Positions 1 through 48,339 of a stretch of DNA of 48,339 nucleotides are shown here, in pieces; within the stretch, counting starts at the first letter, position 1, and each line of letters starts with the position of its first letter. The stretch is from Gammaproteobacteria bacterium (GTDB lineage Bacteria > Pseudomonadota > Gammaproteobacteria > Pseudomonadales > Cellvibrionaceae). Where the stretch lies: positions 1-48,339 of the forward strand of contig JANYIO010000211.1 in assembly GCA_025362015.1 (NCBI GenBank), read 5' to 3'. The notes beneath the pieces were generated by a model. The model was not told where the DNA came from. It did no database searches and worked only from the letters and a program-made list of their open reading frames with translations. A program made the translations under genes and the position numbers.

Positions 1-18
1 ATGAGATAGATAAAAGCT

Positions 19-43
19 GGATCCCCGCTACGCGAGGATGACG
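19..43. repeat. REP-like imperfect hairpin upstream of gatB
   Basis: An 8-bp stem (21-28 against 32-39) with one mismatch encloses a 3-base loop, followed by GACGGC. The look, a GGATCCCCGC half and a GCGAGGATGACG half, resembles the short dispersed palindromes found between genes in many proteobacteria. Only one copy is seen in this window, so repeat status is inferred from the motif style. No gene is visible in bases 1-81. Confidence 0.4.
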
Positions 44-81
44 GCAGAAACAAACTGATACAGTTTAGTGAGAAAAACATC

Positions 82-1527
82 ATGCAATGGGAAACAGTAA
101 TCGGCTTGGAAGTTCACGTACAACTCGCCACTAAAACGAAAATATTTTCAGGTGCAAGCACGGCTTTTGGTGCAGAGCCAAATACCCAAGCCTGCGCCAT
201 AGATTTAGCCTTGCCTGGCACATTACCCGTCGCCAACGAACAAGCATTTCGCTATGCCGTTATGTTCGGCTTGGCAGTGAATGCAGAAATTGGTAAGCGC
301 TCTGTGTTTGAACGTAAAAATTATTTCTATCCAGATTTACCCAAAGGCTATCAAACAACACAACTCGCCGAGCCTATTGTCGGCCCAGGTTTTGTAGATT
401 TAGATCTTGAAGGTGGCAGAACAAAACGCGTTCGCATTCACCATGCGCACTTGGAAGAAGATGCTGGGAAATCTTTGCACGAAGATTTTGCGGGCATGAG
501 TGGTATAGATTTAAATCGCGCAGGCACACCTTTAATTGAAGTCGTTACCGAGCCGGATATGCGCAGCGCTGAAGAAGCCGTTGCCTTTGCCAAAAAATTG
601 CATTCCATTGTTACCGCGATTGAAATTTGTGATGGCGAAATGTCACAAGGTTCTATGCGTTTCGACGTTAATATTTCGGTGCGCCCTCGCGGCCAGGAAA
701 AATTAGGTACGCGCACCGAAACCAAAAATTTAAACTCCTTTAAATTTATGGAAGAATGTATTGCACTGGAAGTTGAACGTCAAATTGATATTTTGGAAGA
801 CGGCGGAAAAATTAAACAAGAAACCCGCCTCTACAACGGCGACACCAAAAAAGCTCGCTCCATGCGCAGCAAGGAAGATAGCAACGATTACCGCTACTTT
901 CCTTGCCCAGATTTGTTGCCCGTAATTCTCGACGACGAATACATCGAATCAGTACGCAAGCAAATGCCAGAATTACCTGAAGCCAAACGCGCGCGTTTTG
1001 TGAATGATTTTGGCCTGAGTGATTATGATGCTGGACAAATTACTATGGACAAATTCTCAGCCACATTTTTTGAAAAAGCTGCAAACATTTCCGGAGAAGC
1101 AAAACTGGCTGCCAACTGGATCATGGCTGATTTAGGTGCTTATTTAAATCGCAGCGAACAACGCATTGATCAATCACCCATAACACCAGAATTATTATCC
1201 AGCTTAATTGTGCGCATTAAAGATGGAACATTATCGAGCAAAATCGCCAAACAAGTTTTTGAAGCCATGTGCAACGGCGAAGGTGATGCAGACACTATTA
1301 TCGAAACTAAAGGTTTAAAACAAGTTTCTGATACTGGCGCGCTGGAAAAAATTATCGACGACATCATTGCTGCTAATGCCGCACAAGTAGAAGGCTACCG
1401 CGCCGCCGATGAAGCCAAACGCAGAAAAATGCTCGGCTTCTTTGTAGGGCAAGCGATGAAAGCGAGTAAAGGCCAAGCGAACCCACAAGCATTGAATGAA
1501 TTGCTATTGAAGAAATTGAATGGTTGA
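82..1527 (+). CDS. gatB: Aspartyl/glutamyl-tRNA(Asn/Gln) amidotransferase subunit B
   Basis: Subunit B of the GatCAB amidotransferase, which converts Glu-tRNA(Gln) and Asp-tRNA(Asn) to the amidated forms in the cytoplasm. The 481-residue product has the usual family length. It opens with the GatB signature ([10 protein letters not shown]), carries the [11 protein letters not shown] kinase-domain motif near residue 80, and ends in a YqeY-type helical tail that family knowledge says binds tRNA. The ATG at 82 places GatB at its normal N-terminus; the ribosome site (GTGAG) is weak. gatC and gatA usually precede it and would lie upstream of the window. Confidence 0.97.
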
Positions 1528-1595
1528 TGAGTATTAACATATCACTCCCAAACCTTAACTTGACAGTGATAAAAAGAATTTAGAGAGAAATTAAC

Positions 1596-1892
1596 ATGAG
1601 TTTACGCAAAGACAAAGAAAAAGTACTCGGCGAAATATTTGACGATGCCCGCATCGCCACTTTTCTAAACTTCACCGCGCCTGCCGGTGTGAACGCAGAT
1701 TTTCATTTATTGGAAAAAGCTTACCGCGGCATGCGTGGTGAAAATTTCGCTACGTTTGTAAACTTATTTATAGCAGCAAGAAAAGATGTCAATGCCATTG
1801 GCCCAGAAGGTAAAACTTTTTTGCAAATGATTAAAACACATCGCTTGTCTGAAGAGTTTGTATTGGCGCTGGAGAAAGCGGGTGCGAAGTAA
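1596..1892 (+). CDS. PA4642-family conserved hypothetical protein
   Basis: A 98-residue soluble protein with no signal peptide or membrane segment. Its pattern (SLRKDKEKVLGEIFDD near the start, then AYRGMRGENFATF and a C-terminal helix) matches my recollection of the PA4642 family of small pseudomonad proteins of unknown function. It sits 68 bases after gatB on the same strand and starts at an ATG preceded by AGAGAG. It may be co-transcribed with gatB, since no terminator is visible between them. No function can be assigned. Confidence 0.7.
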   Translation: MSLRKDKEKVLGEIFDDARIATFLNFTAPAGVNADFHLLEKAYRGMRGENFATFVNLFIAARKDVNAIGPEGKTFLQMIKTHRLSEEFVLALEKAGAK

Positions 1893-1976
1893 TTTGTAGA
1901 GAACGTTATCACTGCAAAGTTGGTTTATCATCGCTACAACCATTGCGCATAAAAACTTGCACTCAAGAACCACATT

Positions 1977-2564
1977 ATGCAACCAAAAACCCTAAGCCTT
2001 GCATTCACTATTTCACTAAGCATTATTATAATACTGTTTAGTGTATTTGGCGCCAGCATGGAACCACTACTAGAATTTAACCGCGTTAAAATTTTTGAGG
2101 GAGAGTGCTGGCGTTTATTTACCTGCAATTTTGTTCACTATGGTTTTGCGCACCTGGCAATGAATTTAGCAGCATTTTTATTGGTAGGATTTTCGCTATT
2201 GCGTGAAATACCGTTAAAAATATATGTTCCGTTACTCATAAGTGCAGCAATGGCAGTAGGTGTAGGAACGTTGCTATGGAACCCCGAATTATTTTTTTAT
2301 CGTGGTTTGTCGGGCGTCTTGCACGGTCTAATCGTTGCAGGTTTACTATTAAACAGTTTTCGCAACCGTTGGTTGAGTTTTCTATTTGTCGGCTTGGTAT
2401 TTGCAAAAATAGTTCATGAACACCAAGCTGACTTTCAAGAAAATCAATTACAAGCATTATTGCCAGTTGCAGTCGCAGTAGATTCACATTTATATGGCGC
2501 ATTTGCCGGATTATTTTTTATAGGCGTTTTACTTATTCTACTAAGCTTTAAAAAAATCGCTTAA
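1977..2564 (+). CDS. rrtA: Rhombosortase (rhomboid-family intramembrane serine protease)
   Basis: A small rhomboid protease of 195 residues with about six hydrophobic segments. The family hallmarks are visible: HLAMN in the first conserved loop, the catalytic serine in RGLSGVLHG (about residue 115), and a late histidine in SHLYGA that would complete the Ser-His dyad. The short core without extra domains fits rhombosortase, which processes secreted proteins bearing a GlyGly-CTERM tail in gammaproteobacteria. No protein with such a tail was seen in this window, so its substrates would lie elsewhere. A plain GlpG-like rhomboid is the alternative, but the small size favours rhombosortase. Confidence 0.8.
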   Translation: MQPKTLSLAFTISLSIIIILFSVFGASMEPLLEFNRVKIFEGECWRLFTCNFVHYGFAHLAMNLAAFLLVGFSLLREIPLKIYVPLLISAAMAVGVGTLLWNPELFFYRGLSGVLHGLIVAGLLLNSFRNRWLSFLFVGLVFAKIVHEHQADFQENQLQALLPVAVAVDSHLYGAFAGLFFIGVLLILLSFKKIA

Positions 2565-2572
2565 AAAAATGT

Positions 2573-3832
2573 TTAACTCTCGTCTTCATCCTCATCCCCT
2601 AACACCATATTTCCGCCGGTATCCTTAGCGAGATACATTAATATAGTTGCATGTCGTACCTGCCCATCTATACCACTTGTTATTTTATTGGTTACACCAG
2701 CACTAATATAAAAATTATGCACTTCACCATCGATAATACATTCTTCAGCAGATAATAATTGCCGTACACTACTAATAAATGCTTCCGCTTTTTGATTATC
2801 CAGCCCCGGCATTAGTACAAAAAAATTATCGCTATCTGCTCTACACAATAAAAACCGCTCAAGCATATTGTGTAAATTATTGGCGATATGCTTTAACGCA
2901 AAATCACCCCAATCATAGCCGAACTTATCGTTGATCTGTCTAAAACCATCTATGTTGATAACGGCCAATGCCAGGGGTATGGATTTTTCCTGTGCGTTAG
3001 TGTAACTATCACGAGCAGTCTTAAAGAAATATTGACGATGATATAAATTAGTGAGGAAGTCGCGCTCTATAGAATCAGCAGTTTTTTCACTGATTTCCAA
3101 ATATTCAAGATTGTGAATAATTCGGCAATAAAATTCTTCAGGATGAAAAGGTTTGCGTAAAAAATCATTAGCGCCATTTTTGATAAATTTTGCTGAGAGA
3201 GCTTCATTGCTATCACCGGAAACGCCAATCATGATTAAATTATTTTTTTCATATTTGTAACGCAGATTTTTCACTAATTCAAAGCCATCCATTCGGGGCA
3301 TATTGTAATCGGCGATTAACAATTTTACATCGGGATTCTCCAACAATACTTTTATAGCGTCGACACCATCAACAGCTGCTGTTACTTGAAACAAATGACG
3401 CTTTAATAAATCGCACATATGTTTCAGCGACACATCTGAATCATCCACCACCAATACTTTTATTTGTTGATTTTTTTCCAACCGCTGAATCATGCTGATG
3501 GCCTGATTGTAAGCAAAACGGCCCTCTTTGGTTACATAATCCACTATGCCTTTATTAAATAATTGCTCGCGATGTTCTTCATCATAATTACCCGTTAACA
3601 CTATGCTGGGAATATTTTTACTGAGTACATAATCCACTACCTCACCATTAGGAGCATCAGGCAAGTTGATATCAACCAGTGCCGCAAAAATATCGCTATG
3701 CTGGGCGATAAGCGCTACAGCCTGGGCCATACTTGCAGCAAAGATTGACTGATATTGGGGGAGCTGCCCCAGTAAATGGCGCAATACCTTTATCACCATC
3801 TCGCTGTCTTCTACGACAAGAATTTTTTTCAT
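2573..3832 (-). CDS. Two-receiver response regulator with degenerate GGDEF domain
   Basis: A 419-residue cytoplasmic regulator with the layout REC-REC-GGDEF, like PleD. REC1 (about 1-118) has phospho-acceptor Asp54 in LVDINLP. REC2 (about 124-245) has Asp175 in IADYNMP and the lysine of RKPF. The C-terminal domain (about 255-410) keeps the cyclase fold signature (INDKFGYDWGD) but has DSDNF at 333-337 where active enzymes have GGDEF. It therefore probably does not make c-di-GMP and may act by binding. I chose the ATG at 3832, just before KKILVVEDSE; a TTG at 3853 in the same frame is less likely. It ends 9 bases from the rhombosortase gene, in convergent orientation. A very acidic tail (DEDEDES) closes it. 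Confidence 0.9.
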   Translation of the reverse strand: MKKILVVEDSEMVIKVLRHLLGQLPQYQSIFAASMAQAVALIAQHSDIFAALVDINLPDAPNGEVVDYVLSKNIPSIVLTGNYDEEHREQLFNKGIVDYVTKEGRFAYNQAISMIQRLEKNQQIKVLVVDDSDVSLKHMCDLLKRHLFQVTAAVDGVDAIKVLLENPDVKLLIADYNMPRMDGFELVKNLRYKYEKNNLIMIGVSGDSNEALSAKFIKNGANDFLRKPFHPEEFYCRIIHNLEYLEISEKTADSIERDFLTNLYHRQYFFKTARDSYTNAQEKSIPLALAVINIDGFRQINDKFGYDWGDFALKHIANNLHNMLERFLLCRADSDNFFVLMPGLDNQKAEAFISSVRQLLSAEECIIDGEVHNFYISAGVTNKITSGIDGQVRHATILMYLAKDTGGNMVLGDEDEDES

Positions 3833-4029
3833 CAGAAACACTCGATAAATCAACTCGATAATGATTCAGTGTAGTCAAGCTTTTACAAAAAGCCCTAATT
3901 TGACTAGGTTTACACAGAGAACAGAGCTTAAAAACCAGATAATTAGGGGTATTTGGCTTATCTCATCTGCTATGGGAGCGCAGAGGCAAGATGAAAGGCA
4001 AGACGAAAATCAAGATGTTGATGCGGGAG

Positions 4030-4902
4030 TTATGCAGTAACCGTCGTTTTATTATGTTCACGAATTGACTCATAAATAGCGGCGACAACAATGATGGCAC
4101 CACCAATAAAAGTAGAAAGATCAGGCACACTGTGAAGAAAAAATACACCATAAATGACACCGTACACCGGCTGCATACAACCAACCAAACCAACGGTTTT
4201 AGCCTTAAGAAAACGTAATGAATAACCAAACAGGGAATGCGCAAAAGCAGTAAACACAACACCGAGAAGTACCAACAACCACCAGTCAAAATGCGACGGA
4301 ATATGCGTTGATGTGAGTAGCACAGGTGTCATTAACAAAGCCACGATTAACACCTGGTAACTCATGGAACGCGCGGCAGATTGTTTACTGAACCAATACC
4401 CTAACAGTAGGTTACGCAGGGCAAATGTAAATGCAGAAAGGATGCCCCAAAGTACGCCTTGAGTCATATTATTGGTAAGATTAAATTCAGGAACCAGAAA
4501 GAAAACACCTACAAATACCCACAAACCTATGACGATATCGCGCCAATCAATACGCGTTCTTTTCAGCAGCGGCTCCATAAATACCGTCATCACCGGATAC
4601 ACATAAAGTGAAAGCATGCCTACGGCAATATTGGCAACCTGCATGGAATGAAAGAAAGTAATCCAGTGCACGCACAACAATGCACCTAGAATAATCATGC
4701 GGGGATAATCACGTGTAGATTGTAAGCTAATGCTACTTTCACGCCACCATACCCATAAAAACAAGATTACAGCAGCAACCCAGGTACGATAACCGGTGAT
4801 ATCCCAAGCAGGTAATTGAATAATTTGCGAGAACAAACCCGTGGCCGCCATCATAAATGCACTGATGTGCAATGTGATTAACGCCGATTTTGAAGAGGGC
4901 AT
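4030..4902 (-). CDS. EamA/DMT-family permease (RhaT-like)
   Basis: An integral inner-membrane protein of about 290 residues, almost wholly hydrophobic with roughly ten predicted helices in two similar halves. This is typical of the drug/metabolite transporter superfamily with two EamA domains. The second half carries the usual GCMQPVYGVIYG-type segment before the last helices. The substrate cannot be read from sequence. I prefer the ATG at 4902; an in-frame GTG four codons upstream (4914) is possible. It follows the helicase gene on the same strand, about 60 bases downstream, and may be read through from it. Confidence 0.85.
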   Translation of the reverse strand: MPSSKSALITLHISAFMMAATGLFSQIIQLPAWDITGYRTWVAAVILFLWVWWRESSISLQSTRDYPRMIILGALLCVHWITFFHSMQVANIAVGMLSLYVYPVMTVFMEPLLKRTRIDWRDIVIGLWVFVGVFFLVPEFNLTNNMTQGVLWGILSAFTFALRNLLLGYWFSKQSAARSMSYQVLIVALLMTPVLLTSTHIPSHFDWWLLVLLGVVFTAFAHSLFGYSLRFLKAKTVGLVGCMQPVYGVIYGVFFLHSVPDLSTFIGGAIIVVAAIYESIREHNKTTVTA

Positions 4903-4963
4903 AACTCGATTCACTTAATAGTTGATCAACTTGTTTGCTCTGCAAGCAGTGCTAATAACACCC

Positions 4964-6595
4964 TTAGCGCGGACGGCCACCGGTACGATTTCCATTACGA
5001 TTGCCATTGCGGCTAGTCCGCGCTCCAGAACGATTGCGCTCATCGCGCTGAGTTTTTGGTGCGGGTGGTAATTCTGGCGGCGCAAGCAGTAAATACTCTG
5101 GTGGTTGTTCGCATTTAATTTCAGCGCCTAACAATTTTCCAATCGGCTCCAGCAGTAAAGCATCATCTTCACAGGCAAAACTGATCGATGTGCCTAACTT
5201 ACCAGCGCGGCCTGTACGGCCAATGCGATGAACATAATCTTCGGGCTCTTCTGGTAACGTAAAATTCACCACATGGCTAATGCCGCTGATGTGAATACCC
5301 CGCCCCGCTACATCGGTTGCGACCAGCACTTTTATCTCACCACTTTTAAAAGCATCCAGTGTAGAGACACGTTTGTTTTGGGCAATTTCACCGGATAACA
5401 GACCGGCATTAACACCATGACGCTGTAATTTTTCTTGCAAGTCACGGCATTCATCGCGGCGATTAGCAAACACAATCATGCTCTCGGCATGCTCTTGCTG
5501 AATAAGGTTATACAAGAGCGTGTACTTTTCTTCGGTAGAAACCAAATAAATATGTTGATCAACTGAATCTGTCGCGACATTTTCAGGCTGAATATCAATC
5601 GTAATCGGCTCGAACGTCCATTGCTCAACGAGGTTGCGCACATCGTCAGTAAAAGTAGCGGAGAAAAATAGCGTTTGGCGATCCTCACGTTTCGGCGCTT
5701 GACGAACAATTTGCCGTACCTGTGGAATAAAACCCATGTCTAACATGCGATCTGCTTCATCAATAACCAGAACTTCGAGCTGATCCAGATACACATCTTT
5801 GTTGCCACAGAAATCTAACAAACGCCCCGGTGTTGCCACCAAAATATCGACAAGATCATCGTGCAAATGACGTTGTTGCTTGGTGTAATCCATGCCACCC
5901 ACTAAAGTATGAATTTTTAAGTCAGTGTATTTACACAGCAGTTTTGCATCGTCAGCAATTTGTATAACCAGCTCGCGAGTAGGAGCAATAATCAATGCCC
6001 GTGCTTCGCCGGCATAACGTTTTTCCGCAATAGGATTTTTCAATAAATCATCAATAATTGCCGTTAAAAATGCTGCCGTTTTCCCTGTCCCTGTTTGCGC
6101 TTTGCCAACAACGTCCTGACCGCGTAACGCGTAGGGCAAAGATTGCGCTTGAATGGGTGAACAATATTGAAAATCTAAATCGGCAATTGCATGTAGTAAT
6201 TCGTTCGCTATATCAAAATCGCAGAAACGGGTTTTGCCATCAACGGCTTCAACCACAAAGGAGGCTGGGTCCCAAGGCGTTAATGGGATAGATGGCGCGG
6301 AGCTTTTAGGTGGCCGCGCTGCCGTAGAGCGTGCAAGAGCTTGCGCCGAACGGTTGGATTTATGTTGGGGCTTTTTATGCTCACGACCGGTATGATTTTT
6401 GTCGCCCTGGGGATGTCCTGAATTTTTAGGAGCTGCCATTTTAGAAGCTGAAGCTTTAGAATTTACCTGAGCCTTATGCTGACTGCTAGCCAATTGCGAT
6501 TGCGACTGCTGTGAATGCGACTGTTGTGATTGCGACTGCGATGAAGTTTGTGCAGTGTCGGAACCCAGGATTTTTTTGAAAAATTTGCCGATCAA
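4964..6595 (-). CDS. rhlB: DEAD-box ATP-dependent RNA helicase, RhlB-like
   Basis: A 543-residue helicase with all DEAD-box motifs in order: Q motif (SPIQAQ, about 146), AQTGTGKT (166-173), PTREL (205), TPGRL (255), DEAD (279-282), SAT (312-314), [10 protein letters not shown], and [10 protein letters not shown]. It unwinds structured RNA; RhlB works in mRNA turnover. The core resembles the pseudomonad RhlB type, but the symbol is by similarity only. The first 100 or so residues are a low-complexity Ser/Gln- then Lys-rich extension, and the tail is Asn/Gly/Arg-rich, both likely RNA-binding. The reading frame begins with TTG at 6595 (MIGKFFKK as initiated), behind AGGTAG. The next in-frame ATG is about 50 codons inside. 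Confidence 0.9.
6503..6540 (-). repeat. 15-bp in-frame tandem repeat in the helicase N-terminus
   Basis: Two and a half 15-bp units (6503-6517, 6518-6532, then a partial copy) differ by only two bases. On the coding strand they give [13 protein letters not shown]. The array adds Ser/Gln linker ahead of the helicase core and keeps the frame. Confidence 0.8.
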
Positions 6596-6723
6596 GATCT
6601 TCTACCTACTGAATAAAAATTGTGCGAAGTATACCTTATCCACCAAGTAAAAGGCGCTAAACCACTGGCTTAGCTGACTAGATCCCCTTAAAATTGCCCA
6701 GAAAATCCTACTGGAGCCGCAAA

Positions 6724-7413
6724 ATGCGCATTCACTCACTACAACACGTTGCCTTTGAAGATATTGGCAGCATGCAACAAGACTTAAAACGTGAGGGCCA
6801 CAGCCTAACCACCACCCATTGGTACAAGGGTGAACAGGCTCCCGAAGTAGATTCGCTTGATGTATTGATTATCATGGGCGGCCCCATGGGAGTTTACGAT
6901 GAAGCTAAACACCCATGGCTCGCAGCTGAAAAAGTTTTTTTAGCGGCCTGCATTGGTGCAGGTAAAAAAATAATCGGTATTTGTCTGGGCGCACAACTTA
7001 TTAGCTGCGTATTAGGTGCAAAAGTACGGCCTAATACGCACCGCGAGATTGGCTGGTTTCCGCTTACCATTAATCCTTCAGCTGGCAATAATCCCATTGC
7101 GAAAATATTGGCAAATTGTGCCCAAGTTTTTCATTGGCATGGCGATACATTTGAGTTACCTGCAGGCGCAACATTAATTGCCAGCAGTGCTGCCTGTGCG
7201 CACCAAGCTTATGTTATTAACGAACAGATTTATGCGTTTCAATTTCATTTGGAAACAACTGAAATTTCAGCAACCGCACTTATTGGAAATTGCGCAGAGG
7301 ATTTAGATAATTCAACCTATGTACAAACAGCTAAACAAATAATGCAAAAGACAGAAAATTTTACTGCAATTAATAAAGTGATGAGTTGCGTGTTAGATAA
7401 TATTCTACAATAA
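6724..7413 (+). CDS. Class I glutamine amidotransferase (GMP synthase-like)
   Basis: A 229-residue stand-alone GATase1 domain that would release ammonia from glutamine or hydrolyse a related amide. The nucleophile cysteine lies in GICLGAQL, and the His-Glu pair in FQFHLETT completes the triad. MGGPMGVYD is the conserved early loop. There is no synthetase domain, so this is not GuaA itself. It resembles the YfeJ/GuaA-like stand-alone amidotransferases, whose substrates are mostly unknown. The ATG at 6724 follows CTGGAGCC at good spacing. It is divergent from the helicase and ends 3 bases from the VIT-family gene, which converges on it. Confidence 0.88.
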   Translation: MRIHSLQHVAFEDIGSMQQDLKREGHSLTTTHWYKGEQAPEVDSLDVLIIMGGPMGVYDEAKHPWLAAEKVFLAACIGAGKKIIGICLGAQLISCVLGAKVRPNTHREIGWFPLTINPSAGNNPIAKILANCAQVFHWHGDTFELPAGATLIASSAACAHQAYVINEQIYAFQFHLETTEISATALIGNCAEDLDNSTYVQTAKQIMQKTENFTAINKVMSCVLDNILQ

Positions 7414-7416
7414 ATA

Positions 7417-8124
7417 TTATGCAGCGACACCAAAAAGGTGACCAATAGTTCCCGTCATTAACATTGCCAGTGCGCCCCATAGAGTCACGCGTAAAGCACC
7501 TTGCGGAATCTTCGCGCCACCGACCTGTGCAGCTAATCCGCCCAACACCGCTAATGCGATTAATGAAACTATAACCGTAGCCGGGATTAAAAATGTTTGC
7601 GGAATTAATATATTTTGCGCGGCTAGAACCGTAATGAATAGTGGAACACACGCACCCACAGAAAAAGTTGCAGCTGATGCCAATGCCGCCTGAAGTGGGC
7701 GTGCCACCATAAAATCAGTAATACCCAACTCATCGCGTGCGTGCGAACCTAAAGCATCATGCGCAGTTAATTGCACTGCAACCTCAAGTGCAAGTCCACG
7801 CTCCAGCCCACGCATCACATATATTTCCGTGAGCTCACGCAACTCTGCTTCAGGTTCAGTTTCCAACTCAACTAGTTCACGTGCCAAGTCAGCAGTTTCA
7901 GTATCCGCTTGCGAGCGCACAGAAACATATTCACCTGCGGCCATGGAAAGTGCACCTGCCACCAAGCCCGCAACTCCAGTCAACAATACGACATGAAGTT
8001 CAGCCTGTGCCGCAGCCATACCCATCATCAAACTTGCGGTTGAAATAATGCCGTCATTTGCACCCAACACTGATGCCCGCATCCAACCAATATGATGAAT
8101 CCTATGAAATTCGCCATGACGCAT
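7417..8124 (-). CDS. VIT1/CCC1-family metal transporter-like membrane protein
   Basis: A 235-residue membrane protein with the VIT1/CCC1 layout: an amphipathic start (HRIHHIGW), then LGANDGIISTASLMMG in the first helix, then SMAAGEYVSVRSQAD in the second. A charged cytoplasmic segment (about 75-140, rich in Glu) follows, which in the family binds metal, and then three further helices. Eukaryotic relatives move iron or manganese into vacuoles; bacterial members are presumed Fe/Mn exporters. The ATG at 8124 gives the canonical N-terminus. No metal-responsive operator was recognised upstream. Confidence 0.9.
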   Translation of the reverse strand: MRHGEFHRIHHIGWMRASVLGANDGIISTASLMMGMAAAQAELHVVLLTGVAGLVAGALSMAAGEYVSVRSQADTETADLARELVELETEPEAELRELTEIYVMRGLERGLALEVAVQLTAHDALGSHARDELGITDFMVARPLQAALASAATFSVGACVPLFITVLAAQNILIPQTFLIPATVIVSLIALAVLGGLAAQVGGAKIPQGALRVTLWGALAMLMTGTIGHLFGVAA

Positions 8125-8256
8125 AATTGAAATCCACTACTATTTTTCAGGAACGACATACTACCCCATTTACACGTAATAGTTAATTTCCACTTGTCCC
8201 GTTATTTAACGCACTAAAGCTCATAAATTTACCGTTCAGCTGATTTACCATTCGAC

Positions 8257-9705
8257 TTAAAGGCGCAAGGAATCAAAATTCAAGGCTGATTCAACAACGC
8301 AGGTCAAACGATTTAATTCATGCTCTCTCAGTTCATCAATATTAATCACTGCCGTAAGATCAATACCAGCCCAGCGTAATATTTTTTTACAGGAATCCGA
8401 CGTATCAAATAAGCCGTGCAAATAAGTTCCTAATACCTGCCCATCGTCACTAATAGCACCATCTGCCACTAATTGGTTTTGATTATTAAAATATAATGCA
8501 GGATTTTTTAATCCATTGCCTTGACTAATACCGCAATGGATTTCGTAACCGGAAACTGCTGTGGACTTATCCCATAACAAACCCTGTTGTTGACGCAGTA
8601 TTTTATGAGGAGTTAAGGTAGTTTCAATATCTAAAAATCCCAAGCATTGGGAGCTCCCAAGATTACTTTCAATGCAGTCAGGATCAAGAATTTTATTTCC
8701 CAGCATTTGCATGCCGCCACAAATACCAATCACTTTTCCGCCGTAGCGTAAATGGTGTTTGAGATTCTGATCCCATTCTTGCTCGCGCAGAAACTGAAAA
8801 TCCGCTTGCACATTTTTACTACCGGGAATAATAACTAAATCGCACGCAGGAATTTTTTGCTGTGGGCCGACCCATTCAAACTGAATATCAGGGTGGAGAC
8901 GCAGGGAATCCATATCCGTATGATTTGAAATACGCGGCAACGCAAGTGCTGCTATGCGGAACTTCACATCCTTTTTCTGCTGCCCTAAGGTCAATGCATC
9001 CTCTGCATCCAACGCTAACCCTTGAATAAAGGGAATAACCCCTAGCACAGGTTTACCGGTTTTTTTCTCCAGCCAATCAAGGCCCGACTGCAATAAACTC
9101 ATATCGCCGCGAAAACGATTAATCACAAAACCTATTACACGTTTTTGTTCAGATTCACTCAACAATTCTAGCGTGCCCACCAAATGTGCAAACACTCCGC
9201 CGCGATCAATATCAGCAATAATAATCACCGGGCAATCTACCTTCTCGGCAAAACCCATATTCGCAATATCGCGATCACGTAAATTAATTTCCGCAGGGCT
9301 ACCGGCACCTTCCACTACAATCACATCATATTGTGCTTGCAAGCGGCGATAAGATTCAAGCACCGCATTCATCGCATGCGTTTTATAATCGTGGTAAATA
9401 ACTGCATCCATATCACCCACAGCTTTGCCATGAATAATAATTTGCGCTTTAGTATCGCTGGTGGGTTTTATAAGAATTGGGTTCATATCCGTATGAGGTT
9501 TTAAACCAGCTGCTTGCGCTTGTAAGGCTTGTGCGCGGCCAATTTCACCACCGTCTTCCGTAACCGCAGAATTCAGCGCCATGTTTTGTGGTTTAAAAGG
9601 AACTACCGAAATACCACGATTTTTAAACATGCGGCATAGCGCAGCCACGAGAGTTGTTTTGCCGGCATCCGATGTAGCACCTTGAATCATTATTGTTTTA
9701 GACAT
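8257..9705 (-). CDS. cobQ: Cobyric acid synthase (glutamine-hydrolysing)
   Basis: CobQ/CbiP amidates the b, d, e and g side chains of adenosylcobyrinate a,c-diamide to give cobyric acid. The 482-residue protein has the dethiobiotin-synthetase-like P-loop at the start ([10 protein letters not shown]), the [12 protein letters not shown] motif near residue 130, and a C-terminal class I amidotransferase domain. That domain has the nucleophile in [10 protein letters not shown] and the histidine in YLHGLFD. It is the last gene of the riboswitch-led unit and starts 12 bases after cobO stops, so the two are surely co-transcribed. No corrin-ring genes accompany it, which suggests corrinoid remodelling or biosynthesis genes elsewhere. 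Confidence 0.96.
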
Positions 9706-9717
9706 AATGATTTATCA

Positions 9718-10338
9718 TCACCACTCAATACCCTTCTGTGCTTTTATGCCGCTTTCAAACGCATGTTTAATCGCTTTCACTTCGCTAAAAGTATCAGCCA
9801 AATCTTGTAAATACTGTTTGGCACCGCGCCCGGTAATAATTACGTTTTGATTAATCGGGCGATTTTGAATAGCAGTAATCACTTTTTCTTTATCCAGATA
9901 TTTATAGTTGAGCATATAGGTCAATTCATCCAGCAATACTAAATGAATTTCCGGATCGCTAAATACATGCTCACATTCTGCCCAGGCCTTTTCAGCAGCA
10001 GCTTTATCTTGCTCTGCATTTTGTGTTTCCCAGGTAAAACCTGTGCCCATGACAAAATATTCCAGCTTAGAATTTTCACCACGAAAAATACTTTCGGTTA
10101 AAAAGTTTTTTTCGCCGCATTCCCAAGTACCTTTAATAAACTGCACAATCGCAACTTTATAACCATGGCCTAAACAGCGCAGCGCTGTGCCAAAACCAGA
10201 ACTGCTTTTGCCTTTTCCATCCCCGGTTAATACAATCACCACACCGCGATCTTCGGTGGCGCGGGCAATTTTAGCATCGACAATTTCTTTGCGTTGCTGC
10301 ATGCGTTCTTGATGACGCTGGGCTTTTTCATCAGTCAT
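9718..10338 (-). CDS. cobO: Corrinoid adenosyltransferase (CobA/CobO type)
   Basis: A 206-residue ATP:cob(I)alamin adenosyltransferase that puts the 5'-deoxyadenosyl ligand on reduced corrinoids. The P-loop GDGKGKSS sits at about residue 39-46, followed by the conserved VQFIKG and later LLDELTYML and ITGRGAKQYL. The length is normal for the family, also called BtuR or CobA. It lies between btuB and cobQ on one strand, which fits use on imported corrinoid. The ATG at 10338 follows GAGGTGATCT, a strong ribosome site. Confidence 0.96.
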   Translation of the reverse strand: MTDEKAQRHQERMQQRKEIVDAKIARATEDRGVVIVLTGDGKGKSSSGFGTALRCLGHGYKVAIVQFIKGTWECGEKNFLTESIFRGENSKLEYFVMGTGFTWETQNAEQDKAAAEKAWAECEHVFSDPEIHLVLLDELTYMLNYKYLDKEKVITAIQNRPINQNVIITGRGAKQYLQDLADTFSEVKAIKHAFESGIKAQKGIEW

Positions 10339-10382
10339 AGATCACCTCTGTACAAGATGTAATTTTTTACGAACTATCGAGC

Positions 10383-10412
10383 TAAAATAAGGGCGCGATA
10401 CCCCCGCCCTAT
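10383..10412 (-). terminator. Possible weak terminator between btuB and cobO
   Basis: On the minus strand AGGGCG pairs with CGCCCT around a loop of about 9 bases, followed by TATTTTAG. The U-run is short, so this may attenuate rather than stop transcription from btuB into cobO. Confidence 0.4.
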
Positions 10413-10429
10413 CCTCTAAAAACCATAGC

Positions 10430-12391
10430 TTAAAAGCGATAACTTACATGTGCGTTATAGCCGCGTCCTGGCTGTGGGAACTGACCATAAATACTATTGT
10501 AGTCAGCGTACTGCTCGTTAGTAATATTCTTCAAACGCAAACCTAATTCTAAGCCACTAACGTCCCAAAGAATATTGAAATTAAATAAGGTTACTGCAGC
10601 AATCTTTGGCGATGTATTTTTATAATCATCACCATGGATACGTGCACCCACATAATTCGCATCAAAAGAGGCCGTTATATTTTCAATAAAATTAAACACC
10701 AATCCAATATTAGCCATATTTTTTGGCACGAATGGAACAGCCTTACCCTTAAGATTTCCAGACGTTAAAGATGCATCCGTGTAAGTATAGTTACCGCGCA
10801 AACTAAATTGCTCCGTTAGTTGCACATTGCCATCAAACATAAAACCTTGACGTTCGGATTTTGGTAAATTGATATTGCGGTATGCAATAGGATCGAAGGT
10901 GATTTCATTATCGAGTCCCATGTGGTAAATACTGTACTTAACACTGGCAGCTTTATCAGACCAAGCAACACCAGCTTCCTGTGATTTACTGGTTTGTACA
11001 TTCAAAAAATCAATGCCCGGTAATGTAAAATTATTTTCGTCAGCATTTGCAAAACGGAACCCGTCTGCAGAGCGCGCAAAAACACGCCATGCCGAATCGA
11101 TTTGGTAATTTACTCCCAACTCTTCAGCATTCAAACTGAGGCTTCTGTTTTTTTGGACAGGATTAAAATTAGTGTCATAAGCTTTGCGATTAGTGTCATC
11201 TACACTTGAATGACGGCCACCCAAAGTTGCTGTCAGCTTTTGCGTTATGGGATAAATAACTTGCGCATAAATGCCATCAACGGCTTGGGTTATGTCATTG
11301 AAACCATCTTTAGTCGAGTAATCTGCATTCGCTTTATCATAACCGAAGGTGATCACCGAGTTACCATGTGCCGTTGCAATATTACCTACAACACGCGGCG
11401 TAATATTTTTTACGCGCATTTCATAAATAACTGCATAAGGCGCATACTTTGCTCCCGTATGATAGTAATCATCATACAAATAATTACCTGTTTCATCGCG
11501 ATCGGCATATTCACCTAATAACTTCCAGCCTTCGATAAAATCAACTTCACCACCCGCACGCTTTAAATCAGTATCTTGATTAGAAAAATCATTGGGTGAA
11601 TAAGTGATGCGCGGATTAACTGCGACGTCTTGATCTGATAAAACGCCAGCCAAACGTAAATTATCTTTGATTTTTTGTTGTTCGATAAATACTTTGCCGG
11701 CATCAAAATTAAAACCAATATTGCCCAACACATTAGTCACCGCAGATTGATTGTTATCGCGATAATCATCAGCATTGCGTTTTTGCGCACTGAAACTGTA
11801 GCTCAATCCGTTTTCAAACCCCTGAATTACACTTGCGGTGTAATTTTCTAAGTTATCAGTGCCTTTTTCAGCAGTCATTGAACCTTTAATTTCGCCTGCT
11901 TTAGCATGACGAGTAATGACATTGATAACGCCACCAACTGCTTGATCACCGTAAAGTACGCCCGCACTACCTTGAATAATTTCAATGCGCTCAATATCTT
12001 TTAATGCAACTGTGTTTAACGCAGGGCCAGCGAGAGTTGGATTATTTAATTTACGACCATCAACCAATACCAAAGTATTATTCGCTGCAGTAGCAGAAAA
12101 ACCGCGCATTGAAACAGATACATTTCGGCTACCACTGCCATCGGCATCCTGAATTTGAATACCGGCTTGCGTACGCAACACTTCAGCAATAGTTGTTGCA
12201 CCACTGATACGAATTTGCTCGCTATCGATAACCACAATTTGCGTAGCTACAGGCATTTGTGGGCCTTCACTACGAGTAGCACTGACGTATATAGTTTCGA
12301 TTTTTTCTTCGGCGGCAAATGCTGTATTTGCTAAAGGCTGAAATAAAAACATAGCGCTAAGGCCAGTTAAAGCAAAGATTTTTGTAGACAT
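10430..12391 (-). CDS. btuB: TonB-dependent vitamin B12 receptor, BtuB-like
   Basis: An outer-membrane gated channel of 653 residues for corrinoid uptake. It has a signal peptide (about 1-27, cleaved after ANTAFA), a BtuB-style TonB box (ETIYVSATR), a plug domain with MRGFSA and the IERIEIIQG motif, then a beta-barrel ending in an aromatic C-terminus (YRF). The ATG at 12391 is set by the signal peptide and a good site (GAGGAATCTT). The frame stays open 59 codons further upstream, but that stretch overlaps the riboswitch. B12 specificity rests on the riboswitch and neighbours cobO and cobQ. The protein is typical of the BtuB/CirA group. Confidence 0.93.
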   Translation of the reverse strand: MSTKIFALTGLSAMFLFQPLANTAFAAEEKIETIYVSATRSEGPQMPVATQIVVIDSEQIRISGATTIAEVLRTQAGIQIQDADGSGSRNVSVSMRGFSATAANNTLVLVDGRKLNNPTLAGPALNTVALKDIERIEIIQGSAGVLYGDQAVGGVINVITRHAKAGEIKGSMTAEKGTDNLENYTASVIQGFENGLSYSFSAQKRNADDYRDNNQSAVTNVLGNIGFNFDAGKVFIEQQKIKDNLRLAGVLSDQDVAVNPRITYSPNDFSNQDTDLKRAGGEVDFIEGWKLLGEYADRDETGNYLYDDYYHTGAKYAPYAVIYEMRVKNITPRVVGNIATAHGNSVITFGYDKANADYSTKDGFNDITQAVDGIYAQVIYPITQKLTATLGGRHSSVDDTNRKAYDTNFNPVQKNRSLSLNAEELGVNYQIDSAWRVFARSADGFRFANADENNFTLPGIDFLNVQTSKSQEAGVAWSDKAASVKYSIYHMGLDNEITFDPIAYRNINLPKSERQGFMFDGNVQLTEQFSLRGNYTYTDASLTSGNLKGKAVPFVPKNMANIGLVFNFIENITASFDANYVGARIHGDDYKNTSPKIAAVTLFNFNILWDVSGLELGLRLKNITNEQYADYNSIYGQFPQPGRGYNAHVSYRF

Positions 12392-12519
12392 AAGATTCCT
12401 CAATCCAAAAAGGGATGAGGGAGGGGAAGTGGGAAAAATGCGCAAAGCTCTAAACAATAAAGCTACATAAAACACAGAATTTCCACTGATGTTGCCCTCC
12501 GCGACATCGTGAATAAACG

Positions 12520-12652
12520 GTTTTGAGGCTGGTATCGGACTTATGCATTCACTGTAAAATAGTGGCATTTACCGTTGCGGGGGCAGTGTCGGCTTTGCTA
12601 ATTTTCTAGCGCACCTACTTCCCATTTAATTTGACGCTAACCCTACCTTAGC
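12520..12652 (-). promoter_or_regulatory. Cobalamin riboswitch upstream of btuB
   Basis: Read on the minus strand, the conserved elements appear in order: AGGT (from 12648), GGGAAGTAGGTGCG, the B12 core ACTGCCCCCGCAACGGTAA, and the 3' box GTCCGATACCAGCC (12540-12527). This is the cobalamin aptamer layout. About 130 bases separate it from the btuB ATG, room for an expression platform. The box reads ACCAGCC where ACCTGCC is usual. By family knowledge, adenosylcobalamin binding lowers expression of btuB-cobO-cobQ. Confidence 0.92.
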
Positions 12653-12963
12653 TGTTATAACATTAGTTATTACAGCAATTGGCGCGCCAAACACCTCAAG
12701 TGCGCAAGGTACGGGGTTGAGGGAAATGAGTCAAGCAGCAAAAGCTGATTTTTATTCTGGCCTAAAACCTACTAATGAGAAACAGATAAAGAATACTATT
12801 CAATTCAAAACACGCCGTGACAAATTGCAGGAGCAATTTGCACAACTTGGTTGCCAAAGGCGAAGCGCATGGACGCGATGAGTGAATATATCCCTATAGG
12901 CTCTAATCGGCATCCATGCCTCATAAGGTTTTGAATCAAACAGTGTTCTCTATTTCTGCCCCG
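12653..12963. other. Gap between the btuB leader and cobC
   Basis: About 310 bases between two minus-strand genes. It holds a perfect 12-bp palindrome TTGGCGCGCCAA (12679-12690), the likely btuB promoter region, a small plus-strand reading frame listed separately, and GGCATCCATGCC near 12910. No RNA gene was recognised. Confidence 0.5.
12726..12881 (+). CDS. Candidate small protein of 51 residues
   Basis: An ATG at 12726 preceded by GAGGGAA opens a frame of 51 codons ending TGA. The product is basic and soluble, with DFYSGLKPTNEKQIK early, a charged helix (TRRDKLQEQFAQLG) in the middle, and an Arg-rich end. It is the only plus-strand gene candidate within 10 kb of cobalamin genes. The composition looks protein-like rather than random, but I recognise no family. 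It could also be a chance frame in the gap. Confidence 0.4.
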   Translation: MSQAAKADFYSGLKPTNEKQIKNTIQFKTRRDKLQEQFAQLGCQRRSAWTR

Positions 12964-13587
12964 TTAGTAAGTCACACCAATCCACTTCACCACAGGCAGC
13001 GCACCCTCGTAATTCCCTATTTCAATTCTGGTGTTACTTGCATAATCAATATGCACCTGTTTAAACAAGTTCGCGTTGCGCCAATCGATTTGTAAAATAT
13101 GCGCGAGAATAATTCTAATGACGCCACCATGACAGACAATAAGATGATGTTGGCCGGAATTTTTCTGGGTCAATATTTCCCATGCTTGAATAACACGCTG
13201 CGCAAAAAATGCTAAGGTTTCACCTTCAGGCGGATGCGTTAAAAAGGGTGAATTCCAAAAAATCTCAAGCTGTTGCCATGTATTATTTGTGTGATCAAAA
13301 GGAACCCCATCCCAAGTGCCAAAGTGCATTTCTTTTAATTGCGATTCTAGTTGTAGGGGAATTGTGTGCTGTATAGAAAATTCCTGAGCAAGAGTAGCGC
13401 AGCGAATTAAAGGCGATGTAATAATACAATCTACTGTTAATTGTGCGTGAATTTTCTCAATGGCATTTTTCAGGTCAATATAACCTTGTGCGCTTAGCGC
13501 TATATCTGTATGACCATATAGTGCCGGCTCACCATTTACTTTTCCGTGACGTATTAAGGTAAATGTTTTAGTGACCATGGGTTTCAT
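12964..13587 (-). CDS. cobC: Alpha-ribazole phosphatase-like histidine phosphatase
   Basis: A 207-residue histidine phosphatase that would remove the phosphate from alpha-ribazole-5'-phosphate or adenosylcobalamin-5'-phosphate in the last steps of nucleotide-loop assembly. The RHG motif is in TLIRHGKVNG near the start, HFGTWDG carries the middle signature, and VCHGGVIR supplies the second histidine. The assignment within the broad family comes from its place: last gene of btuF-btuC-btuD-cobT-cobS-cobU-cobC, overlapping the end of cobU by 20 bases. A second in-frame ATG at 13578 is equally possible as the start. Confidence 0.9.
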   Translation of the reverse strand: MKPMVTKTFTLIRHGKVNGEPALYGHTDIALSAQGYIDLKNAIEKIHAQLTVDCIITSPLIRCATLAQEFSIQHTIPLQLESQLKEMHFGTWDGVPFDHTNNTWQQLEIFWNSPFLTHPPEGETLAFFAQRVIQAWEILTQKNSGQHHLIVCHGGVIRIILAHILQIDWRNANLFKQVHIDYASNTRIEIGNYEGALPVVKWIGVTY

Positions 13588-14095
13588 TCTTGAGCACTAA
13601 GGGTAAGCCAGCAGCAATAAAAAATACTTGGTTCGCAGCTTGTGCGACTTTTTGGTTGAGTCGGCCAGCTTCATCAACAAATTTTCGGTTAATATTTCCC
13701 ATGGGGATAATGCCCAAACCAACCTCATTGGCGACAAAAATAATAGTGGCCTTACATTTGAGTGAAGCTGCGATTAATTTTTCAAATAATAAATCAAAAT
13801 TTTGGTCAGGAAAATGAAACAATTGATTGTTTAGCCATAGAGTTAAACAATCCACCAAAATAGCTTGGTTATTATTACCCTCTTCTATTAATACAGAAAT
13901 TAAATCTAATGGAGATTCGAGCACTCGCCACTCACTGGGACGATTTTGTTGATGGTGAGCTATGCGCTCGGCCATTTCACTATCCAATGCAGTAGCGGTG
14001 GCTATATACAAAACAGGAGCCTGGTTTGCACTCGCTAACTGCTGTGCAAATTTTGACTTTCCAGAGCGAGCACCACCTAAAACAAGTGTAATCAT
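13568..14095 (-). CDS. cobU: Adenosylcobinamide kinase / guanylyltransferase
   Basis: Bifunctional CobU/CobP phosphorylates adenosylcobinamide and then transfers GMP to it, giving AdoCbi-GDP for CobS. The 175-residue protein starts with the diagnostic P-loop GGARSGKS (7-14). It has YIATATALDSEM, a HHQQNRPSEW segment holding the guanylylated histidine of the family, and the conserved ANEVGLGIIPMG. The gene starts 4 bases after cobS ends and overlaps cobC at its own end, the picture of tight translational coupling. Confidence 0.96.
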   Translation of the reverse strand: MITLVLGGARSGKSKFAQQLASANQAPVLYIATATALDSEMAERIAHHQQNRPSEWRVLESPLDLISVLIEEGNNNQAILVDCLTLWLNNQLFHFPDQNFDLLFEKLIAASLKCKATIIFVANEVGLGIIPMGNINRKFVDEAGRLNQKVAQAANQVFFIAAGLPLVLKNETHGH

Positions 14096-14099
14096 AATA

Positions 14100-14891
14100 C
14101 TAAAGCCCCAACCTGGTACTTATCAATAACAGCAACGCATAAATAATGAGTTCAGTAACTTGTTGCGCAGCACCTAAACAATCACCTGTATAACCGCCAA
14201 GCTGTTTTATAAAATAAAATTTACCCGCATAACGCACGAACATTAATACACAACATAATAGTAAAGCGCTCTGCCAGAGTAGGAGTAAAAATATCGGTAG
14301 ACCAGTGACAAGTAAAATTAACAGATCCGTTTTGGATTGGTTATTAGCGAGCGGTTTAATTTTACTGCTATCAATATCGGCCACATATGTCATATCGAAA
14401 ATTAAACTGGCTGCCACAGCGCGCGAAAGTGCATAGGCGACAATAATACTGTATGCGATATAACTGCTTTCAACCAATAATAAATATTTTCCCATCAGTA
14501 CCATGATTAAGGCTGCAGCACCATAAGTACCAACACGGCTATCTTTCATAATGTTAAGTTTTTTTTCAATCGTGTAGCCACCACCAAAACCATCTGCGGT
14601 ATCGGCCAGGCCATCCTCATGAAATGCGCCCGTTAATAGCAAGCTAAATACCATCGTCAGCCAAAGGCTTATATTGATCGACAAAAACAAATGCACTATG
14701 CAAAAACAACTCGCTACCAATATGCCTAGCAGCCAACCGACTAAGGTGAAATAACGGCTAGAGCGATTTAAATTTTCCGGTGAATAGACAACCCAATGTG
14801 GCATAGGAATGCGGCTAAAAAAACCTAGCGCCAGAAAAAATAAATTTACTTGTTGTTTAATGCCTTTCAGTTTTTGTTCAATAAAGTTCAT
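14100..14891 (-). CDS. cobS: Adenosylcobinamide-GDP ribazoletransferase
   Basis: CobS joins AdoCbi-GDP to alpha-ribazole at the inner membrane, producing adenosylcobalamin. The 263-residue protein is polytopic and contains the signature HEDGLADTADGFGGG at about residue 90-104 with the acidic residues that bind metal. KLNIMKDSRVGTYG follows, also conserved. FSRIPMPHW near the N-terminus is typical. The start overlaps the cobT stop by one base, so translation is coupled. Confidence 0.96.
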   Translation of the reverse strand: MNFIEQKLKGIKQQVNLFFLALGFFSRIPMPHWVVYSPENLNRSSRYFTLVGWLLGILVASCFCIVHLFLSINISLWLTMVFSLLLTGAFHEDGLADTADGFGGGYTIEKKLNIMKDSRVGTYGAAALIMVLMGKYLLLVESSYIAYSIIVAYALSRAVAASLIFDMTYVADIDSSKIKPLANNQSKTDLLILLVTGLPIFLLLLWQSALLLCCVLMFVRYAGKFYFIKQLGGYTGDCLGAAQQVTELIIYALLLLISTRLGL

Positions 14892-15925
14892 TAAACGGTA
14901 ACACCCGCACTTTCAAATGTTGCCATATCATTATAAAAACTAATCGCCGCTCTAATCAGTGGCAATACCAGTGCTGCACCAGTGCCCTCACCTAAACGCA
15001 AACCTAAATTTAATAATGGCTTTGCCTTCAGCATAGACAACATTAATTGGTGGCCTGCTTCTTCAGATTGATGTGCAAAAATCATGTAGTCGCGCGCCTT
15101 AGGATTAAATTGCACCGCAAGTAGTGCCGCTGCACTCACAATAAAACCATCAACCACAATCATTTTTCCGGCCTTTGCGGTAGCGAGCATGGCACCACAA
15201 ATTTGTGCGATTTCAAAACCGCCCACCTCAGCAATAACATTAAGTGGAGTTTTATCGGTAATACGTGCAACTGCTTTCGTCACTAAGGTGATTTTTTTTA
15301 CCAGCTGTTCGGGATTAATTCCCGTCCCCAAACCAACACAATTCGCAATGGGGGCATTACTCAACGCAGCTAAAATTGCCGCAGCGGAACTGGAATTAGC
15401 AATGCCCATTTCACCGAAGGCCAGCAAGTTTGAGCCATTATTGATTTCGCGCTCTGCCAGCTGCGCACCAAATTGTAATGCTTGTTCTGCCTGGGCAAGG
15501 GTCATAGCAGCTTGTTGTGAAAAATTGTGCGTACCTGCGGCAATGCGTTGGTTAATCAAATTGGCTGGCGGCGGTATGATTTCAAATTTAATACCCGCAT
15601 CAATAACTTTTAGCGGTAAATCATTGCTGCGACAAAAACAATTTATCGCAGCACCGCCAGCTAAAAAATTCAACACCATTTGTTGAGTAACCGCGCTCGG
15701 GGCAATACTCACACCTTCATCAGCAATACCATGATCACCGGCAAACACCAACATCAATGGACGCGTAATAACGAGCTTATTAGTTTTTTGAATCAAGGCA
15801 ATTTGTAGCGCTAATGTTTCAAGTTGACCCAATGCACCGAGCGGTTTTGTTTTTTGGTTGATGTTGTTAAGAATTTTTTCCTGCATAGCATTATCCACTG
15901 GGTTGATCTGCCATTGTGCTGTCAT
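14891..15925 (-). CDS. cobT: Nicotinate-nucleotide-dimethylbenzimidazole phosphoribosyltransferase
   Basis: CobT makes alpha-ribazole-5'-phosphate from nicotinate mononucleotide and a lower-ligand base. The 344-residue length is normal. Landmarks are KTKPLGALGQLE near the start, VFAGDHGIADEGVS about residue 70, EVGGFEIAQICGA in the middle, and RLGEGTGAAL near residue 315, which contains the catalytic glutamate. The gene lies 58 bases after btuD and overlaps cobS by one base. A CobT in a salvage cluster lets the cell fit its preferred lower ligand. Confidence 0.97.
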   Translation of the reverse strand: MTAQWQINPVDNAMQEKILNNINQKTKPLGALGQLETLALQIALIQKTNKLVITRPLMLVFAGDHGIADEGVSIAPSAVTQQMVLNFLAGGAAINCFCRSNDLPLKVIDAGIKFEIIPPPANLINQRIAAGTHNFSQQAAMTLAQAEQALQFGAQLAEREINNGSNLLAFGEMGIANSSSAAAILAALSNAPIANCVGLGTGINPEQLVKKITLVTKAVARITDKTPLNVIAEVGGFEIAQICGAMLATAKAGKMIVVDGFIVSAAALLAVQFNPKARDYMIFAHQSEEAGHQLMLSMLKAKPLLNLGLRLGEGTGAALVLPLIRAAISFYNDMATFESAGVTV

Positions 15926-15983
15926 ATTTTTCTCTAGAATTTTAAATTGTTTGAATTAATATTTATGATGCTCTGGCTGCAGA

Positions 15984-16874
15984 TTATTCCAGTCGTTTTC
16001 TGGGAATAATGACTATGCCTTCTTCGCGGCAATCTACATAAGCACTAACGCCATAAACCTGCGCAAGATTTTCAGGTGTTAATACGTTTACGGGTTCCCC
16101 TTCAGCAATAATTTTTCCATTATGCAATAGAATTAAACGCGAACAAAAACGCGCTGCCAAACTTAAATCATGTAAAGCAGCGATAACTGCGCCGCCACTT
16201 TGAGCATGGGCTTGCAATAATTCCATTACATGTAATTGATGGTATACATCCAATGCCGCGATGGGCTCATCGGCGAGGATTAATTGCGGACAGCCGGCAA
16301 ACACACGCGCTAGTAACGCCCGCTGTAATTCACCACCGGATAATTCTGTTATAGGCCGATCAGTCAATGTGTCCACATCGGTCATAGATAACGCCTTGGC
16401 AATCGCAACCTCATCTGCGGGCGATGGAGCTATAAAATTCTCATTCCAGGGTGAGCGACCAAGCGCAACTAAATTTTTTACACTGAGGGGCCACACCGGC
16501 GTTTCGTGCTGTGCTAAATAGGCCATAAAGCGGGCACGCTGTTGCGGCAGTATTTTATTAATAGCGGTAGCTTGCTCGCCGATTACTTGCTTGCCAATAG
16601 TTTGCTCACCGATTACCAGTGTAACATCCCCGGATTGTAATTTTATTAAGCCCGCCAGCATACGTAAAAGTGAACTTTTCCCCGCGCCATTGGGGCCAAT
16701 TAATCCCACAAATTCATTGCTGCGAATATTGACATTAACATCGTCAATCACCGTTTTCTTGCCGAGCTTAAGACGCAATGCTTTAGCAGTAAGAAAAACA
16801 TTTCCAGTTAAGCTATTTCTTTCAGTTAATTGGCTGTTTTCAATAGCATGGTCGTGGGGCATTAATAGCGTCAT
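15984..16874 (-). CDS. btuD: Cobalamin ABC transporter ATPase, BtuD-like
   Basis: ATP-binding subunit of a FecCD/BtuC-type importer at the inner face of the membrane. It is 296 residues, with Walker A GPNGAGKSS, signature LSGGELQRALLARV, Walker B LILADEP, and a switch histidine in AALHDLSLA. It starts 3 bases after btuC, so the pair is an operon. Two additions are odd: about 25 extra residues at the N-terminus and a VIGEQ-TIGKQ-VIGEQ insertion between Walker A and the Q-loop, encoded by a 15-bp repeat. Cobalamin as substrate is inferred from BtuF, BtuC and the Cob genes; haem or siderophore importers share the fold. Confidence 0.9.
   Translation of the reverse strand: MTLLMPHDHAIENSQLTERNSLTGNVFLTAKALRLKLGKKTVIDDVNVNIRSNEFVGLIGPNGAGKSSLLRMLAGLIKLQSGDVTLVIGEQTIGKQVIGEQATAINKILPQQRARFMAYLAQHETPVWPLSVKNLVALGRSPWNENFIAPSPADEVAIAKALSMTDVDTLTDRPITELSGGELQRALLARVFAGCPQLILADEPIAALDVYHQLHVMELLQAHAQSGGAVIAALHDLSLAARFCSRLILLHNGKIIAEGEPVNVLTPENLAQVYGVSAYVDCREEGIVIIPRKRLE
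16572..16616 (-). repeat. Three 15-bp tandem units inside btuD
   Basis: Units lie at 16572-16586, 16587-16601 and 16602-16616. The outer two differ by one base and the middle one is more diverged. They encode the pentapeptides VIGEQ, TIGKQ, VIGEQ and keep the frame. Confidence 0.9.
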
Positions 16875-16877
16875 GAT

Positions 16878-17876
16878 TTAGATCCAGCGCGAACGCGTTT
16901 TTAAAATTAACACCAGAAAAAATGGCCCACCTAATAATGAAGTAACCACACCTAGTTTTAATTCGCGTGCAACATCTAACTGTCGTACAAAAATATCTGC
17001 CAATAATACTAATAAAGCTCCACCCAGTGCACTTACTAATAATAAGCGTCCCGGTTTGTAACCCACCAAGGGACGCAGTAAATGTGGTACCACTAAACCC
17101 ACAAAGCCAATGCTGCCACTTACCGCGACACTTGCTCCAATGCACAACGCCAAACCAATAAATAATATATTGCGTTCACGCTGCGGATGAAAACCTAAGG
17201 AGGTAGCGGTTTCTTCGCCCAAACTTAACGCATCTAAAAAACGGTAGCGACTGAATAACAACAGCCAACCCATTGCAATAAAAGGTGCGGCAATATAAAC
17301 ATGATGAATATTGCGATTAGCCAATGAGCCCATTAGCCAAAATATAATTTCCTGTAATGCAAATAAACTCGGGGCAAAATTTAATGCTACCGCAATCATC
17401 GCACCAGCAATTGCGTTAATGGCAACACCTGCGAGAATTAACGACAACACACTACTACCTGATCCAGCTAATAAATAGACAAATAGCAATGCTACAAATG
17501 CCCCCGAAATAGCTGCGCAGGGCAACCAATACCAGGCACTCGCCGCAAACCCAAAATACAACACAATGACTGCGCCCAACGCTGCACCACTGGAAACACC
17601 GAGTATTCCAGGCTCTGCAAGTGGGTTGCGCAATAAGCCTTGCATAGCTGCACCAGCCAAACCCAGTGAACCGCCAACCAATACTGCTAGTACTACACGC
17701 GGTAAACGAATACCCCACACTACCGTTTGATGCAGCGATTCAGTACCAGCGTATAAATCCTTGATTGCTTGCATAATCGAAATTGAATGACTACCGATAC
17801 TGAGCGACGCAAGAAAAGCACTGACTACCGCCAGCACCAGAAAAATTATTAATAATGAAAACCTGTGTTTTTGCAC
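16878..17876 (-). CDS. btuC: Cobalamin ABC transporter permease, BtuC-like
   Basis: A FecCD-family permease of 332 residues with about ten membrane helices, forming the inner-membrane channel with BtuD. Family marks include RLPRVVLAVLVGGSLGLAGA, the RNPLAEPGILGVSSGAALGA segment, and late GSIGFVGLVVPHLLR, which is the ATPase-contact region. The frame begins with GTG at 17876 (read as MQKHRFSL). An ATG two bases upstream is in another frame. It lies between btuF and btuD on one strand. Confidence 0.94.
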   Translation of the reverse strand: MQKHRFSLLIIFLVLAVVSAFLASLSIGSHSISIMQAIKDLYAGTESLHQTVVWGIRLPRVVLAVLVGGSLGLAGAAMQGLLRNPLAEPGILGVSSGAALGAVIVLYFGFAASAWYWLPCAAISGAFVALLFVYLLAGSGSSVLSLILAGVAINAIAGAMIAVALNFAPSLFALQEIIFWLMGSLANRNIHHVYIAAPFIAMGWLLLFSRYRFLDALSLGEETATSLGFHPQRERNILFIGLALCIGASVAVSGSIGFVGLVVPHLLRPLVGYKPGRLLLVSALGGALLVLLADIFVRQLDVARELKLGVVTSLLGGPFFLVLILKTRSRWI

Positions 17877-17926
17877 ATCAAACCTTTTTAGTCATAGTTA
17901 AATTTTTTGTAGGAATATAAATACTA

Positions 17927-18850
17927 TTAGAGCTCACTAACGCGTGTCCGCAATTCTTTAATAACATCTGCCAGCACTGGTGCACTGCATACGGAAAAAG
18001 ATGATGGTAGCGCAATAATACGGGTGTTATTTTTTCGTAAAGCTGGATGCTTTATATATTCACGCGCAAGCGAAAACGCCTCAACGTCTGAAGACTCAAC
18101 GATAATGACTTGCGGTTGTGCAAGAATTAATTCTTCAAGATCAATTTGTTTAAAGCCACTAATATGTTTATCTAAGGCTAAATTATGAAGGCGTGCATGC
18201 AGCATCAACTCGTTTTCAAGAGTATCGCCTCCCACAACAACACCGTTTGATGAATACCAAAAAGCATTAAGTTGTTTCGTCTGGCGATGTTGTTCTGCAT
18301 CCAACAATAGTAGCTGTTGCTCGATATTGTCAGCCATAACTTCAGCTGCATTTTCATTGCCAACTAATTTGCCAAAATGACGAATGTGCGCCGTTATATC
18401 GTCAATGCTGCGTGGTAGCGGTAAAACTTCAACGTGAAATTTAAGTTGTTTTAATAAAGTTACAAGCTCAGCTGAGCTAAACTCTCCAGCAAGAATTAAA
18501 TCCGGGTTGCGCGGCACAATGTCTTCTGCCAAACCACGATTTAAAAAAATCCCTTTAATTTGCTCAGTAAAGGGTGAGAACTGTGGATTAGCGGATAAAT
18601 AATAAAGTGAATCTATACGTGAGCGCTCCACCAACTTTAACAACAAGCCATCCAGACATAAATTAATCGATACTATTTTCTGTGCAGAAGACGCTAATTG
18701 TGGCGACAACTGTGAAGATTGTTGTAGAGACCGTTGTGAAGATAAGTGCGAAGAAAGTTGTGAAGATAGCTGCAATGAATTATCAGCAGCGGATGCAACA
18801 GACGTTAACAGCAGCGCAGCTATTGCGATAAACGAAATAAAACTGCACAT
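17927..18850 (-). CDS. btuF: Periplasmic cobalamin-binding protein, BtuF-like
   Basis: Substrate-binding protein of the BtuCDF importer, 307 residues. A signal peptide (about 1-21, cleaved after SVASA) precedes a Ser/Gln/Leu-rich linker made of LSSQ-type tetrapeptides, then the class III binding-protein fold starting at KIVSINLCLDGLLLKL. The middle has the NPDLILAGEFSS pattern usual in BtuF/FhuD proteins, and a long helix joins the two lobes. It heads the minus-strand unit btuF-btuC-btuD-cobT-cobS-cobU-cobC, with about 50 bases to btuC. No cobalamin riboswitch is visible upstream. The linker may tether the protein away from the membrane before maturation, but its role is unknown. Confidence 0.88.
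   Translation of the reverse strand: MCSFISFIAIAALLLTSVASAADNSLQLSSQLSSHLSSQRSLQQSSQLSPQLASSAQKIVSINLCLDGLLLKLVERSRIDSLYYLSANPQFSPFTEQIKGIFLNRGLAEDIVPRNPDLILAGEFSSAELVTLLKQLKFHVEVLPLPRSIDDITAHIRHFGKLVGNENAAEVMADNIEQQLLLLDAEQHRQTKQLNAFWYSSNGVVVGGDTLENELMLHARLHNLALDKHISGFKQIDLEELILAQPQVIIVESSDVEAFSLAREYIKHPALRKNNTRIIALPSSFSVCSAPVLADVIKELRTRVSEL
18698..18769 (-). repeat. Six 12-bp tandem units in btuF
   Basis: Six consecutive 12-bp units (18698-18709 to 18758-18769) resemble TTGTGAAGATNN on the plus strand and encode LSSQ, LSSH, LSSQ, RSLQ, QSSQ, LSPQ. They sit just after the signal peptide and preserve the frame. Divergence between units shows the array is not very recent. Confidence 0.9.
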
Positions 18851-18924
18851 TTTTCTAATACTCGATAAAAAGAGAGCCTTTGAATAAACTCGGTGAACAG
18901 TGGGTCAATATTTTTTGTACAAAA

Positions 18925-19555
18925 TTATAAAGGATTTAACCAAGCCGCACCGCGTACACCACTCGAATCACCGTGCGCGGCAGGCACAACAGGCGTATTG
19001 CATTCACCACCAACCACATAGTTGCCTAAAAGCTTAGGCACTACGGTATAAATTTCCGTAATATTAGAGGCACCGCCATCGAGCACAATGATATCAGGAT
19101 CCATGATATTAAGGCCGGCCTTGGCAGGCAATACCCGCACCACAACCAGTACCAATAATGCCAGCGAAAACCACATCATAACCACGGCCCGCACCATCAG
19201 TTGCCTCAGACACAGCAAGACAATTGGCATCATTGGTAATTTTTACTGAGCGGCCCAAACGCGCAGATAAATCTTTTTGAAAGGGCTGACCATTGAGCCA
19301 GGTTGAATTAGCATTTTCCACAGAGCCTGTTTGACTTGATACAGTACCGGGAATGCCCACTCCGACAGGCAAGTTACCCTGCCCGGCAGCGGTTTCCGCG
19401 TCTGCCACCAAGCCCGCAATATCGCGCAGTGTAGCAGTGTAATTGTCACGCGCAGTAGGGATACTGGCGCGAAATAACTCCTGGCTATTGCCATCCAATA
19501 ATATGACTTCAGTATTGGTACCGCCAAGATCAATACCAATGCGAAAATCCATCAT
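18925..19555 (-). pseudogene. mak: Fructokinase (ROK family) with internal deletion and frameshift
   Basis: The first 146 or so codons (19555 to about 19115) match the start of a Mak-type ROK kinase: [51 protein letters not shown] and [15 protein letters not shown]. The end of the same protein follows at once in another frame: [24 protein letters not shown] and [13 protein letters not shown], stopping at 18925. About 90-100 residues that normally lie between, including the zinc motif with CYCG..GCIE, are missing. The total length is 631 bases against about 900 for the family and is not a multiple of three. Either a true decayed gene or an assembly error; kinase activity is not expected. Confidence 0.9.
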
Positions 19556-19653
19556 GTGAGGCCCTGATAAAGGAAGGTGGCAATTATAAGTTTGTACTCT
19601 GGAGGAGGCAAATTAAGGTTTTACTGAATGGCCATTTAATTCAACTGAGCTAC

Positions 19654-19680
19654 ACTTAATTCAATACTTAATTCAATACT
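19654..19680 (+). repeat. Exact 12-bp tandem duplication upstream of PilZ gene
   Basis: ACTTAATTCAAT occurs twice without a break (19654-19665, 19666-19677), followed by the start of a third copy (ACT). It ends about 33 bases before the PilZ start codon, in the likely promoter or leader. Confidence 0.85.
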
Positions 19681-19712
19681 CAAGCTCATTAACTCTAACT
19701 TGAAGAAAGCTC

Positions 19713-20078
19713 ATGACTGAAGAACGTCGCCGCTTTAGCCGTATTGATTTTGATGCCCGGGTAGAGATTGCACAGGGCACAAATCACTGGCAAGCGCAAT
19801 TACTCGACATTTCACTTAAAGGCGTGTCACTCGCTAAAATGGGGCCCTATCAAGTGGACACTAGCACGCCCTTACTGGTAAAAATTATTTTATCAGATCA
19901 AAGTTGTATTGCTATGTCGACACAGCTTATTCAGCAAACCATCGAACAACTACGTCTTGCCTGTCACATTATTGATATCGATAGCGTAAGCCATCTACGC
20001 CGACTTATAGAATTGAATCTTGGTGACGCACAAGCCGCTGAACGTGAGCTCTCAGAATTATTTGGCGGCCATGAATAA
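19713..20078 (+). CDS. PilZ-domain c-di-GMP-binding protein (first of two)
   Basis: A 121-residue single-domain PilZ protein, a likely cytoplasmic receptor for c-di-GMP. The binding arginines lie in RRRFSR (5-10) and the second motif D-x-S-x-x-G appears as DISLKG (about 33-38). A C-terminal helix with HLRRLIELNLGDAQAAE follows the barrel, typical of the group that controls adhesion or motility outputs. The ATG at 19713 follows GAAGAAAG. It is followed 104 bases later by a second PilZ gene and then an orphan solute-binding protein. Confidence 0.92.
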   Translation: MTEERRRFSRIDFDARVEIAQGTNHWQAQLLDISLKGVSLAKMGPYQVDTSTPLLVKIILSDQSCIAMSTQLIQQTIEQLRLACHIIDIDSVSHLRRLIELNLGDAQAAERELSELFGGHE

Positions 20079-20181
20079 CGTGTAACTGTTTACAACCTGA
20101 TACTTTGAATAAAGAGCATTTGTGAATAAACAACAGCTGTGAATAATTTGGTAACGATGCATAACTAAAAAGGAATCAACC

Positions 20182-20514
20182 ATGGTAGATAATCGCAGAG
20201 AACACACTCGTTATCCCTTGCGCGCTTTTGCTGAGTTGGATAACTCGGGCCAAAAATGGGCGGCCCATGTATTAGATATTTCTTCGCAGGGCGCACGCAT
20301 AGCTTTGCTTGATGATCACAACTTTGTTGCTGGCGATACGGTGCGATTTAATATTGAATTACCGGCAGATAAAAATCCTGAAGGAATACCACTTTACCTC
20401 CACTTAAACGGCATCATTGCCCATCGTCACAAACATATCCTGGGAATTTTTTATCAACCCGCCAGCGATCTTGATGCGGAATTATTAAATTTCTTACTCG
20501 CTAATTTTGAATAA
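20182..20514 (+). CDS. PilZ-domain c-di-GMP-binding protein (second of two)
   Basis: A 110-residue PilZ protein with both c-di-GMP motifs intact: RREHTR (5-10) and DISSQG (about 33-38). HKHILGIFY near the end is the usual last strands of the barrel. It begins with ATG behind AAAAAGGAATCAACC, a strong ribosome site. It is only distantly similar to the neighbouring PilZ protein, so this looks like two co-opted receptors rather than a fresh duplication. The downstream solute-binding protein gene begins 13 bases after it stops and may be co-translated. Confidence 0.93.
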   Translation: MVDNRREHTRYPLRAFAELDNSGQKWAAHVLDISSQGARIALLDDHNFVAGDTVRFNIELPADKNPEGIPLYLHLNGIIAHRHKHILGIFYQPASDLDAELLNFLLANFE

Positions 20515-20526
20515 TTTTATAGCCTC

Positions 20527-21387
20527 ATGGCGCCCACTATGTTTAATCCTAACCGTAATTGGATCCTTTGCCGGCAACTATTACTATTATGCGTTTATCT
20601 ATGTTGCGTGCGTGCTAACTCTGCAATTGCCAGTACTCAATATATTTTCATTCCTGACGCAATGTCGCACGACCACATCGACCTCAATTATTACCCGGAA
20701 GAATTGCTGAAATTAGTATTACAAAAAACCGACGCTACCTACGGAAGAACTGAAATAAAATTTTACCCTTTGATTATTGGACGTAATCGCGCAAGAGCCG
20801 TTCTAATGAACAAACTGGGATTAGATGTTATCTGGAGCTCATCTACTCACCAACGCGAAGAACAATTGCTAGCAATAAAATTTAATTTATTTAAAGGCAT
20901 CAATGAATATAAAATTTTACTCATTCGTAACGAAGATCAAGAAAAATTTGCCAAGGTACAAACCTTAGCCGATTTACGTCATTTTAAAGCAGGAACAGGT
21001 ACACATTGGCAAGATACCCAGGTATTAACCTTTAACAACATACCCTTTGTAACCTCGTGGAATTACGAACCTTTGTTTAAGATGCTCGCTGCAAAACGCT
21101 TTGATTATATGGTGCGCGGCTCACAGGAAATTTCGAGTGAATTAGTTCTCCACCCCACCTTACCCTTAATGGCCGAACAGACCTTATTACTCCATTACAA
21201 ACAACCGTTGTACTATTTTGTTCACAAAGACAACACCATACTGGCAGAACGTATTCTCCGCGGATTAAATTTAGCACAAGCTGATGGCAGTTTGGACGCG
21301 TTATTAGAGAGTGTACCTGGTTATATTGCGTTAGATGAATTACATAGCAAGCAACGTAGAGTGTTTGAACTGGCAGACCCCGAATAA
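20527..21387 (+). CDS. Orphan periplasmic solute-binding protein (family 3-like), paralogue A
   Basis: A 286-residue protein with a signal peptide (hydrophobic LLLLCVYLCC, cleavage around ANSAIAS) and a type II periplasmic binding fold. No ABC permease or ATPase is nearby. It shares clear landmarks with the protein at 33767-34636: TYG near residue 70, W-x-DT, NYEPLFKMLAAKRFDYMVRG, then ERILRGLNLAQADGSLDAL. Such orphans often serve as sensory ligand-binding proteins. Its place after two PilZ genes hints at a surface signalling role. The ATG at 20527 is used here; another at 20539 is possible and would shorten the N-terminus by four residues. Confidence 0.8.
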   Translation: MAPTMFNPNRNWILCRQLLLLCVYLCCVRANSAIASTQYIFIPDAMSHDHIDLNYYPEELLKLVLQKTDATYGRTEIKFYPLIIGRNRARAVLMNKLGLDVIWSSSTHQREEQLLAIKFNLFKGINEYKILLIRNEDQEKFAKVQTLADLRHFKAGTGTHWQDTQVLTFNNIPFVTSWNYEPLFKMLAAKRFDYMVRGSQEISSELVLHPTLPLMAEQTLLLHYKQPLYYFVHKDNTILAERILRGLNLAQADGSLDALLESVPGYIALDELHSKQRRVFELADPE

Positions 21388-21436
21388 CCGGGCGAAGAGA
21401 AAAATAACTGATTAATATTATCTAATTTGTAAAACA

Positions 21437-22807
21437 TTACAACGCATCCAAAGCTTCTTGCAAACTTTTTACAGCAATCACTTCAATACCTACGGTTTTT
21501 TCACGCGGCGCATTGGCAAAGGGAATAATAGCTTTTTTAAAACCATGTTTCGCTGCCTCACGTAAACGTTCTTGTCCACTCGGCACAGGGCGAATTTCAC
21601 CGGATAACCCTACCTCACCAAACACCATTAAATCTTGCGGCAAGATGCGATCGCGAAAGCTTGAAACAATGGCTAACAATACCGCTAGATCAGCGCTGGT
21701 TTCCATCACCCGCACACCACCAACAACGTTTACAAATACATCCTGATCACCAACCATTATGCCGCCGTGGCGATGTAACACTGCGAGCAGCATTGATAGC
21801 CGAACTTGATCCATACCCACAGCAACACGGCGCGGATTGCCCAGGTGACTATCATCTACCAGCGCTTGAATTTCTATCAACAGTGGACGCGTGCCTTCCC
21901 ACATAACCATTACTACTGAACCTGAAGACTCTTGTTCGGCGCGCTGTAAAAAAATCGCAGATGGATTATTCACTTCGCGCATGCCTTGTTCGGTCATCGC
22001 AAAAACGCCGAGCTCATTCACCGCACCAAAACGATTTTTGCTACCGCGCAGCGTGCGAAAGCGCGAATCGTTATCGCCCTCTAATAATATTGAGCAATCA
22101 ATCATGTGCTCTAATACTTTGGGGCCTGCGAGCGACCCATCCTTGGTAACATGGCCAACTAAAATAACCACAGTGCCAGTTTGTTTTGCAAAACGTGTCA
22201 GGTAGGCTGCGCTTTCGCGCACTTGCGACACTGAGCCAGGCGCGGAAGAAATATCTTCCATGTACACTACTTGAATAGAATCTACCACCATCACTTTGGG
22301 CGCAATTTTTTGCGCGATAGCACAGATGGCTTCCACACTGGTTTCACTTAACATTTGCAATTTGTCAGTGGGTAATCCCAAACGTTGCGCTCGCATGGCA
22401 ACCTGTTGCAACGACTCTTCACCCGTAACATAAAGTGCGGGCATATTGCCCGCTAAAAAACACAATGTTTGTAACAACAAGGTGCTTTTACCGGCACCCG
22501 GGTGACCACCAATTAATACCACCGAACCCGGTACAAAGCCGCCACCCAGCACGCGATCAAATTCACCCGCGCCACTGGTAAAGCGCGGGACATCATGCAA
22601 AGAAATTTCAGCCAGTGTTTGTACTTTATTGCCACTCGCACCGCCGGCATAACCTTCAAATTTTGCAGCACGATTTGTAGGCGTGGGCCCCAGACGAACC
22701 TCAGACAAACTATTCCATGCCCCACATTCAGCACACTGTCCTTGCCATTTTTTTGAATCAGCTCCACATTCATTGCAAACAAAAGCGCTTTTATTTTTGG
22801 TATTCAC
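21437..22807 (-). CDS. radA: DNA repair protein RadA (Sms)
   Basis: A branch-migration ATPase that processes recombination intermediates. The 456-residue protein shows an N-terminal C4 zinc finger (CNECG..CAECG, 11-29), Walker A GHPGAGKS (101-108), the RadA-specific KNRFG motif (about 257), and a C-terminal Lon-protease-like domain with GEVGLSGEIRPV. The length is normal. The frame starts with GTG at 22807, just before the zinc finger, so no residue is lost. It converges on the solute-binding protein gene, with 49 bases between them. Confidence 0.97.
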   Translation of the reverse strand: MNTKNKSAFVCNECGADSKKWQGQCAECGAWNSLSEVRLGPTPTNRAAKFEGYAGGASGNKVQTLAEISLHDVPRFTSGAGEFDRVLGGGFVPGSVVLIGGHPGAGKSTLLLQTLCFLAGNMPALYVTGEESLQQVAMRAQRLGLPTDKLQMLSETSVEAICAIAQKIAPKVMVVDSIQVVYMEDISSAPGSVSQVRESAAYLTRFAKQTGTVVILVGHVTKDGSLAGPKVLEHMIDCSILLEGDNDSRFRTLRGSKNRFGAVNELGVFAMTEQGMREVNNPSAIFLQRAEQESSGSVVMVMWEGTRPLLIEIQALVDDSHLGNPRRVAVGMDQVRLSMLLAVLHRHGGIMVGDQDVFVNVVGGVRVMETSADLAVLLAIVSSFRDRILPQDLMVFGEVGLSGEIRPVPSGQERLREAAKHGFKKAIIPFANAPREKTVGIEVIAVKSLQEALDAL

Positions 22808-22884
22808 AGTGGTCTCTTTTTTGGATATTTGTAAAATAAAAAAACAAAGTCATGGGAGTACATCAAGCTTCTTACTCACTAAAT

Positions 22885-23802
22885 TTATTTTTCATCCGTC
22901 AATTTTAAATAAATTCCCAAACCAACCAACATGGCAACCGCCGCAAATAACATCAATACCGCAGACACTAAATGATCAGCTCCACCCAGTAAAGATTTAA
23001 ACATTAGTAACAAAGACTCAATTGATACTGCGATCACAATGGCAGACATAAATCGGCTAATGGTGCGACGCGTTGAGCCTTCGTGATGAATATCTTTATG
23101 CAACAACACTTCTTCTTCAAGAATTGTTTTACCCAAATCAAAAATAGCGAGACCCAATGTAATCAGAATTACCGTACCGAATATTTGTATGGGTGCATCG
23201 TTATGCTCATGCACAATTTGAAACATTGCAATAGCAGCTTCATACAACAATAAGCCCGCAACCATCACCAACATAATACCGATGATGGCATAAAAAATTT
23301 GAAATAACGGGTGAACACGGCGACGAAATTCATCACCATTTAAAAAAGTGATCAGCTTTTCTAAATTGACGTTAATAACCAGGTAACCCGTTTTATCTGC
23401 CATGGTGGTGTAACGCTGTACGGTAGAAATCGCAAGCTGATGGGTAGCATTTGAGAGATATGGTGCAGTGACTGTAGACACTTTTTCATTTTTAACTGCA
23501 CATGTGTAATAAGCACGGTTACTGCGATTTGAACCTAACCCTGGTTCAGTGCGTTTGGAATCATCAGTACCGGGCGCCGATGCCGAAAGAGTCGTTTGTA
23601 TTCCGTGTTCATCGAGGCAATAAAGTAATTCCACAAAGGGATACGATTGGTGTAAACGATTAACCATTGTTTTAAGTTGCTCAGGCTCAGCTTCCAACTT
23701 GCGTGGCATAAGTGCGGTGACAATAGAACTTAGTAGGCGATCAATTTGCGGTTGGTATTCATCGTATTTGCGTAACAGATACAAATAATTGCGGGGTGTC
23801 AT
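22885..23802 (-). CDS. PDC-like sensory membrane protein
   Basis: A 305-residue protein with an N-terminal soluble part (about 1-170) of PDC/cache-like character, including HQSYPFVELLYCLDEHGIQ and GYLVINVNLEKLI. A C-terminal membrane half of about four helices follows, with GLAIFDLGKTILEEEVLLH between them. Related proteins in pseudomonads have been named general glycosylation pathway protein, without proof. No catalytic or output domain is visible, so it would sense or scaffold rather than signal alone. I chose the ATG at 23802, behind GAGAGATG; the frame is open 27 codons further up with a hydrophobic stretch, which could instead be a signal anchor. Confidence 0.7.
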   Translation of the reverse strand: MTPRNYLYLLRKYDEYQPQIDRLLSSIVTALMPRKLEAEPEQLKTMVNRLHQSYPFVELLYCLDEHGIQTTLSASAPGTDDSKRTEPGLGSNRSNRAYYTCAVKNEKVSTVTAPYLSNATHQLAISTVQRYTTMADKTGYLVINVNLEKLITFLNGDEFRRRVHPLFQIFYAIIGIMLVMVAGLLLYEAAIAMFQIVHEHNDAPIQIFGTVILITLGLAIFDLGKTILEEEVLLHKDIHHEGSTRRTISRFMSAIVIAVSIESLLLMFKSLLGGADHLVSAVLMLFAAVAMLVGLGIYLKLTDEK

Positions 23803-24002
23803 AATTACATCTCTCGTAGGCAGACTGCACAGTTTAATCATTAGTAACAATATGCTGATTAATAACAGGAGCAGTAAAATCAATAAACGTTATTGCACAT
23901 AATACACAAGCTAACGAGTTATGACTGCACCTATATTTGTACCTATAACTGTACTGATAAAAAATATGCGCTGTAAAAATATATACTGTAAAAATCTGTA
24001 CC

Positions 24003-24040
24003 GTAAAAAGAAACCCCCCAGCAAAGGCCGGGGGGTTTTC
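24003..24040 (-). terminator. Rho-independent terminator after the lipase gene
   Basis: On the minus strand AACCCCCC pairs with GGGGGGTT around a 10-base loop that can itself extend the stem, followed by TTTCTTTTTA. It lies 23-60 bases past the lipase stop, the expected place. Confidence 0.88.
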
Positions 24041-24062
24041 AAGAAACAAGTAACTATTTAAA

Positions 24063-26423
24063 TTAAGGCGTTTCAACATTTCCAGGTGCTGCAGCACCCA
24101 CGGCCACTTTACCCGCATTCAGAATAAAGGTAACAACTTGAGTTTGTAACTCAGTGGTAATTTGTACCTGAAGTGCAGTACTTGCCGCAGGACGCAACAA
24201 TGACACATGGTCACCCGCAGTCATTTTAACGTAGCCCAATCCCAACTGTGTTTCACCAAGACCCAGTGTAGTCGCCCCCAGCAAACGGGCAAACGCCGCT
24301 GTACCTGCCAGAGGTGCACTGCTAACTGTATTAGAAATCACTTGATCATCTTTAATTTGTTGCAAGAGGATCGGCACACCTTGAGTCGCGAGCAATTGCG
24401 CAAAATTGACTGCATCACCTGAATCAAGCGTGCTTTGTGCGGCATAAACAAACTTCTCATAACTACTGGTACCAACCTTAACTCCACCGGCCGCCAAACC
24501 GGCATTAATGATGGGGCCAAATGTTGGAGAGTTAATAATGATCTGCGCAACTTGTGTGCCTGCAGACGCAAGGACTATACCGCGAATAGGGTTGAGGTTT
24601 GAAGGTAAGCCGACTAAAGCATCATTAGCAATTGCTGCCTGATTCACTGAGGTAAATGTTGTACCAATAATGCCACCCAGCGATACACCCACTACGTAAA
24701 CTTTGTTCAGATCCAAACTAACACCCAGTTCGGTGAGGAAATCTTCGTTGATACCTTTCAAACTAGCATTTAGATTCAGTAAATCAACCACCCCTTCACG
24801 GTTATTATCGCGAGTATTCGCGAGGTAACCGAGGTTAGTAAATTGCGCACCAGAACCATCAGCGGCTGTAGGAGTAGCAAAGTTCATGGGCGCTGGTGCG
24901 CCGCCTGGGCCAGCCACATTGAAGTGACGCTCATGCGGGGCATTATCTCCATACAAAGTAGCGAACGGAATAATTTGACTCTTTTCAACGTTCAATGCAT
25001 TTACAAAAGCACTATTTGCCGCAACACCATGAAGCGGTAAATCTATGGCAACGGTGGCGACACATTTACTGGCTAAGGTATGCGCAAGGGCGAGAGCTGA
25101 TGTGCGATCACTCGTAATACCGTGTATATAAATTGCCACAGGGTAACCGGTAGTGCCAAAAATTTGTGCGCAAGTGGCTGAAGGGGCAGTAATAAATCCA
25201 GGCACCCCAGCCGCATTAGGTAGAGTGACTTGCAAAGGTATAGTTTCATCGGAAGTTTTAGCGGCAAAGGGATAACGATAGGTAACGTTAAAACTACCAT
25301 TCACATCTGCTGGAAGTGTTTTACCTAAAGCGGTTGCAAGCGCTATATTTGGCGTCCAGTTTTTTGTCAAAAATGCGGCAAAAGGCAAACTACCAGGTGC
25401 CGTTTGGTAGTAAGGTAATTTGATATAGCCGGTATAAAGTTTCCCAACGTTACCCATTAATGCACCGTTAGAAAGCAAAGTAAAATCAATACCTGTAGCA
25501 GACGAAACATGCAGCGAACGTTTTTTTGGCGTTGGCAATAAACCTGCAGCATCAAGCCCCATAGCATTAGCAATAGCAGTCGCAGGTGCTATACCTGCAG
25601 CGATTTGTAATCCAGCTACAACCGCCCGAGGCGATGCCATTGCAATTAATGGAGCTCGGGGATCCGTAGTGGTGAAAGTGTAAGTTAACACTAACTTATC
25701 AATCGCGACAGCAGTGGTGGTACTAGTGACAGCCGCCAAAAAGCCACCGGCCAATTGTTCCCAACCCAAAATGGCACTGCGCACGGGTAATAAAGCATCA
25801 AGAGTTGCATAGCTTGCATCGTGCAACGCGTTGTAAGTCCAGGAGCGGGTAAGTGGCGCGCCTGACGCATCTTTAATACCGTTGGTTAAAAACACCAGGT
25901 ACTTAGCTTTGGATTTGAGCGGCAATGTAGGGCGAATACGTACCACATTATTAGTACCGCCATCCAGAGAGACAACCTGAGTATCAAATGTCGCCGGGCC
26001 AACAATACCGACAATGTTCGCCGGATTCAGCGCATCGTTAGTGCCAGTATTGATTTGTATTAAAAATACAGTCTGCATGGGTAAGACAGTGGCAGGATCA
26101 ACGCTGCCCTGAATCATCACATCGAAATAAGCCGATGTGGAAAAACCATCCATTACATTCAATGCGGCGCGTACTGGGTCCGTCGCCGCGCCAACATCAG
26201 CGGTGCCATCTGTAGCCGCTGCTTTCGCAAAAATAAGATCAGTGTTGAAAGGTATATCCGAAACAACTGGGTCAAAACGCGGATAGGTACCCGGCACAAA
26301 AACCGCAGCGGCAGCGGGTGGTGGTGCAGTTTCCTTTTTATCACTACCGCAACCTTGCAGGATCACGCCAAGCGATATCAAAATTAAGGAGGATAAAAAG
26401 AATTTTTTACTATTATTTTTCAT
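24063..26423 (-). CDS. VolA/Pla-1-type lipoprotein lipase
   Basis: A surface or periplasmic lipase of 786 residues with a lipoprotein signal peptide (lipobox LQGC at the end of a 24-residue leader), then a low-complexity spacer (PPPAAAA). It continues with the long N-terminal domain of the bacterial virulence-factor lipase family and an alpha/beta-hydrolase domain. The catalytic serine is Ser581 in GVSLG, and HGITSDRT is an oxyanion-type loop. A late GDHVSLLRP likely supplies the histidine. Relatives in Vibrio and Aeromonas cleave phospholipids or lysophosphatidylcholine. The ATG at 26423 is fixed by the signal peptide and AGGAA. The gene stands alone with its own terminator. Confidence 0.88.
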   Translation of the reverse strand: MKNNSKKFFLSSLILISLGVILQGCGSDKKETAPPPAAAAVFVPGTYPRFDPVVSDIPFNTDLIFAKAAATDGTADVGAATDPVRAALNVMDGFSTSAYFDVMIQGSVDPATVLPMQTVFLIQINTGTNDALNPANIVGIVGPATFDTQVVSLDGGTNNVVRIRPTLPLKSKAKYLVFLTNGIKDASGAPLTRSWTYNALHDASYATLDALLPVRSAILGWEQLAGGFLAAVTSTTTAVAIDKLVLTYTFTTTDPRAPLIAMASPRAVVAGLQIAAGIAPATAIANAMGLDAAGLLPTPKKRSLHVSSATGIDFTLLSNGALMGNVGKLYTGYIKLPYYQTAPGSLPFAAFLTKNWTPNIALATALGKTLPADVNGSFNVTYRYPFAAKTSDETIPLQVTLPNAAGVPGFITAPSATCAQIFGTTGYPVAIYIHGITSDRTSALALAHTLASKCVATVAIDLPLHGVAANSAFVNALNVEKSQIIPFATLYGDNAPHERHFNVAGPGGAPAPMNFATPTAADGSGAQFTNLGYLANTRDNNREGVVDLLNLNASLKGINEDFLTELGVSLDLNKVYVVGVSLGGIIGTTFTSVNQAAIANDALVGLPSNLNPIRGIVLASAGTQVAQIIINSPTFGPIINAGLAAGGVKVGTSSYEKFVYAAQSTLDSGDAVNFAQLLATQGVPILLQQIKDDQVISNTVSSAPLAGTAAFARLLGATTLGLGETQLGLGYVKMTAGDHVSLLRPAASTALQVQITTELQTQVVTFILNAGKVAVGAAAPGNVETP

Positions 26424-26689
26424 AAGATTAGTTCCTGTAGTTCCTGAATAATGAGCCACCACGACTACTCATTGTAGACAGCTTTTAATGAGGCGTTAGC
26501 ATTTTAATAAGATATCAGAATACATATTTATTGATTTGTACGCCACAAAGAAAAATCATTATCTACTATTAGCCTATTTAATTCACAATTTACGAAAAAA
26601 ACACAGAAAATACAGCAGCCTGCCGTAAATATGCTAACGTCAAGTGATGACGCTTCTCCAGATAAGCCAGTAATAGCGAGGGAAAAATC

Positions 26690-27127
26690 ATGGAGGGCGA
26701 CCTAAACGATTTCTATGCAAACTTAAAAGACATCACCGAAACTACTTTCCCAAAAACATGCTCATCTTGTGGTGCAGTCTATCAAAATTCAGCTGACTTT
26801 CTTACCAAAACAGAAAAAGTTTTTGGAGGCAAAAGTGGATTAAAAGGCTCTTTAGACGACAACGACCAACCCATTATCGAACTGTACCGGAATTGTTCCT
26901 GTGGTTCTACCTTGATGAATTTTTTTTCTGACCGCAGAGATAATAGCGAAAATGGGAATAAAAGGCGTGAAGCTTTTGAGCGTCTACTGATACAACTAGA
27001 ACAAAAAGGTGTAACCCGTGCGGAAGGCCGAGTAGAACTGAAAAAAATACTGAGAGGTCAAGAAAGCGATTTACTAAAATCATATGGGCTAATGCCAATG
27101 CAACCACAACAAAGACCAACTAGTTAA
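26690..27127 (+). CDS. Zinc-ribbon-like protein of unknown function
   Basis: A soluble 145-residue protein with CSSCG at 23-27 and CSCG at about 67-70, spaced to form one treble-clef or ribbon-type metal site. A charged helical region (about 80-125) follows, and the tail is Pro/Gln-rich. It starts at ATG behind GAGGG and is the first of eight co-directional genes that otherwise encode signalling proteins, 32 bases ahead of the REC-PAS gene. No family name comes to mind. It could be a metal- or redox-sensing partner of the cascade, but this is a guess from position. Confidence 0.65.
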   Translation: MEGDLNDFYANLKDITETTFPKTCSSCGAVYQNSADFLTKTEKVFGGKSGLKGSLDDNDQPIIELYRNCSCGSTLMNFFSDRRDNSENGNKRREAFERLLIQLEQKGVTRAEGRVELKKILRGQESDLLKSYGLMPMQPQQRPTS

Positions 27128-27159
27128 AAATAACGCTTGGTGATATATGGGTATAGGTA

Positions 27160-27972
27160 ATGGAGAAAAACTTATTAATTGTTGATGATGAAGAAAACAT
27201 TCTAAAGTCGCTACAGCGACTTTTTCGGCGCGAATCATTCAACATTTTAACAGCACGCTCTGCCCAAGAAGGTTTAGAAATACTTAGCAAAGAAAGTGTT
27301 TCTGTCATCCTTTCTGATCAACGTATGCCAGGAATGATTGGCTCTGATTTTTTTAAAATAGTAAAAGAAAAATACCCTAACACCATCCGTCTTATTATGA
27401 GTGGCTACACTGAGCTCGAAAGTATTACGTCCGCCATTAACGATGGTGCAATTTACAAATTTCTTTTGAAACCGTGGGATGATGAAAAGCTTCTAAGCCA
27501 TATCCGCGAAGCTTTTTCATATCAGGAATTGAAAATTAATAATAGTAGACTCAGTGAAGAAGTCAAAAATCTCAATGAAATACTCGAAGAAAAGCTGAAA
27601 GAAGAAAAAATTAAAAATGAATTCAGCTTTAGAACTCTTATTCTGGCACAACAACTACTTGATAAGATACCCATGGCAGTTTTTGGCATATCCACTGATG
27701 GCCTAATCGTAATGGTGAATCAACATGCTAAATTGTTGACAAACCGAGAAGATATTATTGGCAATCAGTCGGATGAAATATTTCCGGAAGCTATTTGTAA
27801 CGCTATATTCGCAGAAAACCTGACTGAGGAACAAGAAATCGAGTGGCCCAGTATCAACCGCTTAGCCAGAGTGACTCCCATAAATAGCGCGATGGGTAAC
27901 TGCATTTGTGTATCCATACTACCTCCGACACATTCATCAACACTTCTAGTGTCGAAAAAAATACAGGATTAG
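27160..27972 (+). CDS. REC-PAS response regulator
   Basis: A 270-residue protein with an N-terminal receiver domain (phospho-acceptor Asp53 in LSDQRMPGM, conserved lysine in LLKPWDD), a coiled coil (about 125-155), and a PAS-like domain (about 165-260, starting LLDKIPMAVFGISTDGLIV). There is no DNA-binding, cyclase or phosphodiesterase domain. KPWDD is typical of the HupR/RpfG-type receivers. The PAS may bind a cofactor or act as a dimer switch; no ligand residue can be named. It stops 5 bases before the HDOD gene, so coupling is likely. Confidence 0.85.
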   Translation: MEKNLLIVDDEENILKSLQRLFRRESFNILTARSAQEGLEILSKESVSVILSDQRMPGMIGSDFFKIVKEKYPNTIRLIMSGYTELESITSAINDGAIYKFLLKPWDDEKLLSHIREAFSYQELKINNSRLSEEVKNLNEILEEKLKEEKIKNEFSFRTLILAQQLLDKIPMAVFGISTDGLIVMVNQHAKLLTNREDIIGNQSDEIFPEAICNAIFAENLTEEQEIEWPSINRLARVTPINSAMGNCICVSILPPTHSSTLLVSKKIQD

Positions 27973-27976
27973 CGTG

Positions 27977-28822
27977 ATGGAAAGCGAAGAAAAAATACTT
28001 ATTGAACATCTTAAAAAAATGCCGCCGCTCAACGCAGCATTACAAAACACACTCATGTTAATCAATGACAAAAGCAGTGATTACAAAAAAATAAGTGGAG
28101 CCATACTGAAAGACGCCGTGTTAACAGGACGCGTATTACAAATAGCAAACTCATCATTTTATGGATCGCAACGGCAAGTAACAGATCTCGGCATAGCATG
28201 CACTATGTTAGGGCTGGAGACCTTACGTGGCCTTGTATATACCTTAATTTTACTGACAAAATTTCGTAATGGCCCAGAAAACAGTGCCATTGACTACAAC
28301 CTACTTTGGAAATACTGCCTCCGTGTAGCATGCCTGGTAAAGAATTTAGCAAAAGAACAAAAACTTGATTCTAGCGCCGCATTCACAGCAGGGCTATTTC
28401 ACTGCATGGATTTAATTATTCAAGATTATTTTTATACCGACGTTCTATTAGAACGAATAACCAATCAGCCTCATGAACAGTCAACTTCCGAGCAAGCTGC
28501 AACTACTGAGCAAGCCTCTTCGTCAAGCTTAAAAATCTCAACAGTGATGGATACGAAGTATTGGAGCCTTATTGCAATACTACTTGAATATTGGAAATTT
28601 CCAACGGCCATTGTTGAGATATTTAGAAAAACTGAATCTATTCAAGCCCAGCAACAACGTGCCCTTATTAAGGGATGCTCATTATTTATGAAAAAACATC
28701 AACGGTTGGAAGATTTAGCCACACCAATGCAATCAGAAAATATTGTAGAAATAAAATTAATAGCAGCACTGCGCGATAGCGATATTCTTTATGCAGAACT
28801 AGAAGCTTTACTTTTTCAGTAA
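27977..28822 (+). CDS. HDOD-domain protein
   Basis: A 281-residue HDOD protein; the domain is a non-catalytic relative of HD hydrolases used as a signalling scaffold. The family signature is clear: LKKMPPLNAALQ at the start, VLTGRVLQIANSSFYG near 45-60, then GIACTMLGLETLRGLVYTLIL. A Ser/Thr/Gln-rich stretch (TSEQAATTEQASSSS, about 175) interrupts the C-terminal half. The ATG at 27977 is preceded by AGGA; a GTG one codon upstream is also in frame. The gene sits between two receiver proteins, where HDOD proteins often relay phosphorylation state. Confidence 0.88.
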   Translation: MESEEKILIEHLKKMPPLNAALQNTLMLINDKSSDYKKISGAILKDAVLTGRVLQIANSSFYGSQRQVTDLGIACTMLGLETLRGLVYTLILLTKFRNGPENSAIDYNLLWKYCLRVACLVKNLAKEQKLDSSAAFTAGLFHCMDLIIQDYFYTDVLLERITNQPHEQSTSEQAATTEQASSSSLKISTVMDTKYWSLIAILLEYWKFPTAIVEIFRKTESIQAQQQRALIKGCSLFMKKHQRLEDLATPMQSENIVEIKLIAALRDSDILYAELEALLFQ

Positions 28823-28869
28823 CTAAAAATTTTCATGCGCTAACGCGGCACAACGAAAAGGCATGTTAT

Positions 28870-30216
28870 ATGAGCCAAGAAGCTCCACCCAACATAACTA
28901 CCAATGTTAATAGCGCAGCAAAGTCTGACGTTATTGGAACTATTCTTTTTGTAGACGATGAGGAAAATATTCTCACGTCGTTGCGTCGACTAATGCGCAA
29001 ACATCCTATTGCATGCTTATTTGCCAGCAGCGCTCAGGAAGGCCTTGATCTGTTAGAGAAGCAGGCTATAGATGTCATTATTTCAGATATGCGTATGCCC
29101 AATATGGACGGCGCGGAATTTCTTGCAAAATGCAAAAAGAAATGGCCAAGCACTATACGCATCTTATTAACCGGCCATTCCGACATGACCGCAACTATAA
29201 AGGCGCTCAATAAGGGCGGCATTTATCGCTACTTGAACAAACCTTGGGATGATGACGAAATAGTCGACACCATCATGCACGGCTTACAAATTACTCGGCT
29301 TGAAAAAGAAAAAATTGAACTACAACAACTAACACTGCAACAAAACGCACAATTATCAAAATTTAATGAAGAGTTAGAGCTCAGAGTAACCGCAAGAACC
29401 CAGGAAATAACACAAACAGCCGATATGCTCGATTTGGTTTATCAACAATTAAAAGATAGTTATGGAACCTTTGTAAAGCTATTTTCATCCGTTATCGCAA
29501 GCCGAAAATGTCTCGACAAAACACAAGCAAAACGCGTTGCTGAGCTCGCAAAAAAAATAGCAATATCATTGAAATTACCAGATGAAGAAATTAACCAAAT
29601 TTATTTCGCAGGACTTTTAATTGATTTAGGGAAACTAAATTTATCCGATGATATATTAAAAACACCCGAAGAAAATCTTACCGCGGATCAGAAAATAATT
29701 TTTGAAAACCATACACTACTGGCCGACATAACTCTATCGGCAATGCCCGAATTGGAAGCTACCGGAAAAATAATTCGTGACTATATGGAAACCATTGATG
29801 GATCAGGCTTCCCAAGAAAATTAAAAGGTAATGCCATTAATAGAGGTTCGCGAATATTACGCGTAGCGAGAGATTTTGTTGGCCTGCAATCAGGCCTTAT
29901 TAAAGAAATGTGCCTGGACTCAGTGAATGCGCTTAACACTATGAAACCTCTAGTGGGAAAAAAATATGATCCTTATGTAATAAAAGCACTCGAACCCTTA
30001 AGTATTGAATTTGACCTCAGCGATGCTTTCCCACATGAAGTTAAAATTGATGCCTTCAACCTCGTCGCCGGCTTGGTAGTATCGCGCGACATCTATAACT
30101 CCACAGGCATTTTAATGATTTCAAAAAACTTCAAATTAACCGATAACATTATAGAAAAATTAAAATCGATCAATAAAATGCATGAAAACAACTTAAAAAT
30201 ATTTGTTTATAAATAG
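28870..30216 (+). CDS. REC with degenerate HD-GYP-like domain
   Basis: A 448-residue RpfG-like regulator. The receiver domain (about 22-140) is intact, with Asp73 in ISDMRMPNMDG and NKPWDDDE. A coiled coil (about 145-195) follows, then a region with the HD-GYP layout (about 195-370). In the latter HD is replaced by ID (251-252), HHE is YME (305-307), GYP is GFP (313-315), and an early histidine is Gln. One histidine (281) remains. Active enzymes hydrolyse c-di-GMP with these ligands, so this one is probably inactive and regulatory. Another 80 residues extend beyond the domain. Confidence 0.88.
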   Translation: MSQEAPPNITTNVNSAAKSDVIGTILFVDDEENILTSLRRLMRKHPIACLFASSAQEGLDLLEKQAIDVIISDMRMPNMDGAEFLAKCKKKWPSTIRILLTGHSDMTATIKALNKGGIYRYLNKPWDDDEIVDTIMHGLQITRLEKEKIELQQLTLQQNAQLSKFNEELELRVTARTQEITQTADMLDLVYQQLKDSYGTFVKLFSSVIASRKCLDKTQAKRVAELAKKIAISLKLPDEEINQIYFAGLLIDLGKLNLSDDILKTPEENLTADQKIIFENHTLLADITLSAMPELEATGKIIRDYMETIDGSGFPRKLKGNAINRGSRILRVARDFVGLQSGLIKEMCLDSVNALNTMKPLVGKKYDPYVIKALEPLSIEFDLSDAFPHEVKIDAFNLVAGLVVSRDIYNSTGILMISKNFKLTDNIIEKLKSINKMHENNLKIFVYK

Positions 30217-30229
30217 GAGTCAAAAAATC

Positions 30230-30781
30230 ATGACCACCATAGCTTTTATAGATGACGAGCTTAATGTACTCAACGCCATAACTCGCATGCTCCGTAATTG
30301 CGGCTGGAAAATATTAGTTTTTACCTCGCCAGAACAGGCAATCCACGATTTAAAATTGATTGCAGACCTAAGTATTATTGTTTCAGACTACAGAATGCCT
30401 GGAATGGATGGCGTGACCTTATTGAACTCAATAAAACACTTTCACCCAAGAGCATTGCGAATAATATTAAGTGGGCATGCGGACTTACAAACAGTATTAC
30501 TTGCCGTTAACCAAACAGAAATTTATCGCTTCATAACCAAACCATGGGTGGATGAAGAACTATTAATAACACTACAAAAAGCCGTAGAACATCAATCACT
30601 GCTGGAAGAAAATTTAAGGTTATCGCAAATGGTTCGTCAGCAACAGAATAAAATTAATCACCAACTCAGTGAACTAAAGCGACTGGAATCGGATAGCCCG
30701 GGAATTACTCAGGTTGATTTAACTGAAGATGGCTATATAGATTTATCGGATGACTTTTCTTTACTTAATGAAAAACCATAA
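30230..30781 (+). CDS. Stand-alone receiver protein with coiled-coil tail
   Basis: A 183-residue protein. The receiver (about 1-120) has Asp53 in VSDYRMPGMDG, IDDE at the start and ITKPWVDEE with the conserved lysine. A helical tail (QQQNKINHQLSELKRLE) and an acidic end follow (LTEDGYIDLSDDFS). No output domain is visible, so it probably passes phosphate or binds a partner. I chose the ATG at 30230, behind AGGAG and just before MTTIAFIDDE. It starts inside no other gene but only 14 bases after the previous stop, and is the third receiver of the same subclass in this run. Confidence 0.88.
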   Translation: MTTIAFIDDELNVLNAITRMLRNCGWKILVFTSPEQAIHDLKLIADLSIIVSDYRMPGMDGVTLLNSIKHFHPRALRIILSGHADLQTVLLAVNQTEIYRFITKPWVDEELLITLQKAVEHQSLLEENLRLSQMVRQQQNKINHQLSELKRLESDSPGITQVDLTEDGYIDLSDDFSLLNEKP

Positions 30782-30816
30782 GACTCAAGCATATAATATA
30801 CTTCGAGTGCTCCATT

Positions 30817-31869
30817 ATGAAAAAATTTGAAAATGCGTTGCTAACTCGTCAAATTCTTAAACATTTAGACCCTCGCAATGAAAACATTGACGGTCTGGAA
30901 GAACTTTTAAGCGCAGTTGACTTAACCTATGAAATGGCAGAAAGAGACCAGGCGCTAATCAATCATTCTCTGGTTGTTGTATCCGAAGAGCTGACCAGTC
31001 GCAACATGATACTTATCAAAGAAAAAGAAGAACAAAAAGTATTAATAGAAAAATTAGAAGAAGCCCATAACCAATTGTTGCAATCAGAAAAGATGGCATC
31101 CATTGGACAACTTGCCGCCGGGGTGGCGCACGAAATAAATAACCCGATTGGCTATGTCTCATCCAATATTACCACTTTGCGAAATCATATCGATGATTTG
31201 TTTGTATTAATTACCAGCTACATATCGTCAGAAAAAGAATTCCCAGCTGCCACAGCCACTCACTTTGAAAATTTAAGAGACAAACTAGATGTCGAATATC
31301 TAAAAAAAGATATTACCGCTATATTTAAAGAGTCCACCGAAGGCATAACCAAAGTTAAAAAAATAGTGCAGGATTTAAAAGACTTTTCTCGTATAGATAG
31401 TATTGAAAACTGGACGCCCTCTAATATTCATCAAGGTATTGACTCTGCACTTAATATTGCAGCCAATGAAATAAAATACAGCGCAGAAGTTATTAAAGAG
31501 TTTGGTGAAATACCCTATGTTGAATGCATACTATCCCAACTAAACCAGGTTTTTCTAAATTTAATAATAAATGCTGCACACGCTCTCAACAAAGAAAAAA
31601 CAGGAACCATTCGTATAAAAACAGGAACAATCGACAACCTGGTCTGGATAGAATTTAGGGACAATGGCTGCGGAATTCCATCAGAAAATCTTACTAAGAT
31701 ATTTGATCCATTTTTCACAACAAAACCTATCGGCATAGGTACGGGGCTTGGATTATCTATTTCTTATGGTATTGTCCAGAAACACGGTGGAAATATAACT
31801 GTCACCAGCAAATCACAAGAAGGAACATGCTTTAGAATTGAATTACCAATTTATCATGAGAAAAAATAA
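30817..31869 (+). CDS. Cytoplasmic histidine kinase
   Basis: A 350-residue soluble kinase. A short helical N-terminus and coiled coil (about 55-90) lead to the dimerisation domain with phospho-acceptor His105 in GVAHEINNP, then the ATPase domain with INAAHALNKE (N box), FRDNGCGIP (G1) and GTGLGLSISYG (G2). There is no membrane segment or recognisable sensor domain, so input must come from a partner. It follows the lone receiver by 35 bases and is a close relative in its catalytic core of the next kinase. It could phosphorylate the three receivers just upstream. Confidence 0.93.
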   Translation: MKKFENALLTRQILKHLDPRNENIDGLEELLSAVDLTYEMAERDQALINHSLVVVSEELTSRNMILIKEKEEQKVLIEKLEEAHNQLLQSEKMASIGQLAAGVAHEINNPIGYVSSNITTLRNHIDDLFVLITSYISSEKEFPAATATHFENLRDKLDVEYLKKDITAIFKESTEGITKVKKIVQDLKDFSRIDSIENWTPSNIHQGIDSALNIAANEIKYSAEVIKEFGEIPYVECILSQLNQVFLNLIINAAHALNKEKTGTIRIKTGTIDNLVWIEFRDNGCGIPSENLTKIFDPFFTTKPIGIGTGLGLSISYGIVQKHGGNITVTSKSQEGTCFRIELPIYHEKK

Positions 31870-31954
31870 TTATTATAACCATAAAAAATATTAATGACGA
31901 TGTGAATACAGGAAAGTCATAAATGTACTTAATGTTTGCAGTAGAGATTAACCT

Positions 31955-33703
31955 ATGCGGTTAGGCTTGGGGCAACGACTCAATATTACGATAATTGCAG
32001 CGTTTGTATTCTTCTGCATTATATTTATGACAATAAATCTTATTTATTTTTGGCGAGAATCAAATACTACATTCGACAGTAAAATAAATTATCTGGCTGA
32101 TTTTTCAGCAAAAACAAATTCGGAAAACATATGGAATTTTGACACCAAAAACATAAATGTATTTATAAACAGCTTGCTTAATGAAAAAAGTCTTATTGGT
32201 ATAGTTTTTGAATTTTCTGATTTTAACAAAGAAAAAAATAAGCACTTATTTTATGGCTCTGTATCAGGAAAAACAATCAATCAAAATTCAACCAACATTG
32301 AGTCTATTGAACCTGAAAGAAAAACGTTCACTCGCCACATTGAACGCAGCATTACCCATGAAAATATAGTTGTTGGAAAAGTTCATCTCTATTTCTCCGA
32401 CAAATACATTTTTGGCTATGCAATAGATGAAGGAAAGAGATTTTTATTTAATTTAACAATTTTTTTATTGCTCTATTCTCTTGCGATTTACTTTCTGATT
32501 AAAAAACAACTATTAAACCCGCTAAAAGATATACATCAGCTGGCTCTTGGCGTCAGCGGCTTAACCTTCTATCTCAATGAGAGCGTATCTCAAGAACGCT
32601 GGGCGAACATCCAACAATTATTAGATATTGAAAAACTTAACCAACGCAAACTTCAAGAAAAGAAACGCAATGATGAGCTTGGCGATTTTACAGAAACATT
32701 TTTTTTAGTGCTCAATGGATTCGAGCTTATTATTAGTGAACTTTCACAATACTCAGAACAATTACAAACGATGAATGACGACCTGGAAGCTCGCATTTTT
32801 CATAGAACTGCGCAACTGGAAGATTCACATAAAAAAGTATCTGAATCACTACATGCATTGCAACAAACAAAAAATCAACTTGCGCAACAAGAAAAGTTGG
32901 CATCGATTGGCCAATTAGCCGCTGGTGTTGCCCACGAAATCAACAACCCCATTGGTTATGTTGGCAGTAACATTAACAGGCTTACCGAATATTTTAATGA
33001 TTTAAAACACTTGCTATTGGAAATGGAAAAAATGGTAGCTAATCTTCCCATAGAAATAGCGGCAACTATAAAATTAGAATTTGAGAAAATAAAGAATAAT
33101 ATTGATTACCAATTTCTGATCGATGACTTTGGCTCTGTTATTTCAGAGAGCCAGGAAGGAATAAAACGCATAAAAGATATAGTTCAAAGCCTGAAAGATT
33201 TTTCTCACAATGTTGATGAGCATAATTTTTCAGAAGTTGACATAAACGAGGCTGTTAGAACAACGCTTAAAGTGATCAACAATGAATTGAAATACTGCTG
33301 CGACGTTATCGTGGATTTACAGCTTCAAAAACTTGTCCCAGCCAACCTTGGGCAAATTCATCAAGTGGTTTCCAATATTATTATTAATGCGTCACACGCC
33401 ATAAAAGCTACCGAAATTCGTGGAAAATTAACGATCCGAACTTTTAGCGATGAAAGTTTTGCTTACATCGACATTACCGATACCGGCGGAGGGATACCGG
33501 AACATATTCGTTCGAAAGTATTTGATCCTTTTTTCACCACCAAACCCATTGGCCAAGGTACAGGACTCGGTCTAAATATTTGTTACGACATAATCGTTAA
33601 CAAACACCAAGGTGTTCTTAGCTTTGAAAGTCAGCTTGGCAGTGGAACTACATTTACGATTAAGCTGCCCTTATTAGCAGCAACACCTAGTGATGTATTG
33701 TAA
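31955..33703 (+). CDS. Membrane-bound sensor histidine kinase
   Basis: A 582-residue kinase with two membrane helices (about 10-32 and 165-183) flanking a periplasmic or extracellular domain of about 130 residues. A HAMP-like linker and long coiled coil (about 265-315) follow, then phospho-acceptor His327 in GVAHEINNP and a full ATPase domain ([27 protein letters not shown]). The periplasmic part is rich in Asn and Lys and shows no family I recognise. The core matches the preceding cytoplasmic kinase, including the IGYV/GSNI segment after the histidine, suggesting duplication. It is followed at 63 bases by a solute-binding protein that could be its ligand partner. Confidence 0.93.
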
Positions 33704-33766
33704 TAACAATCAAGCACAAACCGATTTTACAAATATATTAATCATTCATTATATGGCTGAATAAGT

Positions 33767-34636
33767 ATGATAATTTCTGCACAGAATAGAATTTATATAC
33801 TATTAATTTTATTTTTTTGCTCCGGCACAAATGCAGAATTTATAATTTCATTACGCTCACCTGAAACAGTAAACGATCAGCGAGAATCTTACAGTTATGA
33901 ATTAGTAAAACTTGCTCTTGAAAAAACGAATATGACTTACGGTAGTTATAAAATTGTCGGTATTCCTTCAATGAATATCACGAGATCAATGCACTCGCTA
34001 GAAAGAGATACATACAAAAATCTTTTAGTAGAATTGAGCTATGACGAAAAATTAGAACAGGAATACAACCTTATTTATGTTAAGTTTCCAGTTGAGTTGG
34101 GGATCACAGGTTATCGAATTTGCTTTATCAACCCCAACAAAATTGAATATGTAAAATCCATTAAGAACATCAGTGAACTACAAAAGCTTATTATTGGCCA
34201 AGGCTTTTCCTGGGCTGACACAGGCATATTGCGCCACAATGGATTTAATGTTGTTGAAATCAGCAACTATGAAAGTCTTTTTAAAATGGTGATTGCGGGA
34301 AGAATAGATTTATTTTGTCGCGGCGCAAACGAATTATTTAATGAGTATGAATCATACAAAAACATGGGAAATTTAATCTACGATACATCCTTTGCAATTT
34401 TTTATCCCCTACCCCGATTTTATTACTTACATAAAAATAATGCAGCTGCAAAAGAACGAATTGAAAAAGGTTTAATCGCCGCTTACGAAGATGGATCTCT
34501 ACAAGCCCTTTGGTTAAAATATTTTATGCCCAGCATTCAATTTGCTAATCTTAATCACCGAAGGATGTACACATTGGAAAATCCTCTCATAAAATCCCTA
34601 GCAAATGATTACGAAAAATATTTCTATAAGCCTTGA
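33767..34636 (+). CDS. Orphan periplasmic solute-binding protein (family 3-like), paralogue B
   Basis: A 289-residue protein with a signal peptide (hydrophobic YILLILFFCSG, cleaved near TNA) and a type II binding-protein fold. It shares a run of landmarks with the protein at 20527-21387: TYG, W-x-DTG, NYESLFKMVIAGRIDLFCRG, and ERIEKGLIAAYEDGSLQAL. No transporter genes are near. Being last in the kinase cluster, directly after a membrane kinase, it is a plausible ligand-presenting subunit. This is inference from position and from known systems where binding proteins feed kinases. The ribosome site is weak. Confidence 0.8.
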   Translation: MIISAQNRIYILLILFFCSGTNAEFIISLRSPETVNDQRESYSYELVKLALEKTNMTYGSYKIVGIPSMNITRSMHSLERDTYKNLLVELSYDEKLEQEYNLIYVKFPVELGITGYRICFINPNKIEYVKSIKNISELQKLIIGQGFSWADTGILRHNGFNVVEISNYESLFKMVIAGRIDLFCRGANELFNEYESYKNMGNLIYDTSFAIFYPLPRFYYLHKNNAAAKERIEKGLIAAYEDGSLQALWLKYFMPSIQFANLNHRRMYTLENPLIKSLANDYEKYFYKP

Positions 34637-34706
34637 ATATGAGAGCGACGTAGATAGAAAATTCGATATGGCATTGTGATTTTTTCAGAAGAAATAAATA
34701 CTTCAA

Positions 34707-36596
34707 TCAAACTGCTAAGTCGACTAAATTACCTTTGGCTTCCAGCCAATTTTTTCTGTCGCCGGCGCGTTTTTTATTGAGTAGCATATCCATAATTTGC
34801 ATAGTGTCATCATCGCTATCAATGGTAAGTTGCACCAGGCGACGCGTATCGCGCGCCATAGTAGTTTCGCGCAGCTGCAAAGGATTCATTTCACCTAACC
34901 CTTTAAAGCGTTGCACATTTACTTTACCTTTTTTATTTTCAGCAATAATGCGGTTGAGCACGCCTTGTTTTTCACTTTCATCAAGCGCGTAGTAAACATC
35001 TTTACCAATGTCGATGCGATACAGCGGCGGCATGGCAACATAAATATAACCGTTACGCACCAACACCGGGAAATGCCGAACAAACAACGCACACAGTAGC
35101 GTTGCAATGTGCAAACCATCTGAGTCAGCATCCGCGAGAATACAAATTTTGTGGTAACGTAATTCACTCAAATCATCGCTGCCAGGGTCCATACCAATGG
35201 CAACTGAAATATCATGTACTTCCTGGCTGGCTAAAATTTCTGATGAATCCACTTCCCAAGTATTCAGAATTTTTCCACGCAGCGGCATGATCGCTTGAAA
35301 CTCGCGATCGCGCGCTTGTTTTGCCGAACCACCAGCCGAATCACCTTCCACTAAAAATAATTCACTGAGTGCTGGTTCACCACTGGAACAGTCGGCTAAT
35401 TTACCGGGCAAGGCAGGCCCTTGGGTGATTTTTTTACGTGCAACTTTTTTGCTGGAACGAACACGTTTTTGTGCATTGTTAATGCAAAAGTCCGCAATTT
35501 TATCGCCATCTTCTGTGTGTTGGTTTAACCAAAGCGCAAAGGCATCTTTAGCAACGCCGGAAATAAATGGCGCGGCTTCGCGGGAGGTTAAGCGCTCTTT
35601 GGTTTGTCCGGAAAATTGTGGATCTGACAATTTATAAGAAAGCACAAAGCAGCAACTATTCCACAAATCTTCTGGTGCAAGTTTAATGCCGCGCGGAATT
35701 AAATTACGAAACTCACAATAGTCGCGAATCGCATCCAACAAACCGGTACGAAAACCATTAACATGGGTGCCGCCTTGTGCAGTCGGAATTAAATTCACAT
35801 AACTTTCTTGCACTAGTTCGCCGCCTTCTGGCAACCATTGCACGGCCCAATTTACCGCTGCAGTAGTTGCACTGAAATCGCCAACGAAAGGCTGCGCTGG
35901 TAAAGTTTCCCACTCCTGAGTTGTACCGGCGAGATAATCTTTTAAACCATCTTCATAAAACCATTCATCTTTCTCGCCGGTTTGTTCATCAAGAAAGGTA
36001 ACGCTTAAGCCAGAACACAATACAGCTTTTGCGCGCAATATATGGCGCAGGCGACTCACTGAAAATTTTGGTGAATCAAAATACATTGGATTTGGTAAAA
36101 ATTTTACGCTAGTGCCGGTTTGACGCTTGGGGCAGGTGTCGATAATTTCTAAATCGCTAGCCTTATCGCCATTCGCAAAACCCATGCGATAAACATTGCC
36201 ATCGCGTTTAATAGTCACTTCTAATTTGTCGGAAAGTGCATTCACCACCGACACACCAACTCCGTGCAAGCCGCCAGAGAATTGATAATTTTTATTGGAA
36301 AACTTTCCACCGGCATGCAGTGTACATAAAATAACTTCTACTCCGGGCTTGCCTTGCTCGGGATGCATATCCACTGGCATACCACGACCGTCATCCGTTA
36401 CAGTGACTGATTGATCTTTATGTAAAATAACTTCAATTGTTTTGGCGTGGCCAGCGAGCGCCTCATCCACCGAGTTGTCAATAATTTCCTGGGCAAGGTG
36501 ATTCGGGCGCGTGGTTTCGGTATACATACCGGGGCGCTTTTTTACCGGATCTAAACCAGTAAGTACTTCAATATCTTCTGCGGAATAATTAGCCAT
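34707..36596 (-). CDS. parE: DNA topoisomerase IV subunit B
   Basis: ATPase subunit of topoisomerase IV, which unlinks daughter chromosomes with ParC. The 629-residue protein has the GHKL ATPase start (VDEALAGHAKTIEV, DDGRGMPVD, GGLHGVGVSVVNALS), a transducer domain, and the TOPRIM region with ELFLVEGDSAGGSAKQ and DADSDGLHI. The ParE C-terminus FKGLGEMNP and QLRETTM is clear. The length separates it from GyrB, which is longer. It is third in cpdA-yqiA-parE, a block conserved in gammaproteobacteria, and starts 61 bases after yqiA. Confidence 0.97.
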   Translation of the reverse strand: MANYSAEDIEVLTGLDPVKKRPGMYTETTRPNHLAQEIIDNSVDEALAGHAKTIEVILHKDQSVTVTDDGRGMPVDMHPEQGKPGVEVILCTLHAGGKFSNKNYQFSGGLHGVGVSVVNALSDKLEVTIKRDGNVYRMGFANGDKASDLEIIDTCPKRQTGTSVKFLPNPMYFDSPKFSVSRLRHILRAKAVLCSGLSVTFLDEQTGEKDEWFYEDGLKDYLAGTTQEWETLPAQPFVGDFSATTAAVNWAVQWLPEGGELVQESYVNLIPTAQGGTHVNGFRTGLLDAIRDYCEFRNLIPRGIKLAPEDLWNSCCFVLSYKLSDPQFSGQTKERLTSREAAPFISGVAKDAFALWLNQHTEDGDKIADFCINNAQKRVRSSKKVARKKITQGPALPGKLADCSSGEPALSELFLVEGDSAGGSAKQARDREFQAIMPLRGKILNTWEVDSSEILASQEVHDISVAIGMDPGSDDLSELRYHKICILADADSDGLHIATLLCALFVRHFPVLVRNGYIYVAMPPLYRIDIGKDVYYALDESEKQGVLNRIIAENKKGKVNVQRFKGLGEMNPLQLRETTMARDTRRLVQLTIDSDDDTMQIMDMLLNKKRAGDRKNWLEAKGNLVDLAV

Positions 36597-36657
36597 ATTT
36601 TGTTTTCTAATGTGGGTTTTCTAATATGAATTAGGTGTTGCCAGTAAAACGAAAATA

Positions 36658-37239
36658 CTAATGAATATTTTCAACTAAAAAATTCAAACCGCTTGCTAAA
36701 TATCTTTCGAAATTTTGAAACGAATGATCGCCACCTTCCTCCACTGTTTGCTTGCAGCCGGAAAATCTTTCTACAGCTTGACGATAATCAAGAGATTCAT
36801 CGCCAGTTTGCACCAACAACCAATAATTACTAAGGTGTTGTGGTTGAATATCTGCGACATTAATTTCATCAATATGTTGCGCCGTTAGTCGATAGACATC
36901 ATCACTATGATAGCTCTTGAGGTCAACATCTAAATACTCAGGCATAAACTCACTGGGATGAACCGAGGGATTAATCAGAAGGGCGCGCAGATTATATTTT
37001 TCAGCCAACCATGTCGCCCAAAAACCACCGAGTGAACTGCCCATTAAATACACGGGTTGCGGCAACAGCGACTCCACCAAGTGCTCAAGCTCAAGGCGAG
37101 TTTGCTCAGGATAAGGCGTTAACTGGGGACAATGATAGATGATTTCAGGGTGGTGCTCTGCAAGCCACGCTTGTGTTTGTTGAGCTTTAAAGGACATTGG
37201 AGAGCTGAGGAAACCATGAATGTAAATAAGTGCGGACAT
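36658..37239 (-). CDS. yqiA: YqiA-like alpha/beta-hydrolase (esterase)
   Basis: A 193-residue serine hydrolase, an esterase by family knowledge. It opens with IYIHGFLSSP (oxyanion loop), has the nucleophile serine in MGSSLGGFWA (about residue 68), an acidic residue in the VQTGDESLDY segment, and the histidine in GGDHSF near the end. It has no signal peptide. The place between cpdA and parE is the conserved yqiA position. The natural substrate is unknown. Confidence 0.92.
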   Translation of the reverse strand: MSALIYIHGFLSSPMSFKAQQTQAWLAEHHPEIIYHCPQLTPYPEQTRLELEHLVESLLPQPVYLMGSSLGGFWATWLAEKYNLRALLINPSVHPSEFMPEYLDVDLKSYHSDDVYRLTAQHIDEINVADIQPQHLSNYWLLVQTGDESLDYRQAVERFSGCKQTVEEGGDHSFQNFERYLASGLNFLVENIH

Positions 37240-37302
37240 AGACTCTAGGCGACAACTTTTGCAAAAGGTTAATCTGGAGCAAAATAGTATTTCAACAAGC
37301 GC

Positions 37303-38121
37303 CTAATAGCCAGCCGATTTGTAGTCAATCACATATTCTTTTCCAGTGACACGTTCTATGCCCGTGCTAAAACTACCATCATCACGCAGATCATACCAAC
37401 GATAACCCGGCATTAAAGTATCGACCGTAAAGTCGTCGCACTGCGGTTTAAATTGTACACAAGTCGAGGGAGTAGCAATGAGTGCTACCTCGTTGCGTTG
37501 GCTGCGGAAATCTTGATGCACATGCCCCCAAGCTACCATTTTCACCTGTGGATGCTGGTCGATAATTGCAAAGAAAGCATCTGCATTGCGCACTATGTAT
37601 TGGTCAATCCATGCACTACCAATTAACACCGGCTGATGGTGCAGCATGACAATAATATATTTAGTAGGGTTGGCAGTGAGCACTTGGCTTAGGAAAGCTA
37701 ATTCACTCTCTGCAAAATTTCCATGCACCTTTTTTGGCACTACGGAATCCAGCAATATTACTAACCAATTGCCCTGCTCTATTAAGCGTGATTCAGGAGG
37801 ATTAGGGATATCCAAAGCGGCCATGATAGGCACTGAGTCATGATTACCCGGTAACCATGCAAATGGCGCAGAGAAATATTGGTGAATGATGTTAATAAAA
37901 CGCCGGTAGCAAGTATCGTGACCCGCACTGGCGATATCACCCGTGCACACTAAATAGTCAAATGCAGCCTCTTTTTCCACGATGAGTGCAAGTACATCAT
38001 GCAAGCTTTGATCTGTATTTAAACCCAATAGCGCTTCACTGCTCAGCGCCCCCAGGTGGCAATCACTGATTTGAATAAGTCGTTTAGGTTTACTCATTGC
38101 TTTTTTCACAACGGCGTCCAT
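37303..38121 (-). CDS. cpdA: 3',5'-cyclic-AMP phosphodiesterase
   Basis: CpdA hydrolyses cAMP and so tunes CRP signalling. The 272-residue metallophosphoesterase has all ligand motifs: ISDCHLG (18-24), CTGDIASAG, LPGNHDS, MLHHQPV and WGHVHQDF. The ATG at 38121 or a second at 38097 could start it; both precede KPKRLIQISD. It heads the cpdA-yqiA-parE block. In related genomes nudF and yqiB come before it, but here a 280-base gap and then chemosensory genes are found. Confidence 0.95.
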   Translation of the reverse strand: MDAVVKKAMSKPKRLIQISDCHLGALSSEALLGLNTDQSLHDVLALIVEKEAAFDYLVCTGDIASAGHDTCYRRFINIIHQYFSAPFAWLPGNHDSVPIMAALDIPNPPESRLIEQGNWLVILLDSVVPKKVHGNFAESELAFLSQVLTANPTKYIIVMLHHQPVLIGSAWIDQYIVRNADAFFAIIDQHPQVKMVAWGHVHQDFRSQRNEVALIATPSTCVQFKPQCDDFTVDTLMPGYRWYDLRDDGSFSTGIERVTGKEYVIDYKSAGY

Positions 38122-38401
38122 CTCGCGTTAACACTTCCTTTTGGGTTTATCGACAAAAGAGAGTTAGTTCAACAACAACGATATACGGAAAATGGGTTTT
38201 CTTCCACCCTCCGGAGGGCCTAAATCCACCTTTTGTAGCAAATTTACCGCAAAAAATACCGAAACTGTGAAGCAGAAATAGGTTATGAGATAAAGAAGGG
38301 ATGCCCTTCACAGGGCTCAACTAAGAAATGATGACAAAATCAGACAGAACACCAGCAACCCTATAGCTGGCAATGGCATTCGCAACTGCACATTATCACC
38401 A
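38122..38401. other. Gap between chemosensory operon and cpdA
   Basis: About 280 bases. It holds a perfect palindrome CCCTCCGGAGGG (38207-38218) and a smaller AAGGG-ATG-CCCTT hairpin (about 38296-38308) that could end the chemosensory transcript, though without a good U-run. On the minus strand a short frame from GTG 38391 to 38317 codes a 24-residue hydrophobic peptide, preceded by GGTGATAAT. The same frame is open into the end of the CheW gene. No known gene was recognised. Confidence 0.45.
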
Positions 38402-38914
38402 TCAATGTAGCGATAATAAATCGCTTGGGCTTTTATCAAATAGGCAGCGTAAATCTAACACCGGGTAAAGAGTATCCTCATCCCTAAATGCGGCATGGGA
38501 AAGCAACCGCCAAACTGTTTTCAATTCTGTTAGAGGAACACTTTGCTGAGGCTTTACCGACATTAACTTTGGCACTCCTTGTAAAAAAATTGCACCGAAA
38601 TCAATTTTACCCTGAGCGTTTTCATAGGCAATAATGGCTGCAATTTGTTCGCCGTTAGTCATAGGAATACGGCGACGTTCCGTCAAACTATATAAATCCA
38701 ATGCGGGAATAAAATGGTCGTGCCACTGAAAACCTTTTTCGCAGTAAGCCGGCAAGCCTGGCAGGGTTACACTATCGGTAATATATTCAATATATTTTAA
38801 TTCGTGTTGGCCAACGGCAACTGATGCACCATGACCTATAGGTAATATCCACGCACCAAGCGCTACAGTGTTAGCCGTTACATCATCTATTACCGGTTTC
38901 ATTTCATTGCTCAT
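38402..38914 (-). CDS. CheW-like coupling protein (third in operon)
   Basis: A 170-residue CheW-domain protein, last of the chemosensory unit. The beta-barrel pattern is recognisable (ALGAWILPIG, YIEYITDSVTLPGLPAYCEKGFQW, HFIPALDLYSL, ending TLYPVLDLRCLF), though divergent from canonical CheW. Such proteins link receptor and CheA. Its start overlaps the stop of the preceding CheW gene by one base, so the two are translated together and might act as a pair. It resembles ChpC-type proteins of the Pil-Chp system more than CheW proper, a guess from divergence and place. Confidence 0.8.
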   Translation of the reverse strand: MSNEMKPVIDDVTANTVALGAWILPIGHGASVAVGQHELKYIEYITDSVTLPGLPAYCEKGFQWHDHFIPALDLYSLTERRRIPMTNGEQIAAIIAYENAQGKIDFGAIFLQGVPKLMSVKPQQSVPLTELKTVWRLLSHAAFRDEDTLYPVLDLRCLFDKSPSDLLSLH

Positions 38915-39474
38915 TAACCGGCTCCTTGCAATACAGTTGTTAAATTCTGCTGTGCAACGAGCTTGGCTCCGCGCAAACGTAACAACGCAGATAAAGCAGC
39001 CGTAGAACTTAAACCTACTGCACGATGATTAATAATCGTAAATTCAGTAAAGGGTTGTTTACGGCTACGCATGCTCGGCGGTACAGAATAAAACGATAAG
39101 GTTGGACTAGTTTGCTTTATCAATTCGTGGCAGGAAATTCCCCACAAAATATTTCGATCACGCAACAGTACAATAGTGCTATGCGCCGCAGCGATTGATG
39201 ATTGTAATTGCAATGCTTTATTCAAACAAAAAATTGCATAATATTGTTGCTCAAACTCTAAATAACCACAGTCAAATGAAGACCGCGGTTGTGCAACAAG
39301 CTGCGCCGATGAAACCAGCGAAATGATTTCATTACTCGGAATAAAAATACTGAAATCACCACAATCCATCAACGCCAATTCCGGAGTTAGCGGACTAGCC
39401 TGCGGTGCCAGCGTGAGTTGTTTTTTATCTGGCAATTGCTTGCCCAACAAAACATCTTCATCGATAGGATTCAT
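38914..39474 (-). CDS. CheW-like coupling protein (second in operon)
   Basis: A 186-residue protein with a divergent CheW-type barrel: ELALMDCGDFSIFIPSNEIISLV at the start of the domain (about 33), YAIFCLNKALQL in the middle, and RAVGLSSTAALSALLRLRG at the end. The first 30 residues are a polar extension. It overlaps the CheA-like gene by 4 bases and the next CheW gene by 1 base. Strong divergence suggests a structural rather than a generic coupling role. Confidence 0.7.
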   Translation of the reverse strand: MNPIDEDVLLGKQLPDKKQLTLAPQASPLTPELALMDCGDFSIFIPSNEIISLVSSAQLVAQPRSSFDCGYLEFEQQYYAIFCLNKALQLQSSIAAAHSTIVLLRDRNILWGISCHELIKQTSPTLSFYSVPPSMRSRKQPFTEFTIINHRAVGLSSTAALSALLRLRGAKLVAQQNLTTVLQGAG

Positions 39475-42467
39475 AGGTGAACCGTGTCCTGTATATGACG
39501 CAACAATTCTTCTTCAGAAAAAGGTTTATTTAAGTAAGTATCGACCCCAGCGGCACTGGCTAGATTGCGATGCTTTTCAGTGTTCCGCGAAGTAATCATA
39601 ATGACCGGAATATGTTTGGTTTGCTCACCAGCACGCACATGTGCAGTAAACTCCAAACCATTCATACGTGGCATTTCCATATCCACCAGTATAATACTCG
39701 GCATTTGTTCTTCTAAAACTTCTATAGCTTCAAAACCATCTTTTGCAGTGCGCACATCCATACCAATATCATTAACAAATTGCGCTAGCGAACGGCGCGT
39801 ACTGAGAGAATCATCCACAACTAATGCCATAGGTCTTGCTTCACTATTTTGTTGACTGAGCCGCAGAGCGTCGGCCATCCATTGATTATTGTGAACACCG
39901 GTTTGCAACAAATCCAGCACTAACTGTTGCACGTCTACCACGGGTGCAACTTCACCGTCACCTAAAATAGTCGCACCTATAATACCGGGAATGACAGGCG
40001 TTAATGATGAAAGCGGCTTGATAACTATTTCGCGGCTTGCAGCAACACGCTCAACCAACACGCCAACATATTGCCCCGGCAAACTTTCAATAATTAATAA
40101 TGCATTAGCATGAGTGGTATTGATGTTAACGGCATTGGGTAACTGCGCTAATTGTGCGATATGAAAAACTTCAATCTCTTTATTATTGTATTGATAATAT
40201 ATTTGCTGGCCACGATTTTTTAAATCCGTAGGATTCAAATACAACAACTGTTCAACTCCGCGCGCCGAAATAGCCAGTTGATGATGACCACTCATCACTA
40301 ATAATCCATGTTCCGCAATCATGGTCATGGGCAAACGAATAGTAAATTCACAACCTGATAGCTTCTGACCAGCAATGGCTGCGCGGCTATCATTTGTTGA
40401 ACGACTATCAACACTGATACGCCCTTTTAATTCAGCGACACGATCAGCGACCATATCTAAACCTATACCGCGGCCGGATGTTTGGCTAACTTTATCGCGG
40501 GTAGAAAAGCCGGCGGTAAAAATTAATTGTTTCAACCACAACTCAATAACTTCTTCATTAGCATTCACTGGCGCTGTTAATGATAACTCCAAGGCTTTGG
40601 TTGCAATGCGATCGTGGTTTAAACCTGAGCCATCATCAGCTACCTGAATTAAAATAGATTGGCCTTGTGCGCGAAAACGCAGCTCTACAATACCCTCAGC
40701 AGATTTGCCCTGAGCAAGACGTTGCTGTGCATCCTCAATACCGTGATCAACGGCATTGCGCAATAAATGCATCAACGGATCAATCAAGTCATGTAACACT
40801 CGGCTATCAATCATGGTATCGCCGCCAACAACTATCAGCCGCGCATTTTTTCCCGTTAACCGACAAGCCTGGCGGACACAACGCTGGAACCGCGGTTCCA
40901 TAGTATTAGCAGGAACCATGCGCATCTCTAATAAATGATTTTGGCTTTCACGATTGGTAACTTGCTGTTCGTAAGTAAGATCTTCAAGCTTGCGCAACTG
41001 CCCATGGGTTTGCTGAATTGCATCGCGCGTATCTATGGCAAATTCTTGTAATTGATGGAAAAAACTGTGTAATTCATTGTAACGATCTAACTCCAGCGGA
41101 TCTAAACCATCTTCATTTTTTGTGCGCATACGATTATTAAACAATTCGCGCACTTCAATTAAATGACCAAACTCCTCCGTTAAATTGGTAAGCTTATGAT
41201 GCAACTGGCCGATATGGAGCATTTGCTGTTTTACATCCTGCACTTGCGTTTGCAGGCGATTTGTTGCGATAGCACTTTCACCAGCCAAGCGTAACAAATC
41301 TTTAGCCGTTTCTTCTTTCACCCGTAACTGAGTGGCAATAGCCTCCTGTAGATTAGAGGCCTGACTTGCAGGAACTAAAGCATCAGCAACGAATTCTGTT
41401 ACTGCTGATTCTGTTACTGACATTTCTGTTAGTGTTTGCTCCTCCACATTAAGCGACGTTGTTTTTGCAGTGAACGCTTGCTGATCGTAGCTGGCAATAT
41501 TTTCGACACACATTTCATCATGCGAATCTTGCACTTCAACTTCAGCTGGCAAACCAAATTCACGAATACTATGGTACGCATCTAGCACTTGCTGCATGAC
41601 TTGCAACTCAAACTCGCCAACTGAATCGCCACTTAATAAATTATCCAACATCGCCGCGAGCGTATCGGACACATCAAGTAATAAATTTTTAAGTGATGAT
41701 GCTAAAGCACCTTCATGTCGTGAAATTTCTTCCAATAAATCTTCACAATAATGCATGAAATTTGCAAGCCCACCAATACCCACAACATTAGCGGAACCTT
41801 TAAGGGTATGTGCAATACGTTGTGCACTAGCAAGTGCAGCTTTATTCTGTGTGCTATTATATTTTTCAATTTGCTCTGCAAAACCACTCACTTGCAAAGG
41901 CATTTCTAACATTAATCCTTCAAATAATTCTGGATTTATATCGTCGCTGAAGCGAAGCGAAATTAGAGCGGCATCGGCAATAGTTGGAAGCCGATTAGCA
42001 GCATCGTCAGACGCCACAATTTCGGTGGTGGCAAGTTTGTCACAGAGTGCGTGTTGCAGCTCATTTGGTAATCGCAACGGCCATGCATTATCGCTTAAAA
42101 ATTCAATGATGCCGCTAATGGCAGAAGGTGCAATATTTTCTTCTGTGAGTTGCTGTAAATAATCTAAAAAATAAATAGTCCATGAATCAATCAATAAAGC
42201 CTGTTCATCAGTAATGGCGTGATCGGCAGCAGCCATTGCTTGAAAATTATCATGCAAGTGCTGCCAGGCATCCACCAAGCCAGTGAGACCCATTAACTCA
42301 GCAGCACCCGAAAAATTTCCCGACAACTCTGCCAGCTCGGCTAAACGCTCCCCATCGCAACCAAGTTGTGCGCTGTGATCCATGGAAAAGTCCAACTGTC
42401 CTTGTAGTTCGCCAGTGAGAAATTCAAGTAGCTCCTGCTGCTCGCGCGATAAAGATTTTGGATTCAT
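39471..42467 (-). CDS. CheA-type hybrid histidine kinase with receiver (ChpA-like)
   Basis: A 998-residue kinase of a chemosensory array. Layout: an N-terminal degenerate Hpt-like region without a usable histidine (about 1-150), an Hpt domain with His220 in AHTLKGSANV, a variable linker, and a dimerisation and ATPase core (MHLLRNAVDHGIE, VADDGSGLN, GRGIGLDMV). A CheW-like domain (about 710-860) and a C-terminal receiver (about 875-998, SIILVDMEMPRMNG) follow. This is the ChpA/PilL plan with fewer Hpt modules. The linker contains a 15-bp tandem repeat (TESAVTE). It would phosphorylate the PilG- and PilH-like receivers encoded at the front of the operon. Confidence 0.94.
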   Translation of the reverse strand: MNPKSLSREQQELLEFLTGELQGQLDFSMDHSAQLGCDGERLAELAELSGNFSGAAELMGLTGLVDAWQHLHDNFQAMAAADHAITDEQALLIDSWTIYFLDYLQQLTEENIAPSAISGIIEFLSDNAWPLRLPNELQHALCDKLATTEIVASDDAANRLPTIADAALISLRFSDDINPELFEGLMLEMPLQVSGFAEQIEKYNSTQNKAALASAQRIAHTLKGSANVVGIGGLANFMHYCEDLLEEISRHEGALASSLKNLLLDVSDTLAAMLDNLLSGDSVGEFELQVMQQVLDAYHSIREFGLPAEVEVQDSHDEMCVENIASYDQQAFTAKTTSLNVEEQTLTEMSVTESAVTEFVADALVPASQASNLQEAIATQLRVKEETAKDLLRLAGESAIATNRLQTQVQDVKQQMLHIGQLHHKLTNLTEEFGHLIEVRELFNNRMRTKNEDGLDPLELDRYNELHSFFHQLQEFAIDTRDAIQQTHGQLRKLEDLTYEQQVTNRESQNHLLEMRMVPANTMEPRFQRCVRQACRLTGKNARLIVVGGDTMIDSRVLHDLIDPLMHLLRNAVDHGIEDAQQRLAQGKSAEGIVELRFRAQGQSILIQVADDGSGLNHDRIATKALELSLTAPVNANEEVIELWLKQLIFTAGFSTRDKVSQTSGRGIGLDMVADRVAELKGRISVDSRSTNDSRAAIAGQKLSGCEFTIRLPMTMIAEHGLLVMSGHHQLAISARGVEQLLYLNPTDLKNRGQQIYYQYNNKEIEVFHIAQLAQLPNAVNINTTHANALLIIESLPGQYVGVLVERVAASREIVIKPLSSLTPVIPGIIGATILGDGEVAPVVDVQQLVLDLLQTGVHNNQWMADALRLSQQNSEARPMALVVDDSLSTRRSLAQFVNDIGMDVRTAKDGFEAIEVLEEQMPSIILVDMEMPRMNGLEFTAHVRAGEQTKHIPVIMITSRNTEKHRNLASAAGVDTYLNKPFSEEELLRHIQDTVHL
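41393..41437 (-). repeat. Three 15-bp tandem units in the CheA linker
   Basis: Units at 41393-41407, 41408-41422 and 41423-41437 share ATTCTGTTACTG-type sequence, the first two nearly identical. They lie in the linker between the Hpt and kinase core and keep the frame. Confidence 0.85.
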
Positions 42468-42539
42468 GAAGCTTTTCTCTGGATACAGAACGAATAACTC
42501 ACCATTCTAATTTTTAGCGATTCCAGTTGTGGCACAGCA

Positions 42540-44432
42540 CTACGCACTAAGTGCTTGATTACCAATCTGTGGCTGGTTGGCAACAGGCTGCGACTGGTTA
42601 GCTACAGGCTGTAGCGGTAACGCAGCTCGTGAATCTAAAAGAAATTCTGGTAACGTAAATATATTTACACGTTCCACCAGCAAACGAGCACATAATTTCA
42701 ATTCATCAGTTTGCTCGCGCTGTTCTTCTAATTGTTGATGCGTTTTTTCGGTAGATTGAGTAATCATGCCGGCGCGGTCACGCATACGGTTAGCCATGGT
42801 CGCTTGGTTAATTGAACTAACGGCAATGGATTTTACATGGTTTACCAATTGGCGAGTCGCAGCCTCTGTTTCATGCATACGCTGACCAGAATCTTCCGCA
42901 AGCTTTGTACCCTCTGCCACCTGAGTAATTAACTTATTCATAATATTTACCGTATCGGATGTTTCAACACGAATATTATTTACCATCGCCGAAATTTCTG
43001 AAGTTGCACCACGTGCGTTTTCAGCGAGACGTTGCACCTCTTCGGCTACCACAGCAAAACCCTTACCCGCTTCACCCGCGGATGCGGCATGCATACTAGC
43101 ATTGAGTGCCAAAATATGAGTGCGTTCCGCAATAGTATTAATTAAGTTTACGATACTCGTAATTTCTTGTGAGCGATCACCCAAACGTTTAATACGCTTT
43201 TCTGTTTCAGAAATGGTGCCACGAATTGTTTGAATGCCTTCTACTGTTTGAATTACTGACTGCTGCGCCTTTAATGTATAGTCAATTGCTGCAGTGGCAA
43301 TATGGTTTGCACTACGCGCTTCCTTGGCAATATCGCTCATTGCTTTAGCTGATTGATCTAATGCGCTTACTGTTTCAGCAACTTGAATACGCTCTTCCTC
43401 AGCCACTACAACCACAATGGCAGATTGCGACTGTAACCTGTCTGAAATTGCATTAATTTTTTCCGAAAATTCTTTTACTTGATACAACGTACGCGCTGTT
43501 TCAGAAGTTAATAAGTTCACCGCATCAGAAACAATACCGGTTACATCCGAAGAAACCGGCACTTTAATCGTCAAGTCTTTTTTGGCAATCATTGCCAGGG
43601 CGCGAATCAAACCAATAATGGATGTATTGAGCGTTTCATTTTCACGAGACTTCTCAGAAAGTACCTTAATACGCTCATCGAGCAAGCGGTTAAATGCACG
43701 CCCCAATGTTCCCAGTTCATCATCAGCTTTAATCGTTACACGAGCGCTATCATTCCCACGATTAAGCTGTGCAATAATGGACTGCATGTGCCACAAGGGG
43801 ATGACGATACTGCGATAAATCAGAAATAACCCTAGCGTCGTACCAACCGCAGTAAGAAACATAACCAAGGCAAACATGGTCTGCGCAATATTCAAATCGC
43901 CTTGCGCCACAGCAATGCGCTTCACAACACTGGCATCTATTACACTGCGATAATCCTGCAAAGCAGTATTAACATTCGCGATTGATTCGGTTAACTCCAG
44001 CTTTAAATTTTCTTTATCAAGAACATTTTTTGCTGTCATTAATTCGGTTACTTTATTAACCTTCTCATCCAACGCGGTCATCGCATTTTTTATTTTGCTT
44101 AAGGCATTTGCATTCACATAACGGCGATTCAGAGTGCCCAGCTGTGTTACCACTCCATTAATCTGCAACTTACCTGCGAGATAAGATGACAATTGCCCTT
44201 CATCACCAGAATCAATATACAAAGGTGTTTCTGTACGAATTTCAACACCGGAACTCAAAGCAGATGAAATTGATTGATCAACGGTTTTTAAATTAGCATT
44301 TGCCTCTACAATAATTTTTTCTGACGCAATCTGAGCGTAGTAAGCCACCCCCATCAGTAAAAAACCCGCAACCAACCCAATCATCAAACTACTAATTTTG
44401 TGAGAAATTTTAATTCCCGATAACTTATTCAT
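42540..44432 (-). CDS. Methyl-accepting chemotaxis protein, PilJ-like
   Basis: A 630-residue receptor with two membrane helices (about 14-34 and 181-205) enclosing a helical periplasmic domain of about 145 residues. A HAMP domain and a long cytoplasmic coiled coil follow. The signalling tip reads IAERTHILALNASMHAASAG and then FAVVAEEVQRLAENA, the form seen in PilJ-type receptors rather than in flagellar MCPs. The last 30 residues hold a QPVANQ repeat. It is encoded between CheW and CheA genes and would feed them. No CheR or CheB is present, so methylation may come from elsewhere or not occur. Confidence 0.93.
   Translation of the reverse strand: MNKLSGIKISHKISSLMIGLVAGFLLMGVAYYAQIASEKIIVEANANLKTVDQSISSALSSGVEIRTETPLYIDSGDEGQLSSYLAGKLQINGVVTQLGTLNRRYVNANALSKIKNAMTALDEKVNKVTELMTAKNVLDKENLKLELTESIANVNTALQDYRSVIDASVVKRIAVAQGDLNIAQTMFALVMFLTAVGTTLGLFLIYRSIVIPLWHMQSIIAQLNRGNDSARVTIKADDELGTLGRAFNRLLDERIKVLSEKSRENETLNTSIIGLIRALAMIAKKDLTIKVPVSSDVTGIVSDAVNLLTSETARTLYQVKEFSEKINAISDRLQSQSAIVVVVAEEERIQVAETVSALDQSAKAMSDIAKEARSANHIATAAIDYTLKAQQSVIQTVEGIQTIRGTISETEKRIKRLGDRSQEITSIVNLINTIAERTHILALNASMHAASAGEAGKGFAVVAEEVQRLAENARGATSEISAMVNNIRVETSDTVNIMNKLITQVAEGTKLAEDSGQRMHETEAATRQLVNHVKSIAVSSINQATMANRMRDRAGMITQSTEKTHQQLEEQREQTDELKLCARLLVERVNIFTLPEFLLDSRAALPLQPVANQSQPVANQPQIGNQALSA
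42567..42608 (-). repeat. Two 21-bp tandem units at the MCP C-terminus
   Basis: Units at 42567-42587 and 42588-42608 differ at four or five bases and encode the QPVANQ-type heptapeptides at the C-terminal tail, beyond the signalling coiled coil. Confidence 0.8.
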
Positions 44433-44524
44433 TGCCTAACTCCAGAATTTTCATTCATCGTTGTTGAAGGTTCTTTTGTTCTTCTAACAAAGTGCTTCGG
44501 ATATAACCATTAAAACAACTTTCA

Positions 44525-45130
44525 TTAAATAGCAGCACTCTCGCTATTAATTACCTTAGCCGCGCCCAAATATGTTTGCTTTTTATCCTGACCAGCCATC
44601 GCTACCAACTGTTGACCTAGGTCATCACCACTCAGTAAATTCCATAACTTATCGCCAGAAAAATACAAATGTTTAATCAACGATTTTAACATTGCATTTT
44701 CTGGCTTTTGTTCACTACCCAGCTGCTCTCGCATACTTAAAGACATTGAAACGGGTAAGGCATCAATCAACAAACCTACGGCCTTATCAGCCTTACCAAT
44801 CGAAAAAATAAACTGCTTTTTCGGTTGCGGATATCCAAGCGCCGTGTGTAACTGATAAATTGGGGTTAGAGCACCACGAATATTGCTTAAACCAACCAAA
44901 ATTTCCGGTGAATTAGGTATAGCTGCAATCGGTGTTTCTATAAAGACGGCACAAAAAAAACTAGCATGAACGATGAAATTATTTTCACCGATAAAAAATG
45001 AAAAATATTGCTCCGGCACAGATTCCGGAGCAATATTTTCTTTATTGCTGAGAAACTCTTTATCAAAGGCAAGGTGTTGTAATTTCCCCAGCGCATTAAT
45101 AAGATTTAATTCAAGCGCATTCTCGTTCAT
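44525..45130 (-). CDS. CheW-like coupling protein, PilI-like (first in operon)
   Basis: A 201-residue protein with a CheW barrel: YFSFFIGENNFIVHASFFC at about 42, then AAIPNSPEILVGLSNIRGAL and YQLHTAL, the most CheW-like of the three in this operon. The N-terminal 40 residues are an added helix. It should couple the MCP to the CheA hybrid, as PilI does for PilJ and ChpA. It lies 92 bases before the MCP gene and 100 bases after the PilH-like gene. Confidence 0.88.
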   Translation of the reverse strand: MNENALELNLINALGKLQHLAFDKEFLSNKENIAPESVPEQYFSFFIGENNFIVHASFFCAVFIETPIAAIPNSPEILVGLSNIRGALTPIYQLHTALGYPQPKKQFIFSIGKADKAVGLLIDALPVSMSLSMREQLGSEQKPENAMLKSLIKHLYFSGDKLWNLLSGDDLGQQLVAMAGQDKKQTYLGAAKVINSESAAI

Positions 45131-45230
45131 TCTTAAACTCTTTATACCTGTTAAGAATTCTTACAAACGGCGGCCAGATAAAATGAAGCCGCCATGGCCC
45201 CACCTATAAAACTCTGCATTGCAAGTAGCA

Positions 45231-45593
45231 TTACAAAGCAGCAATAGTGTCGAGAATTTGATCATGAGTGTAAGGCTTACTAATCATTGCTTTTCCACCT
45301 TGCAATTCACCCCACACACGATCTGCGCGTTGGTTTTTACTGGTGACAAATACTACTGGAATACTAGCAAGGTCTTTATCGCCAACGATGTTACGACAAG
45401 CCTCAAATCCATCAACGCCCTCCATTACCACATCCATCAATATTACATCTGGACGATATGTTTTTGCTTTATCATAAGCATCCTGACCATTGGTTGCAGT
45501 AATAACTTGATAGCCCGCATCAGAAACAATATCTTTTAAATGCTTTAAATCTACGGGTGAGTCATCTACGATCATAATACGATTCGGTTTCAT
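45231..45593 (-). CDS. Single-domain response regulator, PilH-like
   Basis: A 120-residue receiver with no output domain. IVDDSPVDL holds the acidic pair, Asp54 in LMDVVMEGVDG is the phospho-acceptor, the threonine is in VFVTSK and the lysine in ISKPYTHDQI. The close order and the KP-Y-T ending fit PilH, the second receiver of Pil-Chp systems. Its start overlaps the preceding receiver gene by 4 bases (ATGA), so both are translated together. Confidence 0.92.
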   Translation of the reverse strand: MKPNRIMIVDDSPVDLKHLKDIVSDAGYQVITATNGQDAYDKAKTYRPDVILMDVVMEGVDGFEACRNIVGDKDLASIPVVFVTSKNQRADRVWGELQGGKAMISKPYTHDQILDTIAAL

Positions 45594-46498
45594 TGGCTTT
45601 TCTCCATGCTTTTGTTAAGGTGCTTTTGAGTAATTTCGGTAAATTCATTGTGATTAATTGGCTTCGTGAGGTAAGTATCACAGCCGGCCAGAACACCTTT
45701 TAATTTATCAAAGCTAGAGGATCTACTGGTTAGCATTACCACCGGGGTTTTTTTATTTAGCTTTGATCGACGAATATTTTTACACACACTATAGCCATCC
45801 ATACCCGGCATCACGACATCTAAAAATATCACATCATACTGTTCTTCTTCGGCCGCTCTAACTGCAGCTTCACCATCAGCCACCAAATTTAATTCGGCAT
45901 CCATAATGTCAAATTCAATTTTAAGCTGACGCCGTACAGCCAAGCTGTCATCTGCCACCAAAACCCGAATTGCTTTTTGTGTACTGATATCTTGCTGCTG
46001 CGCTCGTGTTGTCGCATTAATGGCTTTAATATTTTTAAGCGTGGCCGAACAAGGCTCCAGCTCCGAGCCAATCGCAAATTCCGGATAGTAATGCAGGTGC
46101 CTAATCGTATAACTATCCAAAACTTGTAACATTTTAGCGGGATTAATAGGCCAGGATATTATAAATTCAGAACCTGCTTCGGTAGGAATAGGAGTTACAT
46201 TGCTAATTTTTAATACCGGCTTACGGTCTTTAATGTTGATTGAGCTAGCAATGCCCTGCCAACAACGAACTGCCGTAGGGCTATTCACATTGACAACCTG
46301 AATATCGGCACCCTTAACCTCTGCCAAATCACTCGGCGAACTATTTTCATCGACGGCAATTAGCTTGTAGCAGCGCTGACGGTAACGAGTAATACTGAAA
46401 ATTCTACTTAAAATTTTCAGATCAGTTTCGTTTACGCCTATAACGGCAACCACAAACACTTTACTCGATAACTTTACTGGAGAAACCTGAGCGGCCAT
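45590..46498 (-). CDS. PilG-like response regulator with pseudo-receiver N-terminus
   Basis: A 302-residue protein. The C-terminal receiver (about 176-298) is complete: VADDS, phospho-acceptor Asp227 in FLDVVMPGMDGY, MLTSRSS, and LTKPINHNEF. The first 130 residues also look like a receiver fold (VFVVAVIGVNETDLKIL, ADIQVVNVNSP, FIISWPINPAKML), but the acidic pocket and phospho-Asp are absent, so this is a likely pseudo-receiver. It is the first gene of the chemosensory operon. PilG itself is a single receiver, so the extra domain is notable. Confidence 0.88.
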   Translation of the reverse strand: MAAQVSPVKLSSKVFVVAVIGVNETDLKILSRIFSITRYRQRCYKLIAVDENSSPSDLAEVKGADIQVVNVNSPTAVRCWQGIASSINIKDRKPVLKISNVTPIPTEAGSEFIISWPINPAKMLQVLDSYTIRHLHYYPEFAIGSELEPCSATLKNIKAINATTRAQQQDISTQKAIRVLVADDSLAVRRQLKIEFDIMDAELNLVADGEAAVRAAEEEQYDVIFLDVVMPGMDGYSVCKNIRRSKLNKKTPVVMLTSRSSSFDKLKGVLAGCDTYLTKPINHNEFTEITQKHLNKSMEKSQ

Positions 46499-47115
46499 TT
46501 TATGAAAACCCTCGATATTGATATTGCAAAGGATAATTTTTCTACTGACGACGTAGCTAAACCCGCAAATGCAATTATGATTACTAAGGTATTATTAAAT
46601 AACACCAAGACGTTACAGCTGATAAATTCCTAGATTAATTTGGCGCGTAAAACAACCGCCATTTAATCTCTCTTGTATTTACTGTAAATGAGTTTAGATC
46701 AGTGCACGATCTCAGCAATGCTTATTTGCAAGCTTAAAAATCAGTGTCGCGTCAAATCGGTTGGGTTAAAAAACATCAATGCAAATTAATGCGACATAAA
46801 ATAATGGATTAGACGACAATCGATTGAAATTTATTTTTAAATTTTAATAAATGTATATTAATTTCATCGAGTTATAAATTATATGATAATAACGCGCTTA
46901 ACTCTCGTAATTTTATTTTTAAAAATTCATTACATTCGAAAAATGATTTTTTTTAACAATTTATGATTATTTATTCTATATCAGCATTTAATCTATCAGG
47001 AAAGCATTTGAATAACCAGAACGAATACACTAGAATTTAATCAGTATTCACATGCACCTGGCTCCAAGCAAAACCCTGTGCACCATTTCACAGCATCAAC
47101 AAAGAGGCATTTATT
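46499..47115. other. AT-rich divergent intergenic region
   Basis: About 617 bases between the chemosensory operon (leftward) and the MHYT gene (rightward). From about 46680 it is very AT-rich with runs of A and T. It must hold both promoters; one good candidate is listed separately. A 43-codon frame from ATG 46502 has no ribosome site and was not accepted. No RNA gene or repeat family was recognised. Confidence 0.6.
47008..47036 (+). promoter_or_regulatory. Candidate sigma-70 promoter for the MHYT gene
   Basis: TTGAAT (47008-47013) and TAGAAT (47031-47036) are separated by exactly 17 bases, which leaves a leader of about 70 bases before the ATG at 47116. Read by eye only. Confidence 0.45.
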
Positions 47116-47877
47116 ATGGAAATGGAAGCGAGCTATAGCTGGTTCCTTGTGATCTTATCTTTTTTAGTATCTGTATTTGGGTCCTTTACTGGATTACAAA
47201 TAACAAATGGAATGAAGTCATCAAAAAATGAACCGTCCCTATTATGGATAACATTGGCGGCCATTTCATTAGGTGGCGGCGCCATTTGGACGATGCATTT
47301 TATTGGCATGCTCGCTTATCAAATTCCCATGGATATTGGTTACACACCCGGGTTTACTTTTCTCTCACTGCTAATTGCAATTATTTCAGTCGGCATTGGA
47401 ATTTATATTGCGGTTACTGGCCGCTTATCTGTTGCTCGCTTATTAGGTGCCGGAATGTTTACTGGCTTGGCGGTAGCAAGCATGCACTATATAGGCATGG
47501 AGGCGATGGTAATGCCTGGCGCCAGTATGACTTATGATAAAACTCTGGTGGGAGCTTCCCTGGTGATTGCCGTTGTTGCTGCCACAGTTGCACTATGGTT
47601 AGCCGTAAACTTGAAAGGCACAATGATTATGCTGTGTAGCGCCGTAGTTATGGCAATAGCTGTTTGCGGTATGCACTACACAGGTATGGCGGCCATGATA
47701 ATGACGCACAATCACGATACTGAATCTCTTGTGATTGAAAATTCTATGACACCTATGACCATGGGTTTGTTTATTTTTTGCGCTAGTATGTTGTTATTAG
47801 TTATTTGTTTGATTATGTCACTTAATCAACTGAGTAACCGTATGGAAGACGAACTTGGCCACACTGAAAAAGCATAG
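47116..47877 (+). CDS. Stand-alone MHYT-domain membrane sensor
   Basis: A 253-residue inner-membrane protein of seven hydrophobic segments carrying the three MHYT-type motifs: TMHFIGM (about 58), SMHYIGM (about 122) and GMHYTGM (about 190). By published proposal these motifs hold a metal, likely copper, and sense oxygen, CO or NO. Most MHYT domains are fused to GGDEF, EAL or kinase output domains, but none is attached here; the end is a short charged tail. The ATG follows AGAGG at good spacing. A HypX-like gene begins 124 bases later. Confidence 0.93.
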   Translation: MEMEASYSWFLVILSFLVSVFGSFTGLQITNGMKSSKNEPSLLWITLAAISLGGGAIWTMHFIGMLAYQIPMDIGYTPGFTFLSLLIAIISVGIGIYIAVTGRLSVARLLGAGMFTGLAVASMHYIGMEAMVMPGASMTYDKTLVGASLVIAVVAATVALWLAVNLKGTMIMLCSAVVMAIAVCGMHYTGMAAMIMTHNHDTESLVIENSMTPMTMGLFIFCASMLLLVICLIMSLNQLSNRMEDELGHTEKA

Positions 47878-48001
47878 CTTTACAGTATCCTTGCAGCGGT
47901 GTTGTTATTGAATTCAATGATCCACGAATTTAATGCGGCACCTTGCATTTATATTTTCTAGCTGGAGTTGCACTTTATCTTCATAGACCAAGGAGTCGCT
48001 T

Positions 48002-48339
48002 TTGAAAATATTATTGTTTGCCTCGGCTTACAATGGAATGTGTCAAAGAATGCATCGCGAACTTGAAGCGGACAATCATCAAATTGCTATTGAGTTGTCG
48101 GCAGATTCACAACAGATGAATGATGCAGTTACGCAATTTCAACCCAATCTTATTATTTGTCCTTTTCTTAAACATCGCGTTCCTGAAAATATTTGGCGCA
48201 AACATCTTTGCCTGATTGTACACCCTGGCATTGAAGGTGACCGCGGTCCCTCCTCGCTCGACTGGGCCATCACAAGCAAAAGGAGCCATTGGGGCGTTAC
48301 TGTATTACAAGCTAATACTGAAATGGATGCCGGTGATAT
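48002..48339 (+). CDS. hypX: HypX/HoxX-like hydrogenase maturation protein, 5' part
   Basis: The frame starts with TTG at 48002, preceded by AAGGAG at 6 bases, and runs open to the window edge (112 codons). KILLFASAYNGMCQRMHREL, then NLIICPFLKHRVPENIW, then VHPGIEGDRGPSSLDWAI match the formyltransferase-like N-terminus of HypX/HoxX. The full protein normally continues with an enoyl-CoA-hydratase-like domain. In aerobic hydrogenase systems HypX supplies the CO ligand of the NiFe centre from a one-carbon donor. Hydrogenase genes would lie beyond the window. Confidence 0.85.
   Translation, partial: MKILLFASAYNGMCQRMHRELEADNHQIAIELSADSQQMNDAVTQFQPNLIICPFLKHRVPENIWRKHLCLIVHPGIEGDRGPSSLDWAITSKRSHWGVTVLQANTEMDAGD

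Follow-up and report, generated by a model that had tools for sequence, protein, structure and literature searches.

A new version of a recurring gene cluster around a NosR-type regulator, with a probably changed input

The signalling run described here is a new version of a recurring cluster in which the hub, a NosR-family response regulator, is of a known kind and the input has probably changed. It lies in a window of 48,339 nucleotides, by which we mean the whole stretch of DNA that was analysed, from a draft genome (328 contigs, 96% complete). Of several possible explanations, we favour a NosR/HnoD-type multi-component phosphorelay cluster with an altered input, a reading that we regard as reasonably probable. 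The ORF listing of the window gives eight ORFs between 26690 and 34636, all on the plus strand, which are set out here with a hairpin that follows them:

26690..27127, plus strand: gene 1, small zinc-ribbon-like protein with four conserved Cys (CxxC...CxC) (ORF, Pfam)
27160..27972, plus strand: gene 2, receiver and PAS response regulator, PAS under the Pfam cut-off (Pfam)
27974..28822 (ATG also at 27977), plus strand: gene 3, stand-alone HDOD protein (Pfam 6.7e-32; PDB relatives 3m1t, 3hc1)
28870..30216, plus strand: gene 4, NosR-family response regulator, receiver and degenerate HD-GYP (NF053512, 480.5 bits)
30230..30781 from ATG (30203-30781 from TTG), plus strand: gene 5, single-receiver response regulator (ORF, Pfam)
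30817..31869, plus strand: gene 6, histidine kinase without a hydrophobic segment (Pfam, hydrophobicity)
31955..33703, plus strand: gene 7, membrane histidine kinase, its two hydrophobic segments about 130 residues apart (Pfam, hydrophobicity)
33767..34636, plus strand: gene 8, secreted-looking protein, weakly similar to SBP_bac_3, from a family expanded in the lineage (Pfam; hydrophobic N-terminus)
34735..34749, plus strand: terminator-like hairpin past gene 8, within the 3' end of a convergent parE-like gene (pattern match only)

From gene 1 to gene 8 the gaps are 32, 1, 47, 13, 35, 85 and 63 nt (gene 5 counted from the ATG at 30230), so the claim of a preliminary description that eight genes face one way with short gaps holds (8/8 on the plus strand, 1–85 nt), and this spacing makes co-transcription of all eight a candidate. 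A promoter scan of the region found 27 sites vs 30.7 expected, that is, no excess, and a pattern scan found 8 terminator-like hairpins vs 7.1 expected.

Most of the domain labels given earlier were borne out, the exceptions being the PAS and solute-binding labels, which stay under the Pfam cut-offs. A Pfam receiver is present in genes 2, 4 and 5, and all three keep the acidic pair, the phosphoacceptor aspartate (SDxRMP) and the KPWxD motif, as had been claimed. The receiver of gene 2 scores 8.8e-22 and its PAS_9 match is sub-cutoff (4.8e-4). Genes 2 and 5 are 58% (residues 5–223) and 51% identical to their counterparts in Hahella. Gene 3 is a clear HDOD protein (6.7e-32); the roles of such proteins are, to our knowledge, largely unknown. 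Both kinases have HATPase_c and HisKA domains in Pfam (HisKA of gene 7 under the cut-off) and share a 21-residue stretch, in agreement with the common kinase core described before. Hydrophobic segments start at residues 12 and 164 of gene 7, and gene 6 has none. The N-terminal part of gene 7 (residues 1–280) is matched in just 2 of 381 genomes of the order (E<=1e-8), its own and one other (G296), where the match adjoins REC-PAS and HDOD genes at a locus (L048) outside the 80-locus set used below.

In gene 1 a CSL zinc finger is found at E=0.0014 (Pfam, sub-cutoff), a PDB profile search gave weak zinc-finger matches only, and the predicted structure has a pLDDT of 64.6. We keep it in the set because its type recurs inside or near signalling runs, although in many genomes it sits apart from signalling genes. 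It is co-directional within the same run at three loci (L076, L085, L131), near NosR-type genes at three (L230, L232, L234) and near kinases at three more (L053, L054, L237).

Gene 4 passes the NCBIfam model NF053512 (nitric_RR_NosR; 480.5 bits, cut-off 400), which places the hub in a known class, the NosR/HnoD-type degenerate HD-GYP regulators. All 10 other members that were tested pass the same model, whether or not an NO sensor lies nearby. Gene 4 matches HD_5 at 2e-30 (Pfam) and retains two of the six HD-GYP metal-site residues, which we take to be H-D, H, H-H and D, the positions having been fixed by alignment to other HD-GYP proteins of the same genome. With 2/6 residues left, we reject an active HD-GYP phosphodiesterase, and the metal-site check supports the earlier view of an inactive HD-GYP-like protein. 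Inactivity is not a trait of the family, as 41 of 80 relatives (best 80 of 551) keep five of the six residues. In a NosR tree the window groups with G246, Hahella, two Halomonadaceae and G041 (support 100/100), its own row having a long branch and unusual composition; the nearest is G246, at 52% identity.

The named NosR loci studied are the best 80 of 551 confirmed; they are kin to each other and were annotated by profiles built from these same loci. Counts out of 78 omit L116 and L140, where no NosR ORF survived the overlap filter. REC-PAS, HDOD, kinase and NosR genes occur in one run at 31 of 78 named loci, and at 15 of 78 these four are joined by a small REC gene directly after NosR, counted apart from REC-ATPase genes (both best 80 of 551). 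HDOD and REC-PAS genes are each found in 40 of 78 runs (best 80 of 551). Within 4 kb of NosR there are 42 HDOD genes (40 on the same strand) vs 4 at 4–8 kb, and 32 REC-PAS genes vs 8, the sequence scanned being 577 kb and 486 kb, respectively (78 loci, best 80 of 551). In Hahella sp. CCB-MM4, six of the eight genes are found together and, the kinase excepted, their order is the same. Joint occurrence of at least five of the eight genes elsewhere, which the preliminary description had proposed as a check, is thus seen in Hahella and, as the five-gene run, at 15 loci. We reject chance adjacency on the Hahella order, the HDOD and REC-PAS enrichment and the recurrent runs. That the eight genes are independent neighbours which merely lie together is hardly credible, since their order recurs in other families; in its favour, two congeners (G003 and G005, domains checked in G005) have a different pair of regulator and kinase genes at this site. 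Searches of the open literature for a NosR-HDOD cluster found no description, and HDOD and HD-GYP are absent from the accessible text of PMC2907700.

The run behaves like a cassette, as gene 4 was not found in any of 20 same-genus genomes (E<=1e-60) and two of these congeners (G004 and G006) have an empty site, the lipase-like gene there directly adjoining the parE-like gene. Its GC content is 0.364, with flanks of 0.427 and 0.420.

The name of the NCBI family suggests a plain nitric oxide system, in which the cytoplasmic kinase takes its signal from a sensor encoded at another place in the genome. Besides the NosR match of gene 4, an H-NOX gene within 5 kb of the gene 4 homologue in 4 of 7 other close relatives that bear gene 4 is in line with this, as are the NO sensors (FIST 4, H-NOX 1) in 5 of 78 named runs. 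However, profile searches found neither sensor in the other 73 (best 80 of 551). Some sensors may be missed in these counts, as the sequence on one side of NosR runs to less than 4 kb at 20 of 78 loci (from the best 80 of 551) and the FIST profile was seeded from the same loci (L093, confirmed by Pfam, and L154). The draft genome itself has no match to HNOB/H-NOX (PF07700) or FIST (PF08495), the latter being absent from the run also, and for this reason we consider a plain NO system improbable, bearing in mind that a missing sensor could be a gap in the draft.

Input by a ligand through a binding protein, as proposed earlier for gene 8, lacks support. Gene 8 matches SBP_bac_3 at E=0.028 (14.6 bits, below the gathering score of 26.4), and of 11 family members aligned, 5 hit this model at E up to 0.1, the best at 3.8e-05. 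A PDB profile search gave no match at E up to 0.1, and a structure predicted from the single sequence has a mean pLDDT of 32. It is quite possible, if slightly doubtful, that the system comprises seven genes and gene 8 is an unrelated insertion. The family has 12 matches in its own genome, gene 8 included, and up to 25 in one congener; no kinase lies directly beside the best relatives of gene 8 in seven other genomes (five of the same genus), the kinase at L210 being 4.7 kb away; phmmer found no relative across 88 cluster loci; and the GC content of gene 8 (0.331) is the lowest of the eight. Yet it lies on the same strand after a 63-nt gap, the last gene before the terminator-like hairpin, and secreted-type proteins precede kinases elsewhere: a phosphonate-type binding protein (PF12974, 211 bits) directly before kinase and NosR at L034, and a 245-aa secreted-looking protein without a Pfam match at L088, both unrelated to gene 8 by phmmer. 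Gene 8 is not a conserved part of the cluster and its family is expanded in the lineage, which leaves the ligand route unproven.

A further finding concerns output. Among the 80 named loci, 16 have a REC-T2SSE gene, at a distance from NosR of between 27 nt and 7.7 kb; each of these has an MglA-like gene as well, and such a gene is found at 19 of 80 overall (best 80 of 551; ATPase domains checked in L080, L077, L101 and G246, GTPase domains in L085 and G246). In G246, the tree neighbour of the window, an HDOD-HK-NosR-REC run is convergent with a REC-PAS-GTPase-HK-REC-ATPase run. The nearby presence of the GTPase and of a type II/IV ATPase fused to a receiver suggests surface machinery as one output, and T2SS_HK (NF038348) is the best NCBIfam match of both kinases (334 bits for gene 6 and 258 for gene 7, below the cut-off of 450). 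We nevertheless think it unlikely that a type IV pilus or type II secretion-like machine is under the control of this cluster: the window has no MglA-like GTPase and no REC-T2SSE gene, neither GTPase nor ATPase is seen at the Hahella locus, and of the five T2SSE matches in the own genome, the four that are listed begin no earlier than query residue 174 and show no receiver part. We tentatively suggest a broader view, of a widespread unnamed cassette where HDOD and an often-inactivated NosR, both of HD fold, pool several kinase inputs and relay them by contact to surface machinery, represented in relatives by a Ras-like GTPase and a receiver-fused pilus or secretion ATPase, with NO as one exchangeable input. 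If this is true, NO is one of several such inputs and the "nitric oxide" in the family name would be misleading.

In the favoured phosphorelay reading, the phosphorylation state of the three receivers (REC-PAS, NosR-like and REC) would be governed by the two kinases, which have near-identical phosphoacceptor helices and of which gene 6 is apparently cytoplasmic and gene 7 membrane-bound; these pairings, like a link to c-di-GMP, are proposals. With most of its metal-site residues gone, the NosR-like protein most likely works through contact with some other enzyme or machine, which it would bind and tune much as HnoD does with the phosphodiesterase HnoB; the single receiver and the HDOD protein may have the role of an adaptor or a sink. 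In this reading the membrane kinase would take the place that an H-NOX or NosP sensor with kinase has in some related clusters, and the gene 8 product may bind a periplasmic solute and modulate this kinase.

NosR-type regulators have been studied as NO outputs, yet most of the named runs lack an NO sensor by profile (best 80 of 551). Should the cassette prove to be a single system, HDOD proteins would gain concrete candidate partners, and the MglA-like GTPase and receiver-fused ATPase suggest a testable path from kinase signals to surface machines.

The recurring set and the inactive HD-GYP of the preliminary interpretation thus stand; binding-protein input is unproven, and the statement that no named system has this set does not hold, gene 4 being of the NosR family and the network, in the accessible descriptions, resembling HnoK/HnoS-HnoB/C/D and NosRPK. 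As far as those descriptions go, NosRPK of Burkholderia comprises a FIST sensor (NosP), a kinase (NosK) and NosR, the latter being degenerate and phosphorylated by NosK. The run appears similar in its NosR-type regulator (receiver and degenerate HD-GYP), in the adjacency of the genes and in a kinase, gene 6, with a HEINN motif and no membrane part; adjacency makes phosphotransfer from kinase to NosR putative here. It differs in that no FIST sensor was found and in the additional REC-PAS, HDOD, single REC, membrane kinase, zinc-ribbon-like and secreted proteins. In Shewanella oneidensis, again from the accessible text, two kinases converge on three regulators and HnoD suppresses HnoB; by description, two kinases, three receivers and one degenerate HD-GYP would be common to both. 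Here, by contrast, no H-NOX was found, the run has no EAL gene (Pfam) and no DNA-binding regulator, and HDOD and PAS are present instead. A further likeness is to the unnamed NosR-HDOD clusters of Beta- and Gammaproteobacteria, such as Hahella sp. CCB-MM4, L076. These have one kinase between HDOD and NosR, whereas the window has two after REC, and no secreted protein is seen there, but they hold in common with it the zinc-ribbon-like, REC-PAS, HDOD, kinase, NosR and REC genes.

As contig C6 of a draft genome (4.5 Mb, 328 contigs, completeness 96%), the window carries a run of genes:

26690 to 34636, + strand: run of eight ORFs, all in one direction, with intergenic gaps of 1 to 85 nt

It is bordered by two genes on the opposite strand, one lipase-like, with Pfam matches below cut-off, and one parE-like, with gyrase B and Toprim domains. 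The G+C content of the run (0.364) is lower than that of its flanks (0.427 and 0.420). The domain labels of the preliminary description (zinc-ribbon, REC-PAS, HDOD, REC/HD-GYP-like, REC, cytoplasmic kinase, membrane kinase and solute-binding protein; here genes 1 to 8) were borne out, except that the zinc finger of gene 1, the PAS domain of gene 2 and the solute-binding match of gene 8 remain below the Pfam cut-off. All receivers of the run retain the acidic pair, the phosphoacceptor and the KPWxD motif, and the phosphoacceptor helix is almost identical in both kinases, of which gene 7 has two hydrophobic segments about 130 residues apart and gene 6 has none.

Gene 4 belongs to the NosR family. 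It passes the NCBI NosR model with 480.5 bits (cut-off 400), as do all 10 other NosR-type genes tested, from clusters with the NO sensor H-NOX, with the NO sensor FIST, or with neither nearby. Its HD domain retains two of six metal-site residues; among 80 relatives, one has all six, 41 have five and 38 have three or fewer. By these counts gene 4 is degenerate, in a family whose members have often, though not always, lost the site. The model (NCBIfam NF053512) takes its name from nitric oxide and extends also to regulators from clusters without an NO sensor found in the run, so that annotations using this name may overreach.

The gene-4 protein was detected in 8 of the 57 genomes searched, the present one included, and in none of 20 same-genus genomes (both at E <= 1e-60). 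For a scan of named genomes, the best 80 of 551 confirmed relatives were used, 78 of them with a usable call. The co-directional NosR runs of this best-80 set (n=78) contain a kinase in 72 cases, HDOD in 40 and REC-PAS in 40; four runs have FIST, three the zinc-ribbon-like gene and one H-NOX. REC-PAS, HDOD and kinase occur jointly in 31 of these 78, and in 15 they are accompanied by a small receiver directly after NosR. Around NosR in the same 78 loci, 42 HDOD genes lie within 4 kb versus 4 at 4–8 kb, the corresponding figures for REC-PAS being 32 and 8. REC-PAS directly precedes HDOD on the same strand for 36 of the 39 HDOD genes having an annotated predecessor, a count that disregards a small gene sitting between them in some loci; many loci encode a short protein (about 105 residues) between REC-PAS and HDOD. 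At 17 further response-regulator loci in the own genome, covered to about 1.5 kb on either side, no separate HDOD gene is seen, as the two weak HDOD-profile matches there turn out to be HD-GYP proteins.

The gene order in Hahella sp. CCB-MM4 is zinc-ribbon-like (39%), REC-PAS (58%), HDOD (34%), kinase, NosR (49%) and REC (51%). In the NosR tree, the window groups with genomes G246 and G041, Hahella and two Halomonadaceae (support 100/100), its own row being long and of unusual composition. G246, the nearest neighbour in this tree, belongs to the same taxonomic order as the window.

Twelve parE sites of congeners, each followed for about 12 kb past the gene, have none of genes 1–7 at E <= 1e-10. 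The lipase-like gene lies within this stretch at five of them: it immediately adjoins parE in genomes G004 and G006, and is separated from it by a different regulator/kinase pair in G003 and G005 and by other ORFs in G009. At the remaining seven, parE is followed by different genes. The run behaves as a cassette, whether through gain in this genome or through loss from its congeners.

Searches with the zinc-ribbon-like protein matched 10 of the 390 genomes covered in the order (E <= 0.001) and, in the class, 13 of 369 (E <= 1e-5), the own genome included in both. Its gene is frequently distant from signalling genes, and is found about 2 kb or less from NosR-type genes at three loci (L230, L232, L234) and from kinases at three (L053, L054, L237). 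Among 381 genomes of the order, only two, the own and G296, gave a match to the N-terminal part of gene 7; in G296 the matching gene is immediately upstream of REC-PAS and HDOD. The gene 8 family has 12 matches in the own genome and occurs in 34 of 57 genomes; in seven neighbourhoods read, no kinase directly adjoins a gene 8 relative. A second member in the window (20527–21387, + strand, 32% identity) lies beside a radA-like gene, as do relatives at loci L198, L200 and L206. NosR-type clusters can thus bring a binding protein and a kinase together, as at locus L034 (7095–10919), where a periplasmic binding protein of the phosphonate type (PF12974, 211 bits), unrelated to gene 8, is followed in a row by a kinase and a NosR-family gene, possibly providing binding-protein input to a NosR system. 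At L088 (11868–14620), a secreted-looking protein of 245 aa without a Pfam match is immediately upstream of a kinase in a NosR cluster.

In some loci an MglA-like GTPase gene (Arf match in 2 of 2 scanned) follows the REC gene, and a gene of about 745 residues combines a receiver with MshEN and a T2SSE ATPase in all four scanned (L080, L229, L077, L101). By similarity, the receiver-fused ATPase gene is present in 16 of 80 loci (best 80 of 551), all 16 having the GTPase as well. NosR clusters near both genes include L077, L080, L084, L085 and L101, and also L229; in G246 both cluster halves are present, as convergent runs. Both genes are absent from the window, and the four listed of five T2SSE matches in the own genome do not show the receiver part. 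About 4 kb from the eight-gene run there is a further set, which resembles the Pil-Chp set of twitching motility:

38402 to 46498, - strand: chemosensory run with CheW-like proteins, a CheA-type kinase (Hpt, CheW, receiver), a chemoreceptor and receiver proteins

An MHYT-repeat protein is encoded at 47116–47877 on the + strand (Pfam 2.2e-43).

The evidence best supports a branched phosphorelay with a non-catalytic hub that would work by contact. The family of gene 4, the recurrence of the gene set and the loss of metal-site residues are demonstrated, and the wiring, partner and ligand we infer. As neither H-NOX nor FIST has a match in the own draft genome, and as 73 of the 78 named NosR runs (best 80 of 551) show neither, the nitric-oxide name should not be transferred without proof. 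A counterpoint is that an H-NOX gene lies within 5 kb of the gene-4 relative in 4 of the 7 other genomes bearing one, which are close relatives.

No literature pairing HDOD with NosP or NosR was found, most subscription journals being outside the scope, so that an earlier description is possible. Titles and abstract openings yielded no description of the cluster, nor is it mentioned in the accessible portion of a small-GTPase survey (PMC4316618). A non-catalytic role of gene 3 would be in line with one HDOD regulator from Desulfovibrio, which was inactive on c-di-GMP, and with another from Xanthomonas (GsmR), cited as being without phosphodiesterase activity (excerpts of PMC4114195). In S. oneidensis, according to the available sections of two papers (PMC6335343, PMC8846402), the phosphodiesterase HnoB is suppressed by the degenerate HnoD, and three regulators are fed by two kinases. 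In the NosRPK system, as far as the consulted part of its description goes (PMC12570481), NosR is phosphorylated by NosK and, like gene 4 of the run, is degenerate.
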